Source of the DNA: Chitinophagaceae bacterium
GTDB lineage: Bacteria; Bacteroidota; Bacteroidia; Chitinophagales; Chitinophagaceae
NCBI GenBank assembly: GCA_947448685.1
Contig: CANFOP010000003.1
Span: 1 to 54,554 of the forward strand
Direction of reading: 5' to 3'
Length of the DNA stretch: 54,554 nt
Below the pieces are notes generated by a model, which saw only the letters and a list, made by a program, of their open reading frames with translations, searched no databases and was not told the DNA's origin. Both the position numbers and the translations under genes were made by a program. Every line of letters begins with the position of its first letter. Positions within the stretch are counted from its first letter, which is position 1. Below are positions 1-54,554 of this stretch, one piece after another.

Positions 1-360
1 AAATTCACTGGCATCTACATCTGCAATAGATGCACCCGCTCTGTCATATACAACTTGCGAAGCACGCATCGATGCGCCTGTTTCCAAAAAATAAATACCT
101 AATCTGTCGCCGCCTCTTGCTATATATTGCGTATCTACACCATAACGACGCAGATGATTGATAGCAGATTGCCCAATGGGATTATTGGGAACCTTCGTTA
201 CAAACGTTCCATTCAATCCATAATTGCATAATGCGGCAGCTACGTTTGCTTCCCCGCCACCATACGTTACATCAAATGTATCCGCTTGTACAAAACGCTT
301 AAAATCGGGAGTTGACAATCTCAACATGATTTCTCCCATCGTTACTACTTTCTTGCTCAT
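1..360 (-). CDS. kdgK: 2-keto-3-deoxygluconate kinase, N-terminal part (cut by window edge)
   Basis: This gene is not in the ORF track because its 3' end lies outside the window. The 120 visible codons start MSKKVVTMGEIMLRLS and contain the PfkB/ribokinase substrate-binding signature VTYGGGEANVAAAL, then FVTKVPNNPIGQSA and GIYFLETGASMRASQVVYDR. This pattern is typical of KDG kinases, which phosphorylate 2-keto-3-deoxygluconate to KDPG in the cytoplasm. The gene lies 23 nt after uxaC on the same strand, downstream of uxuA and the SDR reductase, so it supplies the step after mannonate dehydratase. The catalytic aspartate and ATP site of PfkB kinases lie in the unseen C-terminal half. A different PfkB sugar kinase is possible, but the neighbours favour KdgK. 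Confidence 0.88.
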   Translation of the reverse strand, partial: MSKKVVTMGEIMLRLSTPDFKRFVQADTFDVTYGGGEANVAAALCNYGLNGTFVTKVPNNPIGQSAINHLRRYGVDTQYIARGGDRLGIYFLETGASMRASQVVYDRAGASIADVDASEF

Positions 361-383
361 TGTTAAAGGTATTATTGTATGAT

Positions 384-1832
384 TTAAAAATTAAAATATT
401 CTCTTGCATTTTGATAGCACACTTTTTCAACAATATCACCTATCCATTTTGTATCGTTGGGTAACAACCCTTTTTCAATTTCATCACCTAAAAGATTACA
501 CAAAATTCTTCTGAAATACTCGTGACGAGAATATGACAGAAAACTTCTGCTATCTGTAAGCATACCCACAAATGTGCTGATTGTTCCCATATTTGACAAT
601 GCATTCAATTGCTTTTCAATGCCATCTTTCTGGTCTAAAAACCACCAACCCGAACCATATTGAATTTTCCCCTTCGTTTCTCCATCATTAAAATTACCGC
701 ACATAGTAGCAAAAACTTCATTATCCGCCGGGTTGATATTATACAATATCGTTTTAGCCAACTGTCCACGTTGATCCAATGCATTCAAAAAGTTTGACAA
801 TGAAGTGGCTTGAGAAAAATCTCCTATTGAATCAACGCCTGCATCTGCACCAATTGAGTTAAGTAATCTCGTGTTGTTGTTTCTTAAAGGTCCCAGATGG
901 AATTGTTGCACCCATCCTTTTTTATGATAGGTTCTACATAAAAACATCAACACAGCTCCGGCAAAACGTTCTGGTTGAGAAAAGGATTCTGCGTTCTTAT
1001 CTGAAACAAAGTTTTCAAACTCTTTTTCCAATGCAGCAGTAAAAGTAAATTGAGCAGGCATGTATAATAATCCATGATCAGAAATTCTGCAACCGTTTTC
1101 ATGAAAATAATTAACCCTGTTTTCTAACGCCTGCAATAAGTCTGACATCTTTTTTATTTTTATGCCAGATACTTTTTCAAGCCTTTCTATGTAGGATATA
1201 AATACTGATTTGTCTGAAATGTTAAAAACTTTATCAGGTCTGAATGAAGGCAAAACTTTTAATGCAATATTTTGATTTTTGATTTTCTGGTGATGCGACA
1301 AATCATCGCATGGATCATCAGTCGTTCCAACCATTTCAACACGAAAATTATTTAATATTCCTTTTGTGCTGAATTCGTCTGTTTGCAATAAATGATTGCA
1401 GTGATTATAAATGTCGGTCGCTGTTTTTTTATTCAAATAAACATCTATTCCGAACGGATTTTGTAATTCCATTTGAGACCAGTGAAACAAAGGATTGCGA
1501 ACAGTTTCCGGAAAGCAGGTTGCCCATGCCATGAATTTTTCTTCATCTGAACTGTCTCCTGTAATATATTTTTCCTTTACGCCCAAGCCTCGCATCGCAC
1601 GCCATTTATAATGATCTCCTTTCAACCATAATTCTGTAAGATTGGAAAACTTTTTATCAGCGGCAATTTGGTCTGGAGGCAAGTGATTGTGATAATCAAT
1701 TATTGGTAGCTCTTTTGCATATTCATGAAACAGTATTTTAGCTGTTTCATTTTGCAATAAAAAATCTTCTGTCAATATCGTGTTTGAGTTAATCATTGTT
1801 TTTGTATCTGAGCTCAGTAAATTTGCGTTCAT
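384..1832 (-). CDS. uxaC: Uronate isomerase (glucuronate/galacturonate isomerase)
   Basis: UxaC isomerises D-glucuronate to D-fructuronate, or D-galacturonate to D-tagaturonate, as the first cytoplasmic step of hexuronate catabolism. The 482-residue protein has the usual family length. It carries the amidohydrolase-fold metal motif IIDYHNHLPP near residue 45, the family stretch HYKWRAMRGLGV, VGTTDDPCDDL, a central ISDHGLLYMPA, MQFHLGPLRNNN-like residues and TDSRSFLSYSRHEYFRR near the C-terminus. The annotated ATG gives about 12 extra residues; Met13 (MINSNTILTEDF) is an equally reasonable start. It lies 16 nt after uxuA and 23 nt before kdgK. The neighbours (UxuA, SDR reductase) point to the glucuronate branch. 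Confidence 0.95.
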   Translation of the reverse strand: MNANLLSSDTKTMINSNTILTEDFLLQNETAKILFHEYAKELPIIDYHNHLPPDQIAADKKFSNLTELWLKGDHYKWRAMRGLGVKEKYITGDSSDEEKFMAWATCFPETVRNPLFHWSQMELQNPFGIDVYLNKKTATDIYNHCNHLLQTDEFSTKGILNNFRVEMVGTTDDPCDDLSHHQKIKNQNIALKVLPSFRPDKVFNISDKSVFISYIERLEKVSGIKIKKMSDLLQALENRVNYFHENGCRISDHGLLYMPAQFTFTAALEKEFENFVSDKNAESFSQPERFAGAVLMFLCRTYHKKGWVQQFHLGPLRNNNTRLLNSIGADAGVDSIGDFSQATSLSNFLNALDQRGQLAKTILYNINPADNEVFATMCGNFNDGETKGKIQYGSGWWFLDQKDGIEKQLNALSNMGTISTFVGMLTDSRSFLSYSRHEYFRRILCNLLGDEIEKGLLPNDTKWIGDIVEKVCYQNAREYFNF

Positions 1833-1848
1833 ACTTTTGTGTTTTTTC

Positions 1849-3024
1849 TTATAAGCTTCTTATTATTCCCCACTCTAAACCCCTCAATTCCGCAAGTCCT
1901 CTTAACCTTCCAATTGCCGAATACCCAGGATTTGTTTTCTTATTTAAGTCATCCAGCATTTGATGTCCATGATCTGGCCGCATGGGAATAGATACATCTC
2001 TTCTTTGCATAACATGAACGATTTCTTTAACCACAGCATACATATCCACATCTCCTTCTAAATGATTGTCTTCATAAAAATCACCCCATTCATTTCTTTT
2101 TGTACTTCTCAGATGAACAAAATTAATTCTGTCTCCAAACTGCTTAACAATAGCAGGTAAATCGTTGTCTGCCCTTACGCCAAATGAACCTGTGCAAAAG
2201 CATAAGCCATTGTTTAATGACGGCACTGCATCCGCTAATTTTTGAATGTCGTTCGCAGTGCTCACCACTCTTGGTAATCCTAACAATGGATAAGGAGGGT
2301 CATCTGGATGAATAACCATCTTCACATTGCATTTATCAGCAACAGGAATAATCTGTTGTAAAAAATAAATCAAATTGGCTCTTAATTTTTCTGCATCAAT
2401 GCCATTGTATTTATCCAAAGCCTGTTGAAATTGTTCAATGGTAAAACTTTCTTCGCTACCCGGAAGACCTTTAATCATATTTTGTTGAAGAAGTTGTTTC
2501 TCTTCCTCATTCATTTCTTCGAATCGCTTTGTTGCTCTTTCGATTTCTTCGGAACTATAGTCTTTTTCTGCATTTTTTCTTTTTAAGATAAAAAGATCAA
2601 AAGCAACAACCTCAGCCCTTACATACAATAGCGCCAGAGACCTGTCTGGCATAGGATAAGCCAAATTTGTTCTGGTCCAATCCATCACTGGCATGAAATT
2701 ATAAGTAACTGTATTTACCCCACATTCACTCAGATTTCTTAATGATTGCTGGTAATTTTCTATATATATTTCAAAACCCTCGCTTTGTGTTTTTATCGAT
2801 TCATGAACAGGTACGCTTTCTACAACCGACCAAGACATCCCAGCTGATTCAACTTCTTTTTTTCGCTTTATTATTTCATCTTTCGTCCATACTTCTCCGT
2901 TAGGTATATGATGAAGTGCTGTTACCACTCCCGAACAACCGGCCTGCCTGATGTCCCACAAACTAACAGGGTCATTGGGTCCGTACCACCTCATTGTTTG
3001 AATCATTTGTTTCATGCTTTGCAT
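1849..3024 (-). CDS. uxuA: Mannonate dehydratase
   Basis: UxuA dehydrates D-mannonate to 2-keto-3-deoxy-D-gluconate. The 391-residue length fits the UxuA family. The N-terminus [19 protein letters not shown] and [14 protein letters not shown] are hallmark family segments. The metal-site region is also visible in [37 protein letters not shown] and [12 protein letters not shown]. The ATG used gives [15 protein letters not shown]; Met4 or Met8 could also initiate. The gene follows the acetylesterase by 21 nt and precedes uxaC by 16 nt, so it is co-transcribed with both. Together with the SDR oxidoreductase, UxaC and KdgK it completes conversion of glucuronate to KDPG, apart from the aldolase, which is not in view. 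Confidence 0.96.
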
Positions 3025-3045
3025 TCTTTTAATTTCTATACTTTT

Positions 3046-4467
3046 TTACTGCCAATCATCTGTTCTGAATGATGATGCCGGCAAACCGGCTGTGTTATAC
3101 AAATCACCCTTTACATATTCCGTATAAGCATATCTAACCGCTACTGGATTTTTAACATCATTTGACCAAACGTTAATGGTTTTATCTTCTTCTATTGATG
3201 CTTTAGCCGGATAAAACACTCTGTCATTTCCTGCTATTTGAAAATTGATAAACTCTTTTCCGAAAGAGCTCAACCCATTTTCAGCATAATCAAAACTGAT
3301 ATTTATTTTATCTTTCACCGTTCTCATTGATTTGTACAAAGGTCCGGAATATGAAATCCCCTTGTATCCATAAGTTTTCGCCAATGCCCAATAGAGAAGT
3401 CTGTCACTCACCGTTTTTTTATCAGGAAAGTGAATATACATTTCGTCGCCGATATCCATTGTTACAACCATACCGCAATTGGGTATTGTTTTCATGGATT
3501 TCAACTGAACTTCCCTGATGCCCCTGTTGCTTCTTGTTGAATCCTTGCCACCATAAGGAGCAATTTGTACATAATAGAAAGGTAAAGTTTCTGCAGCATT
3601 CCAGGCCTTTCTCCAATCAGCAACCATCAGAGGAAACAATTTTGCATAAACAGAGGGTTCGTGACGATTGCTTTCTCCCTGATACCATAAAAATCCTTTA
3701 ATACCATATCCAACAAAAGGAGCAATCATTGCATTGTATAATGTGGTGGGCTGCTTGTGTTTTTCTGAAGCAGTATCTATTGATTGAAAGTTAACATCGT
3801 ATGCTGCATTACTTAGCGCAGTTTTGCTCATCCAGCTTTGAATTTTTGTACCACCCCAACAACTTACTATAATGCCGACCGGCACTTTTAATTTTTTTTG
3901 TAACATTAAACCATACATAAACGCAACTGCGCTAAAATCTATTGCATTTTCTGCATCAGAAATTTTCCAATTACCTTTCACATCAGTTTGAGGAAAACTA
4001 CTTGCATTTCTTTCTGATTGAAACAAGCGGAGATTGTTATTTTCTGCATCCAGCAATATTTCATTTGAATGTAACACTGGCTGATTTTTAAATCCCCGCA
4101 TGGGCATTTCCATATTTGACTGACCGGAACAAAACCAAACTTCTCCAAGCATTACATTACTGATTGTATATTCCACGCCATCTGAAATACTGATTTGATA
4201 TGGGCCCCCAGCCTTATCCGTGATAATGGTTGACTTCCATTGACCATTGTCATCAGATTGGGTAGTATATTCTTTTTTATTCCAGGATGTTTTGATTTTC
4301 ATCCATGCTTTTTTAGAAGCGATTCCCCAAATTGATATCGATGATTGTTGTTGCAAAACCATATTATCAGAGAAAAATGAAGGCATAATTATGCGCGCGT
4401 CAGAATCAAAATGAAAGATGATTTCAAGTAAGAAAAAAAAGACGATATGTAAAAAATATTTTTTCAA
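3046..4467 (-). CDS. SASA-family acetylesterase (sialate O-acetylesterase-like)
   Basis: This is a secreted SGNH/SASA-type carbohydrate esterase that probably removes O-acetyl groups from a glycan. It shows the catalytic serine motif CSGQSNMEMP (Ser about 117), the oxyanion-region motif GFLWYQGESNR, and the C-terminal MYIHFPDKK segment corresponding to the Asp/His part of the site. The N-terminus KKYFLHIVFFFLLEIIFHF is a signal peptide, so it acts in the periplasm or outside. The track start is TTG (4465-4467), nine nt after the stop of the SDR gene and in the same frame. The next ATG would remove the signal peptide, so TTG is kept. Despite the family name, its substrate in this locus is more likely an acetylated, xylan-like or other uronate-bearing polysaccharide than sialic acid; that is inference. 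Confidence 0.88.
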   Translation of the reverse strand: MKKYFLHIVFFFLLEIIFHFDSDARIIMPSFFSDNMVLQQQSSISIWGIASKKAWMKIKTSWNKKEYTTQSDDNGQWKSTIITDKAGGPYQISISDGVEYTISNVMLGEVWFCSGQSNMEMPMRGFKNQPVLHSNEILLDAENNNLRLFQSERNASSFPQTDVKGNWKISDAENAIDFSAVAFMYGLMLQKKLKVPVGIIVSCWGGTKIQSWMSKTALSNAAYDVNFQSIDTASEKHKQPTTLYNAMIAPFVGYGIKGFLWYQGESNRHEPSVYAKLFPLMVADWRKAWNAAETLPFYYVQIAPYGGKDSTRSNRGIREVQLKSMKTIPNCGMVVTMDIGDEMYIHFPDKKTVSDRLLYWALAKTYGYKGISYSGPLYKSMRTVKDKINISFDYAENGLSSFGKEFINFQIAGNDRVFYPAKASIEEDKTINVWSNDVKNPVAVRYAYTEYVKGDLYNTAGLPASSFRTDDWQ

Positions 4468-4476
4468 ACTTATATT

Positions 4477-5301
4477 TTATACCCCTGAAAATGCGCTGAA
4501 TCCGCCATCAACAGAAACTTTTGTACCGGTAATGAATTTTGAAGCATCGCTTAACATCCATATTAAAGCGCCTTCTAAATCTTCGGGGTTTCCAAAACGA
4601 TTGAATGGTGTATGATTGATTACTGCTGTTCCTCTTGGTGAATACCCACCTTGTCCATCTGTGAGCAAACCTCTATTTTGTTCTGTTAAGAAAAAACCTG
4701 GCATAATGGAGTTCATTCTAATCTTATCTCCATGGCGTTTTGCTAATTCAACAGCAAACCATTTAGTAAAACAATCTACTGCAGCTTTTCCTAAACTGTA
4801 ACCCAATACTTTTGTCAACGTTCTCTCTGCGCTAACAGATGAAATATTAACAATACTTCCACCTCCATTTTCTGCAATGGCTTTCCCAAAAATCAAAGTC
4901 GGAGAAACTGTTCCCCATAAATTAACCTCCATGGCTTTTCTCATGCCATCCATATTTACATTAAAAACATCCTCATCAGGCTGAATAATTGCTTCAGGAA
5001 CATTTCCTCCAGCACCATTTACCAACCCGTCGATTCGGCCATATTTAGCCAATACCATATCTCTTGATGCAATCAATTGTTCTCTGTTCATAACGTCTGC
5101 TATCAAGGCAATAGCCTCTCCACCATTCGCTATAATTTTTTCAACTCTTTCATTGGCCACTTTTTCGTTTCTGCCCATAACCCCAACAATACCACCTGCA
5201 TTGCTGATTGCATTGATGAATGATAAGCCCAATACTCCTGTGGCGCCTGTTACTACCACTACTTTTCCTTTTAAACTGAAACTATCTTTTTCTTTACTCA
5301 T
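4477..5301 (-). CDS. SDR-family oxidoreductase, probable D-mannonate/fructuronate reductase
   Basis: This 274-residue short-chain dehydrogenase has the Rossmann motif TGATGVLG (residues 18-25), the NGAGG motif near 95-99, the catalytic NISS (Ser about 155) and YSLGK (Tyr168, Lys172), and the C-terminal ALIWMLSDASKFITGTKVSVDGGF, which is standard for SDRs. Bacteroidota commonly use an SDR beside uxuA in place of the long-chain UxuB to interconvert D-fructuronate and D-mannonate. That is the only step missing between UxaC and UxuA here, so I infer this role. It lies 11 nt after the GH3 gene and 9 nt before the acetylesterase. Substrate specificity cannot be read from sequence alone; gluconate or other sugar-acid reduction is an alternative. 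Confidence 0.85.
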   Translation of the reverse strand: MSKEKDSFSLKGKVVVVTGATGVLGLSFINAISNAGGIVGVMGRNEKVANERVEKIIANGGEAIALIADVMNREQLIASRDMVLAKYGRIDGLVNGAGGNVPEAIIQPDEDVFNVNMDGMRKAMEVNLWGTVSPTLIFGKAIAENGGGSIVNISSVSAERTLTKVLGYSLGKAAVDCFTKWFAVELAKRHGDKIRMNSIMPGFFLTEQNRGLLTDGQGGYSPRGTAVINHTPFNRFGNPEDLEGALIWMLSDASKFITGTKVSVDGGFSAFSGV

Positions 5302-5312
5302 ACAACTGATTA

Positions 5313-7718
5313 TTATTCAATGATAAATTTTTTTCTTAGTCTTATATCTTCAGATGAACTTCCAATCAATACTTCAAAAGTTCCTGGCTCCACAATCCAC
5401 TTCATTTTTTTATCTAACAATTTTAAATCATCGGGCTTCAATGTAAACTTGATTGTTTTTGTCTCACCCGGATTTAATGAAACTCTTTCAAATCCTCTCA
5501 GTTGAGATTCATATACTGTTACACTACTTGTTTCATCTTTAAAATACAACTGTACTACTTCATCTCCCTTGTATTTGCCTGTATTTGTAATGTCGACAGA
5601 GATATTGACTTCTTTATCTCTTTTTTGTTTTTCAGGAGTTACCATCAAATTGCTGTAATCAAAACTGGTATAGCTTAATCCAAATCCAAATGGATACAAT
5701 GAACCATAGACATTTGTTTTTCCGAAACCATTTGGACCATCACCAGGCTGACCTGCATGTGCACCGGGCTTGAAAGGAAAGTTATATTCTATCTGACCTA
5801 CTGATTTTGGAAAAGTCATGGATAATTTTCCGCCGGGATTGTAATCACCAAAGATTGTTTCAGCAATCGCATTGCCGCCATCCAATCCAGGAAACCATGC
5901 TTCTATTATGGATGGAATAAATTTATTGGGCCAGTTGATTGTAAGTGGTCTTCCGTTAATCAACACCAATACAATTGGCTTACCCGTTTCATACAATGTC
6001 TGAAGCAATTGTAATTGTTTACCGGGAAGATCTAAAGAAGTTCTGCTTCTGCTTTCTCCCACCAAAGACTCTTCCTCACCCAACACTGCAATAACTACAT
6101 CAGCTGCTTTTGCTCGCTCAACTGCAGCATCAATATTTTCTTTTTCTTTTGTTGTAAATGTTTGAGGAAATATTTCCGATTCCGGCCACAATGAGTCAAT
6201 TGTTTCACAGCCTTTGCTGTACATTACATTTATTTCAGAACCTACGTAATTTTTTATACCCTTTAATACAGAAACCACTTTAATGTTATTGGGTCCATAT
6301 CTGCTCATCGAATGTAAAGTATCTGCCGCTAAAGGCCCGGTAACCAGGATATTTTTAATTGAAACCTTGTTGAGCGGTAATAGATTGTTTTTGTTTTTCA
6401 ATAATACCAATGCTTCTCTTGAAATCTGTTTTGAAAATATTTTTGCATCATCATTAAATACAATACTATCTGCTGCCGCAGGATTTACAAAAGGATGATC
6501 AAATAGGCCCAACTTAAATTTAACCCTTAATACATCTGATACTCTTGCATCCACAGTTTTTATAGAAAGTTTTTTTTCTTTTATCAATTCTCTTAAGGGA
6601 GTGATATAATTTGAAGGATCATCAAAATTGGTTCTTACATTCAGACCGGCTTCAACAGCTTGCCTTACTCCATCTTTATTATCAAAGGCAACGTGATGTT
6701 TATTGAAAATAAACTCAACTGCATCGCTGTCTGATACAACATATCCATTGAATCCGAATGCTTTTCTCAATAATTCTGTCAGAAAAAAATAAGATGCTGA
6801 AACCGGCTCACCGTTCCAGTCATTATAACTGCTCATGACTCCCAAAGGATGTGTTTCCTGTATCACTCTTCTAAAAGGATACAAATACATCTGATATAAT
6901 TCTCTTGGCGCAACATGCGGATCAGTTCTTGCATTACCATCTCTTCCACCATTAGGCACACTATATACTGCAAAGTGTTTTAGTGTTGAACCAACACCCT
7001 GACCCTGAAGTCCCAACACCATCTGCTTTCCTAACTCAGTCACCAAAAAAGGTTCTTCAGAAAAACATTCCACCACTCGTCCCCATCTGGGATCTCTGGC
7101 CAAATCCAAAATGGGTATGTATATGTTGGTATATCCCAAGGCTTTCGCTTCTCTACCTACAATCTCACCTGCTTTCAAAATCAATCCTTTATCCCAGGTG
7201 CTTCCCATTGCAACAGGCGCCGGCAAAGCGGTTGCCCTGTCATGCGCTAACCCATGAACCCCTTCATTTGTAAAATCAACCGGAATGCCTAAACGGGTTT
7301 GTTCAATAAACCATTTTTGTGTCTGATTGATAGCGTCAGCATGTTTACTGTATGGAAAGGATAAGCTTGTTCTAGTTTGCTTTCTGAAAGTAGTATTGTT
7401 GAGCTGTTCATCTATATTTGCGATGCCGTCTTTCCATATTTTTGTTTTCCAGCTTTCATTAGGAAGCGAATCTTTCAATACTCTTCCGTAACCGTATAAT
7501 GTCGCCAACTGAGCTGTTTTTTCATCTACATTCATTTTTGAAAGCAGATCAGCTACTCTTTTTTCTACAGGTTGTTGCGAATCTTCAAAAATATCTTTTT
7601 GACCATTTTTATTAAAATCTATCCATCCCGGATGATATATTGAATTAGATTGCCCTGCCGCTTTCGTAATATAAGCAGCGTAAAAAATAACGGACAATAT
7701 GATTCTTAAAAATCTCAT
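5313..7718 (-). CDS. Glycoside hydrolase family 3 beta-glycosidase (glucosidase/xylosidase type)
   Basis: This 801-residue secreted exo-beta-glycosidase has a signal peptide (about residues 1-22), followed by GWIDFNKNGQKDIFED, a calcium-loop-like lead-in common in Bacteroidota GH3 enzymes. The GH3 N domain includes GIPVDFTNEGVHG, LDLARDPRWGR, STLKHFAVYS and the nucleophile segment GYVVSDSDAV (Asp about 330). The C domain has REALVLLKNKNNLLPL and VIAVLGEEESLVGESRSR. The C-terminal fibronectin-III-like domain (about 690-795) ends in EVLIGSSSEDIRL. It would remove terminal beta-linked glucose or xylose from oligosaccharides in the periplasm. Its ATG immediately follows the stop of the upstream agarase-like gene, with zero intervening bases, so translation is probably coupled. 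Exact specificity is not determinable. Confidence 0.93.
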   Translation of the reverse strand: MRFLRIILSVIFYAAYITKAAGQSNSIYHPGWIDFNKNGQKDIFEDSQQPVEKRVADLLSKMNVDEKTAQLATLYGYGRVLKDSLPNESWKTKIWKDGIANIDEQLNNTTFRKQTRTSLSFPYSKHADAINQTQKWFIEQTRLGIPVDFTNEGVHGLAHDRATALPAPVAMGSTWDKGLILKAGEIVGREAKALGYTNIYIPILDLARDPRWGRVVECFSEEPFLVTELGKQMVLGLQGQGVGSTLKHFAVYSVPNGGRDGNARTDPHVAPRELYQMYLYPFRRVIQETHPLGVMSSYNDWNGEPVSASYFFLTELLRKAFGFNGYVVSDSDAVEFIFNKHHVAFDNKDGVRQAVEAGLNVRTNFDDPSNYITPLRELIKEKKLSIKTVDARVSDVLRVKFKLGLFDHPFVNPAAADSIVFNDDAKIFSKQISREALVLLKNKNNLLPLNKVSIKNILVTGPLAADTLHSMSRYGPNNIKVVSVLKGIKNYVGSEINVMYSKGCETIDSLWPESEIFPQTFTTKEKENIDAAVERAKAADVVIAVLGEEESLVGESRSRTSLDLPGKQLQLLQTLYETGKPIVLVLINGRPLTINWPNKFIPSIIEAWFPGLDGGNAIAETIFGDYNPGGKLSMTFPKSVGQIEYNFPFKPGAHAGQPGDGPNGFGKTNVYGSLYPFGFGLSYTSFDYSNLMVTPEKQKRDKEVNISVDITNTGKYKGDEVVQLYFKDETSSVTVYESQLRGFERVSLNPGETKTIKFTLKPDDLKLLDKKMKWIVEPGTFEVLIGSSSEDIRLRKKFIIE

Positions 7719-9134
7719 TTATTTTTTATCGAAGTATCTGATTAATCCATAAACATTGGCGTTCAACTCCTTCATTTTATCAGTAAGGTCTTTATACAAT
7801 TCATAGTTCATGTTCACAATACCCTTATTAGAGTCTTTATTAGAGTCATCGGCTTTTGTATCATTGGGGTCATTATCCTGATACCTGAACCAGTGCCATC
7901 CCACACAATTTTTTGATTTCAGCAATTCGATACAAAAATTCTGATAATGAATGGCTCTGTCTTTATTTGTCTTTACAATCCAGCCTGCTCCACTGATATT
8001 GCTCATACCGGTTTCTTCTGCTTTTGTATAAAACTCTGTAATAAAAAAAGGCTTATCGCTCCAGGATGCCCAATTGTTGATATACTCTCTTTTGGGTTGC
8101 CAATCACCATAGTAGTTGATGGAAATAATATCTAAGAATGGGTTGGCTGCTTTAAAAAGGTACTCGTTATTTTTTGCATTAGAATGTATTCTGCTGCCAA
8201 TATACATATGATTGGGATCAACTCTTTTTATGGATGCGGAAACAATTGCGTAATATTTCCCGGCTAAGAAAGCCAGGAATTCTTTTTGTTGAAATTCAGT
8301 AATACCTTGTTCATCGGAAGAGTGAGCCTTCATGAATGTTTTATACGCCTGATAACAAGGGTCATCCTCATTTTTTTTGTTCAATAATTCTTTTAGTTCG
8401 CCATTGGTAAATGGTAGTTCATTGTCAGAAAATATTCCCAACAAATTAGGATCATTGCTGGTAGAAAGCAACATGGCATTTGCATTATTGCAATAGTCAA
8501 CAAATTCTTCATCTAAAATAAATCCCAATGTTGAGTTGCCTTTTCTGTCCGGATTATCTTTTTTGGTTTGTGAAGTATACTTGCTCAGCAAGTTTAGTTG
8601 TAATGTATAAGCAATGGGGCGATTTGGATTTGATTTGTTGTATGATAAAATTGCATCAACATCGCTCCAGCATCCCGCTGTGTTAAAGTTTAAATCAAGT
8701 ATTTGAGGAAATGTATTGGATGCCCAGTCATCTTCATTTTTGAACTTGGATGGTAATGGAGAGGATTTCGCGACTTTAATGGAGTTGACCGCTGTAACAT
8801 ATGTCACTCTACCTTCGGGATTAATAACATTCCATCTGTCATTGATTTTTTTTGTGTGAAAATATCCGGTTTTGTCTACTACTAAACCCATTCCTCCAAA
8901 CTTGTCCAACTCAACCGATTGATTCTTTTTAAAATCATTCAGTTGGTCGATGGTTGTTGCATCATATGAATTCCAGTCGGAATAGTGTACTTGTTTATTT
9001 TCATCTTTACTCCAAACTTTTGCTTGAACTGTGATGGGTTGCTGGAGTTTATTTTTTTCCTGCGCCTTACAAATAGAAGAGATTACAACAATTGCCAATA
9101 CTGCCCTTATTTTTAAAAATCGGATGCTTGACAT
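7719..9134 (-). CDS. Clan GH-A glycoside hydrolase, beta-agarase-like
   Basis: This is a 471-residue secreted protein with a signal peptide ending near SICKAQ. It looks like a retaining (beta/alpha)8 glycosidase: LLGIFSDNELPF carries the Asn-Glu acid/base pair (Glu about 239), and KPFFITEFYTKAEETG supplies the likely nucleophile (Glu about 367), followed by GWHWFRYQDND, an aromatic subsite strand. MYIGSRIHSNAKN and DIISINYYGDWQP are typical barrel strands. The layout resembles proteins annotated as beta-agarase (GH50/GH86-like), but I cannot assign a CAZy family. It is co-transcribed with GH3 (zero gap) and the DUF5017-type lipoprotein (40 nt). The uronate genes downstream make strict agarose degradation unlikely, so the real substrate is open. 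Confidence 0.72.
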   Translation of the reverse strand: MSSIRFLKIRAVLAIVVISSICKAQEKNKLQQPITVQAKVWSKDENKQVHYSDWNSYDATTIDQLNDFKKNQSVELDKFGGMGLVVDKTGYFHTKKINDRWNVINPEGRVTYVTAVNSIKVAKSSPLPSKFKNEDDWASNTFPQILDLNFNTAGCWSDVDAILSYNKSNPNRPIAYTLQLNLLSKYTSQTKKDNPDRKGNSTLGFILDEEFVDYCNNANAMLLSTSNDPNLLGIFSDNELPFTNGELKELLNKKNEDDPCYQAYKTFMKAHSSDEQGITEFQQKEFLAFLAGKYYAIVSASIKRVDPNHMYIGSRIHSNAKNNEYLFKAANPFLDIISINYYGDWQPKREYINNWASWSDKPFFITEFYTKAEETGMSNISGAGWIVKTNKDRAIHYQNFCIELLKSKNCVGWHWFRYQDNDPNDTKADDSNKDSNKGIVNMNYELYKDLTDKMKELNANVYGLIRYFDKK

Positions 9135-9174
9135 TTGTAATCAATTTTAATGGATAATAATGTTGAAGATTAAA

Positions 9175-10122
9175 TTAGTAAACAATCACATTTACTTCCT
9201 TTATAACTGTTTTTTCAAAATTCAATCTGCTGTAGGATGCTACAAAAGTTGCTTTGTAAACACCAGGTTGATTGTATTTGTATTTGAAAACAGCAAGTGG
9301 ATTTTGGGTAATATTTTTAATAACAATGGGTGCGTCAGGTGCAACAGCGCTTGGATTCAATGGTCTGGAAATATACCAGTACTGTGCGTCTATTGGAGCG
9401 CTTGAGGAATTGGTACATTTCAAATATGTGGAAGAGGTTGACCACCTTGACAAACTATCTCCCATTTTTACACCTGCAAAAGAACCAGAGTTGATTTGAT
9501 TGGAATCAATTACTGTTGCATTAGGAACAGCCATTTCAGCGGGGAACACATTATACATTCCTAATTTCCCAATACTCCAAATGATGCCCGATGGTGTTCT
9601 ATTGGTATATCTGTATGCATAATAAAAGGGTTGACCAGGAATTACACTGTCAGTCAAATCTGCAAAATCTGCTGATGTTACGCCTGAAGGATAAAATACA
9701 CTCAGCGAAGCAGAGGGGTCGGGGAAAACAAATTTATTGGAAATCAATTTCCAGTTTGCCGAGGCCACATTAGCTGAATCATACATTCCATTAAAGTCTG
9801 TTGAAATCAATACATCCAAACTGCTGTCTGCAGGCTTGTTTTGAATGCGTGTTTCGTATTTCACTTTTAGTGATCCGCCATCTAAAATTGTTCTGTCTTT
9901 GAAAATGTATTGATGACCTAGTTCTCCTGAATAAAAACTGATGAAATCCGGATTGTCTGAAAGCAGAAAACTACTGGTGTCACCTAATGCCACGCTATCC
10001 ATTGATAAACTTGCATTAAAGTTTAAATTATTTTCTACATAACCTGGTGTTTCCTTTTTACAAGAAGTTAGTATAGAAAAAAATACGAAAGCTCCTAAAA
10101 TAAATTTGTTTATCATATACAT
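9175..10122 (-). CDS. DUF5017-type SusE-position surface lipoprotein
   Basis: This is a lipoprotein encoded directly after susD. The track starts at TTG (10140); the ATG at 10120-10122 (MYMINKF) or 10114-10116 (MINKFILG) is preferred because it leaves a compact signal peptide ending in the lipobox ILTSC. The segment NPDFISFYSGELGHQYIFKDR is characteristic of DUF5017 lipoproteins found beside SusCD pairs. The C-terminal part (PIVIKNITQNPLAVFKY to the end) forms a PKD-like beta domain. Such proteins are thought to sit on the outer membrane and bind glycan, but no catalytic residues are visible. The 24-nt gap to susD and 40-nt gap to the GH-A gene place it in the operon. Binding function is inference from position. 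Confidence 0.78.
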   Translation of the reverse strand: MYMINKFILGAFVFFSILTSCKKETPGYVENNLNFNASLSMDSVALGDTSSFLLSDNPDFISFYSGELGHQYIFKDRTILDGGSLKVKYETRIQNKPADSSLDVLISTDFNGMYDSANVASANWKLISNKFVFPDPSASLSVFYPSGVTSADFADLTDSVIPGQPFYYAYRYTNRTPSGIIWSIGKLGMYNVFPAEMAVPNATVIDSNQINSGSFAGVKMGDSLSRWSTSSTYLKCTNSSSAPIDAQYWYISRPLNPSAVAPDAPIVIKNITQNPLAVFKYKYNQPGVYKATFVASYSRLNFEKTVIKEVNVIVY

Positions 10123-10146
10123 ATTGTTGTATTTAATCAATTAGTT

Positions 10147-11769
10147 TTACCATCCTGCATTTTGAGTCATTAATGAATTTACAGACAACTCGATACTTGG
10201 AATCGGAAGAAGAGTATCTCTTTGCTTCACGTTAAAATAAGCATCCAGAAATCTGTTTTTATTGGTGGATGTTGCTGTACTGTTGGCAATGGCACTTTTT
10301 GTGAAATCCATTCTGTCAATAAAAACTCCCCATCTGATCAAATCGAATTTTCTCAAGCCTTCAAAGCAAAGTTCCCTTGCTCTTTCTTCTTGAATAAATT
10401 TTCTCATCAATGCTTGTGTGGAAACCCTTGCAGAAAACAGTTGCAATGTTTTGGCTCTTGTACGAACTTCATTTATAAAACCAATTGCCAAATCAGTTGG
10501 GCCGTTCACTTCATTCTCGGCTTCTGCAGCCATCAATAAAATGTCTGCATATCTTAAAACAGGAAAATTGGTTGGCCCCCAGTCTCTTTGTTTGGGAGGA
10601 AATGCAGGTTCATAATCTCTTTTCCATTTTCCGCAATCTCTTTCGAAGGTATAAGTACCAGGAGCATACACTGTTGATGATCGGGGATTGGAATTGGAGC
10701 TGCCGCCAAAATTGAAAGTGTACTCAGGCATATTCCAGTTTCTTCTTAATGTATCCGTTGCAGATGAATAGGAAGTGTAGATGCTATACAAAACGCCGCT
10801 TGGCACATACGAACCATATCCGTAAACGTAATTGGGGTCAGTACCAGTATATCTCATTGCCAGCTGAGAGGCAAAACGACTTCCCGGTGCTACCGAACCT
10901 TGTGGGGTATTATTTCCAATGAACTCAATTTCCCACATGCTTTCTCTGCTTACATTGTCATACGAATTTTGTGAATGATTAATAAACACCTGCTGATAAC
11001 TGGTATTTAATTTGTGTAATCCGGAATTGATCACTTTTAAAGTATAGGTTTTAGCAGAATCATAAGCAGGGACTCCCAGCATCAAAGGATGGCCTGCCAT
11101 TTTCAGATATACCCTTGCCAACATTCCCTCTACAACTGTTTTAGTTACTCTTGTACCACAGTTTACCATCGTAACATCTTTTACCAAAGTGTCTGCCTCC
11201 TTCATGTCCTGAACAATTCTGTTGTACACATCTATTGAGGGTGTACGAGGGTAATTAGGATTATTTACCTGAGTTGTTGGTTCAACTATTAATGGCACAT
11301 CTCCATATCTAGTTACCAACTGAAAGTAATTGAAAGCCCTCAAGAACAACGCTTCACCTTTTATGGACTTTTTAATATTATAAGCTACAGGTGATTGATC
11401 GATTTTTGATATCAATAAATTAGCAGCGCCAATTCCTTGATATAATGCTGTCCAACAATCTGCATAAATTTTTGTTGAAGACTGGCAATCATAAATACTG
11501 GGAACAGTGTTATAATTATTTCGATTATTGTAATGGCCTTCATCGTTGCCCATTTCCAATTCAATCGGAATATTTCTTCCGTAAGTTCCATCCTGAGCCA
11601 GCGAACTGTATATTCCACTCAGTGCTGCATTTAATTCTGATTCTGTATTAAAATAATTTGCAGTAGTTAATACGTCGTTTGGCTTAGTATCCAACACCTT
11701 TTTACAAGAAGTTATACAAACAAAAAAAGACAATAATAGTGCGAATGATATTTTTATATGCTTATTCAT
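10147..11769 (-). CDS. susD: SusD/RagB-family starch-binding-like outer-membrane lipoprotein
   Basis: This 540-residue SusD homologue has a lipoprotein signal with lipobox CITSC, then KVLDTKPNDVLTTANYFNTESELNAALSGIY, which is the standard SusD N-terminal helix set. Other SusD features are GEALFLRAFNYFQLVTRYGDVPLI, VEGMLARVYLKMAG, LRYADILLMAAEAENEVNG, and the C-terminal FIQEERARELCFEGLRKFDLIRWG with LLPIPSIELSVN. SusD acts as the substrate-binding lid on the SusC transporter at the cell surface. The gene starts 19 nt after susC. The tetratricopeptide-like fold and length match the family. The ligand is not evident from sequence; the surrounding uronate genes suggest an acidic glycan. Confidence 0.96.
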   Translation of the reverse strand: MNKHIKISFALLLSFFVCITSCKKVLDTKPNDVLTTANYFNTESELNAALSGIYSSLAQDGTYGRNIPIELEMGNDEGHYNNRNNYNTVPSIYDCQSSTKIYADCWTALYQGIGAANLLISKIDQSPVAYNIKKSIKGEALFLRAFNYFQLVTRYGDVPLIVEPTTQVNNPNYPRTPSIDVYNRIVQDMKEADTLVKDVTMVNCGTRVTKTVVEGMLARVYLKMAGHPLMLGVPAYDSAKTYTLKVINSGLHKLNTSYQQVFINHSQNSYDNVSRESMWEIEFIGNNTPQGSVAPGSRFASQLAMRYTGTDPNYVYGYGSYVPSGVLYSIYTSYSSATDTLRRNWNMPEYTFNFGGSSNSNPRSSTVYAPGTYTFERDCGKWKRDYEPAFPPKQRDWGPTNFPVLRYADILLMAAEAENEVNGPTDLAIGFINEVRTRAKTLQLFSARVSTQALMRKFIQEERARELCFEGLRKFDLIRWGVFIDRMDFTKSAIANSTATSTNKNRFLDAYFNVKQRDTLLPIPSIELSVNSLMTQNAGW

Positions 11770-11788
11770 AGTTGAAAATTAAGTCGAA

Positions 11789-14700
11789 TTATAAATTAAG
11801 ATTTAAACCAAAACTGATTGTTTTTGCCCTAGGATATACTGAATAATCAAATCCGGGCGTCAATGCTGAATTATAAACAGACACTTCAGGGTCAACCCCT
11901 GTGTATTTTGTCCATGTTATTAAATTCTGCGCAGAAACATACACTCTCAATGATTTAATTTTTGCCTTTTTTAAAGTTGTAGTTGGAATTTCATATCCCA
12001 GTTGAAGGGTCTTTAATCTTAAATAAGATCCGTCTTCAATAACGCGAGAAGAGTAGGTTCTTGGTCCATCCCCTCCTGCAACATACATAATATTGTTTTG
12101 ATTGGTTGGAGTCCACCTGTCTAAAACTGAAGTAAATTGATTTTGTAACATTCTGCCAGAGTTTCCTTCAAAAATTAAACGGTTAGCATTTAATAAATCA
12201 TTTCCATAAGAAAACTGGAAAAATGCATTTAAATCAAAATGCTTGTATTTAATATTATTGGAAAATCCTCCTATGAAATCTGGATTGGCATCCCCTATAA
12301 TAGTTTTGTCGTCATCATTGATTACCCTATCTCCATTTAAATCTTTGTATTTAATATAACCCGGTTGAATTTTAGGATCATACACAGAGGTATTGGATGT
12401 TACTGTTGGTTTTAAAGTATAAACGCCGGCTCCGCTTAATTCAAAATCACTGTACTGATAATTACCATCCCAGATAGCACCATAATACAATCCAAGCGGT
12501 TGGCCTACTTTCGCAATATAAGGCGCCATTCCTCTCCAGTTATTATCCCAATTAATCAATGATAATAACGATTCTTGTCCATCATTTAATGCAAGAACTT
12601 TGTTTCTGTTAAATGAAATATTGAATGATGTTGTCCAGTCAAAACTTTCCTTGTCAATATTCTTAGATGTTATTGAAAATTCCAATCCCTTGTTTTGAAC
12701 TTTTCCTACATTTTTATATGCTTTTGTAAATCCGGAAGATGGTGGCAATTGAGCATAAATCAATAAGTTGGAGGTGATTTTATTATAGGCATCAACCGTT
12801 ACATTAATTTTATCATCCCACAAATTTAAATCTAAACCGAGATTAGACTGTGAAGTAGTTTCCCATTTCAAATTTGGATTTCCCAATGCACTTGGAACAA
12901 CCGCATTGGCAGCGGTTCCATTGAATGGATAAGACAATGTTATATCTGTTGCCATGGTGCTTAAATAGGCAAAATCAGAAACCCTGTTATTTCCTGTTAC
13001 GCCATAACTGAATCTAATCTTTGCATCTTTAACTGCTTTGATGGATTTCATGAATTTTTCTTTGTTCATGCGCCATGCAATACTTCCAGAAGGAAAATAA
13101 CTCCATTTGTTGGCAGTAGAAAATTTAGAAGACCCATCCGCGCGCATTGAAAATGTAACTAAATATTTTGAACTGTAATTATAGTTTGCTCTGGAAAGAA
13201 ATGAAACAAGATTATTGCTGGATTTGTACGCTACAATTTTAGAAGGAACTCCTTCATCCAAACCTGACAAGCCTAATGATTCATTAGGGAGTTGAGTAGC
13301 AGCCGTTCCATAATTATATTGTCTGGCACCTTGAACAGTTGCTCCACCTACAATATCAATTGTATTTTTCTTATTGAACTTTTTATTGAAAGAAAGAGTA
13401 TTCTCATTCACATAATTGTTTTTGGTATTAAAGACAATTGAGCCATTCACGCCATTAACTCTTCCTGATGATGTTAATGGGCTTCCGCCTCTTGTTTTTG
13501 TTCCATTAAATTCTTCATTTCTATCCACATCGTTTCTGTATCCGAATGTAGATTTAAAAACAAGGTTCTTTTTAATTTGATAATCTAAATTGAAGTTTCC
13601 CGCCAGTGCGTTGGTGTATCTGTTTCTCACTTCAAACTGAACGGTTTCGTAAGGATTAAACCTTGCATCATTACCGCTTAATAAATCTGCTTCCAATTGA
13701 GGGTCCTGACCATTTAACAAATCAACGGTTGAGTCACCTGAAACAGGTCTGTAACCCCAAACGCTGAACATCAGATTACTCGTAGCAGAACTTCCTGATA
13801 ATGATGAAGGTATGGTTCCATAGGATTTCAAAGAACTATAATTTACATTAAGCCCAACTTTTACTTTATCGTTTACTTCCTGATCTAATTTAATTCTTCC
13901 CTGGTATCTGTCATATCCTGAAAACTTAACTATACCTTCCTGATTTAAGGCAGATCCGGAAATAGAATACGTTGATTTGCCATAGCCTCCTCTCAAAGAA
14001 AGTTCATGGCTGCTCATTTGAGAGTTTCTGAATAAAATATCTTGCCAGTTAATCCCATTTACCCCTTGGTAACTTTCTACTGTTCTTCCATTGGTTAAGT
14101 AGGTTGATTTTGTATTTACCGGATCATTTTCATACTGAAATCTTACAAACTCATAAGGAGAGAGAACATCCATCTTCTTGATAATCTGATTCACACCATA
14201 ATACGTATTATAACTGATTTCTGTTTTACCGACTTTTCCTTTTTTTGTAGTAATCATGATAACGCCATTGGCTCCTCTTGCTCCATAAATTGCTGTAGCA
14301 GAAGCATCTTTCAAAATTTCAATCGATTCAATTTCCGAAACGTTAATTGCATTATTATTGGCGCCTTCTACCGGAAATCCATCTATCACATACAATGGAG
14401 AGTTGTCCTGTGTGATAGAGTTACTGCCTCTGATAACAATCGAAACCGGTGAACCAGGCTGGCCATCACTTGAAACTACCTGAACTCCTGCAGCTCTTCC
14501 CCCTAAAGCTTCTTCAAAACTTCTTACGGGAGCTTTAGCCAGATCTTTGATATTTAGTTTTTCTACCGATCCTGTCAGATCTTTTCTTTTTGAAGTTCCA
14601 TACCCTACAACTACTACAGCATCCATCGTGCTTTGTTTCTGTTTCATAAATACATTGGGAGCCGTATTACCCTTAACCACCAAATCCTGTGATTCATACC

Positions 14701-14932
14701 CAACATAAGTCAATTTAAGTGTTACTTTTTCTGCGTCAGAGGATGAAATGGTATATTCACCATCTGCATTTGAAGTGGAAGAGTTCTTTGTATTCTTCAC
14801 CTGAACAGTAACTCCGGCCAAAGGCTTTCCTTCTTCTCCATACACTTTACCTGATATTTTTTTTGTTTGCGCATACGAACTTAATGCCGCAAATAAGAAA
14901 ATTGGAATAGAAAGCAATAATCGTTTGTTCAT
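11789..14932 (-). CDS. susC: SusC/RagA-family TonB-linked outer-membrane transporter
   Basis: This 1047-residue TonB-dependent transporter has a signal peptide (residues 1-21) and a CarboxypepD_reg-like domain (about 24-100; KISGKVYGEEGKPLAGVTV). A TonB-box-like stretch VVVVGYGTSKRKDLTGSV is followed by the plug (about 115-230) containing SSDGQPGSPVSIVIRGSNS, PLYVIDGFPV and KDASATAIYGARGANGVIMITTKKG. A long beta-barrel ends in SFGLNLNL. It would import oligosaccharides across the outer membrane with SusD as lid. The gene begins only 10 nt after the beta-helix protein gene, so the secreted protein and the transporter are co-transcribed. Specificity cannot be inferred from the barrel. Confidence 0.97.
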   Translation of the reverse strand: MNKRLLLSIPIFLFAALSSYAQTKKISGKVYGEEGKPLAGVTVQVKNTKNSSTSNADGEYTISSSDAEKVTLKLTYVGYESQDLVVKGNTAPNVFMKQKQSTMDAVVVVGYGTSKRKDLTGSVEKLNIKDLAKAPVRSFEEALGGRAAGVQVVSSDGQPGSPVSIVIRGSNSITQDNSPLYVIDGFPVEGANNNAINVSEIESIEILKDASATAIYGARGANGVIMITTKKGKVGKTEISYNTYYGVNQIIKKMDVLSPYEFVRFQYENDPVNTKSTYLTNGRTVESYQGVNGINWQDILFRNSQMSSHELSLRGGYGKSTYSISGSALNQEGIVKFSGYDRYQGRIKLDQEVNDKVKVGLNVNYSSLKSYGTIPSSLSGSSATSNLMFSVWGYRPVSGDSTVDLLNGQDPQLEADLLSGNDARFNPYETVQFEVRNRYTNALAGNFNLDYQIKKNLVFKSTFGYRNDVDRNEEFNGTKTRGGSPLTSSGRVNGVNGSIVFNTKNNYVNENTLSFNKKFNKKNTIDIVGGATVQGARQYNYGTAATQLPNESLGLSGLDEGVPSKIVAYKSSNNLVSFLSRANYNYSSKYLVTFSMRADGSSKFSTANKWSYFPSGSIAWRMNKEKFMKSIKAVKDAKIRFSYGVTGNNRVSDFAYLSTMATDITLSYPFNGTAANAVVPSALGNPNLKWETTSQSNLGLDLNLWDDKINVTVDAYNKITSNLLIYAQLPPSSGFTKAYKNVGKVQNKGLEFSITSKNIDKESFDWTTSFNISFNRNKVLALNDGQESLLSLINWDNNWRGMAPYIAKVGQPLGLYYGAIWDGNYQYSDFELSGAGVYTLKPTVTSNTSVYDPKIQPGYIKYKDLNGDRVINDDDKTIIGDANPDFIGGFSNNIKYKHFDLNAFFQFSYGNDLLNANRLIFEGNSGRMLQNQFTSVLDRWTPTNQNNIMYVAGGDGPRTYSSRVIEDGSYLRLKTLQLGYEIPTTTLKKAKIKSLRVYVSAQNLITWTKYTGVDPEVSVYNSALTPGFDYSVYPRAKTISFGLNLNL

Positions 14933-14942
14933 ATGTATATTA

Positions 14943-17900
14943 TTATTTGTGCTTAATAAATGAAATAGTTTTAATGAAGGTGCCTGTTAACATATCATAT
15001 AGTCTAAGATAATAAACACCCGATGCCAGTGATTTAATTTGAACGGTTGTTATCTCTGAATTGATAACGATATTATCGGTGATTTTTTGACCATTGGAAC
15101 TACAGATTACTCCGTACATGGCCATCATCATGTTTCCCTGAAGTTTAATTTTAATGAAATCCTCTGCAGGATTTGGATATAAAATTATGGGTGAGTTATT
15201 TTTTAGAGGCGACGAAAGAATCGTCAAATGAAGTGTTACAATGGAATCACAACCTGCTGCATTGGTTGTAAGCCAAGTGGCAGAATTGGTGGATGTTGTA
15301 TAAACAGAGTCGTGCCATATTAAAAATGAATCAGCAGAGATTGCTTCAATGGAAGAACTTGGTTGATTTATTGTTAAATAAAGTGTCTCTACAGAATCGC
15401 AACCCGCAGCATTTGTCGTTGTCCATGTTGCAGTATTGGTAGACGCTGTATATGTGTTACCATGCCACGTAAAAGATGAACACGCCGATATAGTAGTCAT
15501 AGATGATGTGGGATCATTTATTGTTAAATGCAACGTTACAACTGAATCACAACCATTTGCATTGGTTGTTGTCCATGTTGCTGTATTCGTAGATATTGTA
15601 TATGTAGTACCATGCCATGTGTATGATGAACATGCCGATGCAGTAACCACAGATGATGTAGGTTGGTTACTGATAGTTAAATGCAATGTTACAACTGAAT
15701 CACAACCATTTGCATTGGTTGTTGTCCATGTTGCAGTATTCGTAGATACTGTATATGTAGTACCATGCCATGTGTATGATGAACATGCCGATACAGTAAC
15801 CACAGATGATGTAGGTTGGTTGCTGATAGTTAAATGCAATGTTACAACTGAATCACAACCATTTGCATTGGTTGTTGTCCATGTTGCTGTATTCGTAGAT
15901 ACTGTATATGTAGTACCATGCCATGTGTATGATGAACATGCTGATGCAGTAACCACAGATGATGCAGGTTGGTTACTGATAGTTAAATGCAATGTTATAA
16001 CTGAATCACAACCATTTGCATTGATTGTTGTCCATGTTGCAGTATTGGTAGATGCTGTATATGTAGTGCCATGCCATGTATAAGATGAACATGCCGATGC
16101 AGTAACCACAGATGATGTAGGTTGAAGAATTGTCAAATGAAGTGTTATGGTAGAATCAAAACCAGCGGCATTAGTTGTTACCCAAGTTGGGGTGTTGGTA
16201 GATGCTGTATATGTAGTGCCATGCCATGTATAAGATGAACATGCCGATACAGTAAATACTGAAGATGTTGCCTGAACAGTTTGATAGACGCCTCTGTTAG
16301 GTGCAGTAGATGGTAATGGCGTTCCATAAAAATCAAAGCCGCCATTGTTACTGATTATTTTACCATTGTTTAAAGCAGGAGATGTACTTTGTAATTTATA
16401 CCCATCCAAAAATAAAATTGTTGAAACTCCTGAGCCGGGATTTACAAATTTTGGATCGGCTGTAATCTTGAAGGGATCTGTTGGTTCATTAGAAGGATGA
16501 TTGCCATAAAAAACGTTATTGGAAAATGTTCTTGTTTGTACTCCCGCTCCGCTTCCCCAAGAATAGGAGGTGGAACTACTTAAGTTGTATATGATATTGT
16601 TATAAAAATTGTATTTGTGATTGTTGCCGTCATTTTCAACGATGATTGTGGGACTTAAGCTCGACTTTGTGTAAAAAACGTTATTGTATATTTCATTGCC
16701 TGCTGATGAATAGTTGAAGTTTATTAATCGGCCCTTATCATTTTGACTGATACAATATCTTAATGTACATCCGGTATCCTGTGCATCCGGAACTCCTGTT
16801 GTATTGTTATTTGAACTTCTTGCATTGCAACCCCAGTAAATACCTTCAGAGTTATCATGACTATAACTGTATTGAAAAATAATTCCAATACTTCCGAAAT
16901 CAGGATCATACATGCTTCCATCAATATTTCCGGGATCCACATTTTGAGTAGTAGCTCTATTGTAATATCCTTCGTTATATTGAAAAACAGTTCCTTTGGC
17001 TCTTGCAGTAAACATGGTGTTACCGGTAGTTCCTAACGCCGTTTCATAACAAACATTGTGTTCAATTAAACCAGTTTCATCAGTGCATCGAATAATCATA
17101 GCATTTTTACCGATATGATGAACGGTATTGTGGCTAACTTTAATGTTACTGTATCTTCTGTTATACCAATCTGTATACTCTGTTCCTCCTGGATAATATA
17201 CATTCCATTCGTTGTCAAAAGCAATTCCAATATTTTCACAGTACCCAATATTGCTACTGTCAATCAGTACGTCATTGAATCTGGATTTTGAATTGGAAGT
17301 TTCCGTATTGCCCAGCACCGTAAAAAATATACCTCCTGTTCTTTTGGGAATCGCGCCATTCACCGTAGTAGTGCCATTTCCCAATTGGCCTTTAATGTGA
17401 TGTATATTCAGGTTCTTTAAATAAATATGGTTGGCTGTGCCAAAATTATCCAATGCAACCATAACACCTCTTCTGTCTGCACCCAATGGATTAGGATTGG
17501 TTCCTGTGGTACTGTATAAGCCAACAAAAAAATCTGTATTAACAGGACCGTTGGGAGCATTGGTAATCTCAAGATTACTGATTTCTATGTACTGTTGGTT
17601 ATATAAATAAACGACTGCTTCTCCCACTATACCATTACCTGCCAATAAAGGATCTGCTCCTGTTCCATAACTTGTCACTTTAATAGGATTTCCCGGTGTT
17701 CCTGATCCTTTGAATTTTAATTTTTGACCTGACCAGGTACTGCCACATTTGAGAAATACTTCCGTACCTGCTACCAATGTCATGGTATTGAGTTTTGAAA
17801 CATTTTTCCATGGATTCAATAATGAACCGTCATTATTGTCGTTTCCGGCAATTGAATCAATATAGTACCTAATTACATTTGCGGAAGCGTTGGTTGTTCC

Positions 17901-18836
17901 ATTGGTAGTAACAAATGAAGAATAATTAAACGCTTTATCTACAGTGTATACTCTGTAATAATAAGTTGTATTGTTAGAAAGCGAAAGATTTGTAAATGAA
18001 TTAGCTGCGCCGATATAAGCAACCACTCCATTTCCGATGGTATTTCCTACCTGATAAATTCCATTTACATTCGGGTTAGGCTCAGATATTGGATTGGATG
18101 TGTATCTTATCACCAGATATCCTCCACCATCTACATCAGATGCATTACCCCAACTTACGTTTAATGAAGTTCCTGTGGGATTCATTACTGATGCATTACC
18201 AGGAACAGCAGGTGGCAAAGTATCAATTGCGGTACCTGGATAAACCACCCAATCATCTACATCTAAGGCATATCCCAGATTTGCTGTATTGCTGGAGATT
18301 TTAATTGCACTGAACCCATTGTTTGGTGCAGTTGATGTGGATGAGTCAATAACATAATACTTGGAAAAAACATTAGCTGCTCCAGTTGGAATAAATGTTT
18401 TATATGCCGCAGCGGTACCCGTTGCTGAAGAAAGGCCTGCCTGTAAAGTAGTATTGGGAAAGTTAACCCCATCGGTTGCTTTACAATAAAATTGAATCAC
18501 ATAAGAATTACTGGAAAGAACCGGTGATGCCGGAGAAACATAAGTTCTTGGGCTTGTATTGACTGTATTTTTTGTATTTACTACTGTTATAAAATTAGAA
18601 CCGGATCTTGCTCCTGATGAAACTATTGTTGCATTTCCTGCACCAGATGTTCCACCTCTTGCCCAAAAGGTTGCATCGGGTGTACTACTAGATCCAGTAC
18701 TGATCAAAGTTCCTACATTTTGACCTTCAAAGCCACCATCCATTTGGGGAAAAGAGCCAATGGACTGTTGGGCATTCGCATGGTTTATCAAAAGCAACAT
18801 AATAGTTGCAGCTATTGATTTCAGTAGGTTTTTCAT
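14943..18836 (-). CDS. T9SS-secreted parallel beta-helix protein with FN3 and seven tandem repeats
   Basis: This is a large secreted protein (about 1297 residues). The track starts at TTG; the ATG at 18836 (MKNLLKSIAATIMLLLINHANAQ) gives a clean signal peptide. In order it has: an N-terminal beta-sandwich-like region that resembles the start of the 18900-21866 protein; an FN3-like domain (about 205-310, LSNNTTYYYRVYTVDKAFNYS); a right-handed beta-helix (about 320-830) opening YYIDSIAGNDNNDGS; and DPKFVNPGSG with SPALNNGK as in choice-of-anchor Q proteins. Then come seven repeats of about 50 residues (SACSSYTWHGTTYT ... CDSVVTLHLTI) and a T9SS type A tail (ILYPNPAEDFIKIK ... SGVYYLRLY). The beta-helix fold hosts many polysaccharide lyases and epimerases, so a glycan-active role is plausible, but no catalytic residues can be assigned. 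Confidence 0.85.
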   Translation of the reverse strand: MKNLLKSIAATIMLLLINHANAQQSIGSFPQMDGGFEGQNVGTLISTGSSSTPDATFWARGGTSGAGNATIVSSGARSGSNFITVVNTKNTVNTSPRTYVSPASPVLSSNSYVIQFYCKATDGVNFPNTTLQAGLSSATGTAAAYKTFIPTGAANVFSKYYVIDSSTSTAPNNGFSAIKISSNTANLGYALDVDDWVVYPGTAIDTLPPAVPGNASVMNPTGTSLNVSWGNASDVDGGGYLVIRYTSNPISEPNPNVNGIYQVGNTIGNGVVAYIGAANSFTNLSLSNNTTYYYRVYTVDKAFNYSSFVTTNGTTNASANVIRYYIDSIAGNDNNDGSLLNPWKNVSKLNTMTLVAGTEVFLKCGSTWSGQKLKFKGSGTPGNPIKVTSYGTGADPLLAGNGIVGEAVVYLYNQQYIEISNLEITNAPNGPVNTDFFVGLYSTTGTNPNPLGADRRGVMVALDNFGTANHIYLKNLNIHHIKGQLGNGTTTVNGAIPKRTGGIFFTVLGNTETSNSKSRFNDVLIDSSNIGYCENIGIAFDNEWNVYYPGGTEYTDWYNRRYSNIKVSHNTVHHIGKNAMIIRCTDETGLIEHNVCYETALGTTGNTMFTARAKGTVFQYNEGYYNRATTQNVDPGNIDGSMYDPDFGSIGIIFQYSYSHDNSEGIYWGCNARSSNNNTTGVPDAQDTGCTLRYCISQNDKGRLINFNYSSAGNEIYNNVFYTKSSLSPTIIVENDGNNHKYNFYNNIIYNLSSSTSYSWGSGAGVQTRTFSNNVFYGNHPSNEPTDPFKITADPKFVNPGSGVSTILFLDGYKLQSTSPALNNGKIISNNGGFDFYGTPLPSTAPNRGVYQTVQATSSVFTVSACSSYTWHGTTYTASTNTPTWVTTNAAGFDSTITLHLTILQPTSSVVTASACSSYTWHGTTYTASTNTATWTTINANGCDSVITLHLTISNQPASSVVTASACSSYTWHGTTYTVSTNTATWTTTNANGCDSVVTLHLTISNQPTSSVVTVSACSSYTWHGTTYTVSTNTATWTTTNANGCDSVVTLHLTISNQPTSSVVTASACSSYTWHGTTYTISTNTATWTTTNANGCDSVVTLHLTINDPTSSMTTISACSSFTWHGNTYTASTNTATWTTTNAAGCDSVETLYLTINQPSSSIEAISADSFLIWHDSVYTTSTNSATWLTTNAAGCDSIVTLHLTILSSPLKNNSPIILYPNPAEDFIKIKLQGNMMMAMYGVICSSNGQKITDNIVINSEITTVQIKSLASGVYYLRLYDMLTGTFIKTISFIKHK
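15220..16275 (-). repeat. Seven tandem ~150/153-bp coding repeats
   Basis: Within the beta-helix protein gene a unit encoding about 50-51 residues repeats seven times. The marker sequence tatgtagt/tatgtgtt recurs at 15451, 15601, 15754, 15907, 16060 and 16210, giving spacings of 150, 153, 153, 153 and 150 bp; a diverged copy begins near 15301. The central units are nearly identical in DNA, while the unit nearest the C-terminus is the most diverged and has lost the paired-Cys look (SADSFLIWHD). The pattern suggests recent expansion by recombination or slippage. Each repeat has conserved Cys residues (SACSS and GCDS), compatible with a small disulfide-stabilised, Ig-like stalk. Confidence 0.93.
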
Positions 18837-18849
18837 AATAATTAGTATC

Positions 18850-18880
18850 AAAAAGCGATTGGTTTTTTACCAATCGCTTT
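18850..18880 (-). terminator. Hairpin with T-run between the first two PUL genes (terminator or attenuator)
   Basis: A perfect 11-bp inverted repeat, AAAGCGATTGG / CCAATCGCTTT, with a 7-nt loop lies in the 63-nt gap between the T9SS FN3 protein gene and the beta-helix gene. On the minus strand the second arm runs into TTTTTGATAC, so it has the shape of an intrinsic terminator for the upstream gene. Because the downstream genes run the same way with no obvious new promoter, it may be a partial terminator or an RNA-processing hairpin that sets different expression levels. Confidence 0.75.
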
Positions 18881-18899
18881 AAAGAATTTGAATTGAATG

Positions 18900-21866
18900 T
18901 TATTGAATAATAATTTTTTGATGTTCTGCAACATTGGTTCCAATTAAACTGATTAAATAAAACCCTTTAGCGGTGGATTCATTTAAAGTAAGCGTTCTTG
19001 AAATTGGAGATCCATTATATTGTATTGATTGTTGCTGAATCAATTGACCGTTAGAACTATAAATATTCAAGTGATAGATTCCATTTGGAATATTGTTAAT
19101 CATAACGATGGATTCGTTATTGTCTACCGAATGAGCAACTGTCAGCTTTTTAGTTTGTTCATTTTTCAAAGTTATAATTGAGCTGTATTGATACTTGCCA
19201 TCAATATCTACCATTTTAATTCTGAAATATGAAATTCCATTAACGTCTTCTGTACTTATAAAAGAGTAAGTATTATTGCTGGTAAGGTTGTTTGCATTCA
19301 CAGCACCAATTTGTCTGAATGATTTTGCATCTTTGCTTTCCTCTATAACAAAATGCAACAGATTTCTCTCTTCAGCAGTTATCCAAGTTAAATATGCTTT
19401 GCTTTTTTGCAAAGTTCCTTTGAAAGAAATTAATTTTAAAGGAACAATTGTTACAGGCTTCAAACCAAATGTGAAATTTCCAAAAGACGACACAACCGTT
19501 GATGTTGCCGTACCAGTTAAAGTAGGTAGTGGAGTAATGGCTGTTTGACTGATTGATGCCCAATCTGCTCCATCATACTTAGCTACCACCATCTCACTTG
19601 ATGGATCATTAGAATTTGGAACCAATGTGAAGCTGTCTAAAGCCAATGAAATTTGAGCATTAGCCGTACCACTTGCCCTTGTTATTGTCCAGTATGTTGT
19701 ATCCACATTGGTAAGTGGTGACAAGAAAGTCAAATCAGAATAAGCTGCATTAAAGAACTCTGCTTGATATACAGTTGAAGTAGCTGCAGAGGGCTTAATG
19801 CCGGCAGGACGGTACATCCCATTTTTTCCTATAGGGGCTTTGTACTGAGAAGTTGAAGCGGTGTTTACTTTCATCGGACCAGATACATAGCTGGCGCTAT
19901 TTCCACCCGATACTGTAGCAGCAGAAGCCAGTGTAAGAATATTGGTTGCATCGGTATTAATTTTTCCTCTTGTTAGTGTAAGAGCGCCATTTACGGTCAA
20001 GGGAGACAGAAGTATCAAGCCGGTTGATCCGGATGTATTCATCGTAAGGTTAGCAGAAATGCTGGTATTTCCTGAAAGTGTTTTGGAAATACCAACACCA
20101 CTGATAATCATATTTACATAATCGGTACGTGGTGTTATTGTTTGGGTTGTTTGTGTACTGATACCAGAATACTCTACTGTAGAATTAGGTCCCAATACTA
20201 CGTCACCAACACCAACAAATTGAATAGCCCCAAATGTACTTGCAGGCGTTGCTACATTACTTGAAACCAATCCTGTAAGTTTGGGCGTAATTAGTTTTCC
20301 ATTAATGGTTGCAGTACCACCATCGCTAACAACAAGCCATTTGGTAGAAAGTGTTCCTACCGTTGCTGTTGCTCCCGCTTCCACTCTGAATGAAGTGGTA
20401 ACTGTGGGAGACCCTGTAAATACTACATCTGCATTGTTTTCTACGAAAATTTTATCATAGATTTTTGATGTACCAACTGAGGTTCCCGTTGCTCTGTAAT
20501 GTGCTTCAGTGAAAATATCAACCAACTGATTAATGGAAGGTACCGCAGAAGTATTAAAGTTCAGAATAGTTTGGTTTCCGTTAGATGATTGATAAATGGT
20601 ATCGATGCCAGGCAGGTTGATACTGTTGAAAGTGACCGTTACAGCAGGCACAGGACTTGCATCTCCAATAATTAAGGTAGATCCTGTACCAGTTATGGCT
20701 AGAGTGGAAACCAGGTCTGCATTTGTAATGATATGCATTACCATACCCGGATCAGTAAAGTTTGCAGGATTACTTCCCGTAAAGTTTTTATTGGTCCACC
20801 AATTGGTAACTAAGTCAGTTGATCCTGTTCCATCATAGTAGTAGTTGATTTTTGGCAAAGGGCTTACCGGACCTGCTGTTGGAGCCGTAGCAGAATAATT
20901 AAACGCCTTATCTACAGCGTATACCTTATACCAGTAATTTGTACCTGCAACACCTGAACCATCGCTGAAATGAGTTGAGTCTCCTACATATACCACTACT
21001 CCGTCAGTACCCACTAAATTCGTTGCATTTGCTTTATATACAGCATTTTGTAATGGTGCGGTTTGAGAAGCAGGATTCGATATGTATCTTACGACCAAAT
21101 AACCTCCTGCATCTACACCGCCTGCGGGTGCTGTCCAGGAAAGATTAACCACGGCTGGACCCGCTGTTGCAGAAAGACCCGTTGGAGCATTAGGTGCTGT
21201 AACATCCGGTAATGGGGTTGCCTGATCATCTGCGGGGTAAACGACAAAATTATCAAAATCTACTACCGCAGAAGTTGAACCGTTCGCCGTTCCAACCAAT
21301 TTTATATTCATTCCACAAACCCCACTGTCGGTAGGTGTTACAGTGTTATTAGTAGTAATTACAGTTGTGAATTTTGTCCAATTGGCAGGGGTTCCTAAAG
21401 CAATATTTGTTTTGTCTCTGTTAGCCGAACTGCCATCCAGACTGATAAAAACATAAGAGGCAGTATCAGGTGTTCCAAGATTTTGTTTATAATGAAATTG
21501 AACTATATATTTTGTATTAGCCTGAAAAGGATTAAGCACAATATTACTGTTGGCCGTAGTTGAAGTGTTTTGAGTAGGATTATTTTTTCCTACACTGAAA
21601 TATTTTGGTCCACCATATCCTCCGGTGGCGGTTACTAATCTGATTTGGCCATTTCCACTTGAAACATAGGACCAAATCGTTGCACTTCTATTAGGATTTC
21701 CTGTTGGAACACTGCTTCCCGCAGATTGGCTTTCAAAACCTGCATCAATATTAGGATGAGCGCCAATAGCCTGTTGGGCTGATGCCTGGTTGGCAACTAG
21801 CAAACTGCCAAGCATAATTGCAGTTGAAATCAAAAAAGAGTTGATGTAATTGTAGAAATTTTTCAT
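18900..21866 (-). CDS. T9SS type A secreted FN3-containing surface protein, unknown function
   Basis: This is a 988-residue secreted protein and the first gene of the minus-strand cluster. The signal peptide ends near VANQASAQQ. Residues about 30-215 form a predicted beta-sandwich (DAGFESQSAGSSVPTGNPNRSATIWS ... VVDFDNFVVYP) that may bind carbohydrate. An FN3-like domain follows (about 225-335; APTGLSATAGPAVVNLSWTAPAGG). A low-complexity Thr/Ser/Gly-rich beta region then includes TINGKLITPKL and NGALTLTRGKINTD, resembling repetitive surface-protein filaments. The C-terminus NIYSSNGQLIQQQ ... STAKGFYLISL is a T9SS type A sorting domain, so it is exported by the type IX system. No enzyme motif is visible. 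Its position facing the LacI regulator suggests it is the first gene transcribed from the regulated promoter region. Confidence 0.83.
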   Translation of the reverse strand: MKNFYNYINSFLISTAIMLGSLLVANQASAQQAIGAHPNIDAGFESQSAGSSVPTGNPNRSATIWSYVSSGNGQIRLVTATGGYGGPKYFSVGKNNPTQNTSTTANSNIVLNPFQANTKYIVQFHYKQNLGTPDTASYVFISLDGSSANRDKTNIALGTPANWTKFTTVITTNNTVTPTDSGVCGMNIKLVGTANGSTSAVVDFDNFVVYPADDQATPLPDVTAPNAPTGLSATAGPAVVNLSWTAPAGGVDAGGYLVVRYISNPASQTAPLQNAVYKANATNLVGTDGVVVYVGDSTHFSDGSGVAGTNYWYKVYAVDKAFNYSATAPTAGPVSPLPKINYYYDGTGSTDLVTNWWTNKNFTGSNPANFTDPGMVMHIITNADLVSTLAITGTGSTLIIGDASPVPAVTVTFNSINLPGIDTIYQSSNGNQTILNFNTSAVPSINQLVDIFTEAHYRATGTSVGTSKIYDKIFVENNADVVFTGSPTVTTSFRVEAGATATVGTLSTKWLVVSDGGTATINGKLITPKLTGLVSSNVATPASTFGAIQFVGVGDVVLGPNSTVEYSGISTQTTQTITPRTDYVNMIISGVGISKTLSGNTSISANLTMNTSGSTGLILLSPLTVNGALTLTRGKINTDATNILTLASAATVSGGNSASYVSGPMKVNTASTSQYKAPIGKNGMYRPAGIKPSAATSTVYQAEFFNAAYSDLTFLSPLTNVDTTYWTITRASGTANAQISLALDSFTLVPNSNDPSSEMVVAKYDGADWASISQTAITPLPTLTGTATSTVVSSFGNFTFGLKPVTIVPLKLISFKGTLQKSKAYLTWITAEERNLLHFVIEESKDAKSFRQIGAVNANNLTSNNTYSFISTEDVNGISYFRIKMVDIDGKYQYSSIITLKNEQTKKLTVAHSVDNNESIVMINNIPNGIYHLNIYSSNGQLIQQQSIQYNGSPISRTLTLNESTAKGFYLISLIGTNVAEHQKIIIQ

Positions 21867-22139
21867 ATCAGTTGTAGTAGTTTGTTTTTTAAAAAAGATA
21901 ATCGTTACAATTTAACAAATATCAAATTAATAAGTTGACCCTATTTTCGAATTTCGCAAATTTTGTCAATATTAAATCGCTTGTAAAAATCACTTATCTG
22001 AGGATTAAAAAGAAGAGAAAAAAGATAATTATTTGCGAAAACGTTTTCGTAAATTTTCGTAAATCTTTTTATAACTTAGTACATATTTACAAAGCCTTAC
22101 AAATCCATTATCTAACCTTATCAATTATCTCAAGGTACC
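21867..22139. promoter_or_regulatory. Divergent control region between lacI-type gene and PUL
   Basis: This 273-nt, AT-rich region separates the rightward LacI-type gene from the leftward PUL operon, so it must hold both promoters and the regulator's operator. A 14-bp perfect palindrome lies at 22036-22049 and is followed by tandem TTTTCGTAAA-like half sites up to about 22064. I could not find a full TTG-N19-21-TAnnTTTG promoter on either strand; the nearest leftward -7-like match is TTAATTTG (21925-21932 on the plus strand as caaattaa), which has one mismatch. Confidence 0.6.
22036..22049. promoter_or_regulatory. LacI-family operator palindrome
   Basis: The sequence CGAAAACGTTTTCG is a perfect 14-bp palindrome with the central CG step and A/T-rich arms typical of LacI/GalR-family operators. 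It lies 90 bp upstream of the LacI-type start codon and 170 bp upstream of the PUL start codon, which suits autoregulation and PUL control. Adjacent TTTTCGTAAA half-site copies may extend the binding region. Assignment to this regulator is inference from position. Confidence 0.78.
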
Positions 22140-23144
22140 ATGAACCTAAAACAGTTTGCCAAAGAGCTGAATCTTTCCATTTCTGCTGTTTCAAAAGCAC
22201 TGAGAGACAGCCATGAAATAAGTGAAAAAACAAAGCAGATGGTACTTGATAAGGCCAGGGAATTAAATTATCAGGTAAATCCATTTGCGAGTAGTTTAAG
22301 AAAACAGAAAAGTAAAACAATTGCTGTAGTCATTCCTGAAATTGACAATAACTTTTTTGCTTTGGCCATCAAAGGTGTAGAAATGATTGCTCAGGAAAAG
22401 GGATATCATGTATTGATTTATCTTACCCATGAGGATGTTCAAAAAGAGGTTTCTGTAACAAAGATTCTGCAAAATGGCAGAGTAGATGGAGTTATGATTT
22501 CTGTTTCCAGCCAAACAACTGACATCTCACATTTACAAGGTTTGAAAGAAAATGGAATTCCCTTGGTATTTTTTGACAGGGTAACAGAAAAAATTACAGC
22601 CCCAAAAATCACGACCGATGATTACAACAGTGGCATAAAAGCAACAGAACATCTGATAGAAAATGGTTGTGAAAAAATCGCTTTTCTGTCAGTATCAGAA
22701 AATCTTTCAATCAGTAACAAAAGACTTGCCGGTTATGTAGACACGCTGAAAAGAAACAAAATCAATTATGATGATAAATTAATTATTCGTTGCAGCCAAA
22801 ATATTGAAGAAAACAAAAAGATATTAAAAAAACTTCTGGAAAAGAAAATCAAACCAGATGGGATTTTCGCATCTGTGGAATCACTCGCACTTACCACTTA
22901 TGAAGTATGCAACGAATTGAATATTAAAATCCCGGACGACATTAAAATCATAGGATTCTCCAACCTTCGTACTGCCTCTTTACTGTCTCCTTCCCTGTCT
23001 ACCATCACTCAACCAGCATACGAAATAGGCAGAGAAGCCGCCTCTATTTTATTTACGCTGATTGAAAAAAGCGGATACAACGGAATACCTGAAAATACAG
23101 TCATAAAATCAACGCTTACCGAAAGGAAATCGACCCGGAAGTAA
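22140..23144 (+). CDS. LacI-family transcriptional regulator
   Basis: This 334-residue DNA-binding repressor or activator has an N-terminal LacI HTH (residues 1-50): NLKQFAKELNLSISAVSKALRDSHEISEKTKQMV, with the hinge helix in NPFASSLRKQKS. A periplasmic-binding-protein-like sensor domain follows (about 60-330; TIAVVIPEIDNNFFALAIKGVE, VFFDRVTEKITAPKITTDD, PDGIFASVESLA, LSTITQPAYEIGREAASILF). It is transcribed away from the hexuronate/PUL operon, with a LacI-type palindrome in between, so it probably controls that operon in response to a sugar or uronate intermediate. The effector cannot be read from sequence. It converges with the glycosyltransferase gene, leaving only 9 nt between the stop codons. 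Confidence 0.94.
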   Translation: MNLKQFAKELNLSISAVSKALRDSHEISEKTKQMVLDKARELNYQVNPFASSLRKQKSKTIAVVIPEIDNNFFALAIKGVEMIAQEKGYHVLIYLTHEDVQKEVSVTKILQNGRVDGVMISVSSQTTDISHLQGLKENGIPLVFFDRVTEKITAPKITTDDYNSGIKATEHLIENGCEKIAFLSVSENLSISNKRLAGYVDTLKRNKINYDDKLIIRCSQNIEENKKILKKLLEKKIKPDGIFASVESLALTTYEVCNELNIKIPDDIKIIGFSNLRTASLLSPSLSTITQPAYEIGREAASILFTLIEKSGYNGIPENTVIKSTLTERKSTRK

Positions 23145-23153
23145 CATTAAAAA

Positions 23154-24266
23154 CTAGCATTTGCTGATTGCGTCCAAATATGCGTCAATAACAATTTTCT
23201 TATCAAACTCTCTTTTCACTTTCTCTCTCGCATTTTTTCCCATTTGTATTCTGTTTTCTTCTGAAAGCAAAAACATTCTTTTCATTTTTAAAAACAGATC
23301 CTGAACATCTGCGACTTTACATAAAAAGCCTGTCACATCTTCTTCTACTATTTCCCTACATCCTGTTGTATTGGATGCAATACATGGCCTTTCCATTGAA
23401 GAGGCTTCCAGCAGAACATTGCTGGTTCCTTCCCTGTAGGACGGCAATACAACGCAGTTTGCTTTGGCTATATGCTCTCTTACATCCAACACTTCTCCAT
23501 AATAAACAATCAATCCTTCGTCTATCCATGAGCGTAACTGATACTCGGTAATGGTATTGTCTTTTAAATTCTGTTGCCACAAAGGACCAATTACCCTGCA
23601 TTCAATAGAGCCATATTCCATCTTTAACAATCTTGCCGCTTCAATAAATTCAACGATACCTTTATCCTTCAAAAGTCTTCCAATGAATAAAAAAATAAAC
23701 TTGTCATTGGTGCTCTTTACATCTACTGGACAAAAATGTTCATGATCCACTCCTGAGCCTGGAATCAATGAAGACAATGATTCTTTTACAAACTTGTTTC
23801 TGATAAACAATTCCTTGTCGTCATTGTTTTGGAAAAATATCTTTGCTGTTTTTTTCAGTGATATTTTATACAATAATCTTGCAAATTTGTACGCGGGTTC
23901 TTTACTTTCAAATAAAGGACCAACGCCTGTAATATTGGTTATTGTAGGAATACCCAATTGTCTCGTTATGAAATTACCCCAAATGGCAGGTCTTATGGTG
24001 AAAGTCAGACAAACATCTGCCTTAGATTGCTTAATCGCCTTTCTGATATTGAGCATGTAACGTAAAATATCCAGCGGATTTTGATTACCGCTCTTCACAT
24101 CTATCACATTAAAACCCTCTTCCTTGGCTTTTTGTAATTGTTGTTCGGTACCTGTAGTCAATATAGTTACTTTAAATCCCTTTTCAATCAATACATGCGT
24201 TAATTTACTTCTTACTGTAAGAGTGGAAATAATATTATTCTCTAAAATAACGATGTTTTTTACCAT
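23154..24266 (-). CDS. Glycosyltransferase family 4
   Basis: This 370-residue cytoplasmic or membrane-associated GT-B glycosyltransferase begins VKNIVILENNI, has the acceptor-side segment FTIRPAIWGNFITRQLGIPTITNITGVGPLFE, the donor-domain opening FIFLFIGRLLKDKGIVEFIEA, and the sugar-nucleotide signature SYREGTSNVLLEASSMERPCIAS (the E-x7-E region). TNITGVGPLFE is often seen in GT4 enzymes of capsule/O-antigen clusters that transfer HexNAc-type sugars. There is no clear transmembrane segment. It starts 56 nt after the asparagine-synthetase-like gene, suggesting joint expression and a role in surface polysaccharide synthesis. Donor and acceptor are unknown. Confidence 0.9.
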   Translation of the reverse strand: MVKNIVILENNIISTLTVRSKLTHVLIEKGFKVTILTTGTEQQLQKAKEEGFNVIDVKSGNQNPLDILRYMLNIRKAIKQSKADVCLTFTIRPAIWGNFITRQLGIPTITNITGVGPLFESKEPAYKFARLLYKISLKKTAKIFFQNNDDKELFIRNKFVKESLSSLIPGSGVDHEHFCPVDVKSTNDKFIFLFIGRLLKDKGIVEFIEAARLLKMEYGSIECRVIGPLWQQNLKDNTITEYQLRSWIDEGLIVYYGEVLDVREHIAKANCVVLPSYREGTSNVLLEASSMERPCIASNTTGCREIVEEDVTGFLCKVADVQDLFLKMKRMFLLSEENRIQMGKNAREKVKREFDKKIVIDAYLDAISKC

Positions 24267-24322
24267 GAGAAATTAAGAATCTAAATTGCTGTCTTGTATT
24301 TTTACCAATATTTAATTCCTTA

Positions 24323-26164
24323 TCAATTAAGATAAACTTTTTTATACCAAACCTCCAAACAAAAAATTGTCCACAGCATCTTTGCTCTTTTTTCTGCCGG
24401 CACTTTTATTTTGTTTTCCAATAAGCCTTGCATAAAAGCAGGGCGGATGATCCTTTTACTAAACGCATCCGAAGCCCCAACATAATCAAACACCAAATCT
24501 TTCAACTCATGGTGTACCCAATTTTTCAATGGAACTTCAAATCCTCTTTTAGGCTGATGAATGATTGCTGAAGGCAAATATTTTTCTGCAAGTTTACGTA
24601 AAATTAATTTAGTGGTGCCGCCATGAACCTTATACTCATCTTTGATTGTAGGAGCATATTCTAAAATTTCTTTTGATAAAAAAGGACTACGGGCTTCCAG
24701 TGAATTATTCATGGTGGCTATATCCATTTTAGTCAATACATCATTAAATAAAAAAATGTCAAAATCAAGATTCATTATTTTTTTTAATCCCGATACATCA
24801 TTTTCATTTATTCTGTTGAAATCTTCTACAACATCCCCCAAGTATTGTATATCATCAGCAAGAATGTTCTTTTCGTAATCTTCAAATATATCCAGTCCCG
24901 CACTCAGATAAGTTTGGATTCCTGATTTTTTTGCCAACGACAAAAGCCTGTACAATTTGTTGTAGGATGTTTTTTTGTCGTTCGACAACGGCAGCATTGA
25001 ATGAACAATTTGGGCTGCACATTTCAACGTTTTATTGTTTTGAAAGAAATCATGTTTTACAAATGGAATATATCTGCGATAGCCGCCAAACAATTCGTCT
25101 GCGCCATCTCCGGTAAGCACAACTGTTACATTTTTTTTTGCTTCTTTGCTTACATAAAAAGATGGAATTGCAGAACTGTCAAAAAAAGGTTCTCCATAAT
25201 TACTTATTATTCTTTCAATATCATTTCTGAGGGAATTATAAGAAATGTCAATCTCTGAATGATTAGTGTTATACTTTTCAGCAACCAACTTTGCTAAAGG
25301 AGCTTCATTGTATGAACCTTCGAATGAAACGGTCACCGTTTTCAATTTTTCTACATAATTGCTTGCAATCGCTGTTATTAAACCGCTGTCTATCCCTCCG
25401 CTCAAAAAAGCACCTACTTCAAGATCGCTTGATTCTATTCTTCTTTTAACTGCCTCATGAAGTAATTCATCTGTTGTAGAAAGCGCTGTATCAAAGGTAT
25501 CTTCACTTTTTTGTATGAAAAAGTTATGTATGTCCCACCATTTTTTTTGTTGAATGTGAAGCGTATCACAATCAATATACATACAACTTCCTGCACTCAA
25601 TTCGTTCACATTTATATAAGGAGTATTTTTTTTGTAAAAAGTGCCAAACCTTAAATAATGAAAAAAATGATTGGTATTGATTTCCAAAGGCAGCAAATGT
25701 TTCAGGCAATTCAATTCACTGGCAAAAACTATTTTATCGTTGTCCTTGTAATAATACAAAGGTTTTTTTCCTGCACGGTCTCTCGCTAAGAATATTTTTC
25801 TTTCAACAGAATCAAATATGGCAAAAGCAAACATGCCGTCGAGGTATTGAAGACAAGCCTCACCCATTTTTTCAAACAATAAGAGAAGAATTTCGGTATC
25901 TGAATTAGTAGAAGTGGAAAAGTTAAATTGTTTTCTGAGTGCCTGATGGTTGTATATTTCTCCATTGAAAATGATTGTATATCTTCCTTTTATTGTCATT
26001 GGTTGCTTTCCACCCGAAATGTCGAGAATGGATAGCCTCAAATGATACAAATCAATATTCAAATGCTGGAATCCGTTTTGTTCATCCGGTCCGCGATGCA
26101 ACATCGCCTTTTTTATTGCCTCATAAGACAGTTTATAATTGACCGAGCCTGCTATACCGCACAT
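24323..26164 (-). CDS. asnB: Asparagine synthase (glutamine-hydrolysing) family protein
   Basis: This 613-residue AsnB-type enzyme starts MCGIAGS with the glutaminase nucleophile Cys2. It shows class II glutaminase features (AMLHRGPDEQNGFQ, IFNGEIYNHQALR, TNSDTEILLLLFEKMGE, LDGMFAFAIFD) and a synthetase domain with the PP-loop GAFLSGGIDSGLITA and VVLTGDGADELFGGYRRY. The C-terminus has EARSPFLSKEILEYA and PKRGFEVPLKNWVHHEL. It could make asparagine, but AsnB paralogues in polysaccharide clusters are often proposed to amidate sugar acids or other carboxylates. The partner GT4 gene 56 nt downstream supports the latter option without proving it. A clear -7 element (TAACTTTG) stands just upstream. 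Confidence 0.9.
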   Translation of the reverse strand: MCGIAGSVNYKLSYEAIKKAMLHRGPDEQNGFQHLNIDLYHLRLSILDISGGKQPMTIKGRYTIIFNGEIYNHQALRKQFNFSTSTNSDTEILLLLFEKMGEACLQYLDGMFAFAIFDSVERKIFLARDRAGKKPLYYYKDNDKIVFASELNCLKHLLPLEINTNHFFHYLRFGTFYKKNTPYINVNELSAGSCMYIDCDTLHIQQKKWWDIHNFFIQKSEDTFDTALSTTDELLHEAVKRRIESSDLEVGAFLSGGIDSGLITAIASNYVEKLKTVTVSFEGSYNEAPLAKLVAEKYNTNHSEIDISYNSLRNDIERIISNYGEPFFDSSAIPSFYVSKEAKKNVTVVLTGDGADELFGGYRRYIPFVKHDFFQNNKTLKCAAQIVHSMLPLSNDKKTSYNKLYRLLSLAKKSGIQTYLSAGLDIFEDYEKNILADDIQYLGDVVEDFNRINENDVSGLKKIMNLDFDIFLFNDVLTKMDIATMNNSLEARSPFLSKEILEYAPTIKDEYKVHGGTTKLILRKLAEKYLPSAIIHQPKRGFEVPLKNWVHHELKDLVFDYVGASDAFSKRIIRPAFMQGLLENKIKVPAEKRAKMLWTIFCLEVWYKKVYLN

Positions 26165-26183
26165 GCTAAAAAATATTTTTTTT

Positions 26184-26191
26184 CAAAGTTA
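26184..26191 (-). promoter_or_regulatory. Candidate -7 promoter element for the asnB-like gene
   Basis: On the minus strand TAACTTTG matches the Bacteroidota -7 consensus TAnnTTTG and lies 19 nt before the ATG. It stands between the strong terminator at 26223-26239 and the gene, which makes a new promoter there necessary. No convincing -33 TTG was found at the expected spacing. Confidence 0.5.
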
Positions 26192-26219
26192 GATTATTTA
26201 CAGTGGTCTATTAAATAAA

Positions 26220-26240
26220 AAACCGGCCAAAGGGCCGGCA
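26220..26240 (-). terminator. Strong intrinsic terminator upstream of asnB-like gene
   Basis: On the minus strand GCCGGCC-CTTT-GGCCGG is followed by TTTTTTATTT. This GC-rich stem with a T-tract in an AT-rich region is a textbook intrinsic terminator. It would stop leftward transcripts coming from the LuxR-type regulator gene, whose stop is about 220 nt upstream. Confidence 0.88.
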
Positions 26241-26459
26241 TGTAATCTGATGTAATCACAGGAATATGTTTGAAAATAGCTATTGAAATGAAAAGATATC
26301 GTATTGAATGTAACGTCAGGTATCATATGATTGGGTGCAATAACTTTCTCTCTGATTAATTACTTTAACACTGTATTCAATTGTTTAAACCAAGCATTTA
26401 TGCATGTAATCAATTACCAGTTTGGTTTTATTGACGTTGATCTATGATTATTTCTACAA
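26241..26459 (-). other. Gene-free stretch ending at a terminator: long 3' UTR or small RNA candidate
   Basis: About 220 nt separate the regulator's stop codon from the terminator. No ORF with coding character was found. The segment could be a long 3' untranslated region or host a small RNA that uses the terminator. I did not find a convincing internal promoter. Confidence 0.35.
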
Positions 26460-27104
26460 TCAGATGTCCAAAGAAGAGTTATGAATAAACTTAAGTAATG
26501 ATGCGGTGTTTTTCAGGTTTAATTTCTTTAAAATATTAGAACGGTGCACTTCTACTGTTCTAGTAGATAAAAAAAGCTTCTCGCCGATTTCTTTTGATGA
26601 AAGACCATCTTTTATATGTTTTAATACTTCGACTTCTCTTTCAGAAAGTTTACTGATATCGGGTATTTCGTCATCTTCAAAAATCTGTTTTGCAAGATTT
26701 TCCTGAATTTCTTTGCAAATAAATACTTTGCCTTCATGGGCGGAGAGTATCGCCTCAAACATTTCCTTTCTGTTGCTGTTTTTGGTAACATACCCCAATG
26801 CACCGTTTTTGAGCATTCTTTTAGCAAAAGAAGGCTGATTGTGCATCGAAACGCCGATGACTTTTGTTCCCGGAGAAACTTTTTTCACTTGCTTGGTAGC
26901 ATCTATTCCTGAAATCGGCATGATATTGATATCCATAATGACAATGTCGGGACGCTTTGTACGGACAATTTCTATTGATTTGTCAGAAGTATCGTTACAT
27001 ATGGCTGTTACCATGAATCTTTCATCGGCATTGATGAGTTCGGACCACATTTCTGCCACCAGATTATGATCGTCGAAAATAATTATTGAGATTTTCTTTT
27101 CCAT
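26460..27104 (-). CDS. NarL/FixJ-type response regulator with LuxR HTH
   Basis: This 214-residue two-component regulator has a receiver domain (about 5-120) with acidic pair FDDH, phospho-acceptor Asp58 in DIVIMDINIMP, the Ser switch in IGVSMHNQ and Lys in GYVTKNSNR. The LuxR-type HTH (about 148-210) reads LSEREVEVLKHIKDGLSSKEIGEKLFLSTRTVEVHRSNILKKLNLKN. It starts 16 nt after the large histidine kinase gene and is the obvious partner of that HisKA_3-type kinase, because NarL-type regulators pair with that kinase class. Target genes are unknown. The transcript probably ends at the terminator near 26220. Confidence 0.95.
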   Translation of the reverse strand: MEKKISIIIFDDHNLVAEMWSELINADERFMVTAICNDTSDKSIEIVRTKRPDIVIMDINIMPISGIDATKQVKKVSPGTKVIGVSMHNQPSFAKRMLKNGALGYVTKNSNRKEMFEAILSAHEGKVFICKEIQENLAKQIFEDDEIPDISKLSEREVEVLKHIKDGLSSKEIGEKLFLSTRTVEVHRSNILKKLNLKNTASLLKFIHNSSLDI

Positions 27105-27120
27105 TGTTTTTTATTTTAGT

Positions 27121-29880
27121 TTACGGATCTATTCGATTCTTTTTGCTGACTTCTTTGATACTTTTTATTGGAAAATTTATTACAAAACTGGTTCCTTTTC
27201 CTTGTACAGATTTAACCTGAGATGTACCACCATAAAAATACACTCTATTATTGATACTTTTTAAGCCTAGCCCTTTTTTTAACTTATTCAGATTGAATCC
27301 AACTCCGTTATCATTGAATTTTATCGAAAGGTATGACTGGTCTCTGTTAAATGAAAGATTGATTCTATTGCATTTAGAATATTTAACCGCATTATTTACC
27401 ATCTCCTGAACTATTCTGTAAATGGTTCGCTGTGCTTCAAATGTAAGCCCATTAAAGTATTTAGAATTGGCTTCTAATTTGAATTGTATATTTTTAACAT
27501 CAGAAAATTGATTGAACAGTTCAATGATTGCCTCTTTTAATCCAAGATCTATAAGTGCTGCAGGCACCAAAGTCCTTGAAATTCTTCTCACTTCATTGAT
27601 GGCTTTTTCTACATTTTTATGCGCTTTCAAAAAAAGCTCAGGGCCAAATTTTTCAGAATTGGCGGCCATTTGCAAGAAAAGACTTGTATAGGTTAAAATA
27701 TGTCCTACTCCATCATGTAATTCGTTCCCTAGGATTTCCTTTTGTTCTTCTTCCGCATTCAATGTTGCTTTCATCACCTCATTCTGACGAATTGTTTTCT
27801 CTTCTTCTATCAACTTTTCCATTTTGCGGATTTCTGTAACATCCCAATGAATACCGACAGAACCTTTTACATTTCCATTAATGTCTATAATTGGGGAACC
27901 GCTGATTACGACGTCCAACAAAGAGCCGTTCTTTTTCTTTATTTTTATTTCATAAATAGAGTCTTTTTTCTGATACCTTGTTGTTGCAACATCTTTCATC
28001 ATTTCCACTGCATTCGACCCCACCAAAAATGTCTTGATTGCGTTTTTTCCTTTCAACTGACTTTTGGTATATCCCGACAACTCTTCGAATGATTTGTTTG
28101 CCCAAACAATGTTGTCGTTCAAATCTACTTCCATTACACCTAAATGCATATTTTCAAACAAGCCTCTATATTTTTGCTCACTTTCAATCAATACTTGTTC
28201 TGCTTCTTTTATTGCATTGATATCCCTGTTGTGCATCAAATACTTCCTATCATCGGTATTTTTTTCTTGAATGATAGAAATGACAGATTCCACCCAAATC
28301 TTTTCTCCATTCTTTTTAAGCATTCTGTATTCAAACTTGCTTTTATCTGTTTTTTTATTTTTGAGCCATAGCATTTTCTCAAGTTGCTTGACACATTCTT
28401 TACAGATGAATTTCTTGAGATTTTTTTTAAGCAAATCCTTTTCAGCATACCCTAAAATTCTTTGTGTAGTAGGCGACACATATTCTATCACACCGCTTTG
28501 ATTGGTCAAAATAATGATATCGGGAGAATTCCGAGTCATCAATTCAAGCTTTTCCTTTTCCAGCGTAAGTGTTTTTTGATATTCTTTTTCTTTGGTAAGG
28601 TCGAAATAGGCTCCTATGTAGCCTGCAAATTTTCCATCGGAATAAAATCTCGGAACTGCTTTTTCAAGAATATTATGATACTTGCCATTAGCATTACGAA
28701 GTCTGTATTCGCTTTGCACGGTTTTTTTTCTGTCTATATTATTTTTCCATTCTGTAATGGCTATCTTTCTGTCTGCCGGATGAACGAATGAAATATAATC
28801 CCGGAAATCAGTCATACCCTCCAATGAAATGCCTAAAAATTTCTTTAATGCATTATTGCTGTATGTTACTATATTCTTTTCATTGGACACCCAAACCATC
28901 ACGGGAACAGATTCCATCAGGTTTCTAAATCTTTCTTCTCCTTCCCTGATTTGCATCGAATACAATTGCTTGGTGGTTATATTCTTGATTCTTCCACTTA
29001 CAGCAATATCTTTTAAGTTCTCATCATAATACTTGCTGATTGATTCAGACAACCAAAAAAACTCTCCCGTTGCTTTATTTTCAACCTGATATGTAATTTC
29101 TTTTTGTTCTCCGATATCCAAATCTTCAATATGAGCAATGTGTTTTCTGGCAGTTTCACTTTTTATAAGTTTACTTCTTTCTTTGAAAATATTAATCCCT
29201 TCCTTGTAATCAAATCCGAAAAAATTAGGCCATTTTGATGTTACCAGATTTTTTTCTTTGTGAGTGTCATAAATGATATAATGAACATCCTCTGTTTTTT
29301 CCAAAAAACTTCTTAACCGCTGATAGTTTTCCTGTGCAATTAATTTTAAAGAATGGGCTTCGGTTACATCTGCTCCATAAAAGTTAATGTAATTTTTTCC
29401 TTGAACTTTTCTATAATAAAAAAGAAATTCAAGATTATTGGCATTCACTTCAATTGATCCGGAATCATTAATGTGTTGAGTGATGTAGAAAAAAAAGTCA
29501 ATGACCGAATATACTTTCCCTGAATATTTCAGTGTTTTTATTTTAGCCGCTACCGGATTAACAAAAATGATAGACCCCTCAATAGATACACGAAATATTG
29601 GATTGGGGTTTTCCAGAGGAAATTGTGCAATATCTGAAAGCTCTTTTGTTCTTTCATTTACCATTCCCTCCAAATCTTCGGTTAGTTTTTTTAATCGGTT
29701 GTTTACATTTTGGTATTCTTTCTCACTGATAGAAAAAGCGTGTTCACTCAATTCTTTATCTCTCTCATAATTATTGTAGGACTGACTTACAGCAGACAAT
29801 AGCTTTTTTATCCCTTCATCCATTTGAAGAGATTGATCAAGATATTTTTTAATTTGCCTTTCTAATTGTTGATGATACAT
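27121..29880 (-). CDS. Multi-PAS histidine kinase, NarX/HisKA_3 class
   Basis: This 919-residue cytoplasmic kinase has no clear transmembrane helices. A coiled-coil-rich N-terminus (1-80) is followed by about five PAS/PAC modules: roughly 80-190, 195-305 (FFGFDYKEGINIF), 310-440 (LMESVPVMVWVSNEKNIVTYSNNAL), 440-560 (SPDIIILTNQSGVIEYVSPTTQRILGYA) and 565-690 (LGVMEVDLNDNIVWANKSFEELSGYT). A linker leads to the phospho-acceptor helix with GNELHDGVGHILTYTSLFLQ and an ATPase domain (EMVNNAVKYSKCN, FNDNGVGFNLNKLKKGLGL). It follows the FIST gene by 5 nt and precedes the LuxR regulator by 16 nt. The FIST protein probably modulates it. PAS ligands (haem, flavin) cannot be judged by eye. Confidence 0.93.
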   Translation of the reverse strand: MYHQQLERQIKKYLDQSLQMDEGIKKLLSAVSQSYNNYERDKELSEHAFSISEKEYQNVNNRLKKLTEDLEGMVNERTKELSDIAQFPLENPNPIFRVSIEGSIIFVNPVAAKIKTLKYSGKVYSVIDFFFYITQHINDSGSIEVNANNLEFLFYYRKVQGKNYINFYGADVTEAHSLKLIAQENYQRLRSFLEKTEDVHYIIYDTHKEKNLVTSKWPNFFGFDYKEGINIFKERSKLIKSETARKHIAHIEDLDIGEQKEITYQVENKATGEFFWLSESISKYYDENLKDIAVSGRIKNITTKQLYSMQIREGEERFRNLMESVPVMVWVSNEKNIVTYSNNALKKFLGISLEGMTDFRDYISFVHPADRKIAITEWKNNIDRKKTVQSEYRLRNANGKYHNILEKAVPRFYSDGKFAGYIGAYFDLTKEKEYQKTLTLEKEKLELMTRNSPDIIILTNQSGVIEYVSPTTQRILGYAEKDLLKKNLKKFICKECVKQLEKMLWLKNKKTDKSKFEYRMLKKNGEKIWVESVISIIQEKNTDDRKYLMHNRDINAIKEAEQVLIESEQKYRGLFENMHLGVMEVDLNDNIVWANKSFEELSGYTKSQLKGKNAIKTFLVGSNAVEMMKDVATTRYQKKDSIYEIKIKKKNGSLLDVVISGSPIIDINGNVKGSVGIHWDVTEIRKMEKLIEEEKTIRQNEVMKATLNAEEEQKEILGNELHDGVGHILTYTSLFLQMAANSEKFGPELFLKAHKNVEKAINEVRRISRTLVPAALIDLGLKEAIIELFNQFSDVKNIQFKLEANSKYFNGLTFEAQRTIYRIVQEMVNNAVKYSKCNRINLSFNRDQSYLSIKFNDNGVGFNLNKLKKGLGLKSINNRVYFYGGTSQVKSVQGKGTSFVINFPIKSIKEVSKKNRIDP

Positions 29881-29885
29881 TTTTA

Positions 29886-31025
29886 CTAAAGTTCGGCAAA
29901 AGCTGTTATGGTGATGGTTTGATTATGCAGATGACTCTTTGTTAGTTGTCCGTTGGGCGCAATTTCTCCGTAAGAAAAAAAGCCTGCTATTACAGCATTA
30001 GAAGGTAACCTGTCAGTAGCCGCTTCTACTTCTTCCTCTATCCTGTCTGATAAAACTATTTTTCTGCCCACGCAACTGGTAACAATCACCAATTCAGGTT
30101 TTATTCCGTTCAACTGATTGAGCAGCGAAGTTTCTGCATTTGAGGCCGCATTTATCAATCTGTCGAAATTTGATTTCATAAATCTGATGACCGATCCCTC
30201 CGGAACATCTCCTGCAAATTTCATTTCTTTTTTCTTTTCATCTATCGATAGGATTGTTCGAATTAAAAAATTTTCCGAATCTTTCGATTTTATTGATATG
30301 GGAAATAAAAGTGCTGAAGATGGCAACTGCTCAGCATATTTTCCCAAATATAACTTATATAAATCCAATGCATTTGAATGGTCGATTTCACTCAATATGT
30401 TTCCATTGGATTTTGTTATGACTTTCTCTGGTCCAAATACATCCCAGCCTGCCTCCACTCCAACGCCTACTTTGATATGATTGCCATAAAGTCCCATTAG
30501 AACAACGTTGCCTTCTCTCATATCTTCATTCAAGCCAACCAGTGTTTTTTGAAACCGACCAGCATCTCCTGCTAATCCACCGGATACTATCACTTCTTTA
30601 TTGATAGACTGCTGAATGCCATTTACCAAAGCTTCTCCGTTTATCAAATTTCCATCAGAGATGACAAAAACAAATGTCAGATTTTCTGTTGGTAAATTTT
30701 TTGCCGTAAAAACACCTAATTCATAACTGTTTTTAAAATCATTAATATTACCCTTGGATAAAAAAGCAGGGGTTCTTTGAAATTCAATAGCAATACTTAC
30801 TGCGGCATCTTCTTCTACAATCCTGCTATAAATTTCTCCCGCTGTTGAACAAGTAATGATATCCGCAGTTTTAAAATTATTTTTTAGTTGTTGATATACT
30901 TTACCTTCTTCCAAAATTAAACGATCAGCAAAAACCAGGATGATTTGAAAAGCGGATTTTGCATCTTCAGATAAATCAAGACCTGTCCATACACCCTCTT
31001 TATATTTTATGATGCTATTTTTCAT
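29886..31025 (-). CDS. FIST domain sensor protein (NosP-like candidate)
   Basis: This 379-residue protein has a FIST N domain (about 30-220: ADIITCSTAGEIYS, TENLTFVFVISDGNLINGEALVNGI, VSGGLAGDAGRFQKTLVGLN, GNVVLMGLYGNHIKVGVGVEAGWDVFGPEKVI) and a FIST C domain (about 225-360: EIDHSNALDLYKLYLG, FLIRTILSIDE, VSGDVPEGSVIRFMKS-like residues, PELVIVTSCVGRKIVL, VIAGFFSYGEIAP). FIST proteins are ligand sensors associated with signalling genes. Some, called NosP, are haem proteins that sense nitric oxide and regulate a co-transcribed histidine kinase. Here the kinase follows by 5 nt, which fits that arrangement. Whether this one binds haem or an amino acid-like ligand is not visible. Confidence 0.9.
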   Translation of the reverse strand: MKNSIIKYKEGVWTGLDLSEDAKSAFQIILVFADRLILEEGKVYQQLKNNFKTADIITCSTAGEIYSRIVEEDAAVSIAIEFQRTPAFLSKGNINDFKNSYELGVFTAKNLPTENLTFVFVISDGNLINGEALVNGIQQSINKEVIVSGGLAGDAGRFQKTLVGLNEDMREGNVVLMGLYGNHIKVGVGVEAGWDVFGPEKVITKSNGNILSEIDHSNALDLYKLYLGKYAEQLPSSALLFPISIKSKDSENFLIRTILSIDEKKKEMKFAGDVPEGSVIRFMKSNFDRLINAASNAETSLLNQLNGIKPELVIVTSCVGRKIVLSDRIEEEVEAATDRLPSNAVIAGFFSYGEIAPNGQLTKSHLHNQTITITAFAEL

Positions 31026-31246
31026 GATATCTTGTGTTTTTAACAGGCTTTTGTTTATTATAAAATGGTTTTTAGCGATGTATATATTTTTCCATTTTAC
31101 AATTTATAACAGTATGGATAAAAGTAGTATAAGTTACTGTAAAAATAATGAGGTGGTTTTAATATTAAAATCACTTAGTTAACAATACATACCGGCACTA
31201 GTTATTTATACTTAGTCTTTACCGAAAAGAAAACTTTCTGCAGCTG
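31026..31246. other. Intergenic region between T9SS type B gene and FIST operon
   Basis: These 221 nt must hold the end of the T9SS type B transcript and the FIST operon promoter. The sequence is AT-rich. I saw only a weak GAAAAGAAAACTTTC-type imperfect inverted repeat just after the T9SS stop, no clear terminator and no full TAnnTTTG promoter. Confidence 0.3.
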
Positions 31247-33166
31247 TTAGTTGATAAGCAATACACTTCCTTTTGAAATTACAGGAGTTCCGGTAATACT
31301 TGTTCCTTTTACAATAAATATATAGGTTCCTGTATCCTGTTTTTTATTTTTATAATAACCATCCCAACCCTTGGAAATGTCTGTGGTTTCAAAAACCATG
31401 TTTCCATACCTGTTGAAAATTCTGAAATAGTCAATTTTGGAAATGCTCACAGGAATTACTTTTATCACATCATTCAACCCATCTCCATTGGGTGTAAACG
31501 CATTAGGAACATAAAATCCACTATCCCTGTAAACCCTTATCATTACAGAATCATACCCTACACATCCGCTTCCATCAGAAACGGTAAGATAAAATTTAGT
31601 ATCTGATTGCATTACTGCTATTGGATTCGGAATGTATGGATTATTCAATGCTGAAGAAGGAACCCATGAATATTGAAGATTAGCAGCACCTCCGCTACCC
31701 TGTAATTGATATGGCACATACGCTGTTACAATATCATCTTTCCCTGCGTCAGCACTTATTTCATGTATTTCCACCGTCATGGTTGTCGGAGAAATGCAAT
31801 TTCCCATCGTTGTATCGGGAGTGAATGTATATGTTGTAGTTACTAAATTATTGATCGCCGGTGTCCATTTTCCGGTTACTCCGTTATCAGATGTTGAAGG
31901 CAAGGTAAAATTTTTGCCTGCACATACCGAAGGCAATTGGGTAAATACGGCATTTGTATTGGGGTTGACTATTATTGTATAACTGTTAGGAGTACCCGAA
32001 CAGCCATTAACTTCTGCAGTGACATTTATGGTAGCTATTTGAGGTAATGTTCCGTTATTGATTGCTGTAAATGCAGGGACACTTCCATTGCCGGAAGCAG
32101 ATAATCCAATTGAAGTATTGTCATTTGTCCATGAATAAATTACCCCAGAACTGGAACTCATAAAATTTGTTGACGATATCAATACTCCATTACATACTAT
32201 TTTGTTGACAGGCATTATAATATTGGGCCTAGGGGTTATGGTTATGGTCATGGGGAATGTACCACTTACATTTGAAAGACTGTTTTGAATGGTAACGTCC
32301 GCTGAATAAGTGCCTGCTGCCGCTATGGAAGGAATATTGAAATTAAATGATGACGAAGATGGTATGGGTGTGTTGATAACATTACTGAACCCTGCACTTA
32401 AAGAAGAAGCATTCCATGTTATTGAATATTTATCAGGGCAACCGTTTATCGTAAAAGGAATCGTAACAGAAGTTGTTCCTAAACAAACTGTGGGATTAGT
32501 AAAACCAATGGTTGGACCGGATGGACCGAAATCACAACCATTATTAAATCCTGTAGGATCTCCTGCATTGTTCCATAATACTGCGTTTCCATCTAGATTA
32601 GCGGGCCAAATGGATTGATCATAACTTCTGGGCGTAGACTCGCAATTATTGATTACATCAACCACTTGAAGATATCTGGTATTGGGATAGTTACCCAAAT
32701 TTCCTGCCACACTCCAATTGGTTGGGGTTGTAGATGTGTTGATAAATGCAACATAGATAGTGTCTCCGCTGCATAATGAACTGATGTTATATTGCCAGTC
32801 AAAATCGCTTGGGATAAAAATCACTTTACTGTTTGCGGGTATAAAAGCAGCTGGAGATGTAATGTTTTTTATTTTACAACAAAGAGAATTGATGATTCCC
32901 GTACCGGATTTTACAGAAGCGGAAGCACCTGCCAATGTTTTGGTTGGATTACTACTTGGCTGATTGCTGATACTGTAATAAAAATTATATGCACTAACAG
33001 GATTAGGCCTTGCTGTAGTAAAAATGATGAATTCATTAGGACCCTCATTAACTCCACAACTGTTTATCATAGCACCTTCCATAACAGGGCACTGAGCAGA
33101 AATATTGAAAGCCAACAAAGAACAAAACACATTGATTGCAAAATGTTTTAAAATTTGTTGATTCAT
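31247..33166 (-). CDS. T9SS type B (gliding-motility-associated C-terminal) secreted protein
   Basis: This is a 639-residue exported surface protein. The signal peptide (1-24) ends before QCPVMEGAMINSCGVNEGPNEFIIFTT, which resembles the lamin-tail-like N-terminal domain of many Bacteroidota secreted proteins. Ig/PKD-like repeats occupy about 215-520 (GTYSADVTIQNSLSNVSGTFPMTITITP, YSWVPSSALNNPYIPNPIAVMQSDTKFYLTVSDGSGC). The C-terminal 90 residues are a T9SS type B sorting domain: FYVPNAFTPNGDGLNDVIKV, FRIFNRYGNMVFETTDISKGWDGYYKNKKQDTGTYIFIVKG. It is therefore exported by the type IX system and attached to or released from the surface. It is monocistronic as far as visible. No enzymatic motif is seen; adhesion is a guess. 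Confidence 0.9.
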   Translation of the reverse strand: MNQQILKHFAINVFCSLLAFNISAQCPVMEGAMINSCGVNEGPNEFIIFTTARPNPVSAYNFYYSISNQPSSNPTKTLAGASASVKSGTGIINSLCCKIKNITSPAAFIPANSKVIFIPSDFDWQYNISSLCSGDTIYVAFINTSTTPTNWSVAGNLGNYPNTRYLQVVDVINNCESTPRSYDQSIWPANLDGNAVLWNNAGDPTGFNNGCDFGPSGPTIGFTNPTVCLGTTSVTIPFTINGCPDKYSITWNASSLSAGFSNVINTPIPSSSSFNFNIPSIAAAGTYSADVTIQNSLSNVSGTFPMTITITPRPNIIMPVNKIVCNGVLISSTNFMSSSSGVIYSWTNDNTSIGLSASGNGSVPAFTAINNGTLPQIATINVTAEVNGCSGTPNSYTIIVNPNTNAVFTQLPSVCAGKNFTLPSTSDNGVTGKWTPAINNLVTTTYTFTPDTTMGNCISPTTMTVEIHEISADAGKDDIVTAYVPYQLQGSGGAANLQYSWVPSSALNNPYIPNPIAVMQSDTKFYLTVSDGSGCVGYDSVMIRVYRDSGFYVPNAFTPNGDGLNDVIKVIPVSISKIDYFRIFNRYGNMVFETTDISKGWDGYYKNKKQDTGTYIFIVKGTSITGTPVISKGSVLLIN

Positions 33167-33327
33167 CTTATTTTTAGCCTTAAAGGCAATGGGGGTTTAA
33201 TTGCAATACAATAAGTACTACCTCTTCAATAAAGTGGGGCAATTTACATCTATTTCCAAAGAATATTCACATCGAATTGCATTCAATTTTGTTAAAATAA
33301 CATTATTAATAACAATGTAATCATTTC

Positions 33328-33357
33328 TTGCATTGTCTGATCAATGGTATAATTTTA
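33328..33357 (+). promoter_or_regulatory. Candidate kdsB promoter
   Basis: TTG (33328-33330) stands 19 nt before TAATTTTA (33350-33357), one mismatch from the Bacteroidota -7 consensus TAnnTTTG, and 25 nt before the kdsB ATG. The spacing is the expected one. Activity is inferred. Confidence 0.5.
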
Positions 33358-33382
33358 CATTTCTAACGTTTTAATTTAATAC

Positions 33383-34108
33383 ATGAAGAAGATTGCCATG
33401 ATTCCTGCCCGTTACGCAGCAACGAGGTTTCCATTTAAACTGATGCAACCACTTGGTAATAAAACAGTCATAAGACACACTTATGACAACACTCAAGCAA
33501 CCGGTTTGTTTGATCAAGTATTTGTTGTAACTGACAGCGAGATTATTTACAATGAAATCGTTAACCACAATGGAAATGCAATGATGAGTATTCGACAACA
33601 TGAAAGCGGAAGTGACAGAATTGCCGAGGCGGTTGAACATATGGATGCAGACATCATTCTGAATGTCCAGGGAGATGAACCTTTCATTGACAAAGAAAGT
33701 CTTTCAAGACTATTGGATGCATTTGAAGACTCATCTGTTCAAGTAGCTTCTGTGATGAAGGTAATGAAAGATGCTTCCCTGATTAACAACCCTAATTATG
33801 TAAAAGTGACAGTTGATAAAAACCTGGACTCATTATTATTCAGCAGAAGTGTAATTCCTTACCAAAGAGAAAAATCCATCACTGTAAACTATTATGAACA
33901 TATCGGCGTTTATGCTTTCAGGAAAAACGCTTTGCTTCAATTCACCCAATGGGAGCCTACCCCACTGGAACTGGCGGAAAAAATAGAATGTCTCAGATAT
34001 CTGGAAAATGGAATTAAATTAAAAATGATTCTTACAGAACATGAAGCGGTTAAAATAGATGTACCCGAAGATTTGGAAAGAGCCGAACGATACTTAAATA
34101 ATTTGTAA
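33383..34108 (+). CDS. kdsB: 3-deoxy-manno-octulosonate cytidylyltransferase (CMP-Kdo synthetase)
   Basis: KdsB activates Kdo as CMP-Kdo for lipopolysaccharide core synthesis in the cytoplasm. The 241-residue length fits. The N-terminus KKIAMIPARYAATRFPFKLM is the nucleotide-binding signature, although the usual Gly in RFPGKL is Phe here. HESGSDRIAEAVEH, ADIILNVQGDEPFIDKESL, and HIGVYAFRKNALLQF with LELAEKIECLRYLENG are canonical. The gene is alone on the plus strand and converges with the aminotransferase gene, leaving 51 nt. On the opposite strand close by lie kpsF/kdsD and manC, so Kdo and GDP-mannose supply genes cluster here. Confidence 0.95.
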   Translation: MKKIAMIPARYAATRFPFKLMQPLGNKTVIRHTYDNTQATGLFDQVFVVTDSEIIYNEIVNHNGNAMMSIRQHESGSDRIAEAVEHMDADIILNVQGDEPFIDKESLSRLLDAFEDSSVQVASVMKVMKDASLINNPNYVKVTVDKNLDSLLFSRSVIPYQREKSITVNYYEHIGVYAFRKNALLQFTQWEPTPLELAEKIECLRYLENGIKLKMILTEHEAVKIDVPEDLERAERYLNNL

Positions 34109-34159
34109 AAACTTCCCGCGCCAGTCAAAATGGGCATTGATTGATAACCACAAAGAAAT

Positions 34160-35323
34160 TTATTGTAGCGCTTTTGTATAGTTGATAATCCTCTCAGCGG
34201 CTTGTTCTAAGGTGGATTCCTTTTTTGCAAAACAAAACCTCAGTACTTTATTGTTGACTGATTCTTTATAAAAGGCTGCAACGGGTATAGTGGTAACTCC
34301 TGCTTTTTCTGTAAGTTCCACAGCAAATTCATACTCTTTTTTTGGAGAAATATTTTCATAACTGAACAATTGAAAATAAGTTCCATGAGATGGCAGAGGA
34401 ACGAATGGAGTCTCCTTCATCAGTTCATTGAAATAGTCTCTCTTTTTCTGTAAAAAGCCACCCAATGACAGATATGGGCGTTCATCTTTCAAAAATTCAG
34501 ACAAAGCAAACTGTACAGGTGCATTGCAAGAAAAACAATTGAACTGGTGGATTTTTCTAAACTCTCTCATCAAAGGTTCGGGTGCGATGCAATAACCCAA
34601 TTTCCAGCCTGTACAGTGATACACCTTTCCAAAAGAAAAGCAAACAAAACTCCTGTTGAATAAATTTGGATAATGAAGTATGGAAAAATGTTTTTTATTG
34701 TCAAATATCAAATGTTCATATACTTCATCGCTGACAATAAAAATCTCAGTGCCGTCAACAATTCGGCTTAATTCCTCCATGTCTTCTTCTCCCATTAATG
34801 TGCCTGTTGGGTTGTGAGGGGTATTGATGATAATTGCTTTTGTTTTGGTGTTGATTTTTTCTCTGACTTTATCCCAATTGATATTGTATGCAGGAAATTC
34901 TAATTGAATGGGAACAGCAACTGCGCCATTCACTTCAATGTTAGGAATGTATGAGTCATAAGCGGGTTCAAATAAAATAACTTCATCACCTGGCTGAAGA
35001 ATGGTGGTTAGTGCCGTGTAAATTGCATAAGTCCCTCCCGGTGTAATCGTAATATCCGAGTCTGGATTTACAGAAGAAGCGTATTGATTATTTACTTTTT
35101 CGGATATCCGTTCCCGTAATGCCGGAAGCCCACACATGTGAACATATTGATTATTCCCTGCTCTCATTGCATGGTTGGTCAACTCCATCAATTCTTCATT
35201 CATACCGAAATCAGGAAAACCCTGACCAAGATTAATGGAATTGTATTTTACAGACAATGCGCTCATTGTTGTAAATACTGTAGTTCCGACATGAGGAAGC
35301 TTACTTTTTATATCAGGATGCAA
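34160..35323 (-). CDS. PLP-dependent aminotransferase, methionine/kynurenine aminotransferase type
   Basis: This 387-residue fold-type I aminotransferase (class I/II) has the opening KLPHVGTTVFTTMSALSVKYNSINLGQGFPDF, typical of YbdL/KAT-like methionine aminotransferases. It also has NQYVHMCGLPALRERIS, TPGGTYAIYTALTTIL, IINTPHNPTGTL, IVSDEVYEHLIFD, and the PLP lysine region FSFGKVYHCTGWKLGY. The C-terminal LRFCFAKKESTLEQAAERI fits the substrate carboxylate arginine. The start is TTG (35321-35323); upstream in frame there is only ATT (35332) before a stop, and no in-frame ATG covers the conserved N-terminus. It begins 19 nt after manC, in an operon with it. It probably transaminates methionine, as in salvage; the substrate is inferred. 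Confidence 0.9.
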   Translation of the reverse strand: MHPDIKSKLPHVGTTVFTTMSALSVKYNSINLGQGFPDFGMNEELMELTNHAMRAGNNQYVHMCGLPALRERISEKVNNQYASSVNPDSDITITPGGTYAIYTALTTILQPGDEVILFEPAYDSYIPNIEVNGAVAVPIQLEFPAYNINWDKVREKINTKTKAIIINTPHNPTGTLMGEEDMEELSRIVDGTEIFIVSDEVYEHLIFDNKKHFSILHYPNLFNRSFVCFSFGKVYHCTGWKLGYCIAPEPLMREFRKIHQFNCFSCNAPVQFALSEFLKDERPYLSLGGFLQKKRDYFNELMKETPFVPLPSHGTYFQLFSYENISPKKEYEFAVELTEKAGVTTIPVAAFYKESVNNKVLRFCFAKKESTLEQAAERIINYTKALQ

Positions 35324-35342
35324 TGGAACAATATGTTAATGA

Positions 35343-36425
35343 TCAAATGAATTTTTCACCTTTATTCCTTTTCACTTCAGCAACGTAATCTTTTATTTCC
35401 TGTTCTTTATCTTTCTTGCAAATCAACAACACGTCATTTGTATCTACAACAATAAAGTCCTCAAGTCCTTGTAACAAAACCAGCTTTTTATTGTCTGCAT
35501 GTACTATGTTTTTGGTAGCGTCTATTATCATCACATTATTACCTGCAACAGCATTTTCCAGGTAATCTTTTTCAAGTGTTTCATAAGCGCTGGCCCAGGT
35601 ACCCAAATCACTCCATCCAAAAGAAGAAGGGATAACATACACATTGTCTGCCTTTTCAAGAATGCCGTAATCTATGGAGATATTGACGCATTGAGGGTAA
35701 ATCTTATCGATAGCGGCTGGCTCAGCATTGGTGTTGAACGATGCTTTTTGTGCATCAAAAACTTCGTGGATTTCAGGCAAGAATTTTTCGAAAGCTTTGA
35801 TTATATTTTGAACTTGCCAAACAAAAATACCGGCATTCCATAAAAAATCACCGCTGGATACAAAAGTTCTGGCGAGATCTTTATCGGGTTTTTCTGTAAA
35901 TGTTTTAACCTTGTATACGTTTTCACTAACACTGATCTGCTCATATTGTATATAACCATAACCGGTATTGGGGTTGGTAGGTTTAATACCTAATGTAACC
36001 AATGCCTTAATATTGGAAGTGAAATTCAATGCATCCTTACATACTTTTTCAAATGCCCGCTCATCAGTGATGATATGGTCTGCGGGTGCGCAAATTAAAT
36101 TTGCAGCAGGATTTAACTGTGCCAGTTTAAATGATATATATGCAATGCAGGGGGCAGTATTTTTTCTGGATGGCTCACATAAAATGTTATCAGGATTGAT
36201 ATCCTTCAACTGATCCATCACTATAGATTTATAATGATGAGAAGTGACTACATAAATATTTTCTTTTGGAATAAATGTGGAAAATCTGTTGAAAGTAGAT
36301 TGAATAAGCGTGTTGCCGGTATTTAAAATATCCAGGAATTGTTTTGGAAAATCGGTTCTGCTCATAGGCCAAAACCTGCTCCCAATTCCTCCTGCCATGA
36401 TGGCAACATAATTATTCTTGTTCAT
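35343..36425 (-). CDS. manC: Mannose-1-phosphate guanylyltransferase
   Basis: This 360-residue enzyme makes GDP-mannose from mannose-1-phosphate and GTP. The N-terminal signature YVAIMAGGIGSRFWPMSRTDFPKQFLDI is the nucleotidyltransferase loop. It is followed by TLIQSTFNRFSTFIPKENIYVVTSHHY, LCEPSRKNTAPCIAYISF, CAPADHIITDE, FTEKPDKDLARTF, GDFLWNAGIFVW, and DYGILEKADNVYVIPSSFGWSDLGTWAS. It is the short form without the C-terminal phosphomannose isomerase domain. The track start at 36437 is TTG; the ATG at 36425 (MNKNNYVAIMAGG) fits the family better. It lies 16 nt after kpsF/kdsD and before the aminotransferase. It would feed fucose or mannose-containing surface glycans. Confidence 0.95.
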   Translation of the reverse strand: MNKNNYVAIMAGGIGSRFWPMSRTDFPKQFLDILNTGNTLIQSTFNRFSTFIPKENIYVVTSHHYKSIVMDQLKDINPDNILCEPSRKNTAPCIAYISFKLAQLNPAANLICAPADHIITDERAFEKVCKDALNFTSNIKALVTLGIKPTNPNTGYGYIQYEQISVSENVYKVKTFTEKPDKDLARTFVSSGDFLWNAGIFVWQVQNIIKAFEKFLPEIHEVFDAQKASFNTNAEPAAIDKIYPQCVNISIDYGILEKADNVYVIPSSFGWSDLGTWASAYETLEKDYLENAVAGNNVMIIDATKNIVHADNKKLVLLQGLEDFIVVDTNDVLLICKKDKEQEIKDYVAEVKRNKGEKFI

Positions 36426-36441
36426 AATGCGATACAATTCG

Positions 36442-37407
36442 TTAGATAATTCCTTCTCTGATAATATCCTGAATATGAATTATGCCGGCATATTTATTAT
36501 TCTCTGTTACCAGCAATTGATTGATATTGTTTTTTCTCATCAATTCAAAAGCCTCTGCAGCGAGCGCTTCTGAAGAAATATTTTTAGGAGATGTGCTCAT
36601 GATATCTTTTGCCAATAATGATGATGTGTTATCATTTTTTTCAAGCATTCTTCTCAAATCACCATCTGTTATAATTCCAATGATGTCTTTGGATGAATTG
36701 ATAACAGCGGCAGCCCCTAATCTGTTTTTAGTGATTTCAATTATCAATTCTTTTACTGTGGCTTCTGGAAATACTGCAGGTAAATTATTTTTTGATAACA
36801 AATCAGACACCCTCAAATACAATTTTTTCCCCAACGTTCCTCCTGGATGAAATCTGGCAAAATCTTCTGATTTAAATCCTTTGATTTCCATCAAACAAAT
36901 GGCCAAAGCGTCACCCATCACCATTTGTGCAGTAGTACTGCTCGTAGGGGCAAGGTTGTTAGGGCAAGCTTCCTGCTGAATGGTAGTATTGATAAACACA
37001 TCACTATTGTTTGCCAAAAAAGATTGTATATTTCCACCCATTCCTATCAGCATATTGCCAAACCCTTTTAACAAAGGAACCAATACTTTTATTTCAGGAC
37101 TATCTCCGCTCTTGCTGATTACCATCACAATATCATCTCTTTGAATCATTCCCAAATCGCCATGAATGGCATCAGCTGCATGCATAAACAAAGAAGGCGT
37201 TCCGGTACTATTCAATGTAGCTGCTATTTTTTGTGCAATGATGGCACTTTTACCGATGCCACTTATAACAAATCTTCCGGAGGATGCCGCAATGGCTTTT
37301 ACAGCCTTAACAAATGAATCATCAATAAAATCGTAGAGCCCTCTGATACCAGAAGCCTGAATTTTAATGGAATTAAGGGCAATATGTTTGATAGATTCTT
37401 CGTTCAT
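36442..37407 (-). CDS. kdsD: Arabinose-5-phosphate isomerase (KpsF/GutQ/KdsD family)
   Basis: This enzyme converts ribulose-5-phosphate to arabinose-5-phosphate, the first committed step in Kdo synthesis. The 321-residue protein has a SIS domain (about 35-180) with GRFVISGIGKSAIIAQKIAATLNSTGTPSLFMHAADAIHGDLGMI, MVISKSGDSPEIKVLVP and LAPTSSTTAQMVMGDALA, then the family motif FARFHPGGTLGKKLYLRV and a CBS pair (about 205-320; GIITDGDLRRMLEKND, QLLVTENNKYAGIIHIQDIIREGI). It heads the operon kdsD-manC-aminotransferase and has a clear promoter just upstream. With kdsB opposite, it shows that LPS precursor genes cluster here. Confidence 0.95.
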   Translation of the reverse strand: MNEESIKHIALNSIKIQASGIRGLYDFIDDSFVKAVKAIAASSGRFVISGIGKSAIIAQKIAATLNSTGTPSLFMHAADAIHGDLGMIQRDDIVMVISKSGDSPEIKVLVPLLKGFGNMLIGMGGNIQSFLANNSDVFINTTIQQEACPNNLAPTSSTTAQMVMGDALAICLMEIKGFKSEDFARFHPGGTLGKKLYLRVSDLLSKNNLPAVFPEATVKELIIEITKNRLGAAAVINSSKDIIGIITDGDLRRMLEKNDNTSSLLAKDIMSTSPKNISSEALAAEAFELMRKNNINQLLVTENNKYAGIIHIQDIIREGII

Positions 37408-37420
37408 TAATTAAATTCCG

Positions 37421-37451
37421 CAAACCTACTCCAAAATAAGGATATAGTCAA
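37421..37451 (-). promoter_or_regulatory. Promoter of kdsD-manC operon
   Basis: On the minus strand TTG (37451-37449) is followed after 20 nt by TAGGTTTG (37428-37421), a full match to the Bacteroidota -33/-7 pattern. The -7 element ends 14 nt before the kdsD ATG, so the leader would be only a few nucleotides. Confidence 0.68.
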
Positions 37452-37553
37452 GAATTAGATGTCGGAGAGGAAACGAATATAATATATATATAATAAGTGA
37501 TTAAAGTCATCGTTTAAAGTAGTTTTCATCTATTTCTAATAAATACAAACCAA

Positions 37554-37561
37554 TAATTTTG
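37554..37561 (+). promoter_or_regulatory. Candidate -7 element for the small coiled-coil gene
   Basis: TAATTTTG matches TAnnTTTG exactly and lies 53 nt before the ATG at 37615. The -33 region has only a weak TTTC at 17-nt spacing, so this is a modest prediction. Confidence 0.4.
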
Positions 37562-37614
37562 ACATTATAGAAACAACCTAAAAAAGGACCAACCCCTAAC
37601 ACTATTATCACCCT

Positions 37615-38013
37615 ATGAACCAGTCAAAACTCAAGCAATATCGCTATGATATTGAAATGTGGAAAAGAGCATTATTAAATGCTCAACAAGAAAATGCTAT
37701 TTTAAAAACCCGATTGGCAGAATTCTCTACCACGCTCCAAGGTAAAAAATACATTGATCTGTTAGAATACCAACAAAACAGTCTTATCAGCATAGATAAT
37801 ATATTTTCCATCTTTAGAAACGATATCTATCATTACAACCTTTCGATTGAAAAAGAAATTTCGATTGCTGAAGATCAACCAGAACTAAAACTTTCTCAAC
37901 ATCAAAAAATGAGCAACGAAATAGAGGTAATTGAGTACACATTCAACAAATCGAAATTTCAATTCATTAACTTTATCAATGAAATACTGACTAAAAAAAA
38001 TGAGGCTAATTAA
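37615..38013 (+). CDS. Small coiled-coil protein, unknown function
   Basis: This 132-residue protein is not recognised. The first half (YRYDIEMWKRALLNAQQENAILKTRLAEF) has heptad-like spacing and should be a coiled coil. A second helical part runs from LLEYQQNSLISIDNIFSIFRNDIYHYN, with FNKSKFQFINFINEIL at the end. It has no signal peptide or transmembrane segment, so it is cytoplasmic. It has its own candidate promoter. Its stop codon overlaps the stop of the convergent REC-CRP regulator gene by 8 nt, a tight tail-to-tail arrangement. The codon use looks like its neighbours and the reading frame is fully open from an ATG, so it is probably a real gene. A role in signalling with its neighbours is speculative. 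Confidence 0.65.
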   Translation: MNQSKLKQYRYDIEMWKRALLNAQQENAILKTRLAEFSTTLQGKKYIDLLEYQQNSLISIDNIFSIFRNDIYHYNLSIEKEISIAEDQPELKLSQHQKMSNEIEVIEYTFNKSKFQFINFINEILTKKNEAN

Positions 38014-39064
38014 TCATTCCCTCGAGCTTTTTGTCATTAATGATGGATATATATCCGTCTTTTATATCTATTAATTTTTCGCTTTTGAAATCACTCAACG
38101 TTCGAATCAAAGATTCTGTTGCGGTACCGGCTATTGTTGCCAAATTTTCTCTGCTGATATCTATTCTGAAATTATCGTTCTCCTGAGTGTGATATTTATT
38201 TTTTAAAACTACTAGGGCGTCTGCTACTTTTTTTCTAAGCGAATTATAAGCGAGACTCAGTAAATGGTGTTCTTTATCTGAGATGTTTTTTGCCAGTAAT
38301 GATATGAATTTTTGCGCTACTTCGCGACTGTTTTTGAGCAAATCTTCAAACTCTTTTTTAGGTATAAGAGCCAATTCACATTCATCAATCGCTTCAGCAG
38401 TTTCTCTGTATAGTCCGCCCTGTAATAAAGCTATGTGTCCTAAAAAATCACCGGCCGAGTAAAGGTCTGTTACCAATTCTTTTCCATCATCGTTCGATTT
38501 AAATGTTTTTACTTTTCCTTTTAATACATAGTATAGCTGAATTGGATGATTACCTTCCGTATAAATGACTTGTTTCTTTTTATACTTGTTGATACTCCTG
38601 TGTTCTGTCAATGATTTAATTGGGTCCCCAAAAGACATTTCATTGATCATCTGACTAATACCATCTGCATCAGGCGTAAAATCTTTTTTTAGTATTTCAA
38701 TTTTTTTAAGTCTTCTGTCTATCGCGTTTAACAACTCTGTACTGTCAAAAGGTTTGGAAATATAATCATCCGCCCCAAGGTCCATTCCTTTTCTAAAGTC
38801 ACTTCTGTCTGTCTTGGCAGTCAAAAAAATGAATGGCGTGTTTTTAATCAATTCGTTTTTTTGAATGGCATGCAATACTCCGTATCCATCCAGCAAAGGC
38901 ATCATAATATCGCAAATAATCAAATCGGGCTTTACTTCAATTGCCTTTTCTACACCATCTTTTCCATTGGATGCGGTATAAACATTATACATCGCAAGTT
39001 CTAAAATTTCAGCCGTGTTTTCTCTGATTTCGTCATTGTCTTCAATCAATAAAAGTGTTTTCAT
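38006..39064 (-). CDS. Response regulator fused to a CRP/FNR-type DNA-binding protein
   Basis: This 352-residue hybrid regulator has a receiver domain (1-125) with IEDNDEI, phospho-acceptor Asp52 in LIICDIMMPLLDGYG, FLTAKTDR and DDYISKPFD. A cyclic-nucleotide-binding-like domain follows (about 150-265; QVIYTEGNHPIQLYYVLKGKVKTFK, YSAGDFLGHIALLQGGLYRETAEAIDECELALIPKKEF). The C-terminal Crp-type HTH (about 285-345) reads ISRENLATIAGTATESLIRTLSDFKSEKLIDI. The key cAMP-contacting Arg of CRP is not obvious, so phosphorylation may be the main signal. The PAS histidine kinase gene upstream on the same strand, 184 nt away, is the likely partner. Such REC-CRP fusions are seen in Bacteroidota, often near oxygen or NO responses; that link is inference. 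Confidence 0.92.
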   Translation of the reverse strand: MKTLLLIEDNDEIRENTAEILELAMYNVYTASNGKDGVEKAIEVKPDLIICDIMMPLLDGYGVLHAIQKNELIKNTPFIFLTAKTDRSDFRKGMDLGADDYISKPFDSTELLNAIDRRLKKIEILKKDFTPDADGISQMINEMSFGDPIKSLTEHRSINKYKKKQVIYTEGNHPIQLYYVLKGKVKTFKSNDDGKELVTDLYSAGDFLGHIALLQGGLYRETAEAIDECELALIPKKEFEDLLKNSREVAQKFISLLAKNISDKEHHLLSLAYNSLRKKVADALVVLKNKYHTQENDNFRIDISRENLATIAGTATESLIRTLSDFKSEKLIDIKDGYISIINDKKLEGMIN

Positions 39065-39248
39065 GTATGTATTTGTTTTAGTTTCTGGTTTGATGCTTTT
39101 ACTTTTTAATCACACTATACCCCTGTACCTCAGTTTAACAGAACTGATGTTTTGTTGTAATGATGGTGAGTTTCTTTTAAGGATTAGAAGGTTTATCGTA
39201 GTTGGTCTTCTTTAACTTGTAAAGAAGAAAAAAACAGATGAAGGATAA

Positions 39249-40919
39249 TCAACAGTTTTCATAGTGTAAAGAAGCTGCATTTAAAGATTCTTTGTGATTG
39301 GGTAATTTGATTTTAAATTCTGTTCCGATATTCAGTTGACTTTCAAATTCCAATGTGCCATTCAAACGTTCAACATATTTTGAAACGATATGCATTCCCA
39401 AACCGGTTCCCTGAATGTTTACCGCATTGGCGCCTCTGTAAAATCTTTCCATCAGATGCTTCTTGTCATCTTCAGAAATTCCAATGCCATTGTCTTTTAC
39501 GGATATTTTAATACAATCATTTTCAATTGCAGAGTCAATTACAATAATTGAATTTTCCGGAGAAAATTTTATAGCATTTGAAATCAGATTTATTAAAATG
39601 TTGCTTAGTAAAGAACTGTCTGAATAAACAACATTATCTCCATTGTGAGAATACTTGATTTTTTGACCATCTTTAATATTTGAATTCAAATCTTGAATAA
39701 GAGACTGGGATAATTTACTGATGTCAAACTCAGAAAACTTAATCGGAATCTTCCCTTCCTCAATTTTTCCAACATTTAAAAAATCATTTAAAATATCAGA
39801 CAGCAAACTAACAGAGGACACAATCCTGTTGATATGTTTGTCTCTTTTTGCCTGTTCTTCTGTACGTGTGTATTTGCTGATAAGGCAAGCAGATGAAAGT
39901 ATTGTACTTAAGGGGGTTCTGAACTCATGTGATGCAATAGAAACAAAACGAGTCTTAAGTTCTCCCAACTCTCTTTCTTTATTCAGGGATTCCTGAAGAT
40001 TTTTTTCTATCAATTTTCTGTCAGTAATATCAATGGCAAATGCCAGATAACCTGTTATTTCTTTTCCTTTATCTAAAATAGGTGTTATGGTAACAGATGC
40101 TATCACAGAAGAACCGTCCTTTTTTATTATGCTGCATTCTATATCATGAAAAAGATTCCTCTCCGATTTGATTTTGATTAATTCAAAATCATTATCAATA
40201 TTTAACCCGAATTCCCGGAAAAACTGATTTCGGTATTGTTGAATATCGGACTTGTCGATAAATATAAAAGGGGTTTCTTTATCAACAATCTCTTCTTTTG
40301 TGTAACCGGTAATATGAGTTGCTTCTGGATTGAAAAACTTTATAATACCTTCCTTATTTGTTACCATGAGCATAACAGCCGCATTGTCAAGAATAGCATT
40401 TTGGTATAACAAAGACAATTCAAGTTTTTCATTCAACTCTTCCAGTGTTTTATTGGCTTTTATCAGTTCTTTGTTTTTTCTATCATTATCTATTTCCAGC
40501 GCACTGTATTTTTTTTGAATATTAAGATGCTCTTTTGCTTTTAATGAAACATCTTTAATATACATGATTATTTGCTTTTGCTCATCTGATTCATAATTTA
40601 TCACACAGATATCAGCAGGAAATTCAATCCCATCTTTCTTTTTTCCAACAGCTTCAAATTCTTCGTCTATAAAATCATATTGGAAAACATTGCATGTAAT
40701 ATCATTTTCCGGAAACTTTGTCGAATCAACAATTGAAGGGATAAGGATAGATATATTTCGATGCAGAAAATCTTTTTCATCATAACCGAAAAGACTTTGG
40801 GTAAAGGGGCTGACAGAAAGTATTTTACCTTGCGCATTTATTAAAACAACAGCCTTTTTTGTATTTTTAAAAAAAACGCCGAAATCTATTTTTTCAATCG
40901 ATGTATTTACAGTGTTCAT
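39249..40919 (-). CDS. PAS-domain sensor histidine kinase (HisKA class)
   Basis: This 556-residue soluble kinase has a first PAS (about 10-130; VVLINAQGKILSVSPFTQSLFGYDEKDFL) and a coiled-coil linker (about 135-175). A second PAS with PAC spans about 175-305 (AAVMLMVTNKEGIIKFFNPEATHITGYTKEEIV, VIASVTITPILDKGKEITGYLAFAIDITDRK). The dimerisation and phospho-acceptor motif is VSIASHEFRTPLSTILSSACL. The HATPase domain has NILINLISNAIKFSPE, VKDNGIGISEDDKKHLMERFYRG and GTGLGMHIVSKYVERLNG. No transmembrane helices are seen. The REC-CRP gene follows 184 nt downstream, so it is the probable target. Ligands for the PAS domains are unknown. Confidence 0.95.
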   Translation of the reverse strand: MNTVNTSIEKIDFGVFFKNTKKAVVLINAQGKILSVSPFTQSLFGYDEKDFLHRNISILIPSIVDSTKFPENDITCNVFQYDFIDEEFEAVGKKKDGIEFPADICVINYESDEQKQIIMYIKDVSLKAKEHLNIQKKYSALEIDNDRKNKELIKANKTLEELNEKLELSLLYQNAILDNAAVMLMVTNKEGIIKFFNPEATHITGYTKEEIVDKETPFIFIDKSDIQQYRNQFFREFGLNIDNDFELIKIKSERNLFHDIECSIIKKDGSSVIASVTITPILDKGKEITGYLAFAIDITDRKLIEKNLQESLNKERELGELKTRFVSIASHEFRTPLSTILSSACLISKYTRTEEQAKRDKHINRIVSSVSLLSDILNDFLNVGKIEEGKIPIKFSEFDISKLSQSLIQDLNSNIKDGQKIKYSHNGDNVVYSDSSLLSNILINLISNAIKFSPENSIIVIDSAIENDCIKISVKDNGIGISEDDKKHLMERFYRGANAVNIQGTGLGMHIVSKYVERLNGTLEFESQLNIGTEFKIKLPNHKESLNAASLHYENC

Positions 40920-41135
40920 GGTTGGTCGGAATTAAGTTTAGTTGTTTAAAAAAAACTTATTGATCAGTAAATTAACATTTTATACTGAACCAAAAAGACA
41001 AATAAATAACTGTGTAGTTTTTTCGAAAAACCGTGTAGTTTTAGATTATTTCCGTGTTTTTATTTTGAGTTGTTGTATAATCATTAAAAAATCAAATTGA
41101 TTTGTTATTTTGTAGTTGTATTAATGTACTAGCGA
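40920..41135. other. Divergent intergenic region
   Basis: These 216 nt lie between the leftward PAS kinase and the rightward TPR membrane protein and must contain both promoters. The sequence is AT-rich with long A and T runs. A -7-like TTATTTTG lies about 29 nt before the rightward ATG but has one mismatch. I saw no inverted repeat worth naming. Confidence 0.3.
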
Positions 41136-43031
41136 ATGAAATATATTTCACTTAAAGTCACCGAGTTGATGTCAGTCATGAAGGGATTCCATTTGAAATG
41201 GAAGATGATGGTCATGTTGACAGTTGTTTGTATGGTTTTTTATACCAATAGTTGTTTTAATGATTATTGTTTGGATGATGTGATGGTAATCACAGAAAAC
41301 ACGAACACGCTGAAAGGATTTGAGGGAATTGAAGAGCATTTTACAAAAGACTATCTGTACGGATTTATGCACAAGGAAAGCCAAAGTGCCTTAAGTCCCT
41401 GGAGGCCGTTGTCATTGATTTCTTTTTCCATTGAAGTTGGCATGATGGGAATCAATCATCCTGCATACAGCCACATGATAAACGTCTTGTTGTATATATT
41501 TATAACCATCCTCTTATTTACTTTACTTTCTGAGTATTTATTAAAAGATTATTGGATTGCATTTTTTGCCGCTTTGTTGTTTGCTATTCACCCTATTCAC
41601 ACGGAGGTAGTCTCTAATATAAAAAGTCGGGATGAATTACTTTGTCTGATAACCATCCTCTCTTCCTTACATTTATTATGGAGATATTTAAACGCCAGAA
41701 AAAAAAGGACATTGTTTTGTTCATTGCTGCTGTTTTTTATGTCTCTTCTCTCCAAAGAAAACGCTATTACATTCGTTGCAGGCATTCCAATTATGCTTTA
41801 TTTTTTTTCTGACTTGAAGAAAAATAAAATCATTGCAATGTCATGCTGGTATTGGGTGGTGGCATTTATATATTTAGTTATTCGGTTGTATATTCTCAAG
41901 CATAATAACTTGGGAGATGATAGCACGAATGACGGATTCCTGATTATCAACTATCCTTTTCTATTTGCAGAAGGAAATGAGGCTTTCTTTACAAAAATAT
42001 TCATCCTTCTAAAATATCTGCAATTACTGGTATTTCCCAATCCACTTTGTTTTGACTATTCATATAATCAGATACCTTACGTTAACCAAAACAACTTATT
42101 CGTATGGTTGTCTTTTTTAACATACGGCTTCATGATTTTCTATGCAATCAAGCATTTTAAAAAGAAACATATACTTTCTTTTTGCATTTTACTTTTTTTG
42201 ATTACATTCTCATTGGCCACTAATTTATTTTTTGACATTGCAGTTACCATTGGAGAAAGGCTCTTATTCATCCCATCTGTATTTTTTTGTATAGCCATTG
42301 CGTATATCGGAAATCTGACTTTTTCATCCATAGAAAATAAAATATCGGTCAGTAAAAAAACACTTACTTTATTATTCATCATTCCTATAACAACTCTTTC
42401 TGCATATAAGGTAATCAACAGAAACAAAGACTGGAAAGATACAGACACATTGAACTTTGCTGATTACCCAAAAGCATCTAACAGTGTAAGAATGAACGAT
42501 GCATTGGGCAATTATTATTTAAGAAAAGTTGAATCAAAAAAATTAACGCCTGCTGAAGAAGTGAATTATATCAATAAAGCCATTCCATATTATAAAAAAG
42601 CAATTTCGTTATACCCTGCTTTTGAAAACGACCTGATCAATATCGCCATTTGCTATGATAAACTGGGAAACCTTTCGATGTCTGAATTGTACTGGAATAA
42701 ACTAAAAGAAGTTGCACCAAACAATCCACACTTGAAAGATTATAACAACCATCAAGCAGGAGTGAATATTTTGAAAGGCATCCAATTCAATGAACAAAAC
42801 AATTTTGATTCTTCTTACTTCTATTTGTCAAAGGGAATCAAAATGGCCATGTATGATGATTCAGTTACAGTTCAGGCATATTATCATATTGCAGGTCTTT
42901 ATTACAAAACAGGTAAGTATAGGGAAGCGCATGATGCGCTCGGTAAAGTACTTGCATTGGATCCTAACAATAAAACTGCGCAAATGGGCTATCAGAGCTG
43001 TGAAGAAATTCTGAAAAATAAAAATAAATGA
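41136..43031 (+). CDS. TMTC-like polytopic membrane protein with C-terminal TPR repeats
   Basis: This 631-residue inner-membrane protein has a GT-C-like topology. After an initial membrane helix (about 22-38) the first periplasmic loop has NDYCLDDVMVITENTNTLKGFEGIEEHF; the acidic DD pair after the first helix is the hallmark of GT-C mannosyltransferase-like proteins. AALLFAIHPIHTEVVSNIKSRDELLCL and SLLSKENAITFVAGIPIML match the TMTC/DUF1736 class. About ten membrane helices reach residue 430. The C-terminal part (about 445-625) has TPRs (YYKKAISLYPAFENDLINIAICYDKLGN, AHDALGKVLALDPNNKTAQMGY). Family members add mannose to proteins in eukaryotes; the bacterial role is unknown, possibly protein glycosylation. 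The ATG at 41136 precedes an alternative at Met12. Confidence 0.85.
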   Translation: MKYISLKVTELMSVMKGFHLKWKMMVMLTVVCMVFYTNSCFNDYCLDDVMVITENTNTLKGFEGIEEHFTKDYLYGFMHKESQSALSPWRPLSLISFSIEVGMMGINHPAYSHMINVLLYIFITILLFTLLSEYLLKDYWIAFFAALLFAIHPIHTEVVSNIKSRDELLCLITILSSLHLLWRYLNARKKRTLFCSLLLFFMSLLSKENAITFVAGIPIMLYFFSDLKKNKIIAMSCWYWVVAFIYLVIRLYILKHNNLGDDSTNDGFLIINYPFLFAEGNEAFFTKIFILLKYLQLLVFPNPLCFDYSYNQIPYVNQNNLFVWLSFLTYGFMIFYAIKHFKKKHILSFCILLFLITFSLATNLFFDIAVTIGERLLFIPSVFFCIAIAYIGNLTFSSIENKISVSKKTLTLLFIIPITTLSAYKVINRNKDWKDTDTLNFADYPKASNSVRMNDALGNYYLRKVESKKLTPAEEVNYINKAIPYYKKAISLYPAFENDLINIAICYDKLGNLSMSELYWNKLKEVAPNNPHLKDYNNHQAGVNILKGIQFNEQNNFDSSYFYLSKGIKMAMYDDSVTVQAYYHIAGLYYKTGKYREAHDALGKVLALDPNNKTAQMGYQSCEEILKNKNK

Positions 43032-43073
43032 TTGAACTGTCGAAGATGGCTGAATGTATAATCAATAAAACAA

Positions 43074-44150
43074 TTATTTCACATCAAAATCAATCACCAC
43101 TTTATCTGTGGTAGGATGAGCTTGACATGTTAATATGAAACCTTGCTCAATCTCCTCTTCTTCCAAAGCATAATTAACATCCATTCGAACATTACCTTCT
43201 AAAAGTTTTGCTCTGCAAGTACAACAAACACCACCCTTGCAGGCATAAGGCAAATCTGCGCCTTGTTTCAAAGCCTCATCTAAAATACTATTACCCTTAT
43301 ATGACAAATCAAACATGAAAGACCTTCCATCAAGATTTACAGTGATACTGCTTTTTACGCCCGATGAAACTTCATCATTAGAAGATTCCATCACTTTCAC
43401 AGATTGGACGGGGGCATTAAACAATTCAAAATGCAACTTGCTTTTATCAAGTCCATTCTGAGTCAAAAAATCAGAAGATGACGAAATCATAGTTTCGGGT
43501 CCGCATAAATATGCTGCATCAAATGCACTGAAATCTATAATTTTTTGTAAGGCTTTTAATTTTTCTTCATTAATCCTTCCATGAAATAAATCCATGTCTG
43601 TTTTTTCCCTGCTTAATATATTTATAAAGGAAAATCGCTCCATGTATTTATTTTTCAAGCTTTCCAATTCTTCAAAAAAAATGATGGAACTTCTGCTTTT
43701 GCTTCCGTATATTAATGTAATCTTGCTGTTGGGCTGTACATATAGGGTATGTTTGATAATGGAAATAATCGGTGTTATTCCACTTCCTGCAGCCATGGCA
43801 AGATAGTTTCCATTTTTATCAGGAAGCAAGTGGGCATTAAATTTTCCTGCAGGAGGCATCACCTCAAGCATGTCTCCTTTTGCAAGATGCTCATTGGCAT
43901 ATGTTGAAAACAAACCGCCCTCTACTTTCTTGATGGCAACTTTTAACTGATTTTCGTAAGGTGCTTTACATATTGAATAAGACCTTCTTACTTCATTTCC
44001 CTGAATTGTTTTTTTAATCGTAATGTTTTGTCCCTCTTTATAATTGAAAACAGATTCCAATTCTGCGGGAACATCGAAACAAATTGAAACACAATCCGGC
44101 GTCTCTTTGATGACTTCTTTAATTTTTAATTGATAAAACTGATATGCCAT
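43074..44150 (-). CDS. paaE: PaaE-like phenylacetyl-CoA epoxidase reductase subunit
   Basis: This 358-residue flavin and iron-sulfur reductase has an FAD-binding ferredoxin-reductase N domain (about 1-105) with RRSYSICKAPYENQLKVAIKKVEGGLFS. The NAD(P) domain follows (about 110-240; YLAMAAGSGITPIISIIKHTL, LIYGSKSRSSIIFFEEL, AAYLCGPETMI). The C-terminal plant-type [2Fe-2S] domain has PYACKGGVCCTCRAKLLEG and FILTCQAHP supplying four cysteines. This domain order is that of PaaE, which passes electrons to the PaaABC monooxygenase. The TetR gene just upstream (3 nt) fits a PaaR-like regulator. The catalytic subunits paaABC and paaD do not follow: the next gene is convergent. It may serve a distant paa cluster or another oxygenase. 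Confidence 0.85.
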   Translation of the reverse strand: MAYQFYQLKIKEVIKETPDCVSICFDVPAELESVFNYKEGQNITIKKTIQGNEVRRSYSICKAPYENQLKVAIKKVEGGLFSTYANEHLAKGDMLEVMPPAGKFNAHLLPDKNGNYLAMAAGSGITPIISIIKHTLYVQPNSKITLIYGSKSRSSIIFFEELESLKNKYMERFSFINILSREKTDMDLFHGRINEEKLKALQKIIDFSAFDAAYLCGPETMISSSSDFLTQNGLDKSKLHFELFNAPVQSVKVMESSNDEVSSGVKSSITVNLDGRSFMFDLSYKGNSILDEALKQGADLPYACKGGVCCTCRAKLLEGNVRMDVNYALEEEEIEQGFILTCQAHPTTDKVVIDFDVK

Positions 44151-44153
44151 TGT

Positions 44154-44747
44154 TTATATTTTTATCAGGCCATACAATAAATGACTGACCATATTATTTT
44201 CAAGTTGTTTTCTGTCGCTCGTTTTTTTGTGTCTGTACCAAAATTCCACCCCTCTTACCGCAGAAAGGATGGTAAGCACTACCACTGAAGAGTCTATGGG
44301 CCTTAGTTCCTTTTTTTTAATTCCTTGGTTTACCAACTCTGTAAGTCTGGTTTCATAAAATTTACGTTGTTGTAAAAAATTGCTTATGAAAGGATCTTCA
44401 AGCTGTCTCCATTCATGATTGGCAACATATACTTCATCATAATGATCTTGCATCATATTGATATGAAAACGGATAATGTTTTCCAACTTCTGTACAATAC
44501 TATTGGGCTTCTTTTCTATTTCACTTAAATGAATGCTGAAATCATTCGCTATTTTAAAACAAATCAATTGCAACAACTCTCCTTTTGATCCAATATGATT
44601 ATATAAACTGGACGCTTCTACTCCAATTGTTTCCGCCAACTCTCTCATAGAGGTTGCTGCAAAACCTTTTTTTCTAAACAAAACAGCCGCTTTTTTTACA
44701 ATCACGTCTTTTTTAGAAATATTTTTACTGGAAACAATTTTAGCCAC
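44154..44747 (-). CDS. TetR/AcrR-family regulator (PaaR-like candidate)
   Basis: This 197-residue regulator has an N-terminal HTH (about 14-60): KDVIVKKAAVLFRKKGFAATSMRELAETIGVEASSLYNHIGSKGELLQLI. A helical ligand-binding C-terminal domain follows (YDEVYVANHEWRQLEDPFISNFLQQRKFYETRLTELV). The start is GTG at 44745-44747, supported by a promoter whose -7 ends 17 nt upstream; no in-frame ATG fits the HTH. It lies 3 nt before paaE and is very likely co-transcribed and possibly autoregulated. In Bacteroidota TetR genes of this look head phenylacetate clusters; the effector (phenylacetyl-CoA) is an inference. Confidence 0.9.
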   Translation of the reverse strand: MAKIVSSKNISKKDVIVKKAAVLFRKKGFAATSMRELAETIGVEASSLYNHIGSKGELLQLICFKIANDFSIHLSEIEKKPNSIVQKLENIIRFHINMMQDHYDEVYVANHEWRQLEDPFISNFLQQRKFYETRLTELVNQGIKKKELRPIDSSVVVLTILSAVRGVEFWYRHKKTSDRKQLENNMVSHLLYGLIKI

Positions 44748-44763
44748 AATTTCAATTTTTGTA

Positions 44764-44793
44764 CAAAACTAATGGTTATTCTATGAATGACAA
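44764..44793 (-). promoter_or_regulatory. Promoter of tetR-paaE
   Basis: On the minus strand TTG (44793-44791) is separated by 19 nt from TAGTTTTG (44771-44764), a full match to the Bacteroidota -33/-7 pattern. The predicted transcript start would be about 10 nt before the GTG start at 44747. Confidence 0.7.
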
Positions 44794-44860
44794 CAGCCAA
44801 AATCCAACGTGGTTTGTGTATGTATTGTATGAATAAATTTATTTTTATGAATTAGTTCAT

Positions 44861-44885
44861 AAAAAAAGGAATCTGACGATTCCTT
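44861..44885 (-). terminator. Intrinsic terminator after the HNH gene
   Basis: On the minus strand AAGGAATC-GTCA-GATTCCTT is followed by TTTTTTT (to 44861). The 8-bp perfect stem with a T-run lies 47 nt after the HNH stop codon and would end the ligA-HNH transcript before tetR. Confidence 0.85.
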
Positions 44886-44931
44886 AATATTTTCAAAGCA
44901 ATGCTTTTATTCTTATTCTCCTGATGGCTTG

Positions 44932-45495
44932 CTATTTAACGCTTCCCCAATTTTCTCCGCTTTTGATTCTGTATAAGGTCATTTCACTAACCTTGTATTT
45001 TTCAGCCATTTGTTTGTAGGTCAATTTTCTTTTAGGATTATTGATCATTCCTTTGATTGTTTTTACCTGACTTAACGTAAGTTTCAATCCAACACCCCTG
45101 CTTGCCTGTTGTTTTTTATATGCAATTTTAAGCGGACTTTTTTGTTGATGTGCTGCAACATCTTCAGCCGTTGCCCATTTTAAATTTGTAGCATTATTAT
45201 CAGATTTTTTATGATTCTTATGAATTACAAATTTTTCCTTAGGTGATTTTTTATTGCAAAATAATTTGGCTACCTCTCTGTGAATGTAAATAGTACCTCC
45301 CCCTTTTTCTACATGTAGGTTCAATGTCCTGTAACCGGAGGTAAGGGAACCATTTAAAAGGACGCCGTCCTCCATTACTGATACAATATAACTGGCTGAA
45401 CGTCCATGATTCGAAATCGCATATTTCTTCCTTAAGCTTTTGGAGCCGGGAAATTGCAATTGTTTCCAAATTTCTCCGGGAATTTTCTTAATCAT
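44932..45495 (-). CDS. Free-standing NUMOD4-HNH endonuclease-like protein with C-terminal HTH
   Basis: The track ORF begins inside ligA at 45669, but the start consistent with the domain layout is the ATG at 45495 (MIKKIPGEIWKQLQFPG), 85 nt after ligA ends. The 187-residue protein has a NUMOD4-like N-terminus (GEIWKQLQF ... YAISNHGRSASY) and an HNH-like core HREVAKLFCNKKSPKEKFVIHKNHKKSDNNATNLKWATAEDVAAH. This matches the usual H-NG-DN-NL-W-T pattern with Lys/His substitutions in the first part. A C-terminal HTH follows (about 140-183; LTLSQVKTIKGMI ... LTYKQMAEKYKVSEMTLYRIKSG). This layout is typical of homing-type endonucleases. It could be a domesticated remnant. The catalytic competence is uncertain. 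Confidence 0.82.
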   Translation of the reverse strand: MIKKIPGEIWKQLQFPGSKSLRKKYAISNHGRSASYIVSVMEDGVLLNGSLTSGYRTLNLHVEKGGGTIYIHREVAKLFCNKKSPKEKFVIHKNHKKSDNNATNLKWATAEDVAAHQQKSPLKIAYKKQQASRGVGLKLTLSQVKTIKGMINNPKRKLTYKQMAEKYKVSEMTLYRIKSGENWGSVK

Positions 45496-45497
45496 TG

Positions 45498-45559
45498 TAC
45501 TAGGTTTTAAATTGTTAGTTTTGGATTTAGAGATCCGCTTCGTCAAAAGAGACCTAGTA
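45498..45559 (-). promoter_or_regulatory. Inverted repeat in the HNH gene leader
   Basis: In the mRNA sense TACTAGGT (45559-45552) pairs perfectly with ACCTAGTA (45505-45498), leaving a 46-nt loop, and the second arm ends two nt before the ATG. Folding would hide the translation start. Alternatively the two arms form a binding site for the HNH/HTH protein. Confidence 0.5.
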
Positions 45560-45580
45560 TAAATATAAGAAAATAAATTA

Positions 45581-47674
45581 CTAAATAGACAATAATTTTT
45601 TAAAATCTTCTTCAGAAATAATTTTAATGCCGGGGATTTTTCTGGCCTTTTCCAATTTGCTCCCTGCATCTTCTCCGGTTATCAAATAATTCAATTTGCT
45701 GCTTACTCCACTTAATATTTTCCCCCCATGTTTTTCTACCATTGATTCAGCCTCGTTTCTTTTTAATGAAGTCAGCGTACCTGTAAATAAAAATGTTTGG
45801 CCGCTTAAATCACCTTCGATTTTTTCTAACTGCTTCGCCTCTGGCTCAATCCCCAAATGCTCCAGTTTTTTTAGCATTTGAATATTATCATCATTTTGAA
45901 AAAACGCATGAATACTGGCAGCAACCTTTACACCTACATCCTCCATCTTCATCAGCTCTTCCGAAGTCATTTTTTGCAGGTCAAGTATGTGATGTATATG
46001 TTGTGCGATTGTCTTTGCAGTAGTTTCACCAACATATCTGATACCAAGTGAATAAATTAACCGATGAAGAGGCTGATGTTTACTTTTATCAATAGCTTCC
46101 CGCAAATTTGAAATAGACTTCTCGCCAAATCCATCCATTGATTTTATTGTATCAAAATCCAGTTCATAAATACCGGGAATATCTTTTATCAGATTCATTT
46201 CGAAAAACTTTCTGACATTGGCCTCTCCCAAACTTTTAATATCCATTGCATCTTTACTCACAAAGTGAATAATACGTTCAAGTACCTGAGCCTTGCAATT
46301 GATATTGACACAACGCCATACCGCTTCTTCCTGCGCTTTATATAGTGTGTGATGGCAAGCAGGACATTCTGTAGGAAACACAATTTTCTTTTCATGTCCA
46401 TCTCTGCTATCTGGCATAGACTTAACGATCTGCGGGATAACATCACCACTTCTTTCAATCAGAATGGCATCTCCAAGCATCAAATCTTTTTCCTTTATAT
46501 ATTCTTCATTGTGAACAGAAATGCTACTCACGGTAACACCTCCAACCGCTACAGGCTGTATTTTTGCAACGGGAGTGACCGCTCCTGTTCTTCCTACCTG
46601 AAATTCCACAGAAAGCAATTTGCTGGTAGCTTGTCTTGCTTTGAATTTAAAGGCAATCGCCCATCTTGGATGATGAGAGGTCATTCCTAATTTTTCCTGC
46701 AATTCAAGGTTGTTTACTTTGATGACCATGCCATCTATTTCATAAGGAAGCTGATCTCTCTGCTTTTCGAACTCCTCAATTTCCCGAATAACTGCATTGA
46801 TACCTTTTACTACTTTCAGTTCATGCTGAGGAGTTCTAAAACCAAATTCCTGCAACATTTTTAGCATGTCGGAATGAGTAAGAATGGTTTCATTTTTGGG
46901 TTCATGAACATTCAAAATGTAACTGACGTGATATAAAAAACCTTCTAAATTTCTTTTTCTCACTATAGAAGTGTCTTTTATGCGAAGAGAACCGGCTGCC
47001 GCATTTCTTGGATTGGCCAATGGCGGTATACCTTCTTCCATCAGGCTGTTGTTGTACTTCTTGAAATTGTCTTTATTAATCAGAATTTCTCCTCTGATTT
47101 CAATTTGCTGAATGTTTTTGCTATCAAAAGGAGCAGAAAGGGGAATTGATTTGATTTGAAAAATATTGGGTGTAATATCATCTCCGATTTCTCCGTCTCC
47201 GCGGGTTACTCCTCTAACAAGCAGATTGTTTTCATAAATCAAAGAAATGCTTGCTCCATCAAACTTAGGCTCAACAGTATATTCAATTTCATCCAATCCG
47301 GAAATTTCTTTGGCTTTTCTGTCCCAATCTTTCAAGTCTTCTTCATTATAGGAATTCTCCAAAGACAACATGGGAACCAGATGACGAGTTTTTGGAAAAT
47401 CCTTAATTAAAGTAACTCCCACCCTTTGTGTTGGAGAATCTTTCGTAATTAATTCAGGGTGTTCTTTTTCAAATGTTTCAAGTTTCTTGTATAATGTATC
47501 ATATTCAAAATCACTTATCAACGGGTCATTCTCAACGTAATACCGATGTTCGTGAAAGCGTAAAATATCTCTAAGATTTTCAAGGTTATTTGTATGAACA
47601 ATAAGGCCCTCCTTATGTTCCAACCATTCTTTTGTTGCTGATTGCAGACCTTTTGCCTTTTCTTTTGTATACAT
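45581..47674 (-). CDS. ligA: NAD-dependent DNA ligase
   Basis: LigA seals nicks in DNA during replication and repair using NAD+. The 697-residue length is standard. It shows the Ia domain (YYVENDPLISDFEYDTLYKKL), the adenylation lysine Lys137 in EPKFDGASISLIYENN, GDGEIGDDITPNIFQIKSIP, GEILINKDNFKKYN, NPRNAAAGSLRIKD, YEIDGMVIKVN, HHPRWAIAFKFKA, the OB fold with VGRTGAVTPVAKIQPV and LERSGDVIPQIVK-like residues, a four-cysteine zinc finger (CPACHHTLYKAQEEAVWRCVNINC), HhH repeats and a C-terminal BRCT domain (GQTFLFTGTLTSLKRNEAESMVEKHGGKI). It is complete and essential. The HNH gene follows on the same strand. A -7-like TAACTTTG lies 17 nt upstream of its ATG. Confidence 0.98.
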   Translation of the reverse strand: MYTKEKAKGLQSATKEWLEHKEGLIVHTNNLENLRDILRFHEHRYYVENDPLISDFEYDTLYKKLETFEKEHPELITKDSPTQRVGVTLIKDFPKTRHLVPMLSLENSYNEEDLKDWDRKAKEISGLDEIEYTVEPKFDGASISLIYENNLLVRGVTRGDGEIGDDITPNIFQIKSIPLSAPFDSKNIQQIEIRGEILINKDNFKKYNNSLMEEGIPPLANPRNAAAGSLRIKDTSIVRKRNLEGFLYHVSYILNVHEPKNETILTHSDMLKMLQEFGFRTPQHELKVVKGINAVIREIEEFEKQRDQLPYEIDGMVIKVNNLELQEKLGMTSHHPRWAIAFKFKARQATSKLLSVEFQVGRTGAVTPVAKIQPVAVGGVTVSSISVHNEEYIKEKDLMLGDAILIERSGDVIPQIVKSMPDSRDGHEKKIVFPTECPACHHTLYKAQEEAVWRCVNINCKAQVLERIIHFVSKDAMDIKSLGEANVRKFFEMNLIKDIPGIYELDFDTIKSMDGFGEKSISNLREAIDKSKHQPLHRLIYSLGIRYVGETTAKTIAQHIHHILDLQKMTSEELMKMEDVGVKVAASIHAFFQNDDNIQMLKKLEHLGIEPEAKQLEKIEGDLSGQTFLFTGTLTSLKRNEAESMVEKHGGKILSGVSSKLNYLITGEDAGSKLEKARKIPGIKIISEEDFKKLLSI

Positions 47675-47691
47675 GTTTTTTCAGTTGACAT

Positions 47692-47699
47692 CAAAGTTA
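47692..47699 (-). promoter_or_regulatory. Candidate -7 element of ligA
   Basis: On the minus strand TAACTTTG matches TAnnTTTG and lies 17 nt before the ligA ATG. No TTG was found at the expected upstream spacing, so confidence is moderate. Confidence 0.42.
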
Positions 47700-47744
47700 A
47701 AAAATACAACTGCGTTAAATGTAGTATTTTAGAAAAAAGTTTTT

Positions 47745-49385
47745 ATGATTGTAAGGTTAAATAGAGTTAGCATTTCTATCATCTCGTTATTTTTTCTGTG
47801 CAGCTCCTTTGGTATAAAAGAAAATGTGTCATTGATTATACATCATGCTAAAATTTATACTATTGACAACAGATTTAGCATAGCAGAAGCTATGGCCATT
47901 GACAATGGGAAAATAATTGCAATCGGAAGCAATTATCAAATTTTAAGCAAATATGCTTCCAGGAAAACAATCAATGCTTCCGGAAAAATAATATTACCGG
48001 GTTTTATTGATGCCCACTGTCATTTTACAGGATATGCTACAGACAGCTGGAAAGCAAATTTGACAGGGACCCATTCTTTCAATGAAGTGGTTGAAAAAAT
48101 GAAGGATTATGCAAATACGGCCCCGATGTACTGGTTATACGGACGTGGTTGGGATCAGAATGACTGGAATAACAAAGAATTTCCCAATAAAAATATATTG
48201 GATAGCCTGTTTCCCGCGAGGCCTGTTTTTCTAAAACGAATTGACGGACATGCGGCACTTGTAAATCAAAAAGCCCTGGACATTGCAGGTTTTTCAATTG
48301 ATACTCTCATCAATGGTGGCAGCATTGAAACCATTAATGGAAAGCCAACCGGAATTCTAATAGACAATGCGATGTCATTGGTTGAAAAATGCATACCTGA
48401 AATATCAGACAGTTTGGCAAAAGAATACTTTATACAACTGCAGCGAAAATGTTTCAGTCTTGGTCTCACAGGTGTTCATGATTGTGGTATCAATGAACAT
48501 ACCTTTCAAATGATTGATGAAGCTCAGAAAAGCGGCTTATTGAAAATGAAGATTTTTGCCTTGCTCTCTGATAGTTTATCTTATTATGACAGATGGATTA
48601 CCAAGGGCCCTTATTTAACCAGCCGACTCCATGTTGGCGGATTTAAACTGTATGCAGATGGTGCACTTGGTTCAAGAGGAGCCTGTTTATTAAAAGAGTA
48701 TTCCGACAAAAAAAACTGGAATGGTTTTTTACTCAATGATATCCAACATTTTAAAACAGTTGCTGAGAAGTTGAGTGGTTCAGCATTTCAAATGTGTACA
48801 CATGCCATTGGGGACAGCGGAAACAGAACAATCCTTGGTATCTATGAAAAAGTGTTGAAAGGGAAAAATGACAAAAGGTGGAGAATTGAACATGCCCAAG
48901 TAGTTGATGAAAATGACTTTCATTATTTCGGAGATAACAACATCATCCCTTCTGTGCAACCGACACATGCAACGAGCGATATGTACTGGGCAGAGAAAAG
49001 ATTGGGACCAAAGCGAATAAAAAATGCCTATGCATATCAGCAACTTTTGAAACAAAACAACTGGATTCCGCTTGGTACTGATTTTCCGGTGGAAGACATT
49101 AGTCCGTTAAAGACATTTTATGCCGCAGTTACAAGAACTGACGTTAACGGATATCCGAAGAATGGATTTCAATATAAAAATGCATTGACAAGAGAACAGG
49201 CTATCAAAGGAATGACCATTTGGGCAGCAAAAGCCGCTTTTGAAGAAAAAGAAAAAGGAAGTCTGGAAAAAGGGAAAGCAGCAGATTTTATAATGATAGA
49301 CAATGACCTGATGATTTGCAGTGAAAAAAAGATTTTGAATACAAAGGTTATAGCAACATACATCAATGGCGAACAGGTATATTAA
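47745..49385 (+). CDS. YtcJ-like exported amidohydrolase family protein
   Basis: This 546-residue metal-dependent amidohydrolase (amidohydrolase_3 type) has an N-terminal hydrophobic segment (SISIISLFFLCSSFG), which could be a signal peptide or lipobox (FFLC), so it may be exported. It has IIHHAKIYTIDNRFSIAEAMAIDNGKIIAIGS, the HxH metal motif GFIDAHCHFTGY, LYGRGWDQNDW, KLYADGALGSRGACLLKEYSD, CTHAIGDSGNR, RWRIEHAQVV, and the C-terminal IPLGTDFPVEDISPLKTFYAAVTR with LEKGKAADFIMIDND. These are standard for YtcJ-like enzymes with unknown physiological substrates, often amides or formamides. It is divergent from ligA and is not obviously in an operon. Confidence 0.9.
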   Translation: MIVRLNRVSISIISLFFLCSSFGIKENVSLIIHHAKIYTIDNRFSIAEAMAIDNGKIIAIGSNYQILSKYASRKTINASGKIILPGFIDAHCHFTGYATDSWKANLTGTHSFNEVVEKMKDYANTAPMYWLYGRGWDQNDWNNKEFPNKNILDSLFPARPVFLKRIDGHAALVNQKALDIAGFSIDTLINGGSIETINGKPTGILIDNAMSLVEKCIPEISDSLAKEYFIQLQRKCFSLGLTGVHDCGINEHTFQMIDEAQKSGLLKMKIFALLSDSLSYYDRWITKGPYLTSRLHVGGFKLYADGALGSRGACLLKEYSDKKNWNGFLLNDIQHFKTVAEKLSGSAFQMCTHAIGDSGNRTILGIYEKVLKGKNDKRWRIEHAQVVDENDFHYFGDNNIIPSVQPTHATSDMYWAEKRLGPKRIKNAYAYQQLLKQNNWIPLGTDFPVEDISPLKTFYAAVTRTDVNGYPKNGFQYKNALTREQAIKGMTIWAAKAAFEEKEKGSLEKGKAADFIMIDNDLMICSEKKILNTKVIATYINGEQVY

Positions 49386-49427
49386 TACGATACCTTTTAT
49401 CTCTTTAAATCAAATAACTGTTTTCTT

Positions 49428-49435
49428 TACCTTCG
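49428..49435 (+). promoter_or_regulatory. Candidate -7 element of phnA
   Basis: TACCTTCG is one mismatch from TAnnTTTG and lies 25 nt before the ATG of phnA, in the 74-nt gap after the amidohydrolase gene. A matching -33 is not clear. Confidence 0.35.
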
Positions 49436-49459
49436 CAACAATATTTAAAACACTATAAC

Positions 49460-50044
49460 ATGAAGTTGGAAGAAAAATTATTGGCAAGAAGTGAAAACAA
49501 ATGTGAATTGTGTAATGCCGGCGCGTCGCTTACAATCTATGAAGTTCCTTATGCCCCTCATAAAGATGAAGATGGCTGCATGATGATTTGTCAAACTTGT
49601 TTGTCTCAATTAGATAAAAAGGCAGCATTGGATAGTACTCATTGGAACTGTTTAACTACTTCCATGTGGAGCGAAGTTTCCGGCATTCAGGTAGTTTCCT
49701 GGAGAATGCTCAATCGGTTGAGAAACGAAAGCTGGGCTTCCGACCAGTTAGATATGTTGTATCTGGATGACGAAAAATTAGAATGGGCAAAAAGAACAGG
49801 TGATCATGAAAATGACAGCGATGTAGATTTGCACAAAGATTGCAATGGGCAAATTTTACTGGATGGGGACACTGTTGTTCTAACAAAATCATTAGATGTT
49901 AAAGGATCTACATTGAATGCAAAAATGGGAACAGTAGTTAAAAATATTAAACTTGTAAACGACAACACCGAGCAAATTGAAGGAAAAATTGAAGGGCAGT
50001 TAATTGTGATACTTACTAAATACATAAGAAAACAAGGTGCCTAA
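49460..50044 (+). CDS. phnA: PhnA/YjdM-family zinc-ribbon protein
   Basis: This 194-residue protein has an N-terminal zinc-ribbon-like region (LARSENKCELCNAGASLTIYEVPYAP; further Cys in GCMMICQTCLSQL). The C-terminal PhnA domain reads DCNGQILLDGDTVVLTKSLDVKGSTLNAKMGTVVKNIKLV and IEGKIEGQLIVILTKYIRK. The middle has WNCLTTSMWSEVSGIQVVSWRML, typical of the longer form. Despite the historical name, members are not shown to metabolise phosphonates and their role is unknown. The protein is cytoplasmic. It is probably transcribed on its own and converges with the membrane-protein pair. Confidence 0.93.
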   Translation: MKLEEKLLARSENKCELCNAGASLTIYEVPYAPHKDEDGCMMICQTCLSQLDKKAALDSTHWNCLTTSMWSEVSGIQVVSWRMLNRLRNESWASDQLDMLYLDDEKLEWAKRTGDHENDSDVDLHKDCNGQILLDGDTVVLTKSLDVKGSTLNAKMGTVVKNIKLVNDNTEQIEGKIEGQLIVILTKYIRKQGA

Positions 50045-50075
50045 TGAATTTGAACTCATGAATATTCAGGGTGAA

Positions 50076-51245
50076 TCAGGTATATTTTTTTAGATAAAAT
50101 ATTTTAGCAAGATACAGAAGCCCACTTACAACATGTATTCCGAAAGAAATAATGATCAGCAGTGATTTTTTATTACGCCATCCTACCGCGATAACATAAT
50201 CGTAGGCATATTTAATCAGCACCAAAAACAATAAATAGTTTGAAATGTAAAGTTGCCAAATGAAATTCCCATTACTCGCCATAATTCCTTTCTCTGAAAT
50301 CAAGATTCCTATTAGTAGTGAAAAGACAAACAGCAAAATAGTGAACCTTACAATAATATTATGCTGAATTTGTTTTCTTATAATGATAAAACAAATTAAT
50401 GGAAACAATAAACTCGCAAAAAGATTTAAAAATAAAGAAACCCAACTTCCATTATTCAGTATCAGAAGTGTATAAAAAGGTTTTATTTCGATCCCTTTTG
50501 TATCATTGGCAAATCTAACGGCATCTATAATGGCCATTTTATAAACTGCATAATATTCAATAAAAATAAATATACACAATAGCATGCTAATTAAAACTGC
50601 CATTTTAAAAACACTGCTTTTAAATCCTGAGTTTAAATAAACTATACCCACAAATGATGGTATAAATGGAAACAAAAAACTGGGCTTAATTAAAACATTT
50701 ATAAAAGCGAACAATATGATTGGTATCGCATCTTTGATTGTAGCCTGCTTTAATTTAAAAAAACAGATCGTCTTATCAAACATTAATATTGCAAAAGGCA
50801 TTAAAAAAATGGTGGTGGAGTTGTGCCATACATTTGTTGAGATTCTTCCTATAAACATCTGCCTGTAATCATATGCCATCGGTGCTGCAAAAATAAGCAG
50901 CCAAAGAATAAACATTAACCTTTTATCTTGTCTTTGAAGCGGGTTTACATTACTGATGAGTTTTGTTGAGTAATAATATTTTAACGCTACTGATACTGAT
51001 AAAAGCAGGATAGCCGCGTTGTAAAGTTGATAAGTGTTTAAACTACATCCACTAAAAAGATAAACCAGAAAATAATAGAGCGGGGGGACAGGAAATGAGT
51101 GGTGCTTTATTATTAACTGCAACCCGAAAATGTGATCTTGCAGGTCGGTTGGTATATTCAAATAAAAAATTCCTGAAAAAATAATTAATGACAAAAGAAA
51201 AGCAAGCGCTGTAAATAATTTTACAAAAGAAGAATTTGGTAACAT
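50076..51245 (-). CDS. Polytopic membrane protein, paralogue 1 of a tandem pair
   Basis: This 389-residue integral membrane protein is not recognised as a named family. It has about nine to ten hydrophobic segments. Conserved loop motifs are shared with the next gene upstream: FSGIFYLNIPTDLQDHI with KHHSFPVPPLYYFLVYL near the N-terminus, NVWHNSTTIFLMPFAILMFDKT, LIKPSFLFPFIPS, DAVRFANDTKGIEIKPFY and NFIWQLYISNYLLFLVLIKY. An acidic loop after the first helix and a large number of helices resemble GT-C glycosyltransferases or flippase-like enzymes, which is only a fold-level guess. It lies 7 nt after its paralogue, giving a clear tandem duplication in an operon. Confidence 0.82.
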   Translation of the reverse strand: MLPNSSFVKLFTALAFLLSLIIFSGIFYLNIPTDLQDHIFGLQLIIKHHSFPVPPLYYFLVYLFSGCSLNTYQLYNAAILLLSVSVALKYYYSTKLISNVNPLQRQDKRLMFILWLLIFAAPMAYDYRQMFIGRISTNVWHNSTTIFLMPFAILMFDKTICFFKLKQATIKDAIPIILFAFINVLIKPSFLFPFIPSFVGIVYLNSGFKSSVFKMAVLISMLLCIFIFIEYYAVYKMAIIDAVRFANDTKGIEIKPFYTLLILNNGSWVSLFLNLFASLLFPLICFIIIRKQIQHNIIVRFTILLFVFSLLIGILISEKGIMASNGNFIWQLYISNYLLFLVLIKYAYDYVIAVGWRNKKSLLIIISFGIHVVSGLLYLAKIFYLKKYT

Positions 51246-51252
51246 GTTTTTA

Positions 51253-52419
51253 TTATAAATAAGATTTCAAGTAAAACATTTTTAGTAAATAGAAAAACCC
51301 TGAAAAAACATGCAATCCAAAAAGAGCCAATAAGAAAATAGTTTTCGTCGATAATCCAAATTTCATTATTCTTTCGTAAAGTATTTTAATAATGACAAAA
51401 AACAAAAGATAATTTGCTATATAGAGTTGCCAAAGAAAATTGCCAAACCCTCCCATTGCTCCTTTTTCATTAAGAAAGATTCCTATCAATAACGAAAACA
51501 AAAAAATCAATACAACATATTTCAACTCAGATTCCTTTCTGATTTCCTTAGGATATAAAATAAAAAAGGTAATTGGAAATGCTAAACTCACCAATGCATT
51601 TATACCAAGGGTTCCCCAATTATTGTTACACAAAAACAGCAGGGAATAAAATGGATTTATTTCAATGCCTTTCACATCATTTTTAAATCTTACAGCATCA
51701 ATGACACCTAACTTATAAATAGAATAATACTCTAAACAAATAAGTACACTTAAAATAATTGATATAAAAAAAATGCGTTTAAACAATTCACTTTTAATTC
51801 CTGTGGTAAATAATGCCATGGATAAAACAGCGGGAATTAATGGGAACAGAAAACTAGGCTTTATCAGTAAATTAATGATGCCTAGTAATAAAATTGCCCA
51901 CACATCATTTTTGTCAACTTTTTTTGTTTTTACAATCAAATATGTTTTCTGATATAAAAGAAAAGCAAAAGGCATTAAAAAAATTGTTGTTGAGTTATGC
52001 CAAACATTGGGCGGAAATCTTCCAACTACTATTTGTTTAAACTGATACAAAACAGGCGTTGCAAAAAGTAACAACCAGATGGCAATATTTAAAATTAAAG
52101 GATTGCCGATGTTTTCATTAGTGATTTGTATGTACCTCGTGCTGTAATAATATTTCAAGGATACCGCAATTGACAACAAAACAGTTGAAGCAACAAAAAG
52201 AGCGTTGATGTTTAAAGTAAAGCCTGATAAAAGATCAATTAACAGATAATATAGTGGTGGAATCGGAAAAGAATGATTTTTATGAGTAACGGTTAATCCA
52301 TAGATATGCCCCTGCAAATCAGTTTCTATATTGAAAATAAAAATTCCTGAAAAAATAAAAGCTGATACAAGAAATGTTAAGCCAGTTAAAATTAATAACG
52401 AAGATTCTTTCTTTGGCAT
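51253..52419 (-). CDS. Polytopic membrane protein, paralogue 2 of a tandem pair
   Basis: This is the paralogue of the 50076-51245 gene. The track start is TTG (52452); the ATG at 52419 gives MPKKESSLLILTGLTFLVSAFIFSGIF and about 388 residues, close to the paralogue's length. Shared positions include the N-terminal FSGIFIFNIETDLQGHIYGL and NHSFPIPPLYYLLIDL, NVWHNSTTIFLMPFAFLLYQKT, LIKPSFLFPLIPAVL, DAVRFKNDVKGIEINPFYSLLFLCN and NEKGAMGGFGNFLWQLYIANYLL. The invariance of these loops in two diverged copies suggests they form a functional site facing one side of the membrane. It follows the HTH-like gene by 35 nt. Function is unknown; a GT-C-like transferase of a lipid-linked sugar is a possibility. 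Confidence 0.82.
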   Translation of the reverse strand: MPKKESSLLILTGLTFLVSAFIFSGIFIFNIETDLQGHIYGLTVTHKNHSFPIPPLYYLLIDLLSGFTLNINALFVASTVLLSIAVSLKYYYSTRYIQITNENIGNPLILNIAIWLLLFATPVLYQFKQIVVGRFPPNVWHNSTTIFLMPFAFLLYQKTYLIVKTKKVDKNDVWAILLLGIINLLIKPSFLFPLIPAVLSMALFTTGIKSELFKRIFFISIILSVLICLEYYSIYKLGVIDAVRFKNDVKGIEINPFYSLLFLCNNNWGTLGINALVSLAFPITFFILYPKEIRKESELKYVVLIFLFSLLIGIFLNEKGAMGGFGNFLWQLYIANYLLFFVIIKILYERIMKFGLSTKTIFLLALFGLHVFSGFFYLLKMFYLKSYL

Positions 52420-52454
52420 AATGAATAAATGACAAGGATAAATATACACCAAAT

Positions 52455-53555
52455 CTAACTTATCCCACTCTTCAATTCATTATACAAGTCAAGAAAGTAT
52501 TTTTTTGAAATAAAATAAAAATTTTTAGAATTTATTTTTTTAAAAAATTTAGTTGCCTCAGCTTGCTTACCCATTTTTTGAAGGGCTAAAGCATTGTATA
52601 TATACAAATGGTCATAATATCCTTTCCAGGAAAACTCCTTGTATTGTTTATACTCTTTCAGTGCGATATTGCTTAGATTATATAATGCTTCGTATTCTCT
52701 AACGTGCCACAGGCCATCACAAGCAAAATAATGAAAGCAAGGAAACTCCCTAAATAGTTTTCTTCCATCTCTTGGTTGATTTTTTTCTGTGCTGAAAACT
52801 TCCTTCATCAATCCTTTCAATTCACTTTTTTTATACAAAAAAGAAGCAATTAAACGAGTCTGATAATATCTTCCTAAAACAAATGGATGGAGCGTTTTTG
52901 TTGAATCATATAACTTTAAAATATTTTGCTCTGATTTTTTCATTTTAACGTTATCCTTGTCAAAAAACGCTTTTAGAAACAACAAACAATTTGCGAACAT
53001 TTTTCCTTCATACGTAGTTTCATGCCGGAGATAGATTTCATATCCTTTGTACTGAAAATCAGATAATATTTCATAGTCAGGAAACAATTCATAATAAAAT
53101 GCCCTACCTATTTTACTTTTTGCCAGAGGCGCCATGATATTTTGAAAAACAACGGGGTTATTTCTCAAAAAAATCGCCATTTTTCTGCATGCCGCATGAA
53201 AACTGCTATCTGATTTATCAATATCCTCAAAATGCAAGGGATTGTAAAAATCAATAATCAATTTTTCAACAGCCGACGTGTCTGATGTTCCAATAGATTG
53301 ATTTAAAATAATATTTTTTTTGTACTCGTTTAGGATTCTAATGGTATCATAAGAAGGTGAGAATTTGGATTGATTGAATCCAAAAAACCTTTTAATGGTA
53401 GACTCTGAGATATATTTACCGGTTACAACGAATATGTGATTTGCCAGGTTTTTACAATCAACAGAATGTTCTATAACAATTGACCCTCTTTTTTTTATAG
53501 TAGAAATGATATCATTTATTTCCTTTTTTGAAACAACATTTGGTTTTCTTGGCAT
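52455..53555 (-). CDS. Putative HTH-helical repeat protein, unknown function
   Basis: This 366-residue protein has no signal peptide. The N-terminus (about 1-75; VVSKKEINDIISTIKKRGSIVIEHSVDCKNLANHIFVVTGKYISESTIKRFFGF) looks like a winged or plain HTH module; the pattern ISESTIKRFFG recurs at the start of many Bacteroidota hypothetical proteins. The remaining part is all-helical (VRLLKAFFDKDNVKMKKSEQNIL-like, SWKGYYDHLYIYNALALQKMGKQAEATKFFKKI), with TPR-like spacing. It is the first gene of the minus-strand group with the two paralogous membrane proteins, so it may regulate them. A -7-like TAATTTTG or TAAATTTG lies 6-19 nt before its ATG. Not recognised beyond this. Confidence 0.7.
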   Translation of the reverse strand: MPRKPNVVSKKEINDIISTIKKRGSIVIEHSVDCKNLANHIFVVTGKYISESTIKRFFGFNQSKFSPSYDTIRILNEYKKNIILNQSIGTSDTSAVEKLIIDFYNPLHFEDIDKSDSSFHAACRKMAIFLRNNPVVFQNIMAPLAKSKIGRAFYYELFPDYEILSDFQYKGYEIYLRHETTYEGKMFANCLLFLKAFFDKDNVKMKKSEQNILKLYDSTKTLHPFVLGRYYQTRLIASFLYKKSELKGLMKEVFSTEKNQPRDGRKLFREFPCFHYFACDGLWHVREYEALYNLSNIALKEYKQYKEFSWKGYYDHLYIYNALALQKMGKQAEATKFFKKINSKNFYFISKKYFLDLYNELKSGIS

Positions 53556-53654
53556 AAAAACAAAATTAATTTACAAATTTATCTTATTTATATTTTTTAA
53601 TTAATGCACGTTAATGCATTATTACCATGGGTCCATGGATCTCCTACTTGGTTC

Positions 53655-53690
53655 ATTTATTAATCCATCATTGAACGGATGGATTTAAAT
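53655..53690. promoter_or_regulatory. Interrupted inverted repeat in the rplM upstream region
   Basis: AATCCATC (53662-53669) pairs with GATGGATT (53678-53685) around an 8-nt loop, and an outer ATTTA/TAAAT pair (53655-53659 / 53686-53690) extends the stem after a 2-nt bulge. It has no U-run of its own, so it is more likely a protein site or RNA stem than a terminator. Confidence 0.35.
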
Positions 53691-53817
53691 GTGATGATAA
53701 TTTTAAATATTTAATCCCGATTGAGTTCGCTTTGGTATGCTTTATTAATTTTATGAACTTTTTTTTATTGATAATCAGTAAGTTATACACCTTCTATAAA
53801 AAATACTTGCGTTTTTG

Positions 53818-53849
53818 TTGTAAAAAACAAAACGTTTTATCTACTTTTG
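53818..53849 (+). promoter_or_regulatory. Promoter of rplM-rpsI
   Basis: TTG (53818-53820) and TACTTTTG (53842-53849) are separated by 21 nt and match the Bacteroidota TTG-N19-21-TAnnTTTG promoter in full. The -7 element is 57 nt before the rplM ATG, giving a leader of about 50 nt, as expected for a ribosomal-protein operon. Confidence 0.78.
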
Positions 53850-53866
53850 CACTCCAAATAAAAATC

Positions 53867-53886
53867 GCCAAGGGGATAGCTTTGGC
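53867..53886 (+). promoter_or_regulatory. Leader hairpin of rplM mRNA (possible autoregulatory site)
   Basis: GCCAA (53867-53871) pairs with TTGGC (53882-53886), extendable with a G-U pair, enclosing a purine-rich loop (gggatagc). It lies within the predicted leader between the promoter and the rplM ATG. Ribosomal-protein leaders of this kind often bind the encoded protein; L13 binding here is an inference. Confidence 0.45.
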
Positions 53887-53906
53887 ATCACTTAAAAAAA
53901 AGTACA

Positions 53907-54362
53907 ATGAGTAAATTGCATTTCACCACTAAACATGCGAACGAGGCTACTGTTCAGCGTAATTGGTACGTTGTGGATGGTACTAATCAAACCGTTGGTC
54001 GTATGTGCGCAAAAATTGCGTCTGTTCTCCGTGGTAAGAACAAAGCCTATTACACTCCTCACGTAGATTGCGGAGATTTTGTTGTTGTCATCAATTGTGA
54101 TAAGGTAGTATTTACCGGAAACAAAATGGAAGACAAAGAGTATTTAACTTTTAGTGGCTACCCAGGTGGTCAGAAAGGTGAAGCAGCAAAGGATTTGCTG
54201 AAACGCAGGCCTGAAGTTGTAATTGAAAGAGCCGTTAAAGGTATGTTGCCAAAAAATCGTTTAGGGCGTAAGATGTACAAAAAACTTTTTGTATATGCAG
54301 GTTCTAATCATCCTCATACCGCTCAAAAACCTACAGAACTCACTTTCACTAAAATTAAATAA
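53907..54362 (+). CDS. rplM: 50S ribosomal protein L13
   Basis: L13 is a primary large-subunit assembly protein. The 151-residue length is normal. Diagnostic segments are NWYVVDGTNQTVGRMCAKIASVLRGKNKAYYTPHVDCGDFVVVINC, VFTGNKMEDKEYLTFSGYPGGQK, RRPEVVIERAVKGMLPKNRLGRKMYKKLFVYAGSNHPHTAQKP. The preceding ORF 53732-53914 is not a gene, as the promoter and leader occupy that stretch. The rpsI gene follows after 41 nt, as in almost all bacteria. The operon has a clear promoter and a leader hairpin. Confidence 0.98.
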   Translation: MSKLHFTTKHANEATVQRNWYVVDGTNQTVGRMCAKIASVLRGKNKAYYTPHVDCGDFVVVINCDKVVFTGNKMEDKEYLTFSGYPGGQKGEAAKDLLKRRPEVVIERAVKGMLPKNRLGRKMYKKLFVYAGSNHPHTAQKPTELTFTKIK

Positions 54363-54368
54363 TTCAAA

Positions 54369-54385
54369 CGGAAACAATTTTTCCG
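54369..54385 (+). promoter_or_regulatory. Small hairpin between rplM and rpsI
   Basis: CGGAAA (54369-54374) and TTTCCG (54380-54385) form a 6-bp stem with a 5-nt loop in the 41-nt spacer. It could tune processing or expression of the two cistrons. No U-run follows it, so it is not a terminator. Confidence 0.45.
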
Positions 54386-54403
54386 ATTCAAAAAAATAAT
54401 ATA

Positions 54404-54554
54404 ATGGAAAAACAAAAAAATGCAGTCGGCCGTAGAAAAGAAGCTGTTACGCGTGTTTTCCTTTCTAAAGGAAACGGTAAAATAACAGTCAACGGTAAAG
54501 ACTATAAAGCCTACTTTCCTCTTGTTTATCTGCAAAATCAAGTTGAAGCTCCCT
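54404..54554 (+). CDS. rpsI: 30S ribosomal protein S9, N-terminal part (cut by window edge)
   Basis: This gene is too short for the track as it runs off the right edge. The visible 50 residues read MEKQKNAVGRRKEAVTRVFL, then KGNGKITVNGKDYKAYFP. The GRRKEAVARV and GxGxITVNG motifs identify S9, although the C-terminal tail that reaches the P-site tRNA lies outside. It follows rplM by 41 nt in the conserved L13-S9 operon. Confidence 0.97.
   Translation, partial: MEKQKNAVGRRKEAVTRVFLSKGNGKITVNGKDYKAYFPLVYLQNQVEAP

Follow-up and report, generated by a model that had tools for sequence, protein, structure and literature searches.

The closest described systems to the locus analyzed here couple a FIST sensor protein to a signaling enzyme. 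In Pseudomonas aeruginosa, a FIST_N/FIST_C gene of the NosP clade lies directly upstream of the gene for NahK, a soluble multidomain kinase with a clade-specific N-terminal helical segment, and NosP both binds the kinase encoded with it and modulates it (PMC12570481). The NosR-NosP-NosK set of Burkholderia pseudomallei and the NosP-NahK-NarR set of Legionella are trios of sensor protein, kinase, and regulator, in which the FIST protein controls a kinase without a transmembrane sensor and the published regulators have c-di-GMP-type outputs (i.e., HD-GYP and GGDEF-EAL). In Vibrio cholerae CdpA and other FIST-GGDEF/EAL proteins, the FIST input is fused to the enzyme (PMC8846402). Related kinase and regulator classes are found in NarX-NarL (HisKA_3 kinase and REC-GerE regulator), as well as in adjacent gene pairs of Chitinophagaceae that encode a multi-PAS HisKA_3 kinase and a NarL-type regulator. 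Our literature search found no paper joining the FIST domain, a histidine kinase, and Bacteroidetes.

We identified a FIST-kinase-regulator operon in a 54,554-nt stretch of a Chitinophagaceae genome (contig CANFOP010000003.1; referred to as the window), the features of which are listed in Table 1. It shares with NosP-NahK a FIST gene immediately followed by the gene for a soluble kinase of several domains that bears a clade-specific N-terminal segment (here called the adapter), and with the B. pseudomallei and Legionella sets the sensor-kinase-regulator trio. Unlike in the latter two, the regulator is a DNA-binding protein of the NarL type and the kinase has a PAS array of its own; in contrast to CdpA-type proteins, the FIST protein is encoded separately and the kinase carries an adapter. 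The multi-PAS HisKA_3 pairs of Chitinophagaceae resemble its kinase (30 to 37% identity over HisKA_3 and the catalytic domain) and regulator (50 to 56%) but have neither a FIST gene nor an adapter.

Table 1. Features of the FIST-kinase-regulator operon (positions in the window)
Feature	Positions	Strand	Description
FIST_N + FIST_C protein	29886-31025	minus	First gene, 379 aa; candidate co-sensor in the cytosol; Pfam
PAS-array histidine kinase, HisKA_3/NarX-type	27121-29880	minus	919 aa; no transmembrane helix
N-terminal adapter segment (kinase residues 1-70)	29671-29880	minus	Alignment, genome survey, helix model
PAS array (kinase residues 84-690)	27811-29631	minus	Three or more significant PAS domains, with about five possible; CxxC motif (493-496)
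HisKA_3 dimerization/phospho-acceptor domain (kinase residues 717-775)	27556-27732	minus	Predicted phospho-acceptor His722 (ELHDG)
HATPase_c catalytic domain (kinase residues 817-905)	27166-27432	minus	Pfam
NarL/FixJ-type response regulator	26460-27104	minus	214 aa; receiver (Asp58) and GerE HTH
Intrinsic-terminator-like hairpin with T tract	26222-26239	minus	Consensus match; 3' of the regulator gene, 5' of gene 24323-26164

The initial annotation of three genes spaced 5 nt (FIST/kinase) and 16 nt (kinase/regulator) apart proved exact in coordinates, strand, and gaps, and Pfam agreed with its identification of a FIST protein, a NarX-type kinase, and a NarL-type regulator. The start of the FIST gene is separated by 221 nt from the next gene; this gap, together with the hairpin after the regulator gene, makes a single transcription unit plausible. 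The hairpin is a plausible 3' end of the operon as judged from sequence, although hairpins with a T tract were no more numerous in the scan than in shuffled sequence. The count of promoter-like sites around the operon likewise did not exceed the shuffled expectation. The same trio, in the same gene order and with nearly equal gene lengths, was found in two independent MAG loci (L141 from Chitinophagaceae and L144 from Ferruginibacter), and the trio of the window is thus neither a chance juxtaposition nor an assembly artifact.

Other parts of the window include an apparent hexuronate/xylan-type utilization locus (384-23144), recognized from translations only, with uronate isomerase-like, mannonate dehydratase-like, GH3, SusD (10147-11769), and SusC (11789-14932) genes and a divergent LacI-type regulator gene (22140-23144). 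A 153-bp unit is repeated in tandem at 15409-16255 (5.6 copies, 89% matches) inside the gene for a 1302-aa predicted secreted protein, and this array also leaves an antisense frame open. A second two-component pair (38006-40919) consists of a PAS-HisKA kinase and a response regulator that combines a cNMP-binding domain with a Crp-type HTH. At 44932-45669, an HNH_3 endonuclease-like ORF overlaps the 3' end of a co-oriented DNA ligase gene (45581-47674).

The FIST protein matched both Pfam models (FIST, 1.8e-39; FIST_C, 6e-34), and relatives with 42 to 53% identity were present in 26 of 120 same-family genomes, not counting that of the window. The initial annotation proposed this protein as a candidate of the NosP type, i.e., a heme-based nitric oxide (NO) sensor controlling the kinase. 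Such a reading is in keeping with the co-encoding of FIST_N and FIST_C, a kinase, and a regulator, an arrangement known from nosP operons (PMC12570481), and with the binding of heme and/or NO by studied FIST proteins (PMC8846402, PMC12570481). However, the protein scored 64.6 bits against the NosP equivalog model (NCBIfam NF041558), for which the curated cutoff is 450. Other FIST proteins of its clade (hereafter, the window clade) from Bacteroidota, Pseudomonadota, and Nitrospirota scored 55 to 83 bits, and NosP-clade proteins scored 229 to 602 bits among the matches listed for 274 genomes of the class of an Aquabacterium relative. Maximum-likelihood analysis put a branch with 100/98 support between the window clade and the NosP clade, the NosP rows being those caught by the NCBIfam model. 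Position 193 is Gly in the window protein and in 144/144 window-clade rows, as opposed to His in 17/20 NosP-clade rows, some of which are duplicate loci; this His is best regarded as a conservation marker.

The kinase also does not have a NahK-type N terminus. It scored 32.8 bits against NF041831 (cutoff, 1500) and 32.7 bits against NF041832 (cutoff, 400), so that an identity as NahK/ErcS' was rejected. In the same survey, the kinases encoded after NosP-clade FIST genes had their own conserved N terminus (LERENxKLxxINxxLIERVE...), to which the adapter showed no homology detectable by profile comparison (hhalign, 0.9 to 3.7%). None of the NosP-clade kinases seen in the survey combines a HisKA_3 core with a NarL-type neighbor, unlike that of the window. 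The N-terminal segment shared by the NosP-clade kinases of L308-L314 suggests a second, separate type of FIST docking.

The genomic context did not point to NO either. Among 120 Chitinophagaceae genomes, qNOR was detected in 2/27 with a window-clade FIST gene and in 9/93 without (Fisher p 1.0), and clade II nosZ was detected in 16/27 with and 44/93 without (Fisher p 0.38). The window's own genome (82% complete) yielded no qNOR or nosZ match. In this family, window-clade FIST genes thus showed no link to NO/N2O reductase genes. Cys318 and His367 are possible heme ligands; His367 is the only one of the four His residues of the protein to be conserved within its clade, and Cys318 is invariant there, but both are general FIST features that also occur in FIST groups of no known ligand. 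In favor of a heme precedent, some Burkholderiales adapter kinases combine a HEINN phosphatase motif with the absence of any named sensor domain, and B. pseudomallei NosK as described resembles them (PMC12570481); a precedent inside the window clade is therefore possible if B. pseudomallei NosP belongs there. Taken together, we regard a NosP-type module as unlikely.

Nothing in the sequence singles out NO as the signal of the FIST protein. Arg256, Arg321, and Cys318 show 95 to 100% conservation not only in the window and NosP clades but also in other FIST proteins, which would fit a small polar ligand no less well than heme. The AlphaFold2 model (pLDDT 93.5) had FBXO22 as its nearest solved fold, followed more weakly by Toblerone-fold cyclic amide hydrolases and, closely after these, by chorismatase, and a sequence search for a solved bacterial FIST structure gave no useful match. 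These observations are compatible with a sensor of heme itself or of a small metabolite (polar or anionic) other than NO, with a putative Toblerone-like pocket formed by the three conserved residues, and the FIST domain of V. cholerae CdpA is reported to respond to heme itself (PMC8846402). The fold matches are, however, weak in sequence (6 to 14% identity) and had TM scores of 0.37 to 0.53, and we give a ligand of this kind slightly less than an even chance.

Across 120 same-family genomes, nearly all related FIST genes have a kinase gene with a variable core immediately after them, and alignment of these kinases revealed that the part common to them is the first 70 residues (consensus, MxYHKLLERQIxKxLPE...FLxAVSxSYxxxERDKxLSEHAFxISExEYxEVNxxL). 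The adapter of the window is 32 to 54% identical to those of FIST-linked kinases of the family with differing cores; it is covered by no Pfam model and by none of the 25 NCBIfam matches listed. AlphaFold2 predicted a short helix followed by one long helix (residues 22-86; pLDDT 90). A profile built from 24 rows, with the window among them, matched the window adapter at 106.4 bits (E 1.3e-30) and gave 48 matches (E <= 0.001) in 396 Bacteroidota genomes. Of these, 41 lie in the gene that follows a FIST gene, starting 476 to 539 nt past its FIST_N match in the same orientation, and the other 7 have no adjoining FIST gene.

The linkage extends beyond Bacteroidota. Scanning GTDB contigs with the FIST alignment led to the identification of 80 loci, and an adapter gene was located directly downstream, at a distance of -7 to 95 nt, in all 78 with enough 3' flank. 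These loci belong to Bacteroidota, Balneolota, Ignavibacteriota, Pseudomonadota, Nitrospirota, Thermodesulfobacteriota, Planctomycetota, and Omnitrophota, and Azospirillum plasmids carry a divergent adapter version. Neighboring genes were taken from simple ORF calling, with GC-rich genomes rechecked by stop-to-stop frames. In Burkholderiales, 21/27 window-clade FIST genes have an adapter gene directly downstream; of the remaining 6, one has an adapter upstream and the others have none nearby. In three Burkholderiales loci (L302-L304), a window-clade FIST gene with no adapter gene nearby lies beside a thiol-peroxidase-like gene. Adapter kinases without an adjoining FIST gene (L137, L138, L139, and L140) may respond in trans to a FIST protein encoded elsewhere, or their own FIST gene may have been lost.

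The breadth of this linkage across phyla makes a chance association untenable, though it does not in itself prove contact. The adapter might be a mere dimerization or coiled-coil element of the kinase, with the FIST gene linked by co-regulation rather than by contact; the segment is predicted to be helical, such helices often dimerize, and both orphan adapters and adapter-free FIST genes occur. Mantel correlations were 0.46 between FIST and adapter identity and 0.48 between FIST and core identity, with no correlation among pairs with different cores. These nearly equal values give the adapter no edge over the core and do not single it out as co-evolving with FIST. A generic helix, however, would be expected on many kinases, whereas the adapter is almost confined to FIST neighbors and its sequence is kept across different kinase cores and a GGDEF-EAL protein, and a purely dimerizing role therefore appears improbable. 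Since the adapter is in many phyla almost confined to the neighbors of such FIST genes, it is probably a socket through which FIST sensors are plugged into different signaling outputs.

The cores found behind the adapter include HisKA with or without receiver domains, HisKA_2/HWE, HisKA_3, and GGDEF-EAL. In one Burkholderiales locus (L305:3122-5131), an adapter-PAS-GGDEF-EAL gene directly follows the FIST gene, placing FIST input on a c-di-GMP enzyme with no kinase, and several loci of this order have a REC/HD-GYP-like gene (recognized by motif only) upstream of the FIST gene. The FIST proteins of the window, L141, and L144 form one clade (100/99) nested beside those of short adapter-HisKA-REC kinases. 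No close relative of the window kinase body was detected in any of 99 other sampled family genomes. Regulators 47 to 56% identical to that of the window are common in Chitinophagaceae, and in the inspected loci they usually adjoin multi-PAS HisKA_3 kinases without an adapter or a FIST gene. The simplest history suggested by these comparisons is that the window kinase is a chimera, in which the FIST adapter was joined to a multi-PAS HisKA_3 core along with its NarL-type regulator. Another adapter-HisKA_3 kinase (L156), which has no NarL-type neighbor, is placed elsewhere on the FIST tree, making a second core exchange likely.

Pfam identified PAS, HisKA_3, and HATPase_c domains in the window kinase. 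No 19-residue stretch has a mean Kyte-Doolittle value above 1.5, and the kinase is thus very probably soluble, as previously annotated. The earlier count of about five PAS domains stands in part: the span of residues 84-690 has room for five, a fair estimate from its length, but at most three stretches were significant with any Pfam or TIGR00229 PAS model, and the first two domains are putative. The suggestion that the array senses an internal redox cue has a single sequence hint in its favor, i.e., a CxxC motif formed by C493 and C496 in the fourth PAS region, which is kept in all three trio kinases (window, L141, and L144) and may be a redox or metal site.

The regulator consists of Response_reg and GerE domains (Pfam), and its combination with a HisKA_3 and HATPase_c kinase is that of NarX-NarL. 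Assignment to the NarX-NarL nitrate system was rejected: the regulator scored 108.9 bits against the NarL model (cutoff, 250), and the kinase, unlike NarX, has no transmembrane nitrate-sensing domain, its most hydrophobic segment having a mean of 1.5.

A FIST-regulated two-component system, as first proposed, is well supported by domains, gene order, and adapter linkage. We consider it likely that the operon is a three-component cytosolic system, in which a ligand-binding FIST protein signals via the adapter of a chimeric kinase, with the NarL-type regulator as the output. The route from FIST through the adapter to the PAS/HisKA_3 core is proposed by analogy with NosP and with YiaY, a sensor protein placed on the N terminus of its hybrid kinase by AlphaFold3 models (PMC12997753). 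The FIST protein, as an external sensor, would bind a small cytosolic ligand and would dock on the N-terminal adapter helix. Because the adapter appears to continue as a long helix toward the PAS array, the state of FIST and that of the array, which may contribute a second cue, would jointly set autophosphorylation at His722, with FIST presumably governing the kinase. The phosphate would then pass from His722 to Asp58 of the regulator, which in its phosphorylated form would change transcription.

More tentatively, the N-terminal helical segment, which has no name in the databases searched, may be a dedicated receptor for a non-NosP FIST clade. FIST and adapter would then form a portable input cartridge, present in at least eight phyla and joined to HisKA hybrids, HisKA_2 kinases, HisKA_3 kinases with NarL-type regulators, and GGDEF-EAL proteins. 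The window would represent one such exchange, with a DNA-binding rather than a c-di-GMP output and a signal other than NO; we place this broader reading a little below even likelihood. A FIST-kinase operon should not be equated with a NosP system by default, as the window clade is large, spans many phyla, and is without the NosP-clade signature. The literature that we examined offered no explanation of how FIST proteins reach their kinases, and the adapter provides a short, testable contact site. It may also serve as a genomic marker for FIST-controlled signaling proteins of any output.
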